Assembly: GCA_003194525.1 (NCBI GenBank)
Contig: NBIV01000116.1
Location: 124,001-188,000 of the forward strand
Length of the DNA: 64,000 nucleotides
Direction: 5' to 3'
Origin: Gracilariopsis chorda
Lineage: Eukaryota > Rhodophyta > Florideophyceae > Gracilariales > Gracilariaceae
Shown here piece by piece: positions 1-64,000 of the stretch. How positions within the stretch are numbered: the stretch's first letter is position 1; each line of letters begins with the position of its first letter. The translations under genes and the position numbers were made by a program. A model generated the notes under the pieces. It was not told the origin of the DNA. It did not search any database and saw only the letters and a program-made list of their open reading frames with translations.

Positions 1-648
1 GTCTGGAAACCAATTGTGCCTATTTCAATCTGTTATCTTACTTACTCTCCTGCAATGAACAGTTGGCGTTCATCATTTCAAAAGCTTGTATTCACTCTCG
101 TATCGCAGCCGGTTACTCCCCAAAACGTGCGTCCTGAAGCGCTCTCGAGGTCATTGTATCACATTAGAATACACAGGCCTTCATAAGTTTCAGTACAAAG
201 TACAACTTGCAACATAGTAAGTAGTAAACCTTGGCGTGAGCTTAGGCACCTATAAAGTGAGAGAGAACGCTTGGCAGAGATAGAACTATTGTGGATGCAG
301 AATATTTGAATACGTCTTATACCTCACAAATTGCAAGTTAGGTTCCTCAAACCAAGAGCTACATCACGCGCAGCTGCAGTACATGAAGATGCACCCAATG
401 AACAACGAAGAGTGCAACACATGTAAAATTGAATAGGTTTACATGTTCGCTCACAAGAAATATCCTTAAATTCCTCTTTTGGTGCGATTGAAACTGAGGT
501 TGGGCTCCAACAGTTGGAGGTTCAAATTCATTACAATGTTTCCAAAATATTTGAACACAATTGGTGGTGACGATATTCAGATGATTCTATTGGCAGCCAC
601 AGGTGACAAGGTAAACTTACGTACTCAATTAAGTAGAATGCAGAGCCC
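1..648. other. Flank with no recognised gene
   Basis: This stretch precedes the Harbinger element and holds only short open frames that run into the left transposon end. I see no conserved protein motif, RNA gene or repeat in it. Confidence 0.4.
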
Positions 649-651
649 TCA

Positions 652-677
652 GGGCCTGTCTTAACAAGCGTTGACGA
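652..677 (+). repeat. Left terminal inverted repeat of Harbinger element
   Basis: This matches the right end over 15 identical outer bases and then, allowing one extra A, over GCGTTGACGA. The preceding TCA is the target duplication. Confidence 0.85.
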
Positions 678-976
678 AGCCAGCGTTCAGGCGTGAACGG
701 AACGTGTCTTTAAATGATTGGCAGTTTGGAAGCCCCTACCTTGGGCCCCTTAACATTTCTTAAACCTCTCGGTCTGTAAGCAAAGCTTGCAATTCTTGAA
801 TTCAAAGGACCTCTTGCTAGCAGTCCGACCTCCACATCCGCCTCTTGGAGCCGCGCAAATTAAAGCATAGTCGCTTTGGCGCGTCCCATGTACTTCTGGC
901 ATGCTTCTTTAATCTCCCCCACAAACTTACCCTCTCCCTACCGAATCTTCCTGTTCTAATTCTTCCTCGCATTAAG

Positions 977-2543
977 ATGGTCAACAGCGTTCCCACCGAT
1001 CATTTTCAACGCGTGTCAGCACATTTCCTGCCTCTCGAACAACCAGACGCAGGAAATGCTGCACATCATGTACAACGTCTGTTAGAAGATCCTACGCCGC
1101 GAATCGCGTCGGTTACTACTCCCAGCAACTCTTAAGGTCAAACAAGTCAGCCTCAGATTGCATACGTTTCCACTGCACCTCAACCACTCCTTCCTTCTAC
1201 TTCTGAATTGCACTCGGCTCATGTTTCGGCTGTTAGGCAAGCTCGCGTTATCCGACGTAGCCCTCGCAAGCATCCTTCCGTAAATCAGCAAAGAACCAAA
1301 AACAGCAACGTAGGGAGTTTGGCTGGTACTTCGGAGCTTGAAGGTCTTTCATTTACTGAAAAGGACAACGCGGTACGAGAAAATTCAGCTGATCGCAAGA
1401 CAATGGAAGCTGAAGATAAGTAACAGATCGAAAAGCGAACTGATATCTAGATGCATGCTACACTTGTATATGACAACCAGGAAAAACATTTCTTTTGATA
1501 ATATTGTGAAGCAGAACAGAGCTTGTAATGACTATGATTTGTGGGTTCAAAATGCGGTTAAGAGTTTACGAACGTGGGAAATGCTTCCAGAAAGTCAATC
1601 TCTTTTGAACATGGTGTATCCTGGAGAGAAATCGGGAGTGCTGAGGTCACTGCATGGAGGGGGGAGTAGAAGCGATGCTGACAATGGTCCATCAAATTCT
1701 GGGACAGCGAACTTCTCTCTCAACGAGTTTGCTCGCTTGCTTGTGCTTCTGCGGGACGATTTACTCTGTAGACATGCGTTATTTAAAGCTTGTGGTGGGC
1801 AGCTTACCCGGGAAGAGAGCGATGCTCGTGTCACGCGTGAGTCCTTTTGGGGAGCGATTGCTCAGAGATTTAACGATGTTCGTGTAGATTCAAGGGAAGA
1901 TTTAACTGGCCATTTGGAAGAACTTGATTCAAACAGTCGCCCTCTTGCTATCAGAACGGCCTCATCTCTCAAAGATCAATTTTTAACGGCAAAGAGATCT
2001 TTTACTATAGTGTACGACAGATGGTCGGCGTCAGGGCAGAACGATCCTATTCGGATTACAGCTTTTTTGTCGCTGTGCAGTACCAGCGGAGACTACTCAT
2101 CGGATTCGAAAAGGACTTTGATAATGTTCTTGGTGTGCAGGGTGGGAACTCCGCAAGAGGACACAGAGCTTCTTCAGATGGCTTCCAAACTTATTAGTAA
2201 TGAAAGAGGAGGGCTAGATGAAGGCGTAAAGGAAACACTAACGGATAGAACATGTGAAACAAAACAGAAAAAAAGGAAAACTACGGAACTTCAGAATGGT
2301 TTGGAGGACGTGTCTAAGTCTATAAGTAATTTTACTGGCTATGTGAAGCAGCAATTTGAGATCCAGAAAGCACAAAGCGAGACTGCGCATGGAAGGGGTT
2401 TGATTTACGCCAATGAAGCTGAAGAGGAAGGAGTTTTAGTCGGTAAGCTGTTGGAGAGTGCGGAACGATACCAGCGTGCTTCTGAGTATATTGATGAAGA
2501 AGTCCAGGACATTTTGCGAACAAGTCTTATGCGAAGCAAGTAA
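977..2543 (+). pseudogene. Myb/SANT-like Harbinger companion protein, broken
   Basis: In Harbinger elements a second protein with a Myb/SANT-type DNA-binding fold helps transposase enter the nucleus and bind the ends; this frame is the likely counterpart. The first ATG is at 977 (MVNSVPTDHF). That frame meets TAA at 1133, stays open to a stop near 1423, and the reading then passes to another frame that runs uninterrupted to 2543. The long part contains FSLNEFARLL, LTREESDARV, WGAIAQRFND, SSLKDQFLTAKRSF and W..SGQNDP. This resembles the helix-rich LTR..D / W..i..rFND / LK..F blocks found in transposon companion proteins of algae and oomycetes. The tail is charged and probably coiled coil. No ATG start precedes the long part before 1452. 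The family call comes from motif memory, so fold and function are inferred. Confidence 0.5.
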
Positions 2544-3063
2544 CGATACAGAAAGTTCTGCAAGGAAACAAGTTTAAATGACTCGGACAATGAAGATAAC
2601 TGACTTTCTCCGTTCTTCTGCAATTGTTGTTTGCTTCTAGGCACTGTTCATAATCTGTTCATATCGTAACGTTTCTAGTGATTTGATCGTGGTGGCAATG
2701 TGTGCTAGAGACTTGTCATCGGGTGGTGGCGGAAAGCGATCATTCTTGATGAGTTCTATGTTATAAAGGAGTTTTTTCTACAGAATTCGTTCTCTCTTCC
2801 CCTTCGTAGCAATGTGCTAATCATACTCGCGAGCAGACACGGTAACACCACCACGACATTGGCCCAGTGCCCGCATTGGCGTTGAAGCCGAACCCAATAA
2901 CATCCATCTTCTCTCTCCCTCTCTTTACAGAGCACAATCCTGGAAAGTGCCTCTTCAACCAAGGCATTCCCTTCGTACTCTTTGTTTAGATGAACAGGCT
3001 GAGTAGTAGCTGCAGACGATCTTTGAATTGGCGGCGGGCTTGAACTCTCTTCGCCTTCTTCTT

Positions 3064-4093
3064 CTAATCAATGTAGTGTACGAACTGAGACTTCTCTGGT
3101 TGCGGAATGAGCTCCAAGTTCCTTCGAATTCCGGAACCAATCTCATCTATGATCGCATTTACAACAGTCTTCAAGAGCCGCATGGCAAACCTCTGATCTT
3201 CTGCTGAGGTGTCCCTGTCCCGCCGAGCTGGATTAGCCATGAGGAACAAATGAATATCACGAAGAAGCTCACTAACTCGACAGTTAGAAAACCCTCGTTT
3301 CGAGACCTTTGCGACAGATTTGATACATATAGAAGATTTGGCCAATGCAGAAGATTTCTCCGACTCAGAGCGTTGAATAGCTCTGATGTTAGTCAACAAA
3401 AGGTTAATAAGCGCAGTTAGAAGAAGGTTTTGATCACACGACTCCAGCACCTTAATAACAAGGTTCTTCGCCGCGTTTCGAACCGCCTTCTGCGAATGAT
3501 TAGACCGCGGCGGAATCTTCGCGGCAACGGTGTTAATCGGGATTACCCGATTTCCATACGTTTCTAGAGCAACGGTGATAGCCTCCAAAACGGCGACTAC
3601 AACCTTCGGGGTGCGATGGTTAAAGCCGACTGTTGCGACGACATCGACAGCGACATCGCCCGCATCAGCGCCCACATACATGGCAAATGTGTCTTGCTTT
3701 TGTCTTGTTGAGGGGTCTTCCGGCAAGCCTCTTTTCAGCGACAGCCTTAGCGACTTCGGCGGCGGACCTTTGCACCATTCGTGGCGGCACCGTGTCCGCA
3801 TATTTAGTAATGGACTCAAAGGCGGCAAGCGGTGCAGCGGCGCTTGCATCGCGAGCCATCTTAGCGAGGTAAGGAAAGAAGTCAGAGTAAATCTTGTCAT
3901 CTTCTGGAGTGACGGCAAACTTGTCGGCCCCCTCCCTGCACACAAGTTCCTCGACGCGCCATGCTTTATGCACGATTCGCTCGGAGTAAGGCAGCTTTGT
4001 GGCCGCCTTGACAATGTCATCTTGCTGTGCGCTTTCGGCAGAAGCATTGGCGTTTATGTGAGCAACAGAAGCCCAACAAAGGTCTTGTAGCAC
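3064..4093 (-). pseudogene. Unknown third frame inside the Harbinger element
   Basis: Two overlapping minus-strand frames look like one protein split by a frame change near 3680. The upstream part (4093 to about 3680) is alanine- and lysine-rich and helical in character (SERIVHKAWRVEEL, YSDFFPYLAKMARDASAA) and ends ARHICHVCGR. The downstream part (to 3064) is leucine- and serine-rich (KNLVIKVLESCDQNLLLTALINLLL, given here only as its first 20 residues would be read; ELLRDIHLFLMANPARRDRD). Codon use looks more protein-like than the other frames over the same DNA. I recognise no family. Harbinger elements normally need only transposase and a Myb-like protein, so this would be an extra cargo or host-derived segment. 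No start or splice site could be settled. Confidence 0.35.
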
Positions 4094-4134
4094 TGAGCGG
4101 AGGAATGCTGGAAGAGCGATAGACGACTAAACAT

Positions 4135-5178
4135 TGTAGTGCAATACATTCCCGCGTACGGGCGATGGTGAAACTCATATCTGAGGTGTACTCGGTGCGA
4201 GCGATGAAGCGGGATGCATGAATTTTAGCCCCCGTTTACCGGGCTAATTAGCGGTCGGGCTACCCAGGGTGGTTATGGGAACATTCATATTTTGTGGTAG
4301 TTGCCTGGCAAGGGTGGTGGACACGTGGCTACAGCCCCGGCCAGGAGGCCCAAAATGGCTACTTATTTTAGTGTAGTTTAGGGGTCAATTTTACTTAGGC
4401 TAGTGCACTACCTACTGTACTGCACTGAGCTAGTACTTGAGCGTCGGCCGCACGACGGCGAGCTCACCAAGAAAAGAAAAGGAGAGTTGGGCTCTGACTC
4501 TATTCGCCATGCGAAGTGTCTAACTCATCGCGGAGGTACACCGCTTGCCCGGTAGTTTCACCCGACTCGCACCACCGAGGAGACCGTGCTCGTCGTACCC
4601 AGTGGGTTGTGACCACTCGTGGTATTCATTGTTGTCGTGTGACCGCCCGTACAGGCCCTATCTCCGCCCCAGTTTTGGGTATTGATATTACCGACGTGTG
4701 TCGTGAGACCGTGAGACCATCTCTTCCCCTCATATCCCCTAACCGCCGCGCGGTGCGTGTTCGTGTGTGTGTATCGGCACCCCCCTCCGGGGTCTGTTCC
4801 CGCTTTCCGCACGCCCCCGTCGGGTGGTCCCTTTCCCTCTTTTGTTCCCCTGCTCGCATGCTACTTCCGTACCAGCCGTGGTTCCGACCCGTTCTAACCC
4901 CTAAACCTCCGAGGTACATCCAGGCTCCCGACGGAGTTACACCCGTCATACGGGACACGGAGGGCTCTACCCAGCTGGGCCTACCTCTCCAAGAGAGCAA
5001 GGCTTCGAGCTGCCTTGGGTGCCTTTCCCACACCGGGATTGCACCACAAATATCGCGTCACCGGCAGCCACCTACCTGGAGCAGACTGGAGGAATTCAAG
5101 AATCCAAGCAGTTACACTTTCCTTCGACTTCAGAACTCGATCCAAAAGAGGGCTCGGAAACGCCTTGACGTTCTAAAT
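4135..5178. other. Harbinger internal spacer, GC-rich, no supported gene
   Basis: The DNA between the third frame and the transposase is GC-rich. A plus-strand open frame of about 220 codons (ending at 5184) starts at GTG and has low-complexity Pro/Arg/Ser composition with no family motif. I treat it as chance openness caused by base composition. Confidence 0.4.
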
Positions 5179-6450
5179 CTATAACTCAGAACTTCGACAC
5201 GGCGCACCTGCAACAGCCGGGCGGCTGAGACCTTTCCTTCGTATCACCTCAACCAACTCCTCCCTCTTCGAAAACATGCCCCTACCACTCTCTGCACTCA
5301 TTGCTTCCCCTGTTACCCAAGTTGAGTGGCGATCTTTACAGCAGTCATACCACTCGAGTACGTCTTTGTTACGTTCGCAAACATCGTCCTGGGTGACTTC
5401 CTTCCAGCTACCGGGTTTATTATCGATACAAAAGTTGTGAAGCTTCATGCATAACGCCACAATCTCTGAACATATCTCAGGGGAAAACTCCAAATCTCGT
5501 AGCACACGCCATCTTGCCACGAGCATCCCAAAAGCTTGCTCCACGTGAATACGAAGAGAAGAAAGAAAAAAATTAAAGGCATCTTCCCAACAACTACTCA
5601 CTTGTGATATGGGTATTGGACAAATAAGACTGTTGGTACAAAGATAAGCCTCATCCCCCGCGATCCAATACTCGATCTGAAGCTTATTATTTGCAAGATA
5701 CTGCCCAAGCTCAGACACAGCATGTGCCAATAGGTCATGCGTTGAGCCGACGCATCGAATAGAAACGTCCAAAAACCGATAACGAGAATCCACAAGAGCC
5801 TGAACTGGTAGCGAGTAGAATCCTTTCTGACAATAGAACGCAGCTGCATGAGGACAAGAAGGTTTCTTAATTTTTATCGCGATTCCATCGAGTGCACCTA
5901 CACAGCCGGTGAGAGGACTAAGCTTACGTCGAGAATGCTTGAACCCCATACACAGTTCATGAAGTTCCTCTTCTGAGCGCGGTAGACCTGGAAGAACGAG
6001 AACCTTCATTAAAGCCTTTCGCGTCTCGTGAAACACTTGATATGTGGATGACCGCCCAATATGAAAAGAGAGCATAATATCACCATAGCTCGCTCCAGCC
6101 AACATCCGTGATGTAATCGCTAATCGAGTTCTCGGCGTTATTGTTAATCTACCAGATCGTTCTCCCATTTCCATATTCTTCATTAGCAAATATGAGACTT
6201 TTTCATATAGAAGTTCAAAATCGTCGTTCGAGATGCGAAACACCTGCCTAAAGGCACGAGAATTCAGATTGGATGACAAAGTTTCAAACGTTAGATGGCG
6301 CTTGACAACTGTCGGGGTGCGGCGACGGACAGGTTTTGTAGCATTCAAAACTGTTCTCGTGACGTCCAAATAATGCACGTAAAGATCTACAACAACTGCA
6401 GTCTGCCTTAGAAGTCTGTTAGTTGAAGAGCTAGAAATGATGGCCACCAT
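5179..6450 (-). CDS. PIF/Harbinger (HARBI1-like) DDE transposase, intact
   Basis: This encodes a 423-residue transposase of the DDE_Tnp_4/HARBI1 type, which cuts and pastes the element between 3-bp target sites. The ATG at 6450 sits in an A-rich context (AAAATGG) and is preferred over non-ATG codons further upstream. The catalytic triad can be placed: D188 in GALDGIAIK, D266 in AGDEAYL and E304 in HVEQAFGML, with spacing of 77 and 37 residues as usual. The N-terminal half has FRQVFRISNDDFELLYEKV and a helix-turn-helix-like GASYGDIMLSFHIGRSS; the GSTHD motif lies between the first two acidic residues. No stop or frameshift interrupts it, in contrast to every other transposon enzyme here, so it may still be functional. 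It lies just inside the right terminal repeat. Confidence 0.88.
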   Translation of the reverse strand: MVAIISSSSTNRLLRQTAVVVDLYVHYLDVTRTVLNATKPVRRRTPTVVKRHLTFETLSSNLNSRAFRQVFRISNDDFELLYEKVSYLLMKNMEMGERSGRLTITPRTRLAITSRMLAGASYGDIMLSFHIGRSSTYQVFHETRKALMKVLVLPGLPRSEEELHELCMGFKHSRRKLSPLTGCVGALDGIAIKIKKPSCPHAAAFYCQKGFYSLPVQALVDSRYRFLDVSIRCVGSTHDLLAHAVSELGQYLANNKLQIEYWIAGDEAYLCTNSLICPIPISQVSSCWEDAFNFFLSSLRIHVEQAFGMLVARWRVLRDLEFSPEICSEIVALCMKLHNFCIDNKPGSWKEVTQDDVCERNKDVLEWYDCCKDRHSTWVTGEAMSAESGRGMFSKREELVEVIRRKGLSRPAVAGAPCRSSEL

Positions 6451-6726
6451 TTTTGTTGTGTGCCAGTGTATTTTCGATAGTGATTGCAGTGTAGTTATAA
6501 GAAGTATTGTTATGTCTACTTCATTGAAAACTTTCTTTAACCGCAAGACTTACCCACAATCGGTATACAAGACGGAGAGTATAATGAGATGGAATGCGAT
6601 TGACAAACGAGTTTCGGAGGAGATCATTACCTCTTGTAGCAGAGGAGGTTCAACATAGTGGTGCGGAATAACACTGCGTCAAAGCATTTTGTCGGGCAGA
6701 TCGGCGATGCTTAATAGACAGAGGGG

Positions 6727-6751
6727 CTAGTGCCCCGGTTCGGGGCACTAG
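6727..6751. repeat. Perfect 11-bp inverted repeat, 3-nt loop
   Basis: CTAGTGCCCCG, loop GTT, CGGGGCACTAG. It lies about 100 bp inside the right end of the Harbinger element and could be a subterminal transposase site or a hairpin. The structure is seen; the role is inferred. Confidence 0.6.
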
Positions 6752-6832
6752 AGAAGACAAGACATTAACTTACAGCCATTCAAATTTTGAAAAACTCAAT
6801 GTATGGGGGCGTTCACGTTTTTGCATTCACGA

Positions 6833-6857
6833 TCGTCAACGCTGTTAAGACAGGCCC
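6833..6857 (-). repeat. Right terminal inverted repeat of Harbinger element
   Basis: The reverse complement begins GGGCCTGTCTTAACAGCGT and pairs with the left end. The flanking TCA (6858-6860) repeats the left target duplication. Confidence 0.85.
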
Positions 6858-6860
6858 TCA

Positions 6861-7838
6861 GGCATATTTGCCGTCCATTGTCTCAAAAATCTTCTCGTAG
6901 CAGAAAACTCGCATCAGAGCTTGTTTCAATACTTTCAATCGCTCACCTCAACTACAATGAGCACTTCGAAAGAATCAAAGCACGTTCAATATTGTGTCGA
7001 ACATGAGCGACAGAAATGTCGCACAACGAATGGAGTATTTGGGAATGATCCAAGTCATGCATGCTTGATTTGCAAGATTCCAATACATAGTACATGTTGC
7101 ATTGTACCAGAGGAGCCAATCAGAAACTAATTTGCTCCAGGTGCTCCGGTTAAAGGATCTGGAGCTGGCGTCTTGTGCAGCATTTGACACGAATATGTTA
7201 AGGACAGGAGAAGAAGAAAAGGGGCAAAGAGCTATGCATCAAAGGATCTTCGCGTAATTGATCATCTGGTTCTGCATGACGTCATAGTTTTCACGTAATC
7301 TGAAAGCCATGGGAGACCTACGAAAAGGTCATTTACGAACCGTGTGCATTACACTTGCGATCTAGTTTTGAATCCCAATCCGTTTATGGAAGCTCAAACG
7401 TGTCAGAGAAACCGTCTTATATTACCTGCATTGAATTTGAAATCGTCCTCCAAGGACAGCAACCTAGAAATAGTGGGAAAGTGACAAAATGCTGAAAAGT
7501 CCATGTGCTATAGGGTACGACATTGGGAGCGATACAACAGGAACGCAAGGAGCCGCTTTCACTCTCAAAAATGCAACAAGATAGAGAAAAGAATAAGAAA
7601 AAAACAATCTGGCGTACAGGAGCAAGTGAGTAGTTCTTCCAAGCCGTTCTTTCTTTCGAAGTCTGTTGATGAGGCTTGAATTGTGCTAGCCTGCAACTCG
7701 CAAGGAGAGTACCACGTTCATGCAGTGACAGATGTGTACGAAGTGAAGCGGTCATTCCACGTCTTCAAGAACAGCGTGTCTGACAGATCCAATGGAGTAT
7801 TCTTGGGCGTGAAAGATGACGGCAAAGGTAACCGTGTT
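6861..7838. other. Between Harbinger element and ACC pseudogene
   Basis: This holds only short frames. One plus-strand frame from the ATG at 6957 contains HACLICKIPIHSTCC, a CxxC...HxxC pattern that could be a zinc finger of a lost transposon, but it is only about 57 codons long. The carboxylase pseudogene may extend to about 7720 (an ALSADSRTRL stretch), but the similarity fades. Confidence 0.3.
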
Positions 7839-9975
7839 CTACTGTCTGCAGAAAGTGCAGTTTCTCGTGTTAAGGAGTGATTGAGTGGTACAGGGAGTTG
7901 TTTGACTACAATCATTCGGTTTGTTCGCAAATTTCGGCAGAAGAGTGCTGACGTCTCGCAAGTAACAGGCATGAGATCGACCATTCAACACCACTAGCCT
8001 CGCACCAATGGCGAGAGTACGAAGCTCAGCCAAAACGCTCTTCTAAGAATCCTTACCAAATTCATCGTTTGCTAGTCGTGCTCTAAACGTTGAAACATCT
8101 GCTCGTGTCAACTTGAAGCAGTACTTCACATCCTCGTATATCAGTTCCACAGGAAATTCCACTAGAGATTTGGCCAGTGGTGGTATCTGTCCATGCTCGA
8201 GGCACTTTGTGAAAAGCTCAGCCCGATCGGTAAACTGGACATATGCTCGACATAAGGCCCCAATGATGACTGCCAAGTCCGTGGGAGGTTTCTCCGCCGC
8301 AATCTTTTCGGCAATAACACTATCAAGCCATGTAGTTGTGATTTGGTTTTCACGGAAAGCACTCATTTCCAAACATCGAATCAGGTACTCCGCCGTCGTT
8401 CGTATAGCACCACGAATAGAGAGTTTCTTCAGAGCAAGTAGAAGCGATCTTCTAGATGACTCTCACGTTTCTCCCCAGGCAAATAGGTGACTGAACTGAG
8501 AGTCCGTAAATTCTTGAACACCACCATAAGTGCCGACACTGGAATAAACCCAAACGTTCGAAGTGTTTCAGAACGTCAACTCTTGATTGCCGCCAGAGGT
8601 TGGTTGAAATCCTTCGTCAGGATTCTAACCTGTGACTCTGCATGCCATGACGTGGCCGTGCGGAGGCATAGAAGCTAGCGCCAGTGGCTCGAGATCATCT
8701 CCAGAATGATTTGCATGCTGCTTACCGTTACCAGACTGTCGAGGGGGTGTCGAAAAAGTGGCAAGTGGTGAAGCGACATGGTCCCCGAATGAAGGCCCAT
8801 CAGGATGACAAAGAAACTTACGAATCGTAGCTACACCTCTAAGAGGGATGGATATTCTAATATGAAGTTAAAAAGCAGGTATATTGACACCTGTGACCTA
8901 TTTAGTGACAGAGCGCTCTACTTGCAGTCAGGGATCGTGGTCAAGGAAGTAAAATTCACCGCTGCTCTTATCTGCCTAGTAGAGGTACTCTACGGTTCTT
9001 CCCGCAACATATCCAAACTTCTCTGCCAGCGCCACAGCCGCATTCCAGACCCTTCCAGACATTTGAGGGCGCCGCAACAACCAGTCCTTCCCCAATAATC
9101 ATCTGATGCCTTCGCTGAACAGAGCAGTCCTTTCCGTACAGAGCCATGGCATCGCCACACTTATCAGCGACATTTGAATTTCTAGATGACGGGCGTTCTG
9201 TACTAAAAGCATGACGAAAATTGGGGATCCAGGTACTTCAATAACAGCTTGGCTGTAGGCAGTACAAAGAGTGGCTTCTTCGAATACAACGCGAATGCCC
9301 TTTCCACCACCAGCTTCAGATAACTTTACCACAAGCGGATACCGCATTCCTCCGCGGCTCTCTTTGCATGTTTCGAAGACATCACGCACGCCTTCTGGTA
9401 AACGTGATCCGGAACTCCGCCGTCGTCCTTATAGTTGGAAGTAAGGCCTGCACCCGACCAAGCGACTGTTTGGACCTTAGCCGACTGTTTTATGATTCTG
9501 CTGGCAATCTTATAGCCTAAAGCATCATGCTCTTTGGACTGAGGCCCAATAATATTATGCCAAGCTATGGAAACCACGCTGGCAAATTGGAGTTCTCAGA
9601 AGCATGTTCCCATCCGGCCCTGACAGCGTCACAATCGAAACGGTTAGCCACATCGAAAATACGTTCGACGTTAGCGCAGTTGTGGTTATTGGATCCTCCT
9701 GGGATGGAGGTCCGCATATCAGCCATGCGCATATACCCGGCATTGGCTGCTACATCTTCTGGAGTGGCCATTGAGACCAACTCGATGGTGCACTCATTTC
9801 CAAATGTCTCGTGCGACCATCTTCGGATGGACGGAATGCCTTTGACCGCGGCAATTTCATTCTTGGCGATAAGGATCATGCTGATGAATTGCTTGCCTCC
9901 CAGATGATTGCCATGCTTTTGGAGAGAGTTGGTCTCGGGTTGCGGCTGGCGAACCTTGGCGGTCTTGGTAATGTG
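7839..9975 (-). pseudogene. Acetyl-CoA carboxylase (multifunctional) biotin-carboxylase region, decayed
   Basis: Reading the minus strand across frames gives the ordered signature of eukaryotic multidomain ACC. It runs GGKQFISMILIAKNEIAAVKG, IRRWSHETFGNE, MATPEDVAANAGYMRMAD, PGGSNNHNCANVERI, GWEHASEN, GPQSKEHDALGYKIAS, KLSEAGGGKGIR (ATP-grasp lid), EVPGSPIFVM, SVQRRHQMIIGEG, GRTVEYLY, GEFYFLDHDP, LQVERSVT, then ENQITTTWLDSVIAEKIAAE with LAVIIGA and GQIPPLAKSLVEFPVELIY from the region after the carboxylase core. Several frameshifts and in-frame stops separate these blocks and key residues are altered (NEIAAVK for NNGIAAVK; LQVERS for LQVEHP). The carboxyltransferase half is absent. ACC makes malonyl-CoA for fatty-acid synthesis; this copy cannot encode an enzyme. 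It is a duplicated fragment, with a functional gene presumably elsewhere. Confidence 0.9.
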
Positions 9976-10689
9976 TATGTTTTCAAGGATGTAGCAAGGA
10001 TAGACGTTCTGGCGTTCTATTGCATGGGAAGGGCTGCGCGGCACGAGATCGCAACCAAAGGAGCGGCGGAACGAAAGAGAAAAGAAGCTCAAAAGTCTTA
10101 ATTGAGGTGCACCGCACGCATGAGCCGACGCACAAAAACGTAGAGTGGACGCTTGATAGCTAGTCCCTAGACAGCGAGCCGACGCTTGACGAAGAGCGTG
10201 CGGGGCGGGCTGGCTACGATAGTTGATGGCGCTGATCAGTAGTTTGGTGGTATGAAAAGGTTCGCAGTCATGTGGTGCGGCGTTTTGGACGGCCCCATCA
10301 ATGGCGGCGTGTGGCGAGCTGTCGGGAAGGGGTTACTCTGCGCCACGTGTACAGCGAGAGCGCTGCGCAGCATGCCTTCGAAAGCGCCGCTTTCTCGAAG
10401 CTAGTATTAGGATGGCAATACGGAGAATATACGGCAAAATGCCATGAGAAACCCCTTGCGGGACTGGGAATGCAAATGGAGGATGAAAAGCGTTTGCACC
10501 GAGAGAGTAGGCAAGAAAAGATCGGCGAACATGCTCAGCATGGTGCACTCGACTTTTACGCGCGCACAGAATGCCCCCTTGTTTAAGGCACCGTCGCGAA
10601 CTGTTGCGCAGATTGTACTCCAAATATACTCCATGTACCTTAATTGTGTCTGATAACACTCAGAGTAGCCTCCTAAATTTAAAAAAAAT
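9976..10689. other. No supported gene
   Basis: Several short frames on both strands overlap one another without a recognisable motif. The ACC similarity ends at about 9.97 kb and the gypsy fragment begins near 10.69 kb. Confidence 0.35.
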
Positions 10690-11340
10690 CTTTTAGGGCC
10701 AGAAGGTGCCAAAAGTTACCAAGATGGGGGTTGGAGACTATGTCTTCGTGGACACTTCACCAAATGGTGCTCGTCTAACCATGAAGGATGAGAAGGACGA
10801 CCAACTGGTAGCGGACGAGAAAAACTACAATCTCTTGCCGAAGTCAACTGGACTTATGAAGTTATACGAGCGTGTGAATACACGGTAATAATCCTACATA
10901 GCGGTCTAGAAAACAACGTTTTGGTTGATATGGTTACGAAAGCCCTTCAGGCAAACGCATTCTCCGACGTTCTTGATGGAGCAAAAAGCACTTCCACTGG
11001 TACGCAATTGATCCCTTTGAAACACCACGTTACCAGGAACTCTACTACCAGTCCGGCACCAGTTGCTACAACTGAACCAATCGGACCGAAGGTAGTCACA
11101 GCCTACCCAACGGTTGCTGCCGCTACTTGACCGACAGGAGATGGTACTCCACCACATGGGACTATAACCAAAGCTCTTGGAAATTTACGAACAAAAACCC
11201 AAGAAGTCATTGACTCCATCCTTAGTCATGAATGTGCCATATAAATAATTTGGAACCATGTAAGGTAGTATAGATGAACGGCGCTCTATGACACCGTGGA
11301 ACCGCACCATCACATAACAAATGCTTTCCCGTAAGGTAAT
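10690..11340 (+). mobile_element. Ty3/gypsy integrase C-terminal fragment with chromodomain-like tail
   Basis: Conceptual translation reads MGVGDYVFVDTSPNG..., then across a frame change LLPKSTG / EVIRACEYTVII and LENNVLVDMVTKAL. This matches the end of gypsy polymerase polyproteins (GD.V.v / GPY.V / tv.i...gl....i.rvt.a). About 60 codons further on, TQEVIDSILSHE, a tryptophan and DTVEPHHHI resemble a chromodomain of the kind chromoviruses use for targeted integration, here broken by stops. The preceding integrase core and the LTRs are not visible. Stops and a frame change mark it as a fossil. Confidence 0.45.
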
Positions 11341-11589
11341 GGGGCAAACAGAATTCAAACCCACCAACTGGTTCACGTAATGCCCATGTGGTACGTTGAA
11401 GCTAAGGAGAGGAGGGCCAAAGCTTTTTAAAGCAACCCCACAAGTTTTTAGCAGCAAACTGGCGAGGGAAGTAGAAGTACTAATCAAATTACCAGAAGCA
11501 TCTAGAGGAAGGGTTTCCAGATAGGGTAAGACAGCTTCTTTAGAACACTCTTCAATTTCTCATCCGTTATCATGTTCTATACGTATTGC

Positions 11590-12575
11590 GTTCCCAGTTA
11601 TTCATCAGCGACTTCTTTCCAGTACTTTCCGTTCTTATCTCCAAGGCCATCCTTCTCTCTTGTTTCTAATTCTTCTTCATTCAGGATGTCCCTATTAGAA
11701 CCTTCGAAAAAGCATGAAAGAACATCCTCTTCGTCATCTAAGAATCGATCAATGAGCAAAGCATAATCTTCTTCAACGGATTGCTCTTCTGAAACCTGCT
11801 GCGCATATGCTAAGTTCGCGTTATGTGGTTCACTCTCTCCAATCATTTTTCAGCCTTGCTCACCGCTCCCAGTATTCTGGGGTGCACGCTTGCGTTTTGT
11901 AACCACAGATTTTATTGAGAAGCTTGGGAGAGCAGCAGTGGGGGGAGCGTCTAAAGAACTAATGCAAATCGCCTCTTACGCCAATTATGACGCTATATGC
12001 GGTGTCGAGCAGTCCATCTGAGCATTCTAAATCGTTTATGCCACCTTTCCCAATACCTTTTCTTAAGATTGGTGCTTGCCGTGGCGTGTTCCGTAGAATT
12101 GGATCCAGTCTACCTTCTTCCTGTGGAACCCAAGGTTGTTGCTTGCAAAGCTCACGTATGGGTTCATGCACTCCTCTTCGCAAAGCACGGAAATGGAAGA
12201 TGCATCCTCTCTCAGGGCATTTCGTGCTATGTAAACGAAAAATAAAACGTAAAAGTGCTCAGCACCACTGGAGTCGCCGTACGCCATATGGTTCTCGCTA
12301 CCTGTGTCTGCATTGCTTTGAGATAAAGTTCCATGTGAATGCTCTAGGAGGTAGCATGATGAGCTGTCGTAGAACTCGGCTCCCTGGAAGGGGGGTATGG
12401 TTGGAAATATGTATGATAGACATACTTATTCCCCACTTCTCTCTATGTTCTCTTCCCATTCTTGTAGACGGTAGGCTAAAAGGGAGCAAATGCCCTCAAA
12501 CCTCCTTCTCACAACATCATTGGGGTATGGAAACTGTTCAGGTCTGTGCGTGTGTATCCAGTCCTTTTCAATTAC
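11590..12575. other. Degenerate coding-like DNA, family unknown
   Basis: Minus-strand frames at 11598-11846, 11959-12183 and 12063-12287 look protein-like (acidic ALLIDRFLDDEEDVLSCFFEG; charged, cysteine-containing pieces). They probably belong to the same decayed element as the C48 peptidase upstream on that strand. No family was recognised. Confidence 0.25.
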
Positions 12576-13724
12576 TCAACATCTTGCCATCGGATAGAAC
12601 GTTGCCCGATAATTGAAGCAACACTGTGACTTATGACGTGGACACCGCAATTTTCCGGTGAGTAGCGCAGATGACCTCGACTTCCTCGTCCACAGGCTGG
12701 GAAATTTTTGTACACAATAGAGGTATCCAAAGTTCTTAGCTATGTAGGTAACAAGTGCAGGGAGGTCAAAGACCTTTTTTAAACCTTTCAAAGCTGAGAC
12801 AAGCCTCTCGTTTGACATTGAAAGTTCTTTCTTACATTCAACACCGTCTTAAAGTTTCACCTGAATAGCCTTAAACGCGTTCTATCGTTTTCAAATCTCT
12901 ACGAAGTGTGCCCAAACCTCTGGACATGACTCGTTCTTCATAGTTTTTCCTTCGGAGGTATTCATTGATGGTATCTCCATGTGCGGCTTCTCGTGTATCT
13001 GAGCATTGGAACAAGCTGCCCGCTCTTCATTCAGCTCGTGAGATTGACCACCATTCTCAGAAGCCTCCTTCTTCTCTTCAATCTGTTTTTCTGGTTATGC
13101 CTTCAGCTTAAAATGTGCAGCGGTCTCCTTTTCATTCTCTTCAGCTTCCATATCTACCTCTTTCTGTGTCCGATTCACCGGCTTTTCTGGTGAGTGTCCA
13201 TCAATTTCCATCTCTACTTCACAACCTTCTCCATTCTGAATCCTTTTCAGCTCCTCTTCTACACTTGATACTCCAGCTACTTCAGAATATCTTCCAGTTT
13301 TCTCATCTAACGCTTGGTAAACCACCTCAGAGCGCTGTGATACACATCTCTTAATCAATTTTTTGAGACTTTCCGCTACAACTGGAGTAGAATCAGAAAA
13401 CTGCACTCGTCACTTCATGCGCATCTTGATTGGTAGACAAATCGCACTGTTCTGAACAGAGCTTTGGATCAGCTCATGAACACGCTTTGTTCTCTGGCTT
13501 TTCCGTATAGCACGTGCTTCAGGGTCACGCCTACCCAAGGGCATCGGCTTAAGAGTCGTCTCTATACAGAGGTTGTCCAAACCATCCACGACCTTTCGTT
13601 CTCCATCTTCCCGTTCTCGGAGAACTGTATTCACATCTATTTCTTCTTTCTTTCCAGCCTGATTCCCAATGTTCCGCTCCAACCTTCGTTTCCTCCGCTG
13701 CCGTAGTTTACCTTCCTTCTTCAT
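12576..13724 (-). pseudogene. Long single-frame fossil downstream of the C48 peptidase
   Basis: One minus-strand reading frame links three open segments (13724-13410, 13406-13095 and 12818-12576) with only in-frame stops between them. It starts at an ATG that overlaps the end of the peptidase frame. The first part is strongly basic (KLRQRRKRRLERN), the middle is Glu-rich and acidic with probable coiled coil (VEEELKRIQNGEG, EVDMEAEENEKET), and the last contains YIAKNFGYLYCVQKFPS and RCPRHKSQCC, possibly metal-binding. It may be the C-terminal part of the same transposon protein as the peptidase after a frame change. The function is unknown. Confidence 0.35.
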
Positions 13725-14235
13725 CGAAGGAGTTCTTTACGGTGCTTCGAGTGGAACCGTACGACTATTGTTTCAGTAACTTTGTCGGCTTGAAAGAACT
13801 CCTTCGCCATCAGTATGTTTAGAAACCGGATTCTAATGGACATCCATCGAATCCTCTCAGTGAACGCCCGGCTGTAACGAGAGGCATAGGCTCGCTTCGG
13901 GATACAGCCGTGGTCTGCACTGAACATGATGAAAAGGGAAACCACATAGCAACCACAGCTGTGCGAGTCTCTTTGTCGCTCGAAACCTTTAACGTGTAGC
14001 ATGTAGTTCCGCTCAGATATCAATTCACGTAGTGCTTCATTCCCTGTGTGGCAAAAGGAAAAGGAGAAAAAAAAAAGAAATTGAGAATCCTTCGATCAAC
14101 AGACATTCCAAGAATGTCTCTCGACCAAACAGTCTATCACTGGGTTCCTCGCGTCGCATTGACTACTTACCTCCCTACCACAGCGCCCCAATGACTGTTG
14201 GAAATGTTCAGCGGGACTACAATGGTGTTTATATC
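13721..14235 (-). pseudogene. Ulp1-like (C48) cysteine peptidase fragment with possible intron
   Basis: The minus strand encodes TIVVPLNISNSHWGAVVG, the segment around the catalytic His-Trp of Ulp1/SENP-type peptidases. Later comes FERQRDSHSCGCYVVSLF, the Gln-x(5)-Cys-Gly block carrying the oxyanion glutamine and nucleophilic cysteine. Between them a GTAAGT donor (from 14170) and a pyrimidine-rich tract ending CACACAG (14043-14044) outline a possible 128-bp intron, but the two sides do not join in frame, so a frameshift must also exist. Such peptidases occur both in hosts (SUMO processing) and as passengers in Mutator, CACTA and other DNA transposons. The surrounding decay favours a transposon origin. 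Confidence 0.6.
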
Positions 14236-15146
14236 TGCATAACCACTGCCTGTAAATTTGAACCACTTCTTGAACACTTCCAAATCCTATTTCGGTATGT
14301 TTTCTTTATTTTTCTTGTATGAATTTGATACTCTTGTGATCATCACTCCAATAGAACTAGAGGCAAAGCCACACAAACAGAAGGTAGCATGTTCAACGCA
14401 GCTGTTGATATCAAATCGCTACACATTTCTGGATCAGTTCTTGACCTATGTACAAAAGAAACCGGCGATGTTTCTTCGGCTTCTCTGATCAGGATTCTAA
14501 ATACATGGTCATTCACAACCGCAAAAGAACTTTGGAACTCGCAGTGCGATCGCTGATGCACATTAGCGTACGCTTTTCAAGATTCTCCCAGAACGGCGTA
14601 AAGGTGTCATATAGTTCATGTTCTGGGAGTATATCGACGTAATCAGATTCTTCTTTTTATTTCAGTGCTCAAAGCAGTAGACCAGGCAACCACAGCGGTC
14701 AAGGAAACAGATTACGAAGTAGAGAGAGTCAGCATCGCTTAACCAGATTGTCCAACATGTGAAGGAGAACGTAGTACCTGACGTATCTGCCCTTCCCACA
14801 CATTGTGACGACGCCGCGCGGTATGTTTACATAGCGTTTACGTTGTACTGACATCGCGGCCGGAGAGAGGAGCGATAGAGGTAATGTCTTGACTCTGCGG
14901 ATGTACTGGTTGAAATTCAAAATAGGGGCATATAATTGGTTATAGTAGGATCTCAACATGCGCGGGCACATCTGCGGCCTGCCGTGGCACGTGCCCGCTG
15001 ACTCTCTCTTCTTATTGGTGAAAATGCGCGCTGACTAGCCTATACTATCTACGTTGTGTAGTTTAGCCCTTTCTCCTAGACAGTCACAGTTCACGTAGTG
15101 ACACAGAATGGAATGGTGCATCCGTTACGGATAGTACTGGAGTTAT
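14236..15146. other. No supported gene
   Basis: A minus-strand frame (14343-14561) may be the upstream part of the C48 peptidase protein but carries no diagnostic residues. The rest shows no motif. Confidence 0.3.
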
Positions 15147-16700
15147 TTAACGTCCTGCGAACACATCATCTTTTCCCCAACCTTGCGTCGGTCGCATAAA
15201 TAAATTATTCAAGTAGAATTTTAAAGATGTTCTGGACATTTTTCTGTACACTGCAGTTCTTATAAATGCCAATATGCCCGTCGCTATAAAACTAATGCCC
15301 ACAGCATTTTGGTCCCTGGATGGAATAGTTTTGGTGTAAAGCTTTTTGAACTGCGGATTGTATACATTATTCACCAAAAAGATTAGGAGGTTCTCGAAAA
15401 CGCCGTGTCTCAAACCTGCAACTAATGCCAAAATATCCCAACCTGCGCAAAGAAGCGCATGCACTGCGGAAAATGTGGTTGAGGAGAAGGTCAAAAATAC
15501 TGCTTGCAGCATTGAAACTCAGCTAAGTACTTGTGCCGGGTAGATAACCAGCTTCAGAAAAACAGTTCTGCAAAATGCGATATATGGCGTCCAGGACTGT
15601 TGAAACGTTTGTGGGAGTGCGGCAAGGGCTAGCCCTGAAGGCTGGAGAATAGGTAACCAAATGAGGGTGGCAACACCAAACAAGTAGCTGCAGGACAGAG
15701 CCAGGCGGGTTGAGCATAACCAGTTCGTAGTGTGGGTGGTATGAAGCACGCGGCTAGTAGAGCCTAAATACTCTTAGATAAGCAAGGAAATTGATTATGG
15801 AATCGAAATACTAAATCGCTTTGTGCTGGATACCGTTGTGATGAAAGGTCACTGTAAGGTATAAGGTAAAAAAATTCATAATCAGGGCATAAACAGTTCT
15901 GCTCGTCGAGGTGTGCTGCCCTTCCGAAAATGCTATAAAAAACTACAAGTTTACGCTGGATGAAGAAGCCAAATAACGATGCGATGAGGTCTATTAGGGC
16001 AAAAGAGCCGTCGACTAGATCATTAGCAATCTAGTTTTACAAAACGAATATAATTGCGTTGAAATTAGAAGCACGTTACCGTAACCATACACACTCGTAA
16101 AAAGACTCGTGAAGATAATGTTCGTGATGGACGCGATCAGCGTCGTGGAAGGTACATAAAATGCAGTGGCTATATATAACAGTATTAGCGTATACAAGAG
16201 AAACACAGTGGGGAGCGAAGGTAAGCAAAAACAATTCTGAACAACTTGTACGTCAGAGAAGGCAGCAAGGGGGACATAAAAAGTAAATTAACATCGTCCG
16301 AGGACTTTAAGAGATTTCATTCTATTCTTTGTTTCTCTTAAGTTTCCTTTGAAAGATTCATGATACTGTACTACGCAGATTCTTTGTCTAGAATAACATG
16401 TGATCTGGCACAGTAGTAGATATTTGTGGACCTGAACCATTTAACTCCAGCTTGGCAGCCAGCAGAGTCTCTAAATGTTATATTTATTCCCATTCCTAGG
16501 TACAATTGTCGCATGGGGTTCTGATATATGTGAGTACTTCGCGGTTGCGGTGTGGAGGTGTCTTCTTTCACAAGTAACGGAATTGGGCGTAGATATCTCA
16601 CGGGAGCTCGTTGCAGTCTCTTGTTGGATGATGCTTTAGTTATATAAAGATACGACGCAACCCTTGAGATATTTATGGCTGTGAATAGCGAAAGTGTCAT
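15147..16700 (-). pseudogene. Polytopic membrane-protein remnant
   Basis: Segments ending at 16700, 15749 and 15512 share one minus-strand reading frame. The first begins at an ATG (16700). The later ones are rich in hydrophobic stretches that look like membrane helices (SYLFGVATLIWLPILQPS, AVGISFIATGILAFIRTA, FENLLIFLVNNVY). A further strongly hydrophobic piece (LYTLILLYIATAFYV, 16206-16015) is in another frame. A dispersed repeat sits at 15977-16098 within it. I recognise no family. Stops between segments and the inserted repeat suggest a decayed gene, although unrecognised introns are possible. Confidence 0.3.
15977..16098 (+). repeat. Dispersed repeat of about 120 bp, copy 1
   Basis: It begins GATGCGATGAGGTCTATTAGG, includes GAGCCGTCGACTAGATCATT and ends in an ATTAGAAGCACG..CGTAACCATACACAC stretch. 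The same order of blocks recurs at 58827-58942 and 61857-61980. It follows GAAGAAGCC, similar to the sequence preceding copy 2. Confidence 0.6.
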
Positions 16701-19700
16701 TTAGATGTTCTACGTAATTCTTTTTTGTAAGCATCAGATTTCTACATGTGTTCACAAATGTACTATCCGAAATCACCATGTCGGACAGTTCTGTGTGCAC
16801 GTAAGAGCCATCGTGCTAATAGTAGTACCTTACTTGTTGAGTAGCAGCTACGCAGTGGCAAGTGAATGAGCTATGTTGGCCACAGAATATATATCTATAT
16901 TGACAGCAGCCATACGCCTGTCAAGTTTTCTACTTTTTTAGTGGTTACGTAACAGTGATTTGCGAGTTTTGTCGCGTCATGATAAGTGGTTACTTACAAT
17001 TTGCTTGCTACCAGGCTAGCAGGACATGGTGCTATGCAATAGAGGAGCGTATTCACTAGTTTTTTCGTTCATAAAAGTGGCCGGAAGCTAGTTTCTGCTC
17101 CAACGCCGGCCACCACGCCTCACAAGTCCACCCCAGTCCCCAGCTCAGTTCAGCTTTAACAACCTTTTCCATACAGTTAGTAGCTCTTTCCTAGCTGCGG
17201 TCTCTTGAGCATTGCAGCCTTAGCTGGACCCTGGTACATGATCACAAGCATTAAACCGGCCCCCATGGTCCTCTGGTTCAGATTTCGTCCCACATCCTGG
17301 TTCAATCTTGGTTTGCTCTTGAACTTCTGCTTGGTTTTCGTGTCCCATTGCTTAGGATGTGAGAATCATGTACTTTTGGCAGGTGTTTCTTTGGTTGTGG
17401 ATTTCCCTGGCCTCAGACGTGGCTTGGATTATCTCTTTCTTTTGATCTCTTTCCGCTGTGTTCACTGAAAAGGGGTTTTGATATCGCCTAAGCTCAATTA
17501 AAGTTTTTTTGTGGATATGCAAGACCGAGCAAGGTGCAACTATCGTTGATCTTTTGGTGTATTTATGTGTTCTCTGTTTCTTTCGGTGGTTTGAAGGCAA
17601 AATTTGGCGGTTTTGGTGCCAAGTGCACATCAATTGGCCACGAAGCGAGTTGCAATTTTGCTAAAATTTCGGCTTGCCTGTCACCCCATGTCGTTCTTTG
17701 CCACCAGATTGGCGTATTTCCACCCCATCCAAGTGAAAGATGCTTAATAAAATTACCGTCTGGAATGCACTATCATAAATCCTGCAGCTTCTTCTACCAC
17801 CTAAAAAACATGTTTTGACTTCAACAAGACATTCGTTATGTTATATCACACAAAAACAATGCTTTTCCACCTAGTTTGTAGGCAAGCGCACTTACATGAG
17901 TGCGCCTGCCAACACACTGCGTGCGCCCCACCGCACCCGCTTGTTAAGTTTTAGCGGCGCCCCTTGCACCCCCGTGCACCATTGACAATCCCCATCACCA
18001 CAGATCGAAACACTAATGAACTGCCTTGCTGCCTTGCACCCATTACTCTCGAACTCCTTCGCCCGATGCGATGTTTGGCTTCTTCCTACCTTCCCGTCCA
18101 TACCATCCTCGACCGTGCGTAGACGTTTGTTTTTGCTTTGCACATGCCGTGTACACATTTACCCTGTACGCACCATTCTGATGCCACCGGCACGTGCCAA
18201 AAGCTCTCAGCACACATTGCACTGGCTTGAAAGCCGAGTTTCATCACCCTGCACTGCCCACTGCTCCCTGTGTTCTGCCATGCGCTATGCTATATTGTAA
18301 GAGCCCAGTAACCGCTTCAACGCTCTGACAACCGCTGCTATTCCGAACGATCCCCAAACACCGCCCATCGCAGCGTGTTCTCACATGATTTCAACGGGGC
18401 CTACGCTGCTCTATAAGTGCGTGGTTTAGGGCCATCAATCTCATCATTCACACGACGAATCGCCCTCTACAGGTCAGCACTTTACCTTGCCTGTTACCCA
18501 CGACTTCCATTACACTTTGGTTTCAGCTTCTACGTGGTGAGCTAGTGCCTATACCACCCTAAAAGTGCAAAGGGCACATGCCATTGAAACGCGCCGCCCA
18601 AACTGAGGTCTTCAATCCTGCGCAGGACGATGGTTAGGTCCTGTTTGCCTCTCTGTTCTCCAAGCATCATATCTATTTCAATGGTTTCTAGTGTGTTATT
18701 GTTGACTTTCTTTGGGATATTTACAAAGAGAGAATTCTTAAGGGAAAGGGGTCTGAGCTCTCTCCAGCAGTGCACGATCCATAGCGTTGTCATGTTCTTT
18801 TCATCTGATTACGGTGCCATTACTGGTGTAAATGGGGTAAAATTGGACATGATTGCGTGGGTGGAATCTTCCTGAGAGTGCACAGACAGAGAAATGACGA
18901 ACAATTGAAACTCTTTCCTTGTTCTCTTCCCTTTCCGTGGCCGGTTGGGTCCTGGCCCAATTTATTGTATAGTAAAGTAGATATTCCAAACACCTTCGGT
19001 CAGCAGCGCAAGGAGCCTATCGAGCGTACTGAGCTACGTCTCAGTACTGTGCAATCGTAGAGATAGTACGGCCTAATAGGACGGGCTGTTGCACCTCCTA
19101 TATCTGGGGAACGGTGCAAAACTTTGCTGGCAAACACAAACGCGCGAAATTTTATGCAGTTTGCACAAAAAAAGAAACTGTTAGATGAACGACACGGTCG
19201 GAAACGGCAGCGGTGACAGTGAAAATTCGAACTACTATCAGCCTTGGCCGACACTGCGCAGTAGTGTGAACAAAATATTAGAAACTGCCGCTGCCACCGG
19301 CAAGTAGTGTATTAGGTGCAGTAGTGACGACAGTGAATAGCCCACTAGTTGAGTAGGTAGGAGGGGCTTGGAATCGTTGCTGTGCAATTTGGCGTGCATA
19401 TCAAAGCGAAGCGAGCACGGCATAGCAAAGCACAATGATCACGACATAACAGAATTCGGAAAAACGTCAGAGTGATACGAGGCAACAGAGCGAGAATCAA
19501 GCGCATAGTACAGAGAAAAAAGGCTGGCACGACGTGCAAAACCGAGTATTTGAGGAATCGGGTAGAGCTAGAACTTTCATGGTGACAACTGCTGAAAACC
19601 ATAGCAGGGTGGTGCTCTATGACGGTCACGATAATATCCAGTGGAGGCGTAGGTGTATAAGTGCGTGGGACGGGAAGTAGTTCATGGAAGAAGTACTTAG

Positions 19701-20460
19701 CATTGCAACACTAGACTGCAATGGACGTCAATGGTGCATGCTGGAGCTTATTTATGGTGACTATTGCCTTGTCAGAAGAGCAGAAATGAAGAAAGTTGCA
19801 CGTAGTGCCGTAAGCCGGTGGTTCTTCAGGTGACCTGGCAAATATTTGCACCATTGTCTGGCGTAGCGCAAGGGATTGTATGAACAAAATCAAAGTGCCG
19901 AAGATCGGATTGTCAATACGGTTGTGTTTATCGCTGACAGGACGGTGGTGCGAACTTCAATCGGCGTGCGAAGAGTAATTGGTCCCCTAGACTGTGGGAG
20001 AAAACATCATGAACCATGTTATGGTTGGCATGAGGTGGACGTGTATACCTCTTGTGGCGTTGAACGTGTGAGTTTGTTGGCACATCCGAGCGTTTGTAGT
20101 GGATTTTCGCCCTTCAGTACTGAGCAAAAGTAATTGACAGACCACACCACACTACATCCAAACACTTGTGTGTATGCAGGAGAATGTTTTGGCCACTACT
20201 GCGTCCGAGATCCGTTTGTGCTGGTTCGGGTCTCTAGTTGCGGTGCGTGACATGTAACTGAGGAATCAACATGGGTCACACTGAAGGGGGAGCGTATGGA
20301 GACCTGCCAAACAAGAGAACTATGCTTGCAGGCATCATTGTATGATGGAATTGCGAAGGCAAGTGGTCACGAATACGCTCAAGATTAGGTACCCAACGAA
20401 AAGCTTCCAGTCATGATGTAATTTACCAGTGCAAGCAAATGAATCAAATAGAATGCCAAG
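16701..20460. other. Long stretch without recognisable genes
   Basis: Only short frames without family motifs are present. It includes an imperfect hairpin at 17881-17910 (GGCA.GCGCACT / AGTGCGC.TGCC). No transposon protein motif or RNA gene was identified. Confidence 0.4.
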
Positions 20461-20799
20461 ATGGTGGTGCTGAACAGGGCATGCATCAGCAAAGATAGAT
20501 TGATGGATACAATTGGTTGGGTGTTGGATCTTACCGACCGAGTGTTTCTTGTTCGACTCCGAGGAAAGAACGTTGATCAATTTGTCCGCGTTGACGCGAA
20601 GTGGAGACAGAGTTTGGATGCTGTCGAACAAAATTCGCCTAAGCTGAGCAAAGAATGGTTGAGATGCTGTGTAGGAGATCCCAAAAATGTCGAAAAAGTA
20701 CTCAAGATAGGCATGATAGTGGAGCGAATGGTGCCGCACCAAAAGAACAGCAATGGCTGGTCAAACCGAGGGCCAAAGAGAGCTAGGAGCTCGCAATAG
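20461..20799 (+). CDS. Hypothetical small protein
   Basis: This ATG-initiated frame of 112 codons contains VLDLTDRVFLVRLRGKNVDQF and a basic C-terminus (GPKRARSSQ). Composition is ordinary for a soluble protein, but no family is recognised and an antisense frame of similar length overlaps it. It may be chance. Confidence 0.2.
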   Translation: MVVLNRACISKDRLMDTIGWVLDLTDRVFLVRLRGKNVDQFVRVDAKWRQSLDAVEQNSPKLSKEWLRCCVGDPKNVEKVLKIGMIVERMVPHQKNSNGWSNRGPKRARSSQ

Positions 20800-21929
20800 A
20801 ACGGATAAAAAAAGCAAAACGTCTTGACATTTAGGAAGGTTTAAGAACCTTTTGCAATGATTCTGAAATGGATCCTTCCGTCATCGATTAGTACACGTAC
20901 TTAAAAACGTGTGGGTTGACATTCGTCAACGCCTCAGCTAGACTCAAGGATCCCGGTCTCCGGATCAACTTGTTGATCTCGTTCCAATCAAAGTAATCAC
21001 GTAGTCCAGCGACCTTGGGTCTCAATTAAAACTCTGCTTGCTCGTGGAGAGTCGACGTGGTCGTGAAAAGTCCATTTGATTCGGCCAGCAGTGTGAGATG
21101 AGGGTGTAGTCGATCTCTATTCATTGAATGATTTAAGGCAAGTGTTTCATACATTTGAATTTGCCATAGCAGCAGTGCACGCAGCAGCCAGAAGTTCTGC
21201 GCCAGCCACTGAGAATGAAACACGGTTTTGCTTTGAGCTGTGCCCATCGATATGGTGGCAAATGATGGCATTATGCGAATCGAATATTACCGCTGTTTGT
21301 AAGCTGTTTTGTCTATATAAATAAATTTCAGAGGCTGCATAACTCAAGCTGAGTACTTGGAATAGCTCAGGTTGGTTCGGAAGTGGTTGTTGCGGAGACA
21401 AGAAATCAAGGCGAGGTTTTTGGGAAGGACTGTGAGTAAGAACAGCATTAATGTCGCGAATGTTTGAAAAATTGAGTCTCGAGACATATTACTGCACCTT
21501 GATAGTAACAAGAAAAGCTTGCAGGAGTGTACCATGTCCAAGGAAGTTGAGTTTTCCAGTACGTCTCTGATATTCTCTGATTTCCTGAACGTGCACGGTT
21601 CGGTGTTTTGCTTCTTGTGCGAAGGGGTGAGATCATTGCGGGTAATTAAGCTCCGAGCTTCATTCATGTTGATGGAGACAGAGCCACCTCGGTGTTGTCG
21701 AATGAAAAGACGGATGAACACGATGTCTGACCCAGAGCTTAATCTTACAACATCAAACTTCCCATATATGGAATTCTGGATTATTGGAGAGCTTCACGCT
21801 TTCCATCGAAATTCATGTTATCCAAAACTTTGGTAAGGATAAGCGGGAGCTTACATTCTCTTCACAGAAGAAAAGACTGAGTAAGACCGGGAAGATCAAC
21901 GAATCTTTTCTCAAAGTGCCAGTTTTCGA

Positions 21930-22140
21930 CACAGATCTGCCAAAGTCGGCTTGACTGCATGAGGCCATAGGCTGGGGCTAGAAGCTTCATAGACAAACTT
22001 CGTCCATCCTGGTGGAGGTTTCATATAAACCTCCCTTTTCAGTTTTCCATATTGAAGATATGTCGTTTTTACATCAAGAGCAGGGAGAGTGAAGTGAGAC
22101 AGAGTCGCAATTTATAGAAGCCTTCCAATTGTAAACAACT
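21930..22140 (-). pseudogene. Copia-type reverse transcriptase fragment
   Basis: Translation gives ALDVKTTYLQYGKLKREVYMKP followed by PPGWTKFVYE and, in another frame, APAYGLMQ. This is the copia block around the first catalytic aspartate (LDVK.AyLq..L.r.vYm.pP.G). The polymerase active-site YxDD segment was not found intact. Copying of the element's RNA would need the whole domain; this is a remnant. Confidence 0.6.
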
Positions 22141-23337
22141 GGGCCGTTGAAGAATCGGAGCGCAAGTAGTTCTTCTGCTTGTCCTTTCTACCATGGGGAT
22201 CAAGACGGCACTTAAGGTTCAACTGGTGCTTTCCTCAACCTGCATGACTACGAAGAAGAGGTGGAATAAAATCAAGTTGGCATTACGAGGATGGGAGGGT
22301 ATGGAAACTGGTATATAGATCTTCCGTTCGGCATAGGACATATTTTTCTTTCAATGGCTTGATTTAGCAAACAACGTGGCGCACATCGAAGTTTACGATC
22401 CGACAAAGGCTCGCTGGCGGGACATTGACAAAGTCTCGGAGTATCGTCTGCTTTGCGGAAGTAAAGGTCACCAATTTAGGCGCGATGTTCTTGAATGAGG
22501 CGTATTCACCGATATCTTTTGACTGCTGGTTGACTGGTGTGACGAATGCGCTTTGAGCAAGATAAGCAACAACAGAGGTGTGATCATTCCACCCCAAAAA
22601 TTTGAATTGGTTCAGGCCGGTATATGGTGGAAACAGACTGTTAGGTTATCTAAAGATGTCACTAGTTTGTTATGTTGTTTGTGCCAAGTGCTGGTGACAT
22701 TGGACTTTCTAAGTTTGGTTTTGTGGCATCGTCAAGGAAAAGTTCATTCCATCCAAGTTCTGTTTCTTCCACCTCTCGAAGTAAGTTCCACCTGGGTTGA
22801 AGGTGCAAATCTTTCTACGCTACCGTATGACTGTATCCTTTAAAGTGATTTGTGGTGTATATGATTACATAGTGTTCATTCACTTCCTTGACCAATCCAG
22901 AATATCAATCAATATCGTCTTTTGGTTCCTTTTTTGAAGAAGTGAAAAGGGGTGCTGGGCATAAGTGAAGTTCGGTCGAGGCGGTTCACATTCCTCGAAC
23001 GAGTGAAGCGTTGAAGATCGTGGGGGGCTTCTTTCTCGTAATGCGTGGAGCGAAGCTGCTTGCTGACATTGGTCTGATCGAGTCCTGACAGTCTAGGACG
23101 TTATCCACGCGCACCTTCAGAACTTGAGATGATTCTCGAGGGTATGTGAGTGTTCTTGAGAAAGACGGCTCGAGCGACTATCTCTTGCTCAGAGTGAGCT
23201 GGTCCAACGTTCGCAGCAGCAAACCCTCTTTCCTTGATGCGTCTTTGATCAAAATAGCGAATAGCGTCATGAGACCATTATAGAATGTTTAGCTTGTTGT
23301 GGCGTAGTGCCTCCCGACGTTTGTACTGAATGTTGCG

Positions 23338-23650
23338 TCAGGTGCACATCGTCAAGAATTCGTGTTTGAAGAACTCGGGGTCCGCTGATAGTCCAACGGG
23401 TGGACCATTGATACTAATCCAGCAGGTATTGCAACACTTCAACGCTTCCTTCACTTTGCGAGACAAGCAAAAGGCCGCTGCAGAATAGCCCTTTGCCGCA
23501 TCGTTCATGTGTCGAACTGGAAGGTTTCCAAGTTCGGCGATGTATACAACAGAGAGAAGGAACTTTTGCCTGATGCGATTGGCCTGCCAGTTGAGGCACA
23601 TGTCTTGCACGACGGGTACGCGTCATTTATCAGTGATTCCAAGGTTTTGG
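23338..23650 (-). pseudogene. Retrotransposon integrase core fragment
   Basis: The frame carries VRHMNDAAKGYSAAAF and ISINGPPVGLSADPEFFKHEF. These match the integrase blocks around the first aspartate (D..tGYS) and second aspartate (GPP..lsaDpEF). The third acidic residue is not seen. It lies between protease and reverse transcriptase pieces, consistent with copia order. Confidence 0.6.
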
Positions 23651-23843
23651 TTTGTACCTCCTGCACTGCTACAGGTTTCGGTCATGTCCCTAGGATCGAA
23701 TTGTGTGTAGAGGTGGAAGCGCTTTGCAAGTTGTTCCTATATTTTGATGAGTTTCTTGGCAGAACCTCCTGTCCTGGGTTGAGGCAACATCAACCTTACG
23801 GAATTAGTGCAAAGAGGAACGAGCAGAATATGCATTCGTTTAT

Positions 23844-24130
23844 TCAATTCACGTCCAGTGTGGTAAGATGGTAGAAGAACCAGGACTGAGTTCGAAACAG
23901 TTCCTGTTGGGGTTTGGGCCTAAACGAATTTTCTCTCTCTTCTCTTCTGTAAAGATTCCACTGGGCGAACACTGGTATGGCATCCACCGAGTCGTTTCCA
24001 AAACCATGGAGAAATGGTGAGCAGTCTAGCTCTTCTTGAACAATTTCTATCCCCATTGACAGGCAAAGCTGGGCAATAAAGTCTAGCCCACCACCTGTCT
24101 TCCGGCAACTAATATCGATAATGGGGTTTG
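23844..24130 (-). pseudogene. Retroviral-type aspartic protease fragment
   Basis: The minus strand reads PIIDISCRKTGGLDFIAQL followed by SMGIEIVQEEL and FLHGFGNDSVDAIPVFA. This is the pattern of element proteases with IIDTGC..TV.G and F.FG blocks. The DTG catalytic triplet is changed to DIS, so it would be inactive. It directly follows the gag-like frame. Confidence 0.5.
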
Positions 24131-24284
24131 AATGCCTCGAAAAAGGACATGGTGTCCGAACTGGCTCCTTCCCCTGCAGTTAAAGATAACTGCTTTCATA
24201 AGGGTTTGAGCCCTGACGAAAAGACTTTTCGTGGGTTTTATATGGTTTTTGACGATCTTCTTTTTCCTTTCGAAGTGGTTTGGT

Positions 24285-24731
24285 CTAGAAACTCGGTTCC
24301 TTGCAATGCTGATCACCTCTGATGTGGCTACTCTTACCATAATCATAGCAGTACGTATATTTGATGTATGCTTTGCCCTTCATGCTCGAACCTCGCTCAA
24401 CTTCTGACACGCAATTAGGAGGCCTCGGATCAGATGGATCGCAGGACGAGGTGGAACCACGAGTATCAGAATACATTTGTAAGGCAGCGAGAGCTCTTTG
24501 GATACGGTTGTCAACCAGATCATTGAGGCACTGAGTGGCAATGTTTTCGATGTCTTTCTTGGTGTACTGCTTTTCGATCTTCCCCGAAGTGAAAACGATA
24601 TTCTTTTTCACCTTGACTGCGTCATCGAGATTCAAGGGACTTCGACGAGTTGTAGAGACCACATCGCCGCTTTCATACGTTTCGTTGCTTCTGGTTTGAA
24701 GATGATCGATGTGCTCCCTGTTGTAGAGCAA
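24285..24731 (-). pseudogene. Gag C-terminal part with degenerate zinc knuckle
   Basis: A 148-codon frame has a Lys/Asp-rich central part (TKKDIENIATQCLNDLVDNR) and ends YCYDYGKSSHIRGDQHCKEPSF when read in two pieces around residue 135. The CCHC knuckle has lost its second cysteine (Tyr present). It lies immediately upstream of the protease fragment. Confidence 0.5.
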
Positions 24732-24799
24732 TGCGTATGCGCATGCCCTCTAGGCGAGTTGGATCATGAATGACTCAGTACTGACGTGGCATTGGTTCA

Positions 24800-26352
24800 A
24801 CTCAGGTATGAGCAGACTCTAGGAAATTTTGTGTGAAATTCGATGTGAGTTGTATGTGGTATTCCTGGAACCTTCATGGGTGATTTTTATGATATCCGAA
24901 ATAGATGGACGCGTGATAAGCGTATGGAAATTATTCATGGCTGGCATGATTCACACGTGTCGTGTTGCAGCGTGGCTGTCCATGCCTCCCAGTGACAAAA
25001 ATGAGTGTACTACAAGTGTGGCACAGTATAGTAGTAGTATTATTAGTTTTATTATGATCCAATAGTACTTAAAATAGAATGGTCCTGCCGTTTCACCCTG
25101 AAGTAAAGTTAGGCTGCTACTTGGCTCTGAGTTTATCGCCTGCGCGAAGTGACCAACACCTTCTTGGAGTTTTGCGGCGTTTGGTCTCGTTACACTTACC
25201 GGCACAGTATCAACCAGAACCGCTCATCTGTCCTACGGAGTGTGTTCGCCCAGTGTTCACTTTTTCTACCATATTGGTTGCTTTTTATTGTGGACACAGA
25301 TAGCAATTTGGCTGGGTATTGAGTTATACAGTGCTGGCTGAATAAGCATCACCCCCACCGCCACGTCTCTCGGCTTTCTGCACGAACCGCCGATTTGACC
25401 CTCTTCCCTGGTTCTTTCCCCCTCTTTCCCTTTTCCCATTGGATAATCCATGTACTGCAACGCCGCTTACACGGATCTGTGTCCTACGTTGACAAGCTGG
25501 TAACCCAATTCTCGGTGACCAATTCCTCAGTATAGCCGGAAGCGACATTTGTTTTACACCCGAACACCGTATGATACTGGAAGCCTTGTTGCTGTTCCTA
25601 CCTCGCAAGAGAGGAAAGACGCGAACAAATTGGGAGGAGCTCCTGCCTAGGGATATTGCTCCACACCTGTTCGACTTGTAGTAGAATACTATTTCCTTTG
25701 GCCAACTGGAATAGTAGTCTACTGAGGCGTAGTATCAGCGAAGAGCCAGTCACTGGAGTGACAGTCCACTGGGTCTACTGCTGACAAGGGCAACAAATGG
25801 CAGCGAGGCGCAATGGGCGGGCACTATATCAAGTCCCTACAGGACGGCAGAATGGTAGCGATGGCTTGGAGTCCTTGGCGTGTACTAGCTGCACACGGTA
25901 GCAAAAACACTGCAATGGTGCTTGTCCTTTCTCTCCGGAGGTCGGTGGCACTCCTGCCAACCTACATGATTGACGAGGTGCCCTGACCTCTGGGAGCTAC
26001 CCTTAAAAATTAATGATAATTACTACATAACTAAATTCGAAGTCACAGTAACTTGGTACTCGGCAGGTGCACTGGTATTTCCTTCACCGGCACCCGACTA
26101 GGCCACGTGGAGCAGACGAGCCAGCAATGATCCGACGTTTATCAGCTCAAGCCCCTGGTTCCTTGAAATTACCGCATTTGCCCAATGGTCATTCTCCTAC
26201 AGACCTTCCTCTTTAAACTCCGACGTCCCGTCTGTCGCATCTTTTCCATTGAAAATACCATTCCTTCCGCGTTGGCCGCCTTCCCCCAGATGAGACTGCA
26301 GTGCTTTTGTCCTCAATCCCGAGTCAGCCATCCCCCTTTTGTTTAAAGAATA
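24800..26352. other. No supported gene; possible LTR remnant
   Basis: Open frames here are short and mutually overlapping. Position suggests possible LTR or leader of the gag-like fossil that follows on the plus strand, but no matching partner was found. Confidence 0.3.
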
Positions 26353-28589
26353 TTGCAGTGCAGCCCTCCCATAGGGTATACGGCCACGGCATCACTTTGC
26401 ACACATTTGGTTGCTTTTCCGGGAAATGGCACGTGGCTGCTACCATATCATTTGTCACGGGCGGGAGTACATTGTCTTTCGTGGAACGTCAACCCTGGGG
26501 CGCTGTGTGTTTCTGCGTTCTTTCTACAAAATGCGAGGGCACTTATACCGCCCTCCGAGTCATCTCTCCATTTTGGTCACTTGTTTCTCCCTGTATTATC
26601 CCGTTGCATCCACCATTCTTGCCGCTTTGGTAGGTTTAGTTGCATGCCCCTAGGCTTTCAGGTGTCAGACCACTGGTTTCACCTGCCGTCGTGTCCGCTG
26701 TGCCAGGTTATCCATCGCATCTACGTCATGTCCTCGGGAGCGAATAAGGGTTCCCATGGCTATCTGTTGGACTATTGCGGCTTCAAGGACACCCCCCGTG
26801 CGGATATCACAATAATTTCGACCAACATTGCTATGGTCCCAGATAGCGCTTATACGCATACCGGCAACAAATACGACCAAACTCTAGGCCGTAATTCCAT
26901 ATCCGTCAAGAGTACTCACCTGCCGAGTTCGGTCGCCGAGTTCATGTGATAAGGTGACAAGTATCTGCACGCCCGTCAGTTTTCTGCAATTTCCAACTAC
27001 GCCAGCGAGAAGAACAATTACCAAGAGGACTCCTGGTACAATCGCTGGCTTCACCTTCCTGCTGATACCCGTTCGGTGACGCGTTGCCACGTTCTAATTC
27101 TACTGAACATGCCCTTCTTCCGTTGTGGCAATGAGGCAGATTACCAATGGCGGTTGAACATGCTCCTGGAGGACCTGTACTCCATGTTCGGTGAGCCTAA
27201 GGCCCTCTTTTCTCATCTTGGTCATAAACCTCCCAGATTTGTTCGCTTCAAGACCCCGTATGACTGCTTGTAATCTTTATCCTACCAGATCTATTGGAAT
27301 GATATTACCGAAGCCGATCGCTGCATCTGCACCAACCTGAGGTACTTGTTCTGCTGGCACCAGGTGGCGTTTCACGACATGCCTCCGTCCCGCATTACTT
27401 CCATATATCTCCCCGTGCCTCCACTTAGTGCGGGTCCTGAGGCCGCAATCTGGCGTGTTTCAAACCTCTGTATGGTCCCTACTCCGTCCGTCGTGGCGTA
27501 CCACACTTACCAGCTCCAGGAGGACTTCACTAAACGTTTCCCCTGGATGACCTGGCAGGAGCTTTTTGGCGATTGGGCCATGTCCCGTTTCATGCCCTCT
27601 CTTGATACCACTCGGTAAGGGGTAAAAGCTGACGTCAGTGAGAATGAGTACCGCATCTAAAACGAGCGAGTGCTTCCCTATCCGAGAGGTCGACTCTTGC
27701 CCCTACCCCGGCCCTTGACCCAGCTTATCCAGGAGTTGGGGGTGCAGAACATCGTCCGGGATACGAAGTATGGGGTTGAAGGAGCCAAGGCTTTATTGGA
27801 TTACGTCCGTCAGGTCGACTGGGCGCAGTCCCCTGGCTTCCTTTTGTACAATTATGATACCGACCCCTTTTCACTGATTCCATGACCTCCCGAAGGCCAT
27901 TAAGATGGGGACGTCTACAGGCCAAACCATTACTGGCTTTCCCCATGAGTGAGTCCCGCAAGTCCGTACCTGACAAATATCCTCAGGCCATTGGATTCCA
28001 TGAAGTTTGTCTTCACCGTGTGGTCTGAGAGCGGGCAGCGATTGCGGTACCGGCCCAGTCTGTTGCACTGTCTGTTGTGCCAGCGAGCGAGGTCGACGTA
28101 GTGAAGGCCCCAGAGGGGTCAATAGGCCCCTTGGTTCCGCACCTCTCTGCGTCCCTGACGGTGTCCGCTGCTTTGATACCTCCTCTTCCCCCCACGCCGG
28201 TCATCCCTGAGACCACTACCATGGCATTTGATGACCTGAAGAAGGTCTGCACGTTCATTGGTGTCCTTGATCCCTCTGGTATATTGGAGGCTCTCCGTTT
28301 TGCCCAATACTGGGCCCGCAGAGCTTCACAATACAATTCGCTGGTCCAGCGTAACCATGAGGTCAATGAAGCCTTAGCGAAAATCTTGGAGGATAACTCC
28401 AAGATGTTATCCGAACGCGTTGTGACGGATCTGGACAACCGTCTCGCCCTAAACCTTTCGGACGCGGAGTCCTCTGGTGGTGTGTCGTCAAAATTCGGCC
28501 CAGATTCCAGTTCTTACGGGTGTCCGCACAGGGTCCCCTCAACCAGGAGCGTCGTCTTCGTTGTGGGTTTTCCGGCTGTAGGCTTTTAG
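26353..28589 (+). pseudogene. Gag-like fossil polyprotein frame
   Basis: One plus-strand frame runs from about 26353 to 27885 with only five in-frame stops (about 26947, 27271, 27616, 27658 and 27883). It preserves about 500 codons of sensible protein: YNRWLHLPADTRSVTRCHVL, YQWRLNMLLEDLYSMFGEP, LQEDFTKRFPWMTWQELFGDW. A different frame (28077-28589) continues with a Pro-rich linker and a probable coiled coil (QRNHEVNEALAKILEDNSKM). Length, position and lack of enzyme motifs suggest a retrotransposon gag, but no zinc knuckle is present, so this is inference. The DNA to the right is occupied by opposite-strand elements. Confidence 0.4.
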
Positions 28590-28653
28590 TAAACTCTATT
28601 GTTCACCTGTGGTCCCTATTACGACTGCTTCCACTTGTGATATTGCTCGTACC

Positions 28654-29040
28654 TTAGGTCTTCACTTCCGAACTGGCATACCCATAGGTCAGCTCGGAAA
28701 AAAGTCCCTGAGACTTTGTGACGCTTCCCCCGTAGGTGGGCTGTCTGAACTTCATTATTTTGGTTTTTGGCCTCAACTGCTCTGTTGAAACTTTAGGCTT
28801 CCCCATAGGTTTGAGGTTGGTGCTCGGTGGTAAGGCCATGTTTTAGACCAAAGGCAGAGCACCCATGCTCGAAGAACGTAGAGATAAACTGAAAGCTGTT
28901 GTCCATAAGGAGGTAAATCGGTAGTCCGTAAAGATATATCCAATGGACTAGAAAAGCCATGGTGAAGTCCGTTGTGGTTGTGGATCTAAGCGAAATTGCA
29001 TGGGTCAACTTTATAAAGGGGTCGGTAATCAACAGTAAAG
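28654..29040 (-). pseudogene. Ty3/gypsy integrase core fragment
   Basis: The minus strand encodes LLITDPFIKLTHAISLRSTT, WIYLYGLPIYLLMDNSFQF (second catalytic Asp in LMDN), STFFEHGCSAFGLKHGLTT and HQPQTYGEA-stop-SFNRAV. These are the canonical ITDRFSKL, DNGPQF and HPQTNGQ.ERfNR blocks of gypsy integrases. A later ELTYGYASS matches the conserved LTYAYNSS. The frame is broken upstream. It is a different element from the one at 32.3-34.6 kb, which has its own copy of the same region. Confidence 0.75.
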
Positions 29041-29217
29041 TTGTCCGCGAAGTCCGTTAGGTTTTTTGGCGAATCGGAGATTAGAATGCTGTCCGCAAAG
29101 TTGCAAACCACGATATTGTTTAACAATTTCTACTGCGTGCTGATGTTGAAATCCACATCTGCTGTTGACATCAACACCAGACACTACCAGTCCCACACCT
29201 GGATTATAGCCTGAATT

Positions 29218-30364
29218 TTGCCCCCTAACTGCGAAAGCGAGGCGGAGCATCAGAGAGCTATTACTACACCAGTGGTGAACGACAGGCTTACCGGATCGCT
29301 GACAAAAGGCTTCAGGGTCACTAAAATACGCGTTATGGATGCCAGATCCGACATTGATAAAAGCGAAAACGAATACCACCACATTTCCATCTCTATCGGG
29401 GTCGCATCCCACGCGCTACAACTCTATCGAGCTACATCTTCTACATGTCTCTTACTTCAATTACTCTTAGAGTCGTTTAACGAAGAGGTAGATGGGAACT
29501 ATTCCGTGACCACTCTTTTCCCAAACGTGAACCGGCTGCAACAACTTACGTCAGGGCACATTTCTATTTTCAAGACCGTCACAGGGCTTTACCCAAGTGA
29601 GTTTGAATGCCTCTCAGAACGTATCTGCCCTATTCTTTTCTGTAAATGTAGATCTTCTGGGCAGATACGTGTGACATCGGGGAGGCAAACGAAGCTTAAT
29701 CCGTAAGAGAGGTTGCTTTCTTTGATCTTGTATCTCCGACAAAACGACAGTCGACAGTTTGCGGTATGAAAATTCCTCCTGGAACTATATTCGGTCGTTG
29801 CTGCACGCAGATGTGCTTTTCATTTGCGAAAGTATTACAGACGTGATGGCTCGAGAGGACAAATTGCCTAATGTAGTTAGAAAGGCACAATTGCGCACAC
29901 GCATTTCGCAGGTTCCAGGTTGCATTGGCATCGTAGACGGTACTCTGTGCCGCACCCGTATGCCAAACTGCTCTGAACATCGTGCATATTTTAATGGGCG
30001 CAAGAAAATGTACCGCTTCAACACCAGTATTGTTGATGACCATGAAGGACTGTTCATATTTGTATCAACCGGATGCGCCCGCTCGTTTCATGACGCGCGG
30101 GTCTTGAGAGAAACAACATTAGGACGCCACTAGCAGTAATACTTTACATTTGATGTGGACTCTCCTTTTCCCCTGGAATTCGTTTTAGGGGATCTAGGGT
30201 ATATAGGAATGGACCAGTTCCTGCTAAGGCGATTAGACGCGAGAGAGTTTTCAGATGTTGATGCTCATCCTGTTCTCAAAGCATTTAAGAAAATGCATGC
30301 TGGGTTTCGTGTCCCGGTGAAATGGGAGATTGGTGCGCTGAAGTGTAAGTTCAAAAGATTTTGA
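29218..30364 (+). pseudogene. Second PIF/Harbinger transposase, broken
   Basis: Blocks in order are FKTVTGLYPSEFECLSERI, RQTKLNP-stop-ERLLSLILYLRQND (a TAA where glutamate is expected), then after a frame change GIVDGTLCRTRMPN (first Asp), YFNGRKKMYRFNTSIVDD, FHDARVLRET, two in-frame stops at about 30131-30139, VLGDLGYIGMDQF (second Asp) and VPVKWEIGALKCKFKRF (Glu). This is a DDE_Tnp_4-type enzyme only distantly similar to the one at 5179-6450. It converges on an accessory frame on the other strand (30407-31435). At least three stops and one frameshift make it a pseudogene. Confidence 0.8.
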
Positions 30365-30406
30365 GACACCTGACCGAATAGACGGGATAAGTTGGAGCCC
30401 ATCTTC

Positions 30407-31435
30407 TCAACAGCAGCTATTGTAACCAACTTTATGCAGCTTCGTAGGAAGGATTACGTGACCTCTATGGAAAGCGGTACAAATGGGGAGGGTGGTGAAT
30501 GGATCTAGTTTCCGTGGCAGCATATAAAGCCAAGCAGCATCTCTCACTTTACGGGTGAAATCTTCTTCAGAAAGTATTCCGTTATTCTTGAGTGTTATCA
30601 GTCTGTTGATGACGCGGTCGACCTTCTGAATCTGTTGCACAGCCAGCTGTGAAGCACGCATTTCTTTCTTACCCGTAAGTTCATTTTCCAAGACTTGTTT
30701 TTGGTGCTTGATAGCATCAACAAGACCGTCAGAACCTAAATAAACGGCCTTACTCATTTGTTTGATGCAGTCTACAGCATCCTTCAGAAGTTATTTTCTT
30801 GTGTGCGTCTTGTTTTTACTGACTCTATCTGAATGATTTGATGAATTAGAGACGAAAGACTTCCGAAACGCCCCCACTTTCTTCTGGTTGTACGTGTCGG
30901 ACTCCTTCAACCGAGTCATTAGGTTTACGTCTTGAACAGTGGCCTTTTCATGCGCTTCATCAGAAATACTTGTTCTTATTTCGTTCAGAGCCGATCGCGG
31001 TGCATCTTGCAAAGTACGTTCCTGTGGGAGTTTCTCTCAATCAAAAGGCTCTCCGGGGCCCTAACATTTTTCCTCTTGGTCCTGCAAAAATTCTCTATAG
31101 ACAATCTTCCAAACAGCCCCCGGTATCTTCTGCACCACCTTCTGACGGCCGCAGCAGTAGCTCGCAAAATGTTGGTTGCACCTGGCAGTCAGCACAACAA
31201 GTGCTTCTGAGCCAGCAGCAGGACGTATGCGCTTTGCTGGGCAACCAATATCAGATGTTTGAATAATGTTTCCCTGTTCGGAGCCTACTACAGGTCCCCG
31301 CAGAGCAGCTATTGCCGGCTTGCTAACCGGTGGGGTTGTTGGAGCACGAGAAGCTCCAAAAACGTTATTATCATTGGGTCCCAATGTGATTTCCTCAGAA
31401 TTACTAACGGCATCCACAACAGCCATTCCCCTCAT
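30407..31435 (-). pseudogene. Probable Harbinger accessory protein, broken
   Basis: Minus-strand pieces starting at an ATG (31435) read MRGMAVVDAVSNSEE, then a Ser/Pro/Gly-rich part. After frame changes come ALNEIRTSISDEAHEKATVQ, KNKTHTRK-stop and a helical tail (GLVDAIKHQKQVLENEL, MRASQLAVQQIQKVDRVINR, EEDFTRKVRDAAW). A charged coiled-coil C-terminus and opposite orientation to a Harbinger transposase suggest a DNA-binding companion protein, but no Myb motif survives. Function is inferred from context. Confidence 0.4.
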
Positions 31436-31825
31436 AATTTCATTGGCCCCTCCATGATCTGTAATGTGACTGCGGAGTTAGAGGTGATGCGTAGCGGCCG
31501 TCATGTACGAGATGCCGAGTACAGGAGTGGTAACGAGGGCGACGGATCTAGACGTGTTGATCAAGAGGGAACGGCGGGTACAGACTTGGTCACCTGGGTA
31601 AGAAGTGTAGAGCTGGTGAACAGGATGGAAGTGCAGACGTATAGACTTTCCGGTTTGGGAGTGGCATGGCTGGGTAGCGCGGCTGTAAAGAATCCAAACT
31701 TGTTGAAGGTGGGGGGGGGGAGAGGAGAGCAAAGATCTAGTCCATATGGCGGTCGGGTCAGAACACAAGAAGTTAGTGACGGTGACTACGGTTGTAGAGA
31801 AGAAGTCGTGGTTGTTTTTTTTCTG

Positions 31826-31995
31826 GGAGTTCACCCTTTTTAAGGGTGGTCTCGGGGTCGAGGGTGCAAACTTTTTAAGGGTGGTGTCGGGGTAGAAGGT
31901 TCACCCTTTTATTGGTAGTGTCGGTATGGAAAATGAACTGTTTTCATGGGTAGTGTTAGGGTGGAGGGTGCAACCTTTTTAACGGTGGTAGCGGG
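31826..31995. repeat. Degenerate tandem repeat, about 35-bp unit, 4-5 copies
   Basis: Successive units follow the pattern TAAGGGTGGTGTCGGGGT..., each ending in CTTTT or GTTTT, with progressive divergence. It lies between the second Harbinger element and the gypsy fossil. Confidence 0.7.
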
Positions 31996-32322
31996 GTGTC
32001 ATTTCAAATTCTGTGAACATTGCCGCGCGGTGAGAGTAAAAGTCCCATGAATATGGTGAAGCCGTCGGAGTGGAGACTCAGCGACGGTAACAGAGTAGGG
32101 AGACCAGACGTTGTGAGTGAGTTGAAGCGTGCAGACTTACATAGGTCGCGATGGGACGATGTACAAGGCGTAATTGTGACATGGTTAGGAATGCAAACGT
32201 TCTGACTGTTTCAGGGCGGTGGCTGCAGATTTAGTGACGGGTGGGGTTCAGACACGACAGCAAGAAGGAAACTCACACGCCTGCGAGTTTTCGAAGGTTT
32301 GTGGGTTTGGCAAATCTCGTTG

Positions 32323-34600
32323 TTAGAATGGGCACGGGTAAACTGCTGCAAAAACTTTCACAGCGAGAATCGCGCAATCTACGCACTTTATGGAGAACAC
32401 TAGTATAAACCGGTACCTATGAGGCGATTTCGGAAATCCTCTTACGATGTCCATGGCGATGAAATCTAAAGGCTTGGCTGCTGGGAATAGCTTCAATTTC
32501 CATTGGTTTAACGCTCTTATTCCTCGCAGTTTTGCACACGCTCCACAAGTACTTGCCATTTCCATCACATCATTGGACATAAGCGGCCAGTACAAATACT
32601 TCCTGAGCGTCTGGTACATCTTCGTACCTTTAGCAGGGCCAGCTAGTCTAGGGTAGTGAGCGAACTATAGGATCCATGCTGGCAAGGCCTTGGGCAGCAC
32701 CCTTTGCATGGTCTCATCCAATGGTGACCTGTGGCATAATATGCCTCTGCGGTCGTAGCCAAACAGTGACCCAGGAGTTTCTTCTTTTTCTCATACCTGG
32801 ACGCAGTATTCGTTCTGCTTCTGGGCCTGAAGAAATTCCTCAAGGGGTATCAGCGTGAGATCCGGCCTTTCCAACTAAGCTACCCGGACGACATCCAATG
32901 GTGGGTCTTCCCAGTCCAGGGCGCATAAGGTCACTCGGCCGCGTCCGTCTGTCTCCTCGGTCGACTTCACCTGAGCTAGCAGCAATCCTTCGTTATCGTA
33001 TTCTATGTCCTGTGGTCCTTCCTAAATAGTGGGAATCTCGTCGCCTACTCTGCCTTTATCTATGCCATCGGTCACAATGCGTGACAACGTACCTGCGGCT
33101 TTATGTCTCAGTCTTGGCCTAAAGGTCACTTAGTAATCAAATTTGGCTGGTCATAGTCTTCATCTGGCCTGGCGAGACAACGCATCTGTCATGTTGAGTA
33201 GCCAGCGGAGAGAGTGGTGAGCGGTCCTAATGGTAAAGCCAGTTCCGTCCAAATAAGGCCGAAGGTGGAGCACTGACCACACAACGGCCAGACACTCCTT
33301 CTCCTTCGTACTGTAGTTCCGTTCAACCCTGGCCCAAGACGTACTCCAGTAACCCACTGGGTGGCAGTCCTTGAGAGACTCCTGCTCTTGGAGAATCGCG
33401 CAGCCCACCTGGGTCATAGATAAGTCCGTATCTAATATTTACGGCTTATTGGCCCTGGGTAGCGCCAAAACCGGAGGACTAACCAAATGGTCCTCGACGC
33501 TTTGATATGCATTATATTGCTCGTCTGTTAGGCCATCAAACTTCTATGGGGTTCCTTTCTTCAGCATCTCATTAAGGGGGAATGCTACTTATGCAAAACT
33601 AGGGACAAATCTACGGTAAACCTTACACAGGCCCAAGAAGGAGCGCAATTCCGTACGAATCCTAGGTGGCCGCACCTCGCGTATTGCCTCAGTCGTGGTG
33701 TTCACCAATTACAGCTTTCCAGGCAGGACCACATGGCCAAGAGAATCCAAGTAGGGCGGAAAGAAGAAACACTTCTTCAGTTTCAACGTGACACCCGCCT
33801 GTTGGGGTAACCTAGGGAGTGAACTCACATGTGGTAAAGGTTGTCTAATGGACTTGGAAAAGATGATTACATCATCTAAATAGGGCAAGGCAAACTTCCA
33901 TTTGACCCGGGATAAAATGGTATCCATGGCCTGTTGGGAAGTAGCTGGCGCATTCATGAGACCAAACGGCACCCATGTAAACCAAAACAGTCCCTCATGG
34001 GTCGTGAAGGTAGTCACAACTTAGACTTGTCGTCCATGGGTACTTTCCAATAGCCACAGTTGGCATCCAGGGTGGTGAAAATTTGCGCGTCCCGGAGGGG
34101 ATAGAGGCAGTAGTCCATATGGAGGATAGGGTACGTATCCCTCTTGCTCACAGAATTTAGTTGCGGGAATCAATACGAAACCGTACTGTCCCGTCCTTCT
34201 TGCCCACAAAGACGAGTGGGCTCGCCCATTCGGCTTCGTTGGATGGAGCACGTTCGATCACCACTGCAGACTTCATTTTTTTCACCTCTCTGGCTACTAC
34301 TTCGCGTCATTTTAGACCTTTCCAGTATGAGTGCTGATATTGGGCCGTATTCTCGTCCTTAAGGTCGATTCGATGGTTTGTGGCATCAATCTCCCCCAAT
34401 CTCCCACTCCAAATGCCAGCGAAGTCCTTGAGGAGGTCAATGACGAGTACCCCATAGGACCCCAAGTTCTTGCCAAGGTTGGCTGGGTATACCTAAAGAG
34501 TTGGGGAGGAAGGGATGATATGAAAAACGGTATTGGCGGCGAACCTGAAGGTAAAGAGGCAAAAGAAGACAGCAAGGGGGCACCGTAGGACGGTGAGTGT
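32323..34600 (-). mobile_element. Ty3/gypsy pol fossil (second gypsy element)
   Basis: Reading the minus strand across frames gives FAGIWSGRLGEIDATNH, SAVVIERAPS with EWASPLVFVGKKDGTVRF (RT fingers), FTTLDANCGYWKVPMDD, FTTHEGLFWFTWVPFGLMNA, YLDDVIIFSKS (RT catalytic YxDD intact), then RNase H pieces (YSTKEKECLAVVWSVLHLR) and an integrase start (LRKYLYWPLM, CGACAKLRG, DFIAMDIVRGFP with first Asp). Frameshifts are frequent. Integrase stops at 32323; gag, protease and LTRs are not found. It is a distinct family from the element at 36-43 kb by sequence. RT-RNH-INT order confirms gypsy. Confidence 0.8.
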
Positions 34601-35468
34601 GCTCGGGACACAACACCCGGAGAGATGCCAAGGACAGTGCCACAAGTGGGAACAGGTCCGTAGGCGGAGTGACAGCGATAATATTAGCCAAAGAAATATT
34701 CTATACAGGAACGGAAATCGATCTTATTCTCAGGACGACGCCTTAAGTAGGTTCTACCACTGTAAAGTGTAATAAATATCTAAGCAGATGTGTACAACTT
34801 GCGTGGTCCACGCACGTGGCTAGCCCACTGTCAGGTTGCCCTCGCATGGCTGTGCCACGCACATTCACGTATCAGGTTTCCAGCGTATCCAGATACCACC
34901 TGTACCCAGGTCAGACATCCAATTCATCTGTAAGTGTTACCATTACTTTCGGTTCCAAAACAACCCAAAATGGAGTGTGCCTCGTAGTCATATTCAGTTT
35001 ACCTTGCAAGGTACTATAGTGTACCTGCATGAAGCCATCCCCGATACCACGGATTCATTGCTCCACACTAGAAGCCAATGAAGTAACCTAGACGCACAAA
35101 TGAGTAAGTGGAAAGTAGTAATGCGTTGCTGCGTTGTTTAAAGTGCTCTTAGACGCTAAGACGCTATATAAGGGCACTTTGACACCGGGAATTCGGTTTG
35201 GACTCAGCTTAAATTCACAGGTATACACAAACCTCACCCGACAACCTTTCGCGCGTCTTTCAATCAACCATCCAACCATCATCTGCATCTACTGAGGCGT
35301 TTGCCATTCATTGCATACGTGAGGTAGGGACCTGCCGTCGTTAAGACCAGTGAGGTGATACAAGCATGGAGACGGGAGACGGTCAATGTGTGAAGAAGGT
35401 GCTTCTATTGTCTGTGAGCCTCATCGGAGCTTTGCTAGAGTAACGGTGTCGTTCGAGAGACGTGGCGA
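34601..35468. other. No gene; TATA-like site near 35165
   Basis: No protein motif is present. A TATATAA sequence (35165-35171) followed by GGGCAC is the only promoter-like feature, and might be part of an orphan LTR. Confidence 0.25.
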
Positions 35469-35544
35469 TTTCCGAACGGAATTACAATTTCCGAACGGAA
35501 TTACAATTTCCGAACGGAATTACAATTTCCGAACGGAATTACAA
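35469..35544. repeat. Perfect 19-bp tandem repeat, 4 copies
   Basis: Four identical units TTTCCGAACGGAATTACAA follow each other without a mismatch. Each contains the inverted repeat TTCCG-AA-CGGAA. Because 19 is not a multiple of 3, all frames read through it with changing peptides, so it is unlikely to be coding. Confidence 0.9.
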
Positions 35545-36085
35545 GACGAGAAGCTGTCTGCAGGCGACATGCCGTGCAGCCTTTCCTACAAAGAGCCAGG
35601 TTGGGTACAAATTGAAAGCATATTCCGCTGTCAGTAGCTTTACTTTGGAAGCCCTGTAAAGAATGTATGCGCCTGCTTTTTTTTATTGCAGAAGTACATA
35701 GGCTGCAGAAATTGCTACACATTCGGACTGTCTGACCAGAAGTTGGGAATCTGACTACTAGTAGCCATTGAAATAAGTCTTTGGTCGCGCGTTGTTTCAA
35801 GTAGCTTTGAAGAAGTTTTCCGGGATTTCGACTTTTGCTCTCCATTTTGATTTCATATTTGCTTAGCAGATTGAGTCCTTGTGGTCCCTACGATTCCATT
35901 CTTTCGTGCTTTATATTTATCATTTTCATCTTTACGGCGCTTTACGCTACGAGGACACCCTTTGTATCCTACTTTATTGCTAAGTTTGGCCCCCTTGCGT
36001 CACCGTTTTGTGCTGGCGCCCACAGTACGCAATTGTAGTGATAGGTCTTCCTAACAGGACAGGCTGTTACAGTAGCGATTGCTAG

Positions 36086-36255
36086 TGAAAGCTACAAAGT
36101 GGCTTGCCTCCTCCTTCGGATGAGAAGGGGGAAGGGGCCGGCTTTTATTAACTCTGGCCCTCCGGCGTGATCGTTGGAGGGCCAATCCGACGTCTTCATA
36201 GAGACTGGCGTGCCATGCACGCCAGTCAAGTATGTCCACGTGGACAGCCTCTACA
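36086..36255 (-). repeat. 3' LTR (170 bp)
   Basis: It contains TTTATT (36144-36149), which is AATAAA on the coding strand, a likely polyadenylation signal. It also has three inverted repeats: TGGCCCTCC/GGAGGGCCA (36155-36184), GACTGGCGTGC-CAT-GCACGCCAGTC (36203-36227) and the 12-bp palindrome GTCCACGTGGAC (36234-36245). Confidence 0.93.
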
Positions 36256-36435
36256 GTCCACCTCCCAAGCCACCGCCACGGGCGGCTATATCAGCGCACT
36301 TTTCTTTCTCTTGCTTTCCTCCTCTTTCCCGTCATCCCGACATCACTTTGCGTTTTTGCATCGCCCCAACGCGCCACCGTCGCACTGCCTGCTCCATGTC
36401 GCCCTGTGCACCATCCTTGCACTGCGTCCGTCGCT

Positions 36436-36690
36436 GCTCTGCGCCCTGCGCCCCAGCGCTGCACTTGTCGCAATTCTGCGCCCTGCGCCCCGCGCTCCAG
36501 CGCTACACTCGTCGCCATTCTGCGCCCTGCGCTCCAGCGCTACACTCGTCGCCATTCTGCGCCCTGCGCCCCGCGCTCCAGCGCTGCACTCGCCACCATT
36601 CTGCGCCCTGCACCCCGCGCTACAGCGTTACACTCGTCGCCATTCTGCACTCTGCACCCCACGCTGCAGCGCTCCCCACCTTCCGGCACT
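36436..36690. repeat. GC-rich minisatellite, 37/44-bp units, 5-6 copies
   Basis: Units begin CTGCGCCCTGCG and end CACTCGTCGCCATT. Some include and some lack a 7-bp CCCGCGC-like insert, giving 37- or 44-bp lengths. It lies inside the retrotransposon between the 3' LTR and the start of the antisense frame. It keeps several frames open at once, so long frames here are artefacts. Confidence 0.8.
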
Positions 36691-36901
36691 GCCTCGCAGT
36701 CAGCGCTCGCATCTTCCTGAACCAGGCTTCAGAAACGGTTACTTCGTCTAGCGGTTACTTATCCCTGTTAGTAAAAGTTACTGTAATGTTACTGTAAGCC
36801 ACGTTTGCACTAAATGTGACGTACTAAAGTGGGGTTTGATTCGCCTAGTATCCTCTTAATACAAGCTGACTTGTAGTAGTAAAGTAACCAAGAGAACCAA
36901 A

Positions 36902-38146
36902 ATGGCTCGTACGAAGCCCACTGCTACGAAGACGGTATGCGGAGCCCCTCCACATCATCAAATTGTGACAAAAGGTATAGAAGCTATTCCATTCATCCCC
37001 AGAGATAATCTGGTCTTGAAGTTCTCTCGACGTGGTGATGTGGGGAAGGTGAAGGTTCTAGATGGCCGGGTAGGGCTACGTCAATTCGGTATACGTTGCT
37101 CCAACGGCGGTGAAGGTCAGTTCACGAGAGAAGAGTTCTGGCAACTTTTCGGTCCGCATATTCTTATGTTCCTTGAAGATTCCCCATGGGAGGAGCTTTC
37201 TTTCAATGATCTCTACCGTTTGGAGCTCACACTCTCCGTGAAGGTCAACGTCGATTACAGCTCGCTTGAGGGATACTCTTGGGTAATTGAGAAAATAGTA
37301 TTCAAGCATGGATACTATTATGTTGTGGACGAAGCTACTCAGCCCGAACACGCCATTGATCTGTATACACTTCGAATATTCGGAACCCCTTCCAACGCAT
37401 AGATGTTCCATTCCGTGACCGAATCCGGAAACTTCAGGTTTGGCATGGATAATCGAATCATGACAATTTCCGAAGTGGATGAGTGGTGCTTCAAGAACCC
37501 AGGACGTTATCTACGAATGTCTACTGGCAATTCTCGAGAACCCAATCCCAGCCTTAGGGATTACGAGCTACCTCACGTGCAGCCCATTCGCTTCCGGGAC
37601 GAGACTGGTTTATGTCTCCCCACAGCGTTATGCAATGGGCTGCATGCTCTCCACGCTTCTGTTTGTCATGACTACTGGGAAAGGTTCCAAGGTTATCAGA
37701 ATGCTTTTGAGCAGTTTGGTATCCCTGCACCCCGAATTCGAGATCTCCTTGATCTACAAAAACACGTTTCTCAGCATGATGCAAACCTTCAAAGAGTTCA
37801 TGGACATGGTCACTCGATTCGTCTCACAGATGTTGTTTACCTCCCTCCTGGTGTCTATCTTCTTACCCTGCACGGAACTGGGGCCGTCTACCATACTTTG
37901 GCAATCGATACTGATCAAGGTCATATCGTTGAATGTATGGAGCCATACAGATTGGTGCTTTGCCCACATTCCCTGTAGAGATGCGTTGGTAGTGGTTCTG
38001 AGTTTCTTGAAGTTAGCGAAATCCGGCAACTAGTCTTGACTCCCCATGGTTCTTCTAAACGTCCACGTCATCGTAATGATAACCACACTAAGCGCAACCG
38101 TAGGCATGCGTCACATCGTGAAGAGGAAGCTATAGTCCTCGATTAG
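36902..38146 (+). CDS. Antisense accessory protein: histone-H3-tail-like N-terminus, papain-like C-terminal part, two in-frame UAGs
   Basis: The ATG at 36902 starts ARTKPTATKTVCG-AP, which follows the histone H3 tail ARTKQTARKSTGGKAP position by position with one gap; the Lys equivalents of K4 and K9 are kept. The next 150 residues show no histone fold and no known domain. UAG at 37400-37402 is followed directly by ATG in the same frame. The second part has ETGLCLPTALCNGLHAL (Cys71 counting from that ATG) and AVYHTLAIDTDQGHIVECMEP (His164, then acidic residues), a Cys...His layout of papain-fold peptidases. After a second UAG (37976-37978) the frame stays open to 38146 with a basic tail (SSKRPRHRN, TKRNRRHASHRE). 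AATAAA follows at 38191. No frameshift occurs in 1.24 kb, unlike gag-pol. Whether the UAGs are read through, are mutations, or separate three proteins is unknown. Confidence 0.6.
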
Positions 38147-38190
38147 GTTTTTCATCAAGGGCTCGTCCTTCAACCCCTATGCATTGATTC

Positions 38191-38196
38191 AATAAA
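38191..38196 (+). terminator. Polyadenylation signal AATAAA of the antisense frame
   Basis: This canonical hexamer lies 45 bp after the last stop of the antisense frame and 70 bp before the end of pol, which converges from the other strand. Confidence 0.5.
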
Positions 38197-38264
38197 CTGC
38201 GCACAAATTGCATACATGCATCTGCTTTCCTAAGCTCATATATCAAGATTTTATACTATAAGTT

Positions 38265-39326
38265 TTAGCCAATTACGCATCCGTGCTCACCTTCCTTTCG
38301 GTTTTCCAGATTCGTTGGCCTTCTTACATATGGTACCAGGCGTCGAGCGTGAATAGGACTCCTGCTTATCTTTCCATGCCTTGAACTTAGAGTATAAGCA
38401 GGATGCTTAGCTCTAATGATTGTACAAGGAACATAGAATTTGGATGTAAACGGGGGCCATTTCTTGGCTTTGTTCATACTTGCCCCTTGAGCTACTAGTA
38501 CTTCGTTTCATACCTGAAAGAATTTATCCTTAGCAGCTCGCTGGGAGTTGGCGTGCTTCAGGGCTCGCGTGGCCCTTTGAAGCAAGGCAGAATCTAATTC
38601 CACCCCACGATTTAAGTCGCCACCGCTTATGAAGAGAGCGGATGGGTCATCTTGCGACATGCGAGGGGGAACACCATACAGCAATTCAAATGGAGAAGCC
38701 CCATTATTCCGATGACGGCGCCTGTACCCATACATTACCTTCTGTAGAACTTCGTCCCAAGGTTCTTGGCACTTTAAGATGGTCTTCGTCATGCAGTTCT
38801 TTGGAATTCCAATCATCCGTTCAGCTCTGCCATTCGAAATTGGTGCATGCGCCATCACTGTCTTCCAGGTGATACCGTGGCATTTGTTGAATTCTGATAG
38901 AGCGTTTGCTGTAAAACTAGTACCATTATCAGATATTTCAACGCGAGGTGGGCCGAATGGGGCCACAATCTCTTCCTTAAGAAATTCAACTACTTCCTTT
39001 GCGGTGGATGTCGGGGTGGCTTTCGCAATCGGCCAGCCTGTTACATGTTCTACTCCCACCAACATGGATTGATTTTTCCGGACTGTCTTGGGCAGAGGCC
39101 CCGCAAAATAGATAGAAAACCTATGAAATAAGCCCGTCAAGGGGTATTGGAGCGTAGTTCGATACATCGGAACATGCTTTGCCGACTCGCACCCATCACA
39201 ACTGTTCACATATTCGGCAACATGCATATATACCTCTGGCCACCAGTAGCGTTCTAGCACAAATAGCTTGGTATTATTAACGTCCCAGTGTCCAATATCA
39301 TCATGAAAACTCCTTAAGATCTGTAG
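38265..39326 (-). pseudogene. Integrase of the 7-kb gypsy element, inactivated
   Basis: The HHCC zinc-binding part is present (SFHDDIGHW ... CDGCESAK). In the catalytic core the first acidic residue is lost: FSIYFAGPLP has Tyr (TAT) where gypsy integrases have Asp (GAT). The second Asp (EISDNGTSF) and the Glu (NGRAERM) are kept. A C-terminal region (KKWPPFTSKFYV, SRSPIHARRLVPY) follows after an in-frame TGA at about 38505; another stop lies near 39325. Integration requires all three acidic residues, so this copy cannot encode active integrase. No chromodomain is seen at the end of pol. Confidence 0.85.
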
Positions 39327-39960
39327 TCACTTTCCTATCCCGGGTATCGCCAACAGCCCTTTCTTCGTCCTACGAAAGAGTCTTTCGTTCCATACCATAT
39401 AATTCTTAGCATTCTCCTTAATCTTGCGACGTCCAAGGGGATCTTTAGCTTTAAATGTCAGTCCCAAGATGTAGTTCCCTGTATCAACAAGGAATTGCTC
39501 TAACTCTTCGAATATCGGTTCTTCCGAAGAAACTGCCATTACAGTTTCATCTGTGCTTTGATCTGCAGATACCTCTGTGTGCGACAAGTAATCTACAACA
39601 TGATTACTTGCCCCCGGCCTGTATTTTATCTCAAACTCATATTCCGAAAGAAGATCCATCCATCTTGCAAGTCTCCCGTGGATATCCCGTTTTCTAAATG
39701 CCTACTGCAAGGCCTGATGATCAGTAATGAGGGTGAATGGGAGAGAAGATAGCAAATAAACACGAAAAGTTTTCAGCGCAAAGATGAAGGCCAACGCTTC
39801 GCGTTCACAGGCTGAATAACGTTTCTCAGTGGCGGTCATCGTACGACTAGCAAACTGTACTGGATGTAGCTTACCTTCTTTTTTCTGAGAAAGGAATTCC
39901 ACAAGGGAAACACAGGATGCATCTGTTTCGACTGTGAAAGTTCATCAAATTCTGGAATCC
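39327..39960 (-). pseudogene. RNase H of the 7-kb gypsy element
   Basis: The blocks TVETDAS, GKLHPVQFASRTMTATEKRY, CEREALAFIFALKTFRVYL and TLITDHQALQ are the gypsy RNase H pattern (TDAS, SRkl..aE..Y, rE.LAii.al...r.YL, tDh..L). They are followed by the linker RWMDLLSEYEFEIKYRPG and NHVVDYLSH. A frame change near 39.93 kb and stops near 39.70 and 39.33 kb break it. Confidence 0.8.
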
Positions 39961-40054
39961 CTAGAACCGGAGGTTTCACGAGCTTGGCCTTGAGACAGAG
40001 GAAAGCTTCTTCCATTTCTTGGGCCCAGCGCCACTTTTCCTTTGGTGATGTGGC

Positions 40055-41014
40055 CTAATGCAATGCAGCCGATGCTTCAGCAAGCCTAGGTATAAATCGT
40101 CGATAATAACTGGCCAATCCAAGGAAACTTCTTAGCTCCGTCGCGGAGGTTGGGTGTGGGGCTTCCTGTATAGCTTTGATCTTCTCTGGACCCGTCGCGA
40201 TTCCCATCTTGTCTACGACGTGTCCCATAAGCTTCACTCGAGGCTGCGCAAAAGTACAATTAGTCAGCTCAATCTTCAACACGTGGGAGGCAATCCTGTC
40301 AATTACTCTTTCGCAATGCATCAGATGATCCTCTATATTGTCGGAGAAGATTTCAACGTCATCCAAGTAGACACGGACGAAGGATAAGTCTTTCAGGACG
40401 GCGTCCATCATTCTTTGAAATGTGGCAGGTGCATTCATCAATCCGAATGGCATGACTTCAAACTTGAATGTACCAAATCTGCAGATGAAAGTCGTCATCT
40501 CCTTGCACTCCTCGGCCATCTTCACTTGCCAATATCCTGAAAACAAATCTAGAGTTGTGAATAATAAGGATCCACTAAGGTCATCAAATACTTCTTCTAT
40601 GCGCGGTCATGGCCACCGATCGGACTTCATTTTGGCATTCAATGCACGGTAATCCACACAAAAACTCGGGCTTCCATCCTTATTTGTCACGATTAAAATG
40701 GGGAAAGACCAGGCATAGTTTGCTGGTGTGATGATTCTTGCACGAAGCATTTTGTCAATCTCATTTCTTACCAAATAATTATGTCGCGGTGGGAGACGTC
40801 TAGCCCTAAACGTTAGAGGTTCTGGATCATTTAGCTCAAAAGAATGATTGAAAGGGATATCAGAAGGTCTGAGTTCCTCCAGGGACCAAGCAACAGCCTT
40901 TGAGTCTATAAGTGTTGCAGAGAGCTGCCTCTGTGCCCGTTCCGAAAGGTGCTTGACCTTTGTCGCGAGTAATGCCGATTTTAGGTCTCCTTCCTCTCTG
41001 GGCAGGGTTAGCAC
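40055..41014 (-). pseudogene. Reverse transcriptase of the 7-kb gypsy element
   Basis: RT blocks are in one frame: INKML-like DKMLRARIITPANYAWSFP, LIVTNKDGSPSFCVDYRALN, DRWP-TGA-PRIEEVFDDL (a TGA nonsense codon at about 40605), FTTLDLFSGYWQV, FGTFKFEVMPFGLMNAPATF, VRVYLDDVEIFSDN (catalytic YxDD intact), ELRSFLGLASYYRRFI. The single nonsense codon early in the domain and a stop at 40055 inactivate it. Apart from these the domain is well preserved. Confidence 0.88.
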
Positions 41015-41026
41015 ATGTAGGTCCTC

Positions 41027-41780
41027 TTACTGAATACCACTATCTTCATCTTCTTCTAAGAGCAGGGGAATGTTCCCTTCCCCTTCATCGTCACCATTCA
41101 TTGTCCGGTGTGATTCGACCTCCTTTGCTAGAGCCACAACCAGCTCTTGCTCCTCATCACTTTCAGATCTGGAAGACGCTCGATAGATTTCTGAGTCTGA
41201 GGTGAAATCCTCACTGTCAGTCTCGGATCCTTCCACATCAGGGATGCGTTCGTCATACTCGAGATCTAATACGGATTCCTTTTCTTCTATAGTTACGGTC
41301 ACGGTATGATTCCCCATGTCGATACAAGCTTGAATGTTCTCTAAGGTCGGGGAACCGATAATCACGTCCAACTGTGGGTCATCCACAACCAGAAAGTTTA
41401 GCAAATTCTTTGATCACCGAACAATACAGGAACGTCTTTGACGACGCCTCGTACTACACTCGAGCTTCCATCGGCGATATTAATCTTCCTCGTGGTTGCT
41501 TCCGGTGAGAGCGTAAGTTCTTCCATCAGAGAACTGGAGAGAAGGTTTGGCACTGCTCCTGAGTCTAGCAGTGCGTTGACTTTAGTTCCAACTAACTCCA
41601 AATTCACAACTTTAAATCTTCTGATACTTCCAGGCTTATGCGCGACAGCAGCCTTCTGACTTCTAGCGCTCCTCAAAAACAGTTTTTTTTGAATTTGTCT
41701 TTCTGCCTCTTCCGCATATCGAAGGAGCAGCTGGCCAAACGTGACACCACATGAAGCATTTTCCAGCTCAATAAGTACAT
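41027..41780 (-). pseudogene. Aspartic protease region of the 7-kb gypsy element
   Basis: KVNALLDSGAVPNLLS carries the catalytic DSG triplet. ADGSSSVVRGVVKDVPVLF follows, then after a -1/+2 frame change at about 41400 NFLVVDDPQLDVIIGSPTLE, the conserved second half (LDVIIG, P.LE). An acidic linker (EGSETDSEDFTSDSEIYRAS) leads to a TAA at 41027, after which the frame continues into reverse transcriptase. Confidence 0.8.
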
Positions 41781-42954
41781 TTTATCTCCCCACAAAGTCT
41801 GAAATTCCATCTTTTCGGGCCCTCTGGGACTTCTTTCGGGCCGGTTTGCGAAGTTTTGGCTTAACTCTCTTTCGGCTTGGTAGACCTTTTGTGAGGTCAA
41901 TGAAAGGGCCTGGTTGAGAGTTGAGCAACTCTTTCGCTGCCATCCTACCCTTCTTTGGTTGCGTTGCCAGTTCCCTGCCTTCAGCGTCTCTCTTCGTAGC
42001 TTTGACAGTCTCTTCTTCTTCAACTTCTTCCGTCACTATCCCCACCATGTACTCTTTATCCTTTCCAGAGTGTTTCGGTTTGTCTCCTTCTACTTACGTA
42101 TGTGTGTCATTAGCGGCGATGGCGGTTTCTGGCATCTGTGGGTTTGACCAACGCGTAGCTTCTGAGTGCCCTATCTTCCTACATTGTGGGCATCTAGTAT
42201 TCCAGTGAGGATTTTTGTCACAGCGGTTTGCGCTATGTCCCGGCTTGTGACAGAATGAACAGACAAAAACATTGCTTTCCTTGTTCGAAGCTTGTTTCTT
42301 CTTATCCAAAAGAGTAAGTTCCGCTATCTGAGATGTAAGGTCTGCTATCTTATTTTCCAGTGACTCTACGGTTTGTTCGGGACGACGGAAAATTCTCGTA
42401 GCGTGTTGCAGCTTATATTCTCCCTTCTTCTTCCCAATATAGGCTTCATTGAAAGTTTCTCCGTAACAAACATAGTCCCGAATGGTATGCTTGAGTGATT
42501 TGTAGTCACTTGCACCTCTCAGCAAAACGTATTGAGCCAGGTACATATGTTGCATGACTGCGTTTCTTAGCAGTGCAAACTTAGCTTCATCGTTGAAGTT
42601 AGCCTTCTTGAAAGTCACATCCATATATTTCAGAGAACTAGCCATGTCCAATAGGCGGAGCCTACAATTCATGGGTCGTCGTAGGTATTCTTCCTGAGTG
42701 ATCAATTCAGAAAACTCCTTAAGCATGACATGCTTCACAGCAACGTAATCATATGCTTCTTCGATTGTCTGTCCCTCGTATGCGTAAGTTTCTTAATAAA
42801 AGTCAAACGCTTTTCCCATCAAACAGGGCAAGAGCTGCGTTGCTTTTTCAGAAACATTGGCATCTTTTGCTAAAACATTGTCAAAGAAAAAGAAAAACTT
42901 GACTACATGTGAGTCGGGCTGACCATTGAACACAATTGCTGGGGACAACAAAAT
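41781..42954 (-). pseudogene. Gag of the 7-kb gypsy element
   Basis: The frame is readable from FNGQPDSHVVKFFFFFDN (near 42.93 kb) through LLPCLMGKAFDFY-TAA-ETYAYEG and the capsid-like EEYLRRPMNCRLRLLDM to a coiled coil (ENKIADLTSQIAELTLLDK). It then has two zinc knuckles, VCSFCHKPGHSANRC and RCPQCRKIGHSEATR (last Cys lost). After an in-frame TAA at 42094-42096 the same frame continues with a basic linker (KPKLRKPARKKSQRARK) into protease. No in-frame ATG lies between the LTR and the first gag block, so the leader may be deleted or mutated. Confidence 0.8.
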
Positions 42955-42985
42955 TGTTCTAAAAAGACCCTCCTCGAAAGTACTA

Positions 42986-43155
42986 TGAAAGCAACAAAGT
43001 GGCTTGCCTCCCCCTTCGGATGGGAAGGGGGGAGGGGCCGGCTTTTATTAACTCTGGCCCTCCGGCGAAATCGTCGGAGGGCCAATCAGACATCTTCATA
43101 GAGACTGGCGTGTCATGCACGCCAGTCAAGTATGTCCACGTGGACAGCCTCTACA
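42986..43155 (-). repeat. 5' LTR (170 bp)
   Basis: This is the partner of 36086-36255 with about 10 substitutions and no indels. The hairpins are retained: TGGCCCTCCG/CGGAGGGCCA is even one pair longer here, and GACTGGCGTG.CATGCACGCCAGTC has one change. GCTAG follows at 43156. Confidence 0.93.
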
Positions 43156-43160
43156 GCTAG

Positions 43161-45175
43161 CATTCAACCCTTTGTACCACAAATCCTATTTACACAAGAA
43201 TGACAAGCAATCAGGACTCCCTGGCGTCACGCATCTGCACGAACCCAAATACTTTTGGATACTTTATGTGAGCAAGTCATAGGACTTTTGAAAACACTCA
43301 GCACTGAAACGAATATCTTAGGAGCATGCCTAATTGAAAGCTTCTGAACGGAGGTTAGGGGTTAGCACTATAACCCCTTATTTGTAGGAAAGCTCTTGCC
43401 CCCGATCATCTCTACCACCCTTAATCCCTATCAACTAAATAAGGGAATTCGGTTGTCTCCCATGATAGCGGCAAGTAGGAAATCGTTGTGAAGTAATACT
43501 AGTACCTGTAGACCGCTCGCTAAGCCCTGATGTTAATTGCTGTGCAGTGCTACGACACATTCGACTGGTCTCCTATCGTCAAGATCGTACCAAATGACAT
43601 GAGATGTGATGACTGTGTTTGTGTAGAACTCATAACTGCAAAGCTAAAGCCCAGAGAGAGGGTGAAAGCGCTTTGTTATTGTGAGCTGTATATTGAATTT
43701 TTCACAAGATTGAAAATGGGTTTATCTTGAGATAGGTTCCCCAACTGAACTCTTCAATCATAATGTACCCACGAAGGAACTTGGCGCGCCGGAAGAGAGG
43801 TAGGCTATCCTTATAACTCTTTAACTCATGCCACCGGTAGAAGGCTACCGCATCAATGACAAGGTCATATCTGATGCACTCAACTTAAGCACAGAAGACT
43901 GCAAGGTGGAATGTTGATTCTGAGACTGCAGTAGTCTCGAAAGGGCCTGTACGTCTCACCGAAACCACTGCAGGCGATTTGGACGAGAAAAAAAGACATC
44001 AACGCAAGTCAATTTTGAACAATTCAGATCTCTTCTCTGGTTTAAAAGACTAGGACACGCTCATGTCCTTCCACAGTACCCGTGCGTGTTTGAATCAATT
44101 AGGATCACTAATTCAATGGTGCTGATCAGTATTCTCTACCGGTCTCGGCATACGGTCTGAAAGCTCGTGAAGCAATCAGAAGACAATTGAAACTACCGAT
44201 GGAGCTTTGGTAAGCTATGATACACTTCAGGCTCTTGTACAAACGAAGCCAAACGAATGTACCAAAGTCACAGCAATTGTGGTGGCTGTTGTGGTGCAAA
44301 TAGATGTAAGTATCCAAGTAACCAGAACAGAAACGCTTGCTATTCAGATTGAACCATGACATGCAACTTACCACGTAGATTTGGCGTTTCACAACGCTCT
44401 GTCTCAGAGTAGCAGCTTAGAAAGTCTTGGTTCCCCCTGATACGTAAGCCAAGGCTCAGAACTTTAGATACATGCCTGAACTCACTCTGACAGCATTGCT
44501 GATCGCAGCTCAGAGCATGAGCTTCACTTACATCTGCTTGAGACCATCTTTGGTGTGTGCAGAAGAACAGAACCGCACATGCGCAATTTGAACGTGCCGG
44601 TGGGTGGCTATTGGCAGTGCCAATAACCACCAAGACAACGTTGCCGTCAACAATGAACCTCCCCCGTTCCCAGGGGTGTGTCGCAATTGGACATACCACT
44701 TGGATCAGATTCTACTCACACCCACTATCTTGGGCAACAGTTGAAGAAGGGCATCCTTATTACATTTTGGTGTTTCACCAACGGTATGGGCTGATCTCGT
44801 TTAGTGTGTTGAAAACTTTGGCACTTTTTTCGTCGGCAAGATATACTTTACTTTGGATAGTGCTTAGGAAGAGTATTCAAAGGGGTGAATTCTTTCATAC
44901 GCGGCTTGAGATCATAGGTTAAAGCAGATCTAATACACATGAAGCGTACTCCACCTGTTCAGGGAGATTAGAGTTATCGTATTAGTCTTCTTACTAGATT
45001 CACACAGTTTCATATCGTTGCGAACCTCATGCTCCTTGAAATTTTGGTAGTGCTGGGACACGGTACGTCGAATTGAGTGCAGTTCCCCGTTGCATAAACA
45101 GACTTGGTTCCATATCACGAAAAACACGAACCTGAACCAGCCTAGACTTTTCCAGTATCAACAAACCGTCATCCC
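43161..45175. other. No supported gene
   Basis: Short ATG frames (for example 43530-43730) and longer non-ATG frames are present, but none carries a family motif. No transposon end or RNA gene was recognised. Confidence 0.35.
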
Positions 45176-45850
45176 TCACAATCTACACGAACAAGAAGGC
45201 GACAGAGGGAAGGGACAAGAACCAGACCTTGCTCCGAGGAAAACCATTGCTCGAAGGTCTATTGAACCAGTTACGTCTTTCTCGAATGCTTTCACCATTC
45301 GACCTGCAAACTGTCTCAGTTTTCCATTAAACCTATAGAATACCTTCGTAGGCAAGAAAGGAATGGAAATGGCCGGTTTTGATGGCAGTATCCTTGCTTC
45401 TTCCGGGCTGATGGCTGCAGACAAGAAAACTTGGTTACCTGTGGCAAACACAAAGACACATAGTTCATCACCACAGACAACGTCTTTGCCAGTAACAGGG
45501 AATGAGGGAGGTTCAGCGTTCTTGTCGTATGATATCACCGGTTCCTCATCGCAAACAAATGAGAAAGATTCAAGGCTGAAGTTTCCGGCGAAGTGTGTGA
45601 TAAGACCATTTCGGTTCGAGGCACATGTGGTCAGGATAGAGTACGACTCGAATGAATTCGGAAACTCTTCCTTAATTACGTTCTTTGCATCAACAATTGC
45701 ACATCTCTCCTGCTGAGTATATATCGTATCAATTGGAATGCGCGGATAGTGGACCCCTCTCAATACGGGAGGAAAAGAACGGCGTCTTCTACCCCGTGCA
45801 GCGGAAGTAGTAACCAGGAGAAAGAGTATGAGCGCTATGGAAATGTTCAT
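45176..45850 (-). CDS. Predicted secreted protein of unknown function
   Basis: The 224-residue frame begins at ATG 45850 with a typical signal peptide: MNISIALILFLLVTTSAARG, hydrophobic core at residues 4-14 and likely cleavage near residue 18, followed by RRRR, which could be a processing site. The mature part has scattered cysteines (ERCAIV, TTCASN, FVCDEE, VVCGDELC) that could form disulfides, and ends in a Cys/Ser-rich tail (SCPFPLSPSCSCRL). No transmembrane helix follows the leader. I recognise no family. The coherent leader plus uninterrupted length favour a real gene, though a plus-strand frame overlaps part of it and no expression evidence is available. Confidence 0.5.
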   Translation of the reverse strand: MNISIALILFLLVTTSAARGRRRRSFPPVLRGVHYPRIPIDTIYTQQERCAIVDAKNVIKEEFPNSFESYSILTTCASNRNGLITHFAGNFSLESFSFVCDEEPVISYDKNAEPPSFPVTGKDVVCGDELCVFVFATGNQVFLSAAISPEEARILPSKPAISIPFLPTKVFYRFNGKLRQFAGRMVKAFEKDVTGSIDLRAMVFLGARSGSCPFPLSPSCSCRL

Positions 45851-48800
45851 CGCGTGTTAAGTGAGGAATAATAGTTCGCTCAAAAGATAGCGAAGCTCCA
45901 GAGTCTTCCGCATTCACGATGTTGTTGTTGAGACACCGTCTTGTACTTCTTATACTAGCATGTGAGCAGATGTTGGTCGGAAGATGCGCACATTCTGGAT
46001 AGGATTTTGCTTCCACGAGGTCATGTATGGCGAGGTTTTGTACGTGCGCGAAGCAACAAGACAATATCAGTAAAAAAGCCAAGGCTACTCCTGTATCTGA
46101 CTCAGCTCCAGCGAGTTTTTTACTCAAGAGATGCAACCAGAATCCTATAGGCGACCTACACATTGGGACGCTGCGTGATTGCTTCTAACAACAAAACATG
46201 TGTGTGCGGAGCAGCAGCAGTTGTGACAAACAATATGACGCATTGAAACGGCGGACATATCTCTGATCTACATAATGTGAACATTGTTGCCGTAACATGA
46301 CACCCTACCTAGAACAATGATACCTATTCATCTACCAGCCACTATCAACGGTAAGCGTTAGAACTAGGATCGATACAAATTTCTTGCAATTCATTGTCCA
46401 TTCCTTCCGTGTTGGAAGTCGTTATTCAATCACGAACTGCTCAACAGGTGGCTCGCTTTAATCCTGTGGCCGTTTTAACCGAGGTGTTTTCGAATGTCCA
46501 CTCTTCAGCTTCTGTATCGATGGAACTGCAACAATGACTGTGTTAGCCTTGTGCCCCAAGAGTCGTAACTTTGTGTGATTAGACTAACATATTTCCAATG
46601 TTTCGAGAGGAGCACCTACTAGAGACAGGGCTTAACCGTAATTTAACTACCCTTGTACTACTGTCGTGGGTAGGGGTCCAGACAACCTCTAATGGCAAAG
46701 AACTCTGCCCTTTTTACATTTTTAACTGATTTCTGATGGCTAAACTTAGCATTCTTTCTTTTTCAATACGGACGTTAGTACCGGTTATGCTTTCTGACTG
46801 ATGCTTGTTTGTTATAGTGAAGTGAGAGACCCATGACACGGCACTTCTCAAGGGAATTCTTCTGAATGAGACACTTTTCTGCTCTGGTTAGGGCCTTTTG
46901 CCTCAGTGGGATAACGATTGATATGATGAGCCCGAATCGAACTCAAAAATGCACAAGTCTCACTCAGTGCTACGAGATCAATTTAGTTGAAGATGTACGC
47001 AAAATCAAAGTGCTTTCACTTTCCATATGGCACTCTTTACAAGTAATCTTTCACAAACAATGCCATTAGAGTGGCGAAATTGATCCCACATACTAAGCTT
47101 GCATAGCAGTAACAGAGTATTGTATACCTATCCAAGCAATCTTTCACTGGGTGTGCCTGTCTCTTTCCGCGAGAAAGGGATGAACAAGAAATCCGCGATA
47201 AGATCTCGATAAAGTATTAACACTGTACACCTGTAGGAGAAGCGAAGGGCGGCTTCTAGCTAGAGTGCAGAGGAACGTACATCTGCAGCCCACATCCTTG
47301 AGGATCTGTGAAGAGTTCACGTACCTTGGCACGGTATAAGAAGAGTCCGCTGGGATGCGGAATGAAGTAAATTTAGGGTTTTTTTGTAAATTGAACTCTT
47401 CGCCGTAGATAGATTGGCACGGTATGCCGTAGATGAATCATACACCTTTATTCATGCTCGGAAGGTCAGCATTTCGGCAAGAAAAAAGATACGGCAGTAG
47501 TAAGAGTTGAAGTATTACAGAAAAGACCGACAAAGAGTAATCATAAATGTCTTCTTCATCCCTCAGGCTCGCATGTGAGGCCTGGCCGTACAGAGGTGAG
47601 GGATCAAGTGGAAATCTGAAAGTAGCTTTGAAATAAGTACACTCCTCAATTCTAGAAGACTAGTGTGAACTGGAGGGAAACCATACGGGCCGTTCACTGC
47701 GATGTCCTCTTCAGCTTCGTACCCTGTCCTCTGGTTAGAAGAAGCGAACTCACGCAGAAAAACAAAAATGAGTGGAAGAGCAGCAGACCTACCATAAAGC
47801 ATAACCCTAACACTGTGGCGCAATATACCAGCGCGCAGCAAGGAGGTATATGAGCTCTTTGCTGAACGAAAGCCATCCCTGACACGCATGTCTAGCTCTT
47901 TTTTTCCAGGTCACCAGTTGTTGTCACATGACTGTTTCTTCAAGTCGGTTGAAGAGCAGCAGAACTGTTCGTTAAGAACAAACAATGACTACGATGGACC
48001 CAGTGAATCGATTGATGCTGCGTCAGGAGCGATTTTTTTCGACGACAACGAGGTCAGAAATGTATGCGTCGCTGAAACAACAGAAACGCGTTTGAGGAGG
48101 AATGAAGAATTTTTTAGTCGCACCATTTTCCTAGACAGCTAGTTGACGGTGTGGCGGAGGGAGTGGGCTCAAACGCTGCCTCACACAATCAGTACCCCAA
48201 AATTTCGATACTACCATGTTGCCGACAGGGAGAAGATACCAGCAGCAAGGTTGTAAAGAACAGGCTCTGATTGTGGACCTGAAGCTCTTGACATGCTTCT
48301 GAAGTGAAATACTAGTTTAAGTATGCACCCGACAGCTTAGGAGCTCATGTTTCAGGCTTTTTAGGCTTTTCTGTGACTAATCTTTTTCTCTAAGTCCCTG
48401 AAGAGAACGTCAAAATAGGCTGCTTTTTTTTGGTTCGCCGTTCCATTTCCACTTTTCGAAGTTCCCTGACGAACCACTGAAACACAGATCCATCGAAGTA
48501 GCATGAATGGCCTTCGTTGGTGATGCTCAGCAGCATCACCGACTAAGGCCATTGTCTGAATCCTCCTGCTTTGGTCTCACTGAATGGAATCCACTCTTCG
48601 TATACCTTGTATAGAACAAGTGGAACTTCCTTAAACTGTTAAATGAACGTAGTACGTGTATCTTTGCAGCTCTCTAGAATGAATGCAGTGTATGCATGAA
48701 GTGAGTTGGTGCATGTACGAAGTTCATCGAAGTCAAGACTTGTGTAGGCTCAGACAGACACGGATGGTGAAGTTTACACGTAGACGAACTCGGTGGGAGG

Positions 48801-49362
48801 AGGACCCTTCAGCTTACTGTAGGAAGACTTATCCATTGTTGAGCGAAGCTGAGAGCACATTCCCACCACTCGCAGCAAGGCCCGATCGAGTCCGTGAGTG
48901 AAGGCCCTGTCTTTGAAAAGTTTACAAATTTATATTTGTAGCTTCAAATGTTTTCTACCCTTGGTACCGTTGGTAAATAAAGCTTGTTTGTTCTGGCCAG
49001 TCGGACGGCCTGTGGTTTTTTAGGCATAACCGCGACCACGTGTCATTTTTTGGCGGCATGCTGCCCAAACCTCAGCCCAACCGACGTTTTGATTTTGTTT
49101 AGGTTTTCCCGTAAGCTATTTCTCATGTGCGATTGCGCAATATACCATCGGATGTTTGCCCACACACGTGTAAATGTGCGCTCCCTTTTCGGGCCCACAT
49201 CGGACCGGTGACTGTCGTGATCTGGTTGCGCAGATCTGGAATAATAACTCAATTTGACATAAATTGGATACCGCTCTTAAAATATTTTCAGGTAAAAGCA
49301 CCAACGGCTAATTATGCATTTGGGCTTGAACCGTTCTAAACTTTCTTCGTGATCCTTACCGA
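45851..49362. other. Intergenic, no supported gene
   Basis: Many short frames occur; the longest ATG frame (47888-48142, 84 codons) has no known motif. The 49.0-49.36 kb part is presumably the promoter and 5' untranslated region of the large gene that follows. Confidence 0.4.
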
Positions 49363-52300
49363 ATGCCCCGTCAGCTAGCCGGACATCACAAGTCGACGCA
49401 AGATCTACCATTGTGCCTTGGGTTTTCCCTGTGCACAAACCCGCTCTTCCGTTTAACTAGCGGACGAGATATGGTCCCGGAAAATGAAGACGCTGTTGAG
49501 AAGGTGGCACAGCCTGATCTAGAAAACCTCCCCCAGCCGGATACGGATCCGGGTGTTATTGATGTGGACGACGAGGGTATTGATGTGGATGGTGATGGCG
49601 AGGAGGAGGATGAATGCAAAGGCGAAGAGAACGCCGTTGTAGATGATGCAGGTTCTACTATTAACCTTGTTACTCCGCCTCCTGATGCCCGCGTGCAGAA
49701 GGATGTAGATGTAATTGATTTGGAGGAGGCTGATGAGGAGGGCGTGCCCGAAGGCGACGCTCAAGTCGACGATGAAGATGGAGAAGCCCAAACTGTAGGT
49801 GGACGGGGCACATTGGAAGAAGATGGGGAAGACAGTGATATACACGACGCCTCTAAAGGAAATCATGATGATGGCGAAGAAGACGAAGGCACTCCGCGCG
49901 TCGATGCCAGTAAGGATGAAAGTGGCGACGAAATCTTACCCGTGGAAAGCGATGGACAAACTGAGAATGTCGAGCATGAAATTGAACATGATAATCCTGA
50001 CAACCAGAAAGGACGCGAAGCATTGTCGATAACTCCGGTTGAGAACCAGCAGCATGAAGCTCGGCCGCAGCTTGTGTCAAACTCTGGGGTGTTTGCAAAC
50101 CCATCAGAGCAAACAGAGCAAGATATCGGCGAGGAAACTGTCACTGAGGAAATAGCGCCTTTGCCAGATGAAAAGACAAAGGACACAGAAAAGAGCGAAC
50201 ACGTTCCGAGTGAGTCTCAGAAGCTGCTCACTTCTGTTGAAAAAGTTTCAAGAGAAACTACTGAGGCAGAGGGAGGACCTGTTCAACATCCTTCCTCCAC
50301 AGTCCCTGTCACTGAGGCAAATGAGCGTGCTGCATTTCAGCTCTTCTCCGCTGTTAGGGACGATGTTCTCCAGACAACTTCTGACGCGACAAATGATGCT
50401 AATGGACAAGATCCAGGTGCCGTAGAGCCAGATGAAAAGGATAACGTTGCCCAAATTGCTGAGCTTGCTCCTACCGAACCTCAGGAAAGTAGAACACTAG
50501 CAGCAAAAGAGTCACGAGAAGAGGGGTTGGACGCGGAACATCTTAAGTTATCGGGTGACATGAAACCGCAAGAAAGCTCAAGTGCTGCTGATTCCGAGAC
50601 GGGGAAAGCACAGAAGGTTGCAGACGATGCTGCCGGAGAGAATGAAGTAGATGAAACACAAGAAGCACACTCGAAATCCGAAGGCGTTTCAGATTTGGAG
50701 GATGGTGATGATGAAGAAGTTGTGGAGGAGGACAACATGGACATGGATGCGGACCTCACAGATGACGAACCCGTTCAGGACGAGCAGCCAAATACCTTGG
50801 ATCGGAAACCAGAAAAGCTTGAGTCGTCGAAAACAGATACAGAGTTCACGGAAGACAACCAGACTGTGGAAAACGATGCGAACAAGGTTGATGATTCTCA
50901 GGTTCTAACTGCAAAGTCTGAAAACAACGATGCCGTTCATTCCGAGAAACACAGGGATATGGAAATTGTACAGAAGGATGTAGACGATGGATCTGGCATG
51001 CTAGCAATCAACACCAAAGATCAGCTCAGAGCAGTCGAAACAGTTGATGAAGTGCATAAAACAAATGCTCCTGATACTGAGGTGGTGTCACATGGAGATA
51101 CATCATTTTCAGAAAAGTCGTCCCTCTCCAATAATAAATTGGAAGGAAAACCTACAACTGCCGCAACTGCGGAATCAATACGTGACGAAGGAGAAGCCCA
51201 AGAGGTCACAGACTCCAACTCAAAGATGGATATCGACACTCCTTCGAAAGACATGTCTTTCAAAGGGAGCGCCAATACTAATTTAACTGCTCCTTTGTTC
51301 GGAATGCAAACCATGGAGCTTCCGAAATTCCCGGTATCATTCTCATCACCCCCAAGTTTTCAGCGCTCAAGGTTGAGCCCAAGCGCTCCACCGTTTATTC
51401 CAGCCGCTCATCGAGATGCAAATCGTGCGGCAACCCCGCAAACAGAATTAGATTCCACCTCGCACATGGACGTCGATTCATCTCGGACTGAAGACAAACC
51501 AACCGAGCAGCTCAAGACGATGTTGGCACCAGCTTTTAAAGAATCCGCGGCACGTGGATCGCAATTGAAACCTGAAAAGATTTGTCCACCGTCATCTGCT
51601 TCTCCGCCGTCTGTTCCACATTTGTCTTCAGCAAAAGTCTCCAATCCACCGGTACCTCAAACTGCCGGGGTTTCCCAAAGTGTCGCTCCTGGAGGAATTC
51701 CACAAAGCGAGAAGGATTCCTTCAAAGAAGAAAGCAAGGCCCAAGAAAGGAAAGTTACTTTTGGGTCAATCGAAACCATCACCGTGCCAAAGGCAGATTC
51801 CCGGCAATCGCCTACGCGGCCTGCACAGGACTCGATATCAGGAAGCGAACCGCGCGTCGATGAGCAAGAGCTGAAGGACGAGGAGACTGACGAGGGTTCA
51901 ATGTATGAAGTGAGCCATGTCCCTATCTCTGTTCGGATAGGGAACGGAACTGCCATAAAAAGAGACTCTCTCTCTACACTTCGTCTCGCGATCTCAAAAA
52001 GTGGTGAAGCGAAGCTGGAGATGTTTAAAGAAGCAGCCTCTTCTCTTCTACTTTTTGAATCCTTATCGAACACACGAAACACAATAAGAATACGCAAGGT
52101 AGCAAAACGAACGGTAATGACTGTAACACTCATGACAAACAACAATGGGGGTGCGCAGGTAGCAAAGAAGTATTATGTTCACTTGGGAAAACACATTTAT
52201 GACAAGCTGTTCAACATCTTCGTCATCCATTTGAATGAGGCAGGCCCAGCGCGACCAGTACAATCGGCACCCTTGAACTCGTCTGGGAAAAGAGCAGCTC

Positions 52301-54171
52301 CGTCTTCGGGTTCGGATGCTGAAGGGACGAAATCAGTACCAGGCAAACGTTCGCTCGAGGTGACTGACAAGAAAGATCCAAAGCGAGTGAAGGTTGCAGA
52401 ACGACGAAGGCAATTGTTAGAGACTAAAGCAAAACTCCTGGAGAATTTGAAAGCGGTAAGGAAGAACAAGGCAGGCACTGGAGTTAAAGATCATCCCGCG
52501 ACGGGAAAGAGTCTAAAACGGACAGCCGCTACACCTGTTCCTCCGCCATCACTTTCAACATCGAGTCAATTGAAGCCATCTGTCTCCACGACTCCGAGAT
52601 CCACTGCACCACCGAGCGGGGCGTCGTCTACACCTGCACCGCCGGCTACGACCATTCAAGGTACTGCTAGCCACTCAGACAACCCCAGTACAATTGCTCA
52701 TGGGTTTGACTCAACTGCCTTGAAGACTCCGAACAAAAATAATACTACTAAAGACGAGACTGCTGTTGGTGGGCAAGCAGGTATATCAAAACTGAAATCT
52801 GGACAACCACTCCAAGCGCCTTCAACATCAACAAGAGGTAAAAGACCTAGGCCCGAGCAGCAGCTACATAGATTGCAACCAGGACAGAATCAATCTACGG
52901 GGCAAGAGTCGAACAACGTGAAGAAGATGCGGGTTACTGAAGAAAAGGCCCAGGCTGCCGCAAGCGTTTCCAATCCCAATATGCAAGGCAAGCTGAAGTT
53001 TTTGCGTGACCGAGCTAGAAGAGGCGGCTATGGTGGATCTGCTGCAACACCCGTAGCAGGGAGAAGAGATCCCACAGAGAGCGACGAAGTGAAGAATCTA
53101 CGTATACTACTCAATGAGAAGATTAGCAGTCAAACGGAAGCCGAAAAGCAGAAGCTGGAAGCCATGAAGGGAATGGCGACTGCGAAAGAAGAAACCAAAA
53201 TGGCAAAAGAAGATGCTATGAAAACCCTAGAGGCGTTGTCCAAGGCAAATGAGGAAGTCACGAAGAGAAAATCTGAAGTTTCGAAATTGTTGGATGAACG
53301 GAAAGAGATGGAGAATGTACTGACTGCGAAGAGAGCTGAGAGCGAATTATCCTCACGGCAAAAGAATGAGCTGAGTGCCGAAGTATCTAAATTGTTAAAG
53401 CATATGGAAACCGTGCTTGCTGCAGGGAGTCCACGGGAAAATCTGAACAAGGAATCCTTCAGTAGATGTGATCATAACAATGTCAGTGATTTCTTTGATC
53501 GCCTGCACAGTTTCAAGCCAAGCACATGGCCAGTAATGGAGGACTCAGACATTGGTGCTCGGGCATGTGCGCGACATGGCTGGTACAATAGTGATGTTGA
53601 CGTTTTGCGATCTACGGATGGCGTTGAGCTGAGACTGAGGGATCTGTACGACGACGTCGATGTACATCTTGAAGAAGTGCAACGGGTAACAACAGCTTTG
53701 GTTCAGGAACATCAGTTCCTTTCGGGGTGGCGAGGGAAGCAATGTGCGCGGGATATCGGTAAGGAGCTTCTCGACCGAGAAACGCTAATTAAGAACGTTT
53801 CCGAGATCCAGAAACACGATGTGAAGAAGAGAGTGAGGGGATTTGGCGAAAGGGCAGATAGATTATGCGAGCTGATTGCTGCTTGTGGGTGGAAGCCTCA
53901 TGGGAAGGCAGTCCGTTGTGAATGGTGCGGGATCGTAGCCGTGGGTGATTTGCACTTGAGGGAGAGTCATTACAAGTTCTGCATGTTCGCAGAGGAACAA
54001 GATGAAGTGCGACGCAACATAGAACTCCTCGGACTAGACTGGGAAGTTGAAGGAGATAGACTGGGGTGGTTCTTCCGTTCCTCATATGGTGATGTAGTTG
54101 ATGCAGTGCAAGAAAGCGTGCTAGAGGAAGCTACGAAGGACGACGGAGGTGATATTGTTATGGCTGGGTGA
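49363..54171 (+). CDS. Large acidic coiled-coil protein with tandem BIR/C3HC-like (NuBaID/ZC3HC1-type) domains
   Basis: This is one uninterrupted frame of 1602 residues; a second in-frame ATG lies at 49471 (M37). Residues ~40-640 are low-complexity and very acidic. Residues ~700-840 are Ser/Pro-rich. Residues ~846-955 (SVRIGNGTAIKRDSLSTLRL to KLFNIFVIHL) form a compact beta-rich stretch, possibly PH/RanBD-like. Residues ~970-1230 are basic and disordered, and ~1240-1354 are coiled coil. Residues ~1365-1464 (DFFDRLHSFKPSTWP, ARACARHGWYNSDVDVL) resemble the first C3HC/BIR-like domain of ZC3HC1/Rsm1 but lack the usual cysteines. Residues ~1490-1540 (LIAACGWKP, RCEWCGI, HYKFC) keep the second domain's CxxC...HxxxC ligands. 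ZC3HC1/Pml39 proteins bind TPR at the nuclear pore basket. A nuclear role is inferred from these domains; the long N-terminal extension is unusual for that family. Confidence 0.75.
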   Translation: MPRQLAGHHKSTQDLPLCLGFSLCTNPLFRLTSGRDMVPENEDAVEKVAQPDLENLPQPDTDPGVIDVDDEGIDVDGDGEEEDECKGEENAVVDDAGSTINLVTPPPDARVQKDVDVIDLEEADEEGVPEGDAQVDDEDGEAQTVGGRGTLEEDGEDSDIHDASKGNHDDGEEDEGTPRVDASKDESGDEILPVESDGQTENVEHEIEHDNPDNQKGREALSITPVENQQHEARPQLVSNSGVFANPSEQTEQDIGEETVTEEIAPLPDEKTKDTEKSEHVPSESQKLLTSVEKVSRETTEAEGGPVQHPSSTVPVTEANERAAFQLFSAVRDDVLQTTSDATNDANGQDPGAVEPDEKDNVAQIAELAPTEPQESRTLAAKESREEGLDAEHLKLSGDMKPQESSSAADSETGKAQKVADDAAGENEVDETQEAHSKSEGVSDLEDGDDEEVVEEDNMDMDADLTDDEPVQDEQPNTLDRKPEKLESSKTDTEFTEDNQTVENDANKVDDSQVLTAKSENNDAVHSEKHRDMEIVQKDVDDGSGMLAINTKDQLRAVETVDEVHKTNAPDTEVVSHGDTSFSEKSSLSNNKLEGKPTTAATAESIRDEGEAQEVTDSNSKMDIDTPSKDMSFKGSANTNLTAPLFGMQTMELPKFPVSFSSPPSFQRSRLSPSAPPFIPAAHRDANRAATPQTELDSTSHMDVDSSRTEDKPTEQLKTMLAPAFKESAARGSQLKPEKICPPSSASPPSVPHLSSAKVSNPPVPQTAGVSQSVAPGGIPQSEKDSFKEESKAQERKVTFGSIETITVPKADSRQSPTRPAQDSISGSEPRVDEQELKDEETDEGSMYEVSHVPISVRIGNGTAIKRDSLSTLRLAISKSGEAKLEMFKEAASSLLLFESLSNTRNTIRIRKVAKRTVMTVTLMTNNNGGAQVAKKYYVHLGKHIYDKLFNIFVIHLNEAGPARPVQSAPLNSSGKRAAPSSGSDAEGTKSVPGKRSLEVTDKKDPKRVKVAERRRQLLETKAKLLENLKAVRKNKAGTGVKDHPATGKSLKRTAATPVPPPSLSTSSQLKPSVSTTPRSTAPPSGASSTPAPPATTIQGTASHSDNPSTIAHGFDSTALKTPNKNNTTKDETAVGGQAGISKLKSGQPLQAPSTSTRGKRPRPEQQLHRLQPGQNQSTGQESNNVKKMRVTEEKAQAAASVSNPNMQGKLKFLRDRARRGGYGGSAATPVAGRRDPTESDEVKNLRILLNEKISSQTEAEKQKLEAMKGMATAKEETKMAKEDAMKTLEALSKANEEVTKRKSEVSKLLDERKEMENVLTAKRAESELSSRQKNELSAEVSKLLKHMETVLAAGSPRENLNKESFSRCDHNNVSDFFDRLHSFKPSTWPVMEDSDIGARACARHGWYNSDVDVLRSTDGVELRLRDLYDDVDVHLEEVQRVTTALVQEHQFLSGWRGKQCARDIGKELLDRETLIKNVSEIQKHDVKKRVRGFGERADRLCELIAACGWKPHGKAVRCEWCGIVAVGDLHLRESHYKFCMFAEEQDEVRRNIELLGLDWEVEGDRLGWFFRSSYGDVVDAVQESVLEEATKDDGGDIVMAG

Positions 54172-54371
54172 AGACAACGAGTAACCACTACTAGATCGCT
54201 TAACCTTTGTTTCTAGTAAGTTCCTTGTGGAATATCGGCTATCGATAGGGGATAGAACAGCATGTAGCGAGAGTTAGTAAACAGAACTAACAAGAGTAAG
54301 CTCAAAGAAACAAACCGTTTGATACTTGAACCGGTCCCTGAGCAAGAAATTCTAAGGCTAATCTATATTCC

Positions 54372-54780
54372 CATCACAGAATGAATGACGAAGCCAGCTT
54401 CTCTAATGCCATCATTCAGCGAAATGGACAGCCTACGGAGCGCGTGTTGCGTGCTTGGGGTGCGCTTTGTTCCATGACTACCCTGAGGAATCTCGGCGGA
54501 GGGATAATGATACAGGCGGGCTTCACCTCCTGGACTCTGTGTGCGATGTATGCGGTCGCACGCTCGCAATCGACGTTCTATACGAAGAAGGTGATTATCG
54601 TCGGAAACGGAACGCTTCAGCGGTTGAAGACACCTACGGGACCTCATACTTTCTTCGTATCATATGTAGCCCAGTGAGTGTAGCACGGCTACTGGTTTGT
54701 AGTTCGTGGCTACGGTATAGGAGTGAGTATTATAGGTTGTCGGGGTTCTTAGCAAACCCCCGCGCTACGAGGAATTAATG
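54372..54780 (+). other. Possible coding remnant or extra exon with CxxC motif
   Basis: About 200 bp beyond the large gene, a frame open from 54407 reads LFHDYPEESRRRDND...HLLDSVCDVCGRTLAIDVL (CxxC cysteines at 54542 and 54551). The adjacent frame from ATG 54381 reads FSNAIIQRNGQPTERVLRAWGA. CATCACAG just before 54381 could be a splice acceptor. It might be a skipped 3' exon of the nuclear-basket-like gene or a separate decayed gene. A frame change near 54457 is needed to join the two pieces. Confidence 0.25.
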
Positions 54781-55021
54781 TATGCGTGTTCGTAAAAGAG
54801 AGAGACGTTCTATACGTCGTCACTGGTTAGAATATAACCTGATCGCGTAGTACGCGACACGTACGCGGAGAGTTCTACAGTTGAGGACTACTGTACAGCT
54901 TGACCACCTGTGTAAACCCTTAACGCCATCGTCGGACCCTCCGGCAGCCAGCGCCACCACACCTCCCATGCGGTTTTAACCGAAGCCCTGTCCTGGTGCG
55001 CGCTCCCGTGCGCTAGTCGCC

Positions 55022-56116
55022 ATGGGCGCTAACGAAGTTCCCTTTTTGGCTATATCCGACCATCAAACCGCGCTGTCCAAGCTACAGCAACTGGCCGCGA
55101 GCCCCGCGCAGTGCGAATCTGCCGAGATGCCGCCGACTTTCATAGCACCATGTCCAACTTTCTTCCGCTCTTCTTTACGGCGTCCACAGCTCTCGGCTCC
55201 CGCTCCACCCGCTTGGCCCACGGCCGCCCCCATCATCGCCCGGGATTCTTCTTACCACCAGCTTCATCGACCTTCTCCTGGCGATGACTTCCACGGCATT
55301 CCAAACCCACCTCCCGGTGTGCCCTTGCTCCTTAGCGACCTGCGGGAACGGCTCATTCGACAAGAGGAGACCATAATCTTTGCTCTTATTGAACGTGCGC
55401 AGTTTAAGAAGAATAGTAAGATATACGTACCTGGCGCTTTTGATATTCCGAGTAGCCCGCATTGGTCTTTTTCTCAGTTTCTTTTGTATGAACTTGAAAA
55501 AGTGTATGCCAAAGTACGTAGGTATACATCTCCGGATGAGCACGCTTTCTCTCCGCCTGGCTCGCTGCCAAAGCCAATCCTGAGTGACCTGGATTATCCC
55601 CAGACGCTCAAGAAGAATAGAATCAATGTCAACAGCACGATTGAAAAGGTGTACAAGGACTCAATTCTGCCTCGAATATGCGAAGAAGGAGATGACCAAA
55701 ATTACGGCAGTTCAGCGGCATGCGACGTCGCATGTTTACAGGCATTGTCAAAACGTATCCATTACGGCAAGTTTATTGCAGAGGCCAAGTGCCAAGCGGA
55801 TGATTCCTTGTACAGACGGTTAGCGGCACGCAGAGACCGTACCAAAATATGGAATGAACTGTCCAACATCTCCGTTGAATGCGTACTGCTTAAACGAGTT
55901 GAGAACAAAGCAAAAAGTTATGGCTCTGACATAAGCGGTGATGGGGCAAGGGATATCTTCAAGGTGGAGCCTCACAGAATTTCAGAGATGTACAGAGACT
56001 TTATTATCCCACTCACCAAAGAAGTCGAAGTCGAGTACATTATTCAGCGGTATGAAGGTATAGACTATCAAGACGGTGAACAACAGATTCCTCTTAAAAG
56101 TGATGCCAATGCGTAA
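55022..56116 (+). CDS. Chorismate mutase (eukaryotic AroQ type), probably plastid-targeted
   Basis: Chorismate mutase converts chorismate to prephenate, the first committed step to phenylalanine and tyrosine. The 364-residue product has an N-terminal extension of about 100 residues rich in Ala, Pro, Ser and Arg with few acids, as in plastid transit peptides. The catalytic domain follows: LRERLIRQEETIIFALIER (R113 matches yeast Arg16), HWSFSQFLLYELEKVYAKVR, FSPPGSLPKPIL, ALSKRIHYGKFIAEAK (R245 and K256, the yeast Arg157/Lys168 pair 11 residues apart) and the C-terminal PLTKEVEVEYIIQRY with the conserved acidic residues. The ATG sits in a strong context (GCCATGG). All main active-site residues are present and the frame is uninterrupted, so it is likely functional. 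It follows the large gene by 850 bp on the same strand. Confidence 0.95.
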   Translation: MGANEVPFLAISDHQTALSKLQQLAASPAQCESAEMPPTFIAPCPTFFRSSLRRPQLSAPAPPAWPTAAPIIARDSSYHQLHRPSPGDDFHGIPNPPPGVPLLLSDLRERLIRQEETIIFALIERAQFKKNSKIYVPGAFDIPSSPHWSFSQFLLYELEKVYAKVRRYTSPDEHAFSPPGSLPKPILSDLDYPQTLKKNRINVNSTIEKVYKDSILPRICEEGDDQNYGSSAACDVACLQALSKRIHYGKFIAEAKCQADDSLYRRLAARRDRTKIWNELSNISVECVLLKRVENKAKSYGSDISGDGARDIFKVEPHRISEMYRDFIIPLTKEVEVEYIIQRYEGIDYQDGEQQIPLKSDANA

Positions 56117-56367
56117 CTGTTCATTTACGTTCTCGTGTAGAATTCTCATTGTTTTTGCCTTGTCTCTGCGCAGAACCAACCCTATCTACAGACATGTTTT
56201 CTTGTATTGAGACATTTCATTCACCGTTCCGCGCATGCATTCTTATCATGTGGAAAGGACGGTCCTGCAACTGACAGCAGCCGCAGTGAACCGACGTCGC
56301 CTTAGCTCCCCCCAGGGGGTCACCGGGACTCCTGCTCACCCCGTGTAGGGGCCACCCCAAAATCATA

Positions 56368-56373
56368 AATAAA
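56368..56373 (+). terminator. Candidate polyadenylation signal AATAAA
   Basis: The hexamer lies about 250 bp after the chorismate mutase stop, in ATAAATAAAGGC. A CCCC-rich segment precedes it. It may end the chorismate mutase transcript or belong to a short repeat inserted there. Confidence 0.35.
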
Positions 56374-58044
56374 GGCTTTCGTTCGTTCTTATCATGTTAC
56401 TGCAATGTACTTCGGGGCAACGGACGTAGCGCCTCTTCCTCTATCACCAAGACCTCGAGTGTGTCTCCCAGTGCCACTCAGATGCTCCCAGACCTCCAGT
56501 TGCAGAAGCTGCTGAACCGGATGGTGAGATTTCCGCTATAATAATCCGTTCACTTGTCTCTGTTTCGTAATCCAGTTTCAAGAGCAGGTAATCCGCATCA
56601 AAGAAGCCGATGAACATCGATGTGTCGTTCATCCATTTGACATCCTAGGTTGAAATTCGTACAGGTGAAAAGCACTCTATCTGGTTTTCTAAACAGGCAG
56701 AACTGCCTCGAATGAGATAGATCTATTAGGATGTCAAAAAATGGTGCCTTGAATGTCACAGAATGCAATACAACGAAAGCTTGTGGCGTAAGAAATCTTC
56801 ACTCGACTCATTCCATTTCTTGCTGCGAAAGAAAAGGTACTACGCAGTTTGAATGGTAAGATTGACGTCCACATAAACACGTGAATCCCACTCTGAACAT
56901 GCGAGCCAGTTATGTCCATCTCTGTTGGCAATCGATCTTATCTACTGTGAGCTCATGAATGGTTTTCACTCCTGTGCTGCAAGGCCCTTGGTTCTCTGTC
57001 GTCTCCGGGTGCAGCGCCCATGGATGCAGCGTAGGAATCATAAGTGTTGGGCACATGCAGTTCCGCCCGCCGAGGTGTGCCGACCTTCCGAAAACGACAC
57101 AAAACACTATCAAAAGTTACGCCGGACAAGGAAGACAAGTTGGGGTGCAAATTCGCAAACGACGCACACATTTAGACAAGGGTTCATCGAGCCCATAGCC
57201 ACATACGCGCCAGAGTGTCAATTCCGAATGCCTCCGACACAGACATACGGATACTCGAAAGAGCCAGTAATGTAGGATTGAGAATCCAAACAGGGTGTGT
57301 TAAATCCACACGAGTCGAAAAACTTCGGGAACTGACCAAAGTCATGTCACTGCCAGAGATAGCAGCTCTCAAAGCCGCAGCACTATATGAAAAGGTCATG
57401 CGGCTTCCCGAGAATATACCGGTACAACAATCAATCTTAACACTCTCCAATACGCGAATCAGGAAAGAGAGGTCTACATTGAAAAGAGAAGCAGAGAAGA
57501 AACTGGCAAACCTCGGCCTTCTTCACCTGCCGCGCGCCTCGCTTTCAATCGAGCCAGGAATCTCCATAATACAGAATGTGAAGTTCCATTTTACTTCGCG
57601 TTCCAAAGACGATAACAAGGCAGTCCAATAGGAAGCAGCGCAAGAGCACTGCTTGGCGCACAAAAGCCAGCAAAATGCGAAATATGAAGTGATGGCTCGG
57701 TAGGAGAGCCGTGAAGACAACCAGAGAACAGGAAATCCCGAATTGCGGTAGAGTGGACGGCTGGATGGTGTAAAGGCAGCGCTAGGAAGTTTGTCGGATC
57801 TATGACAGCACATCCTCAGTGCCGCCAGTTTTATGAACGGCATGGCCGAATGCCAGACATGGTTGTATACTATGATGATGAATATGTCATGGCCTACTCC
57901 TATCTGGATTCCCAGACCATAATAGATACAGACGGGCATAAATTGGGATAACAGCTCCTTTCTCTGAAGAAAGCAGGAGCTGCAGCCTACGCTATCGCGT
58001 GGGATGAGAACAGTTCTGAACCAAAACACGCCACACTCCCGGCT

Positions 58045-58314
58045 GTGGTGGAAGTGTCCTCGTTCACAGCAGAAGTCACTGCTGCAAAACAAGCGCTAGA
58101 AAAGATTTTGCAGCGATGCGAAGAGGGATGGAAAGGAAGAACCAGGTTGGCAACGGACTCCGAAAGTATGGTAGATGGATTGCAGGGCTCGCTTCAACAG
58201 CAACCCTCTTCGTTACAAACTGTTTCACGAATACTAAGTTCCATCAGCGACAGAAGGGGCTGCTTCATTGATATCGTTTGGATACCCGGTCACAGCGGCC
58301 CTCCGCAGAATTAA
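58045..58314 (+). pseudogene. RNase H part of LINE copy A
   Basis: The open segment carries the Glu (SSFTAEVTAAKQAL), Asp (LATDSESMVDGL) and the WIPGHSG block with the catalytic-region His of type-I RNase H. It ends at a TAA where copy B has Glu (QNERVD). The first Asp (DTDGHKLG) lies upstream before an in-frame stop at about 57950. Confidence 0.75.
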
Positions 58315-58767
58315 CGGGTGGATAGCCTTGCAAAGCAAGGCTTGAGCACTCCTTTGAAAGATCAAGTCAGAATACCGGTCTAATTTGAGGACGCCAAGAC
58401 AGAATAATTGCTGCCTCCAGAGCCAAGTATTTGATCAATGATGTCCCAGAAGAACTACAGGGCATCATATCGCCGCGGAAAGCAGAATGCACGCCGTCTC
58501 AGATCTATGTAGGACACACGCCGAAGCTTCACCCTGTTGCAAGCTACATAGAAGGGAAACCATCACAATGCGACTGCAACACGCACCCTACCAACAGCGC
58601 TGAACACTATGTGCTTCTTTGTGCCAAGCGGACGGTATCTAGGAGACGCGAGCTTCCTGCCCCAGCAAAGAGAAGATGTAGGACTTTGGCGGAGATAGTC
58701 CGCCAGTGGCCACAAAAGTTGTTAGCCTTCCTTAAAGGAGAGAGGTTTTTCTCATATAAACCTCTGT

Positions 58768-58792
58768 CAATATGCCGTAATCAGGCATATTG
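58768..58792 (+). repeat. LINE 3'-terminal stem-loop, copy A
   Basis: CAATATGCC, loop GTAATCA, GGCATATTG: nine perfect pairs, directly followed within 10 bp by the A/AAGAAG tail. Confidence 0.8.
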
Positions 58793-58826
58793 GTCACAAA
58801 AGAAAGAAGAAGAAGGAAGCCAAAAG

Positions 58827-58942
58827 GAGATGCGAATGAGTGTATTAGGGGAATTCAGCAGTCAAATAGATGATTAGCCTTCCACCTCGAGACAGTTAAT
58901 AATAATAATTAGAGGCCCGTGCCCGTGAACGCACACAGTGTG
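58827..58942 (+). repeat. Dispersed repeat of about 120 bp, copy 2
   Basis: It begins GGAGATGCGAATGAGTGTATTAGG and contains GTCAAATAGATGATTAGC, (TAA)4 and AATTAGAGGCCCGTGCCCGTG before a CA-rich end. It is colinear with copies at 15977 and 61857 and directly follows the LINE A tail here. Confidence 0.65.
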
Positions 58943-59827
58943 TGCCAATACTTAATGTGTGTGTGGCACACACATTAAATATTGGTTCCGATCAGAAATT
59001 CCCCTCTTGTCGTATGTAATTGTTTGTTCACTGCCATGTGAGAGGCCCCGCGACCCTGGATGTCTCTATAAGCGACCAGGCAGTCGGCAGACCGACGGCC
59101 CCAAGCCACCTGGGTGGCACTGTCCAGAAAAGGCCCCCGCTAAGCTGTGCGAAACGGTGGGCTCGACGCACGCGCTTCCCGGAAGATCTTGCTAGCCTTT
59201 CCCTGAATTTTCCCGGAAGGGTCAGAAGTTTCCTACAAAAACTGAGACAGCAGTCTTATTTCACGCAGCATCTCAGCATCGCGTGGATAATGGAAGAAAA
59301 CAGGCCCGCCCGTACAAGGATCAGAATGGTTTTATAGGGTTTTTATGGAACTTGCGCCAGGGTTGAAGAAAAGCATGTGCGTTAGGTCGGTTCAACTACC
59401 CAAAATCGCCAAGGGTAAAGAGGAAAGGGTGGGTAGAACGTCGTTAGTGCTTCTAGACGACGAAAACGAGGCAAATTGGAATCCGCTTGTCATGGTGTGC
59501 CCCTTAGCTGACGTCCTCTGGTGAAAACGGAAGGAATAGCAGAGAAACGAATGGAAAAGGCGAGCCGCGTCAGAACGAAATGGATCCAATCTCGGGTCTT
59601 CCCGTAGAAGCTTGGTGCTGATCTTTCCATGTCCCGAGATAGTAGCTAGTGAGCGCAACACGGCTGCTGCAAAGTGAGAACAAGCAGCAGTCATCGGCTA
59701 CATTTTGGGGACATGAATAGAGATTGGTACTACGGGACAGAGAAAATCTTTTTTTCCGAGGAGCTTTACGTACATAGAGTTTAGCATGCTAGACGAAGAA
59801 AAGCTCCACTGTAGAGTTTGATTCTAC
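58943..59827. other. No supported gene
   Basis: A hairpin of alternating GT/CA (TTAATGTGTGTG-TGG-CACACACATTAA, about 58951-58978) follows the repeat. The remaining frames have no recognised motif. Confidence 0.3.
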
Positions 59828-59880
59828 CACAATGCCGTAATCAGGTAATGTGTTTCCCATAAAAAAGAAGAAGAAGAAAG
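59828..59880 (+). mobile_element. LINE 3' end, copy C (tail only)
   Basis: CACAATGCC, loop GTAATCA, GGTAATGTG (one mismatch and one wobble pair) is followed by an A-run and AAGAAGAAGAA. This is the same 3' terminus as LINE copies A and B, without recognisable RNase H sequence upstream, so it is a severely truncated insertion. Confidence 0.65.
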
Positions 59881-60269
59881 GCCCCAGATTCAACTTCGAC
59901 GCACAAGTCTATGACCATGGGTTTGCCTCTACGGATGCATCCAGGGGTGGTATCATATCCTGACGTACTCTGCGCAGCTCGAGTGTGCAGCACTGCGGAG
60001 ATCGCAGACGAACACAACCAGCTGCCTATGAGCTTCAAAGGTTGGGTGTGTGCGTGTTCGGTCACATGGGCTTCGCTCCCTAAATTCCGAAGACACGGTA
60101 GTAACTCCAGAAGCTAATGTCAACTTGAAGGCTGAGAGTTCCTTCGGTAGACCGAGTCGGGATCCATTCGGCGTCCATTTGGCGTCCTCATCCGTCGCAC
60201 AGTAATGTTTGCTTGTTGTGGGTCCGTAACGCTCAATTGCACATCGAGCCCTCAGGACAACCAGGAAAC

Positions 60270-61362
60270 AGTGAAACCAGAATCGCGGTGGAGTGGACAG
60301 ATGAATGGTTTACAGGCAACGTTAGGAACTACGTTCATTCAATGGCGGCGCACCCCTAGTGTCGCCAATTTTATGATCGATATCGCCGAATGCCAGATAT
60401 GGTAGTATACTATGACGATGAATTCGTCATGGCATACACCTACCCCGATTCTCAACATGTACTAGATGTAGATGGGCACAAATTAGGCTACCAGATCCTT
60501 TCTGTTAAGAAAGTTGGAGCCGCAGCCTACACTATATGCTGGGATGATAACGGTCTAGAACAAGAGGAGGACACTTTTCCGGCTGGAGTCGAAGTATCTT
60601 CTTTTACAGCAGGGGTCATCGCTGCAAAACGCGCCCTAAAGAAGGTTTTGAATAGATGCGAGCAGGGGTGGAAAGGGAGAATTAGACTACTAACGGACTC
60701 GAAGAGCATGGTCGACGGCTTACGCAAATCTTCCCGGACACAAACCTCTTCGCTGCAAAGCGTATCACAAATCCTAAGTGCTATCAGCGAGAGGGAAGAG
60801 TGTTCCATCGATATCGTTTAGATACCCTTTCATTGCGGTCTTCCGCAAAATGAACGGGTGGATATCCTTGCAAAGCAAGGCTTAAGCACTTCCTCGAAAG
60901 ATCAAATCGAAGTCCCGATCTACTTTGAAGACGCTAAAACACGAATCATGGCGGGTTCGAAAGCCAAACCCTTCATCAGTGATGTCGCAGGACAACTAGA
61001 GGACATCATATCGTTTCGAAAAGCAGAAGTTACGCTGTTCCAAATCTACGTAGGTCACAATCCGAAGCTTCATCTAGTTGCTACCTACACAGAAAGAAAG
61101 CCGTCACAGTGCTACTGCAGCATACACGCTACCAATGATGTGGAACATTTTGTGCTGCGTTGTGCCAAGCGGACTGAATCTACAAGACGCGAGCTCCCTG
61201 CTCCTGCAGAAAGAAGGTGGTGTAAGACTTTAGCGGAGATAGTCCGCTAGCGGCCACAAAAGTTGTTAGCTTTCTTGAGGAGAGAGAAGTTTTTCAAATG
61301 AGAAAACACTATCAGCGTGCCGTAATCAGGCATGCTGAACCCACAATAAAGAAGAAGAAGAA
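60270..61362 (+). mobile_element. LINE, 5'-truncated copy B
   Basis: It starts at a block shared with copy A (GCGGT.GAGTGGAC) and carries only the RNase H and C-terminal regions, a stem-loop (61313-61337) and an AATAAAGAAGAAG tail. Copies A and B are the same family, clearly diverged, and lie head-to-tail 1.5 kb apart as separate insertions. Confidence 0.8.
60390..61250 (+). pseudogene. LINE RNase H and C-terminal CxC/H/C domain, copy B
   Basis: One frame with a single stop encodes DMVVYYDDEFVMAYTYPD, DVDGHKLGYQ (first Asp), VEVSSFTAGVIAAKRALKK (Glu position changed to Gly relative to copy A's Glu), LLTDSKSMVDGL (Asp) and CSIDIV-TAG-IPFHCGLPQNERVD, where TAG replaces the expected Trp of WIPGH. 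It then has VDILAKQG and QIYVGHNPKLH, and CYCSIHATNDVEHFVLRCAKR, the zinc-binding-like LINE C-terminus. RNase H in LINEs removes template RNA during target-primed reverse transcription. Confidence 0.75.
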
Positions 61363-61856
61363 TTGCACATCATGTTGCATGATGATTCTGTGTAGAAGTA
61401 TCCACTTCTAGATTATTCTCTCTTCGCAGGAAAGCAAAGTCCAGGGGCCATTGCCTAATCATTCCGTTGACTGTCCTTGTTCTTCTTTCCGTACACTTGG
61501 CAATTGTTTCCTCCCTGTTTGGTTGGTCAAGTGGCATCGCAGCACACACTGGATTGCATTTTGCTTCGCCTTTCTTGGGCAGCCACAAACAGTACGCTTC
61601 TTCTGACGATACTTAGCGACAGGATGTAGCTTTCATACGTCCCATGTGAAAAACTATGCCAATAGTAACTCTGCGTTTGTTGCCTCAATATTTGGTTCCG
61701 CAAAGTCCGGTCTCTCCATGTTTAGAGACTTGAACCGTGATCTTTCTTGACAGAACTGATTTTATATCCATAAAATCTATGGACACCGCCACTTCTGATT
61801 GAAGCGGTAGTATGTTACTTCCCATGACTTTGGAGGTACATTCGATGTATATGATT
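61363..61856. other. No supported gene
   Basis: This lies between the LINE B tail and dispersed-repeat copy 3. Only short frames without motifs are present. Confidence 0.3.
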
Positions 61857-61980
61857 GGAGATGCGATTGGGTCTATTAGGGGAATTTAGCCGTCGAATAG
61901 ATAATTAGCATTCTACTTGTAGAAAGTGAATACCGTTGCCTTGGAATTAGAGGCACGTGCTCGTAACCACACACACACAC
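61857..61980 (+). repeat. Dispersed repeat of about 120 bp, copy 3
   Basis: It begins GGAGATGCGATTGGGTCTATTAGG and includes TTTAGCCGTCGAATAGATAA and GGAATTAGAGGCACGTGCTCG, ending in an (AC)n run. It matches copies at 15977-16098 and 58827-58942 in block order. Confidence 0.65.
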
Positions 61981-62762
61981 AAACACATGTATATATCTCT
62001 CTCCAAGGACTTCAAAGTGAGAAATATTTTAGTACAAATCGAGAAGACCTTCCCGCAGACTGTTCTCTCTCCGTCGAATGGATTTCTCGGTCATGGTTTA
62101 AAGGTTGGTCGGTCGATGTGGGCGAGCGAAGCCTTCAGCTTTGGCATGCTACATCTGTACCTCTATGAGCAATGCTCTGCCTCGAAAGGTTGCTGCGCAT
62201 CTATTCTGCTCCCATTGTTTTAAATCAAGAGGCATGTCGCCAGCCCTTGACGGGCGGCTTAATAGATTCGCCTGTGCTGGGACAAGTGGTGTTTCCTGCA
62301 CGAGCCGCTCACAAAGTTAGCGCACAACAGATGTACTTCGCACCGCAACGCTAGATGAGCTACGAGAGCTTTGAGTTTGACTCCTTCGTATCTTCTTGGC
62401 GGCCACGACGAAATCTCTAGAGCCCTCCACACTATAAGCGAGAAACGTTCTAAGTTTATTGTGTGATTCTTTTTGAAGCCCTTCCATCATTGTATTCTTC
62501 ACTCGTCACTTGCAAGGCTTTTCTTTCGTATTAGTCTGAAGACCGATAGTACTGCGGTATAGGTTGTTAGGATGAGGTACAATCTGCTCATTTCACACCT
62601 TTTAGAATCTGAAGACTTTACTGAAACTGAGAACCAGTTCGGCCCTCATGAAGCTTTTGTTTTCGTGTGAGTCAACAACAATTTGAGGGTGGGAGACATA
62701 ATGTTGAACAGAGAAGCTAGAAGCTGGCTGAAGATATCCAAAAATACGGAGTCGGCATACGT
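61981..62762. other. No supported gene; 3' flank of the NAD(P)-binding gene
   Basis: Short overlapping plus-strand frames without motifs. The minus-strand gene at 62763 would have its 3' untranslated region here. Confidence 0.35.
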
Positions 62763-63437
62763 CTACAAAGCCCTGGTGATGTTCACAGCGCGCCCAAAAC
62801 AATCACCTTCTCCGCAAATCTGCCCAAGTATCCAAACTGAAACGTCACGTCTATCCACCTTTAAGGTGGGTGTCTTTTGTTGGCCATCAAAGAGAATAAC
62901 CTTGTCGCCGCCATACCCATCTGTTAACTGCGTCGGCCTTACTATGAGCAAGCGTTCTTTGTCGTTCTCGAAAAACCTGAGGAAGCGTTCTTCCTGGTGA
63001 TCATGATCTGTCAACACATGTTGCAGCATAAAGTGAAACAAAGTGCCCAGACCGAAACTGAACTTGATCCTAGTACCACCAGCACCGATACTGGATACGA
63101 CGACCACCTGGACTGTTTGGTTGCTCCGTGAGATGGCTTCGGTTATGGTATTTGCTGAATCTGTACGCAGAGAGCTGAGGACATTGCTATCCGGAACACC
63201 AACGGCTACAACCACATGGGTCGCAGAAGTAGCAGTGAGAGCGGCTTGTACGTCATCAGAACAAAGCGCATCTCCTTTATGGACAGAGTAGCACAAGGAA
63301 GCCACAGAGGGGGGAAGGGACAGCGGGTTTCGAACGAAAGCATGAATGTGCGGTTTTTTGGTCTGAAGAGTTGCTGCGTGGATGAGGTTCTGTCCCATGC
63401 GACCGTTCGCGCCGATGATAAGGATGGAGGCGGTCAT
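62763..63437 (-). CDS. NAD(P)-binding NmrA-like / atypical SDR protein
   Basis: The 224-residue protein begins at ATG 63437 with MTASILIIGANGRMGQNLI. The beta-alpha-beta dinucleotide motif GxxGxxG is at residues 9-15 (GANGRMG), right at the N-terminus as in atypical short-chain dehydrogenases. HAFVRNPLSLP gives the basic residue after strand 2, usual for NADP specificity. THVVVAVGVPDSN and VVVVSSIGAGG match strands 4 and 5, and KERLLIVRPTQLTDG is the family's substrate-side R-P-x-L/Q-T motif. The canonical YxxxK is not evident, as is common in NmrA/BLVRB-like members. The substrate is unknown. An in-frame GTG upstream is less likely as start. The frame is intact and the gene stands alone. Confidence 0.8.
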   Translation of the reverse strand: MTASILIIGANGRMGQNLIHAATLQTKKPHIHAFVRNPLSLPPSVASLCYSVHKGDALCSDDVQAALTATSATHVVVAVGVPDSNVLSSLRTDSANTITEAISRSNQTVQVVVVSSIGAGGTRIKFSFGLGTLFHFMLQHVLTDHDHQEERFLRFFENDKERLLIVRPTQLTDGYGGDKVILFDGQQKTPTLKVDRRDVSVWILGQICGEGDCFGRAVNITRAL

Positions 63438-64000
63438 CTTCAGTTGCCAGTCGAAATTATGTTTGTTTGCGCTGGAGAAGGATTGAGTTTTCCAAAAGCT
63501 TCGCACTTGTACGATTTGTGTGTGTTAATAGAAGTCATGGGTGGGAATTTCAGCGCTCTACTTTTACGGATTATGAGTTGTGCAGTATGACGAAAGCAAT
63601 GTGGAGACCAGCAGGTAGACATCGACATGAAGTCTCCGCTTGTCAACTGAGTTTATTGCGCTTTTTCTACCGCTGGCATTCACACTCTTGTACTTGCCCA
63701 AGCAAGTTGCAATGCTTCAATCGTCATGATCATGAGAAGTGTATCAACTTGATACTATCAAGGGTGGGATAGCCCAGAAGGGGTTGTGAGATCAAGTGAC
63801 AGCAAATGAAGAGCAAATGTCGTTAGATGCATGTCACAATGTGATTGGTCAGAATCGACAAGTCCGTTTGATTTCACAAGTATGGTTAATAGCTATGGGT
63901 CTCTCAACAAGGCGCATCGCCACACTGCTCAACTTGCTCATGCAATGTACTGTGTAAACAGTTACCAAAGGCTACATGGAAACCCTTGGGGTGCAAGGAT
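63438..64000. other. Upstream flank, no supported gene
   Basis: This is presumably the promoter of the minus-strand NAD(P)-binding gene. The remaining frames are short and without motifs. Confidence 0.35.

Follow-up and report, generated by a model that had tools for sequence, protein, structure and literature searches.

An ATG at position 36902 on the plus strand of the window (the whole 64,000-nucleotide stretch of Gracilariopsis chorda DNA analysed here) starts a 166-codon frame whose translation, beginning MARTKPTATKTVCGAPPHHQ (also given as MARTKPTATKTVCGAPPHHQIVTKGIEAIPF), resembles the N-terminal tail of histone H3. The question raised by this locus is whether the likeness is beyond chance, and what a retrotransposon might do with such a tail. 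The element concerned is a 7.07-kb Ty3/gypsy retrotransposon of this red alga, lying on the minus strand. It has the marks of an LTR retrotransposon: paired 170-bp LTRs with TG...CA ends, the 3' LTR (36086-36255) and the 5' LTR (42986-43155) being identical at 160 of 170 bases, and a TSD, GCTAG, read from the sequence on the left (36081-36085) and right (43156-43160). Its pol occupies 38508-42726 of the minus strand, where an integrase fragment (rve, 38508-39227; Pfam E 1.6e-7, 0.7 bits under the curated cut-off), a reverse transcriptase fragment (RVT_1, 40055-40519; Pfam E 5e-17) and a gag-like fragment with zinc-knuckle-like cysteines (42094-42726; assigned from its position and a weak zinc-finger match below cut-off) were recognized. 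A second copy, L075, has 170-bp repeats that are 97.6% identical to each other and, in two frames separated by a stop, the Pfam domains Asp_protease_2, RVT_1, RT_RNaseH, Integrase_H2C2 and rve (the last just under cut-off), that is, the protease - RT - RNase H - integrase order of Ty3/gypsy elements. An earlier reading of this DNA from its sequence only, hereafter the sequence-only reading, had supposed an integrase without a chromodomain. This is borne out: PF00385 was not found at E up to 1 in the L075 pol, the sole near-complete pol tested, nor was a chromodomain found by Pfam in the window's integrase fragment, and the L075 pol thus lacks the chromodomain that chromoviruses carry at the integrase C-terminus. 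Elsewhere in the G. chorda genome chromodomain matches abound: 1784 candidates were listed, of which 150 were scored, and some lie in long open frames of up to 1885 codons that are probably chromoviral.

The rest of the window holds a DDE_Tnp_4 transposase at 5179-6450 (minus strand), presumably Harbinger-like, and three host-like genes, encoding a zf-C3HC domain protein (49363-54171, plus), a chorismate mutase type II domain protein (55022-56116, plus) and an NAD(P)-binding protein (62763-63437, minus). There is also a direct duplication of 1.1 kb, 57706-58815 and 60246-61360, whose copies are 76% identical.

The frame starting at 36902 is opposite in strand to gag-pol and lies between the integrase and the 3' LTR. 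Its first part (36902-37402) closes at an in-frame TAG (37400-37402) that is absent from intact relatives; the frame then continues for 191 codons (37403-37978) up to a second in-frame stop (37976-37978), so that the window copy is a pseudogene. A region modelled on intact-relative residues 217-382 as papain-like and cysteine-protease-like, from structure prediction, fold comparison and conservation, corresponds to 37550-38047. It contains the second stop, has its Cys codon at 37613-37615 and carries Glu where Asp344 is otherwise conserved. The C-terminal stretch (38012-38143, read from sequence) combines a basic segment, KRNRRH, with an acidic-hydrophobic end, EEEAIVLD; these are NLS-like and SUMO-interaction-like, respectively. 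Its stop at 38144-38146 ends the ORF short of the integrase fragment. Just past the ORF, AATAAA at 38191-38196 may serve the antisense gene as its polyadenylation signal; 27 of 38 copies have it, at +47 to +51 from their last codon. Self-BLAST detected G+C-rich degenerate tandem repeats (36429-36673, plus) in the interval from the 3' LTR to the ORF, the presumed 5' leader of the latter. Inspection of 36280-36900 by eye also showed TATATC near 36283, a possible antisense promoter element, as well as upstream ATGs and an intron-like GTAAG...TACTAAAG...TTGTAG ahead of the ATG.

A search of the 91.3-Mb genome, which has seven phycobilisome-linker matches above cut-off, returned 69 matches to the 166-residue ORF piece, 48 of which were retrieved as loci L001-L048 (L013 overlaps L005). 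The whole frame is open, at 413-414 codons, in at least five copies, many others being interrupted by stops or frameshifts. Copies with the H3-like tail fall into two subfamilies of 30 and 12 loci. Tail counts refer to these 42, the rearranged double copy L005/L013 being excluded together with L020, L030, L047 and L048, which are frame-shifted or lack a match at their start. An integrase match lies nearby in 35 of the 56 tabulated ORFs (short pieces and the N-terminal match C43:305916 were left out), on the opposite strand in 35/35; part of the 150 scored integrase matches entered this comparison, and none of the remaining ones lies within 3.5 kb of a tabulated ORF. The 3' LTR itself was observed in the window copy and L075. 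Protein databases gave only three matching proteins, 98-100% identical to L040, L027 and L078 (same loci or species), among them G. chorda BWQ96_10502, which is 100% identical to the L078 ORF over 407 residues; ORF conservation is accordingly a measure among copies of one species.

Antisense ORFs that belong to the lineage but are more remote share the body, with a start that is not H3-like. For 24 such relatives, chosen for the same integrase comparison, an integrase match is nearby in 17, always on the opposite strand (17/17). A tree of the ORF was built from 23 of the 24 rows in its alignment, which include fragments. The lack of the tail is judged from eight readable starts, since a six-frame scan for H3 is too blunt: subfamily-1 loci such as L008, L029 and L031 score 46, 61 and 68, and chance reaches 48 at other loci. 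The SUMO-interaction-like end (EEEVIVLD or near) occurs in both H3-tail subfamilies and is not seen in the distant sequences that make up the rest of alignment A5; it may therefore have been gained together with the H3-like tail. Another basic tail, MGKGGK...KAP.K..AGK, is found at the N-termini of L069, L076 and L077; it is histone-like by eye and fails the profile test. In its L069-family form (MGKGGK...QKAPRKSFAGK) it also looked suggestive in the local six-frame scan (score 44, against up to 48 by chance at other loci), and was rejected because a PDB search with its profile retrieved no histone and shuffled sequences score as well as its first 30 residues. Closely similar matches on C75, C153, C163, C198, C29, C51, C638, C677, C678, C1008, C1064 and C2 share the protease-like body, have no H3 tail and probably form a young family; L056-L058 were retrieved from it (432 codons in L056 and L057), and near its two tabulated members none of the 150 scored integrase matches is located.

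In the window copy, ORF residues 2-31 (36905-36994) correspond to H3 positions 1-30. The sequence-only reading had aligned the two after the initiator Met with one gap; the match is real and the gap unneeded, as an ungapped, start-to-start alignment gives 12 identities, a number reached by none of 20,000 shuffles of the copy's own residues. Both subfamilies align to H3 1-30 in the same way, ungapped from the initiator Met. Every subfamily-2 locus outscores each of its 20,000 shuffles (p up to 0.002 if only identities are counted), and residues 12-30 by themselves give z 4.6-6.4 and p <= 1e-4 in 12/12 loci. Subfamily-1 loci reach p <= 0.002, with 5e-5 or less in 22/30; scored separately, positions 12-30 of this subfamily give weak values (p 0.0007 to 0.2). 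When tail profiles were compared with the 177,635 sequences of the PDB set, the profile built from 8 of the 12 subfamily-2 tails (A2) retrieved histone H3 as its top match (E 4.5e-4, 1-33 on 1-33, no gap), and the best 60 of its 119 matches were all H3, H3/CENP-A chimeras or Cse4. H3 was also the top match, Met to Met, of the subfamily-1 profile (A3, 11 of 30 tails), at a non-significant E of 0.068, the best 60 of 79 matches comprising 58 H3 or chimeras and two ICAM-1. In column shuffles the real score was reached 0/400 times for each subfamily and for both jointly. The assignment as an H3 N-terminal tail is thus clear for subfamily 2 and for the two jointly, and stands at E 0.068 for subfamily 1 alone. 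That a short Ala/Lys/Thr-rich N-terminus came to resemble H3 by chance draws on the shortness of ARTK, of which some 33 ATG-ARTK strings are estimated to be expected in such a genome, and on the E value of subfamily 1 by itself; it is contradicted by the shuffle and column-shuffle controls and by the blind retrieval of H3 from the PDB with the subfamily-2 profile, and is very unlikely. The likeness ceases near residue 30 (it extends to about 27-30), no similarity to H3 is found past that point, and Pfam detects no histone fold (PF00125) in the ORF proteins.

The residues kept differ between the subfamilies. In subfamily 1 (n = 30) the H3 residue is found at A1 (27/30), R2 (25/30), T3 (29/30), K4 (28/30), T6 (27/30), A7 (26/30), K9 (28/30), P16 (25/30), T22 (25/30) and K23 (29/30), and the exact string ARTK in 21/30 loci. 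The window copy has Pro for Q5 and Thr for R8, a position that is Lys in 26/30 loci. In subfamily 2 (n = 12) the H3 residue is found at A1 (11/12), R2 (8/12), T3 (9/12), T6 (5/12), G12 and G13 (10/12 each), P16 (12/12), K18 (9/12), A21 (9/12), T22 (12/12), K23 (10/12), A24 (8/12), A25 (9/12) and K27 (11/12), with A-R-T unbroken in 5/12 loci. K14 is gone from both (Ala in 30/30; no Lys in 12/12). The proposal of the sequence-only reading, that a protein encoded by a retrotransposon starts like H3, holds beyond chance, and the likeness recurs in other copies. The retention of ARTK, K4 and K9 applies to subfamily 1 (28/30 for each lysine); in subfamily 2, K4 is replaced by His in 12/12 loci and K9 by Arg in 10/12, so that a K4/K9 mimic fits subfamily 1 only and mimicry of methylated K4/K9 cannot be a function shared by all of the clade. 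After an MA- start, removal of Met is expected, leaving an exposed Ala.

At 17 of positions 1-27 the H3 residue is the commonest in one or other subfamily, in subfamily 1 only at 4, 7 and 9, and in subfamily 2 only at 12, 13, 18, 21, 24, 25 and 27, giving the patterns ARTK..TA.K and GG..P.K..ATKAA.K, respectively. This partly different retention suggests that both derive from one captured H3-like tail that diverged later. Only two ordinary H3 loci, plus a CENP-A-like frame, were found in the whole genome, one of the two H3 genes being intronless and the other having an intron after about residue 43. The tail DNA is identical to them at 35-46 and 31-43 of 90 bases, which lends no support to recent capture from the present host genes; capture, if any, would be old and unprovable from nucleotides. 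Selection shaping an unrelated N-terminus into an H3-like one, without gene capture, is rather unlikely. The low nucleotide identity would agree with it, as would the fact that known viral and cellular H3 mimics are often short convergent motifs; a collinear, ungapped likeness of about 30 residues from Met, with different H3 residues in each subfamily, is easier to obtain by descent. The Nei-Gojobori dN/dS values, descriptive in view of the relatedness of the copies and the decay of many, are 0.436 for the tail, 0.285 for H3 positions 1-10 and 0.353 for the body in subfamily 1 (325 pairs; L027, L028, L045 and L046 excluded), and 0.352, 0.206 and 0.374 in subfamily 2 (66 pairs). They indicate that the ORF is under coding constraint, its extreme start somewhat more so than the body. 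The expectation that the first 12 residues would be kept while the rest drifts is thus weakly supported at positions 1-10, but not for the whole tail, where divergence between the subfamilies exceeds that of the body (dN 0.78 and 0.42, respectively), arguing for changed partners or relaxed parts.

For the other end of the protein, a model suggests a fold like that of papain-type cysteine proteases. A first structure model, from 24 close copies, was not usable (pLDDT 28.7). In the later model (mean pLDDT 57; 72-93 for residues 310-380), residues 217-382 resemble papain-like proteases, and in the 24-row alignment Cys, His and Asp are conserved in 21/21, 20/21 and 21/21 of the rows with a letter, in that order, the Cys at the start of a model helix (238-249), as in clan CA. 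Foldseek gave no match at E <= 0.001 (best 0.15), nor did a search of viral-protein folds, where a phage C39 peptidase came first at E 0.017. The modelled fold and the Cys-His-Asp order are shared with the papain-like peptidases of clan CA (AvrPphB, C39, staphopain, Josephin). Unlike these, the ORF belongs to an element-specific family with no Pfam family match, and its body gave no usable match in Pfam, PHROGs or PDB sequence searches. C39-like and bacterial proteases match as well as, or better than, ubiquitin/SUMO proteases in fold comparison, and ubiquitin or SUMO as the substrate of the putative protease is a guess. Directly following the H3-like tail, a segment of the intact ORF (residues 39-96, at about 37016-37189 in the window) has a predicted fold like the HP1 chromoshadow domain, a fold match only, as profile comparison scores no better than shuffles; binding of the tail by this region within the same molecule is conceivable. 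The catalytic order of Ulp1 is His-Asp-Cys, unlike the order found here. KIU/VANC-type genes, whose carriers, the Vandal/MULE elements, are DNA transposons, offer a parallel, as far as the available text goes, in that a transposon accessory protein has a cysteine-protease domain, there a captured Ulp1 domain and here a modelled papain-like region, and VANC has an anti-silencing role (PMC13317346); 'histone' is absent from the main text of that source.

Taken together, the best explanation, to which we give about an even chance, is a nuclear accessory protease whose H3-derived tail would bind or decoy H3 readers or writers. The element would have captured the beginning of an H3 gene, which became the tail, selection into likeness being the less likely route. 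Once Met is removed, the host's H3 readers or writers might bind or modify the exposed tail, which would bring a nuclear ubiquitin/SUMO-type protease to chromatin or titrate these factors, weakening the silencing of the element as the net effect. The subfamilies would have retained different tail parts, as if tuned to different H3-binding partners. A fuller version, in which the captured tail is modified like real H3 and serves as address or decoy placing the protease on chromatin against silencing, with subfamilies specialized to different readers (the K4/K9 versus the K18-K27 side), is more tentative. The loss of K14 in both subfamilies, and largely of K4 and K9 in subfamily 2, counts against the best explanation, as do the rarity of an unbroken A-R-T in subfamily 2, the weak scores of positions 12-30 in subfamily 1, the faster divergence of the tail, the low DNA identity to host H3 genes and the modest confidence of the protease model.

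Its main rival is nuclear import alone, the tail being only an import signal or a basic nucleic-acid-binding arm with no regulatory meaning, which is possible but doubtful. Karyopherins recognize H3 residues 1-28 as an import signal, with lysines, K23 included, filling two Kap123 pockets, according to the available text of PMC5677370, and K23 is kept in 29/30 and 10/12 loci; distant relatives, too, have other basic N-termini. On the other hand, K14 is lost, although the acetylation mimic K14Q strongly reduced H3 import in other work cited there, a basic, NLS-like stretch is already present at the C-terminus of the protein, and an NLS requires neither A1-R2-T3 nor G12-G13 nor a 30-residue collinear match. 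A role of the antisense frame as RNA controlling gag-pol, with the protein a relic, would agree with the stops or frameshifts in the window copy and many others, and antisense transcripts are discussed as regulators of plant elements in the available text of PMC7264820; it has only a small chance, given dN/dS well under 1 across the ORF in both subfamilies, Cys, His and Asp retained over deep divergence, a whole frame open in several copies, and an end in the window before the integrase fragment is reached.

Antisense accessory ORFs of plant Ty3/gypsy elements (aORF-3R), such as maize Grande gene23 and those of rice RIRE2 and Silene Retand, are established and of unknown function, according to the available text of PMC7264820 and PMC11963269. 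Like the G. chorda frame, they lie antisense between pol and 3' LTR, with tandem repeats in the same region, and DNA binding is predicted or nuclear location reported for some. Unlike it, they are described in these texts as without clear similarity to other proteins, or as carrying TRP28 (PF04195) and others; 'histone' is absent from both main texts, and 'protease' from that of PMC7264820. TRP28 was not found at E up to 10 in ten G. chorda ORF proteins, in HMMER searches whose filters drop most weak matches. As a non-histone protein with an H3-tail-like sequence, the putative G. chorda product resembles the histone mimics, which include influenza NS1 with its ARSK tail and, reportedly, the K27M-like inhibitor EZHIP and H3K9-mimic candidates. 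It differs from these short motifs in that some 30 residues are collinear from the N-terminus and belong to a retrotransposon accessory protein. No publication describing a transposable-element-encoded H3-tail mimic was found among the titles and abstracts listed from the open literature, most subscription papers lying outside it; nor did these turn up a retrotransposon gene with so long an H3-like tail, or with such a tail and a protease-like body together.

Antisense accessory ORFs of LTR retrotransposons have long been known, with functions unknown, and the present one offers readable clues at both ends. If its tail is bound or modified like H3, then a transposon would fight silencing by using a piece of the chromatin that wraps it, and the two subfamilies would be natural variants telling which residues of the tail matter.
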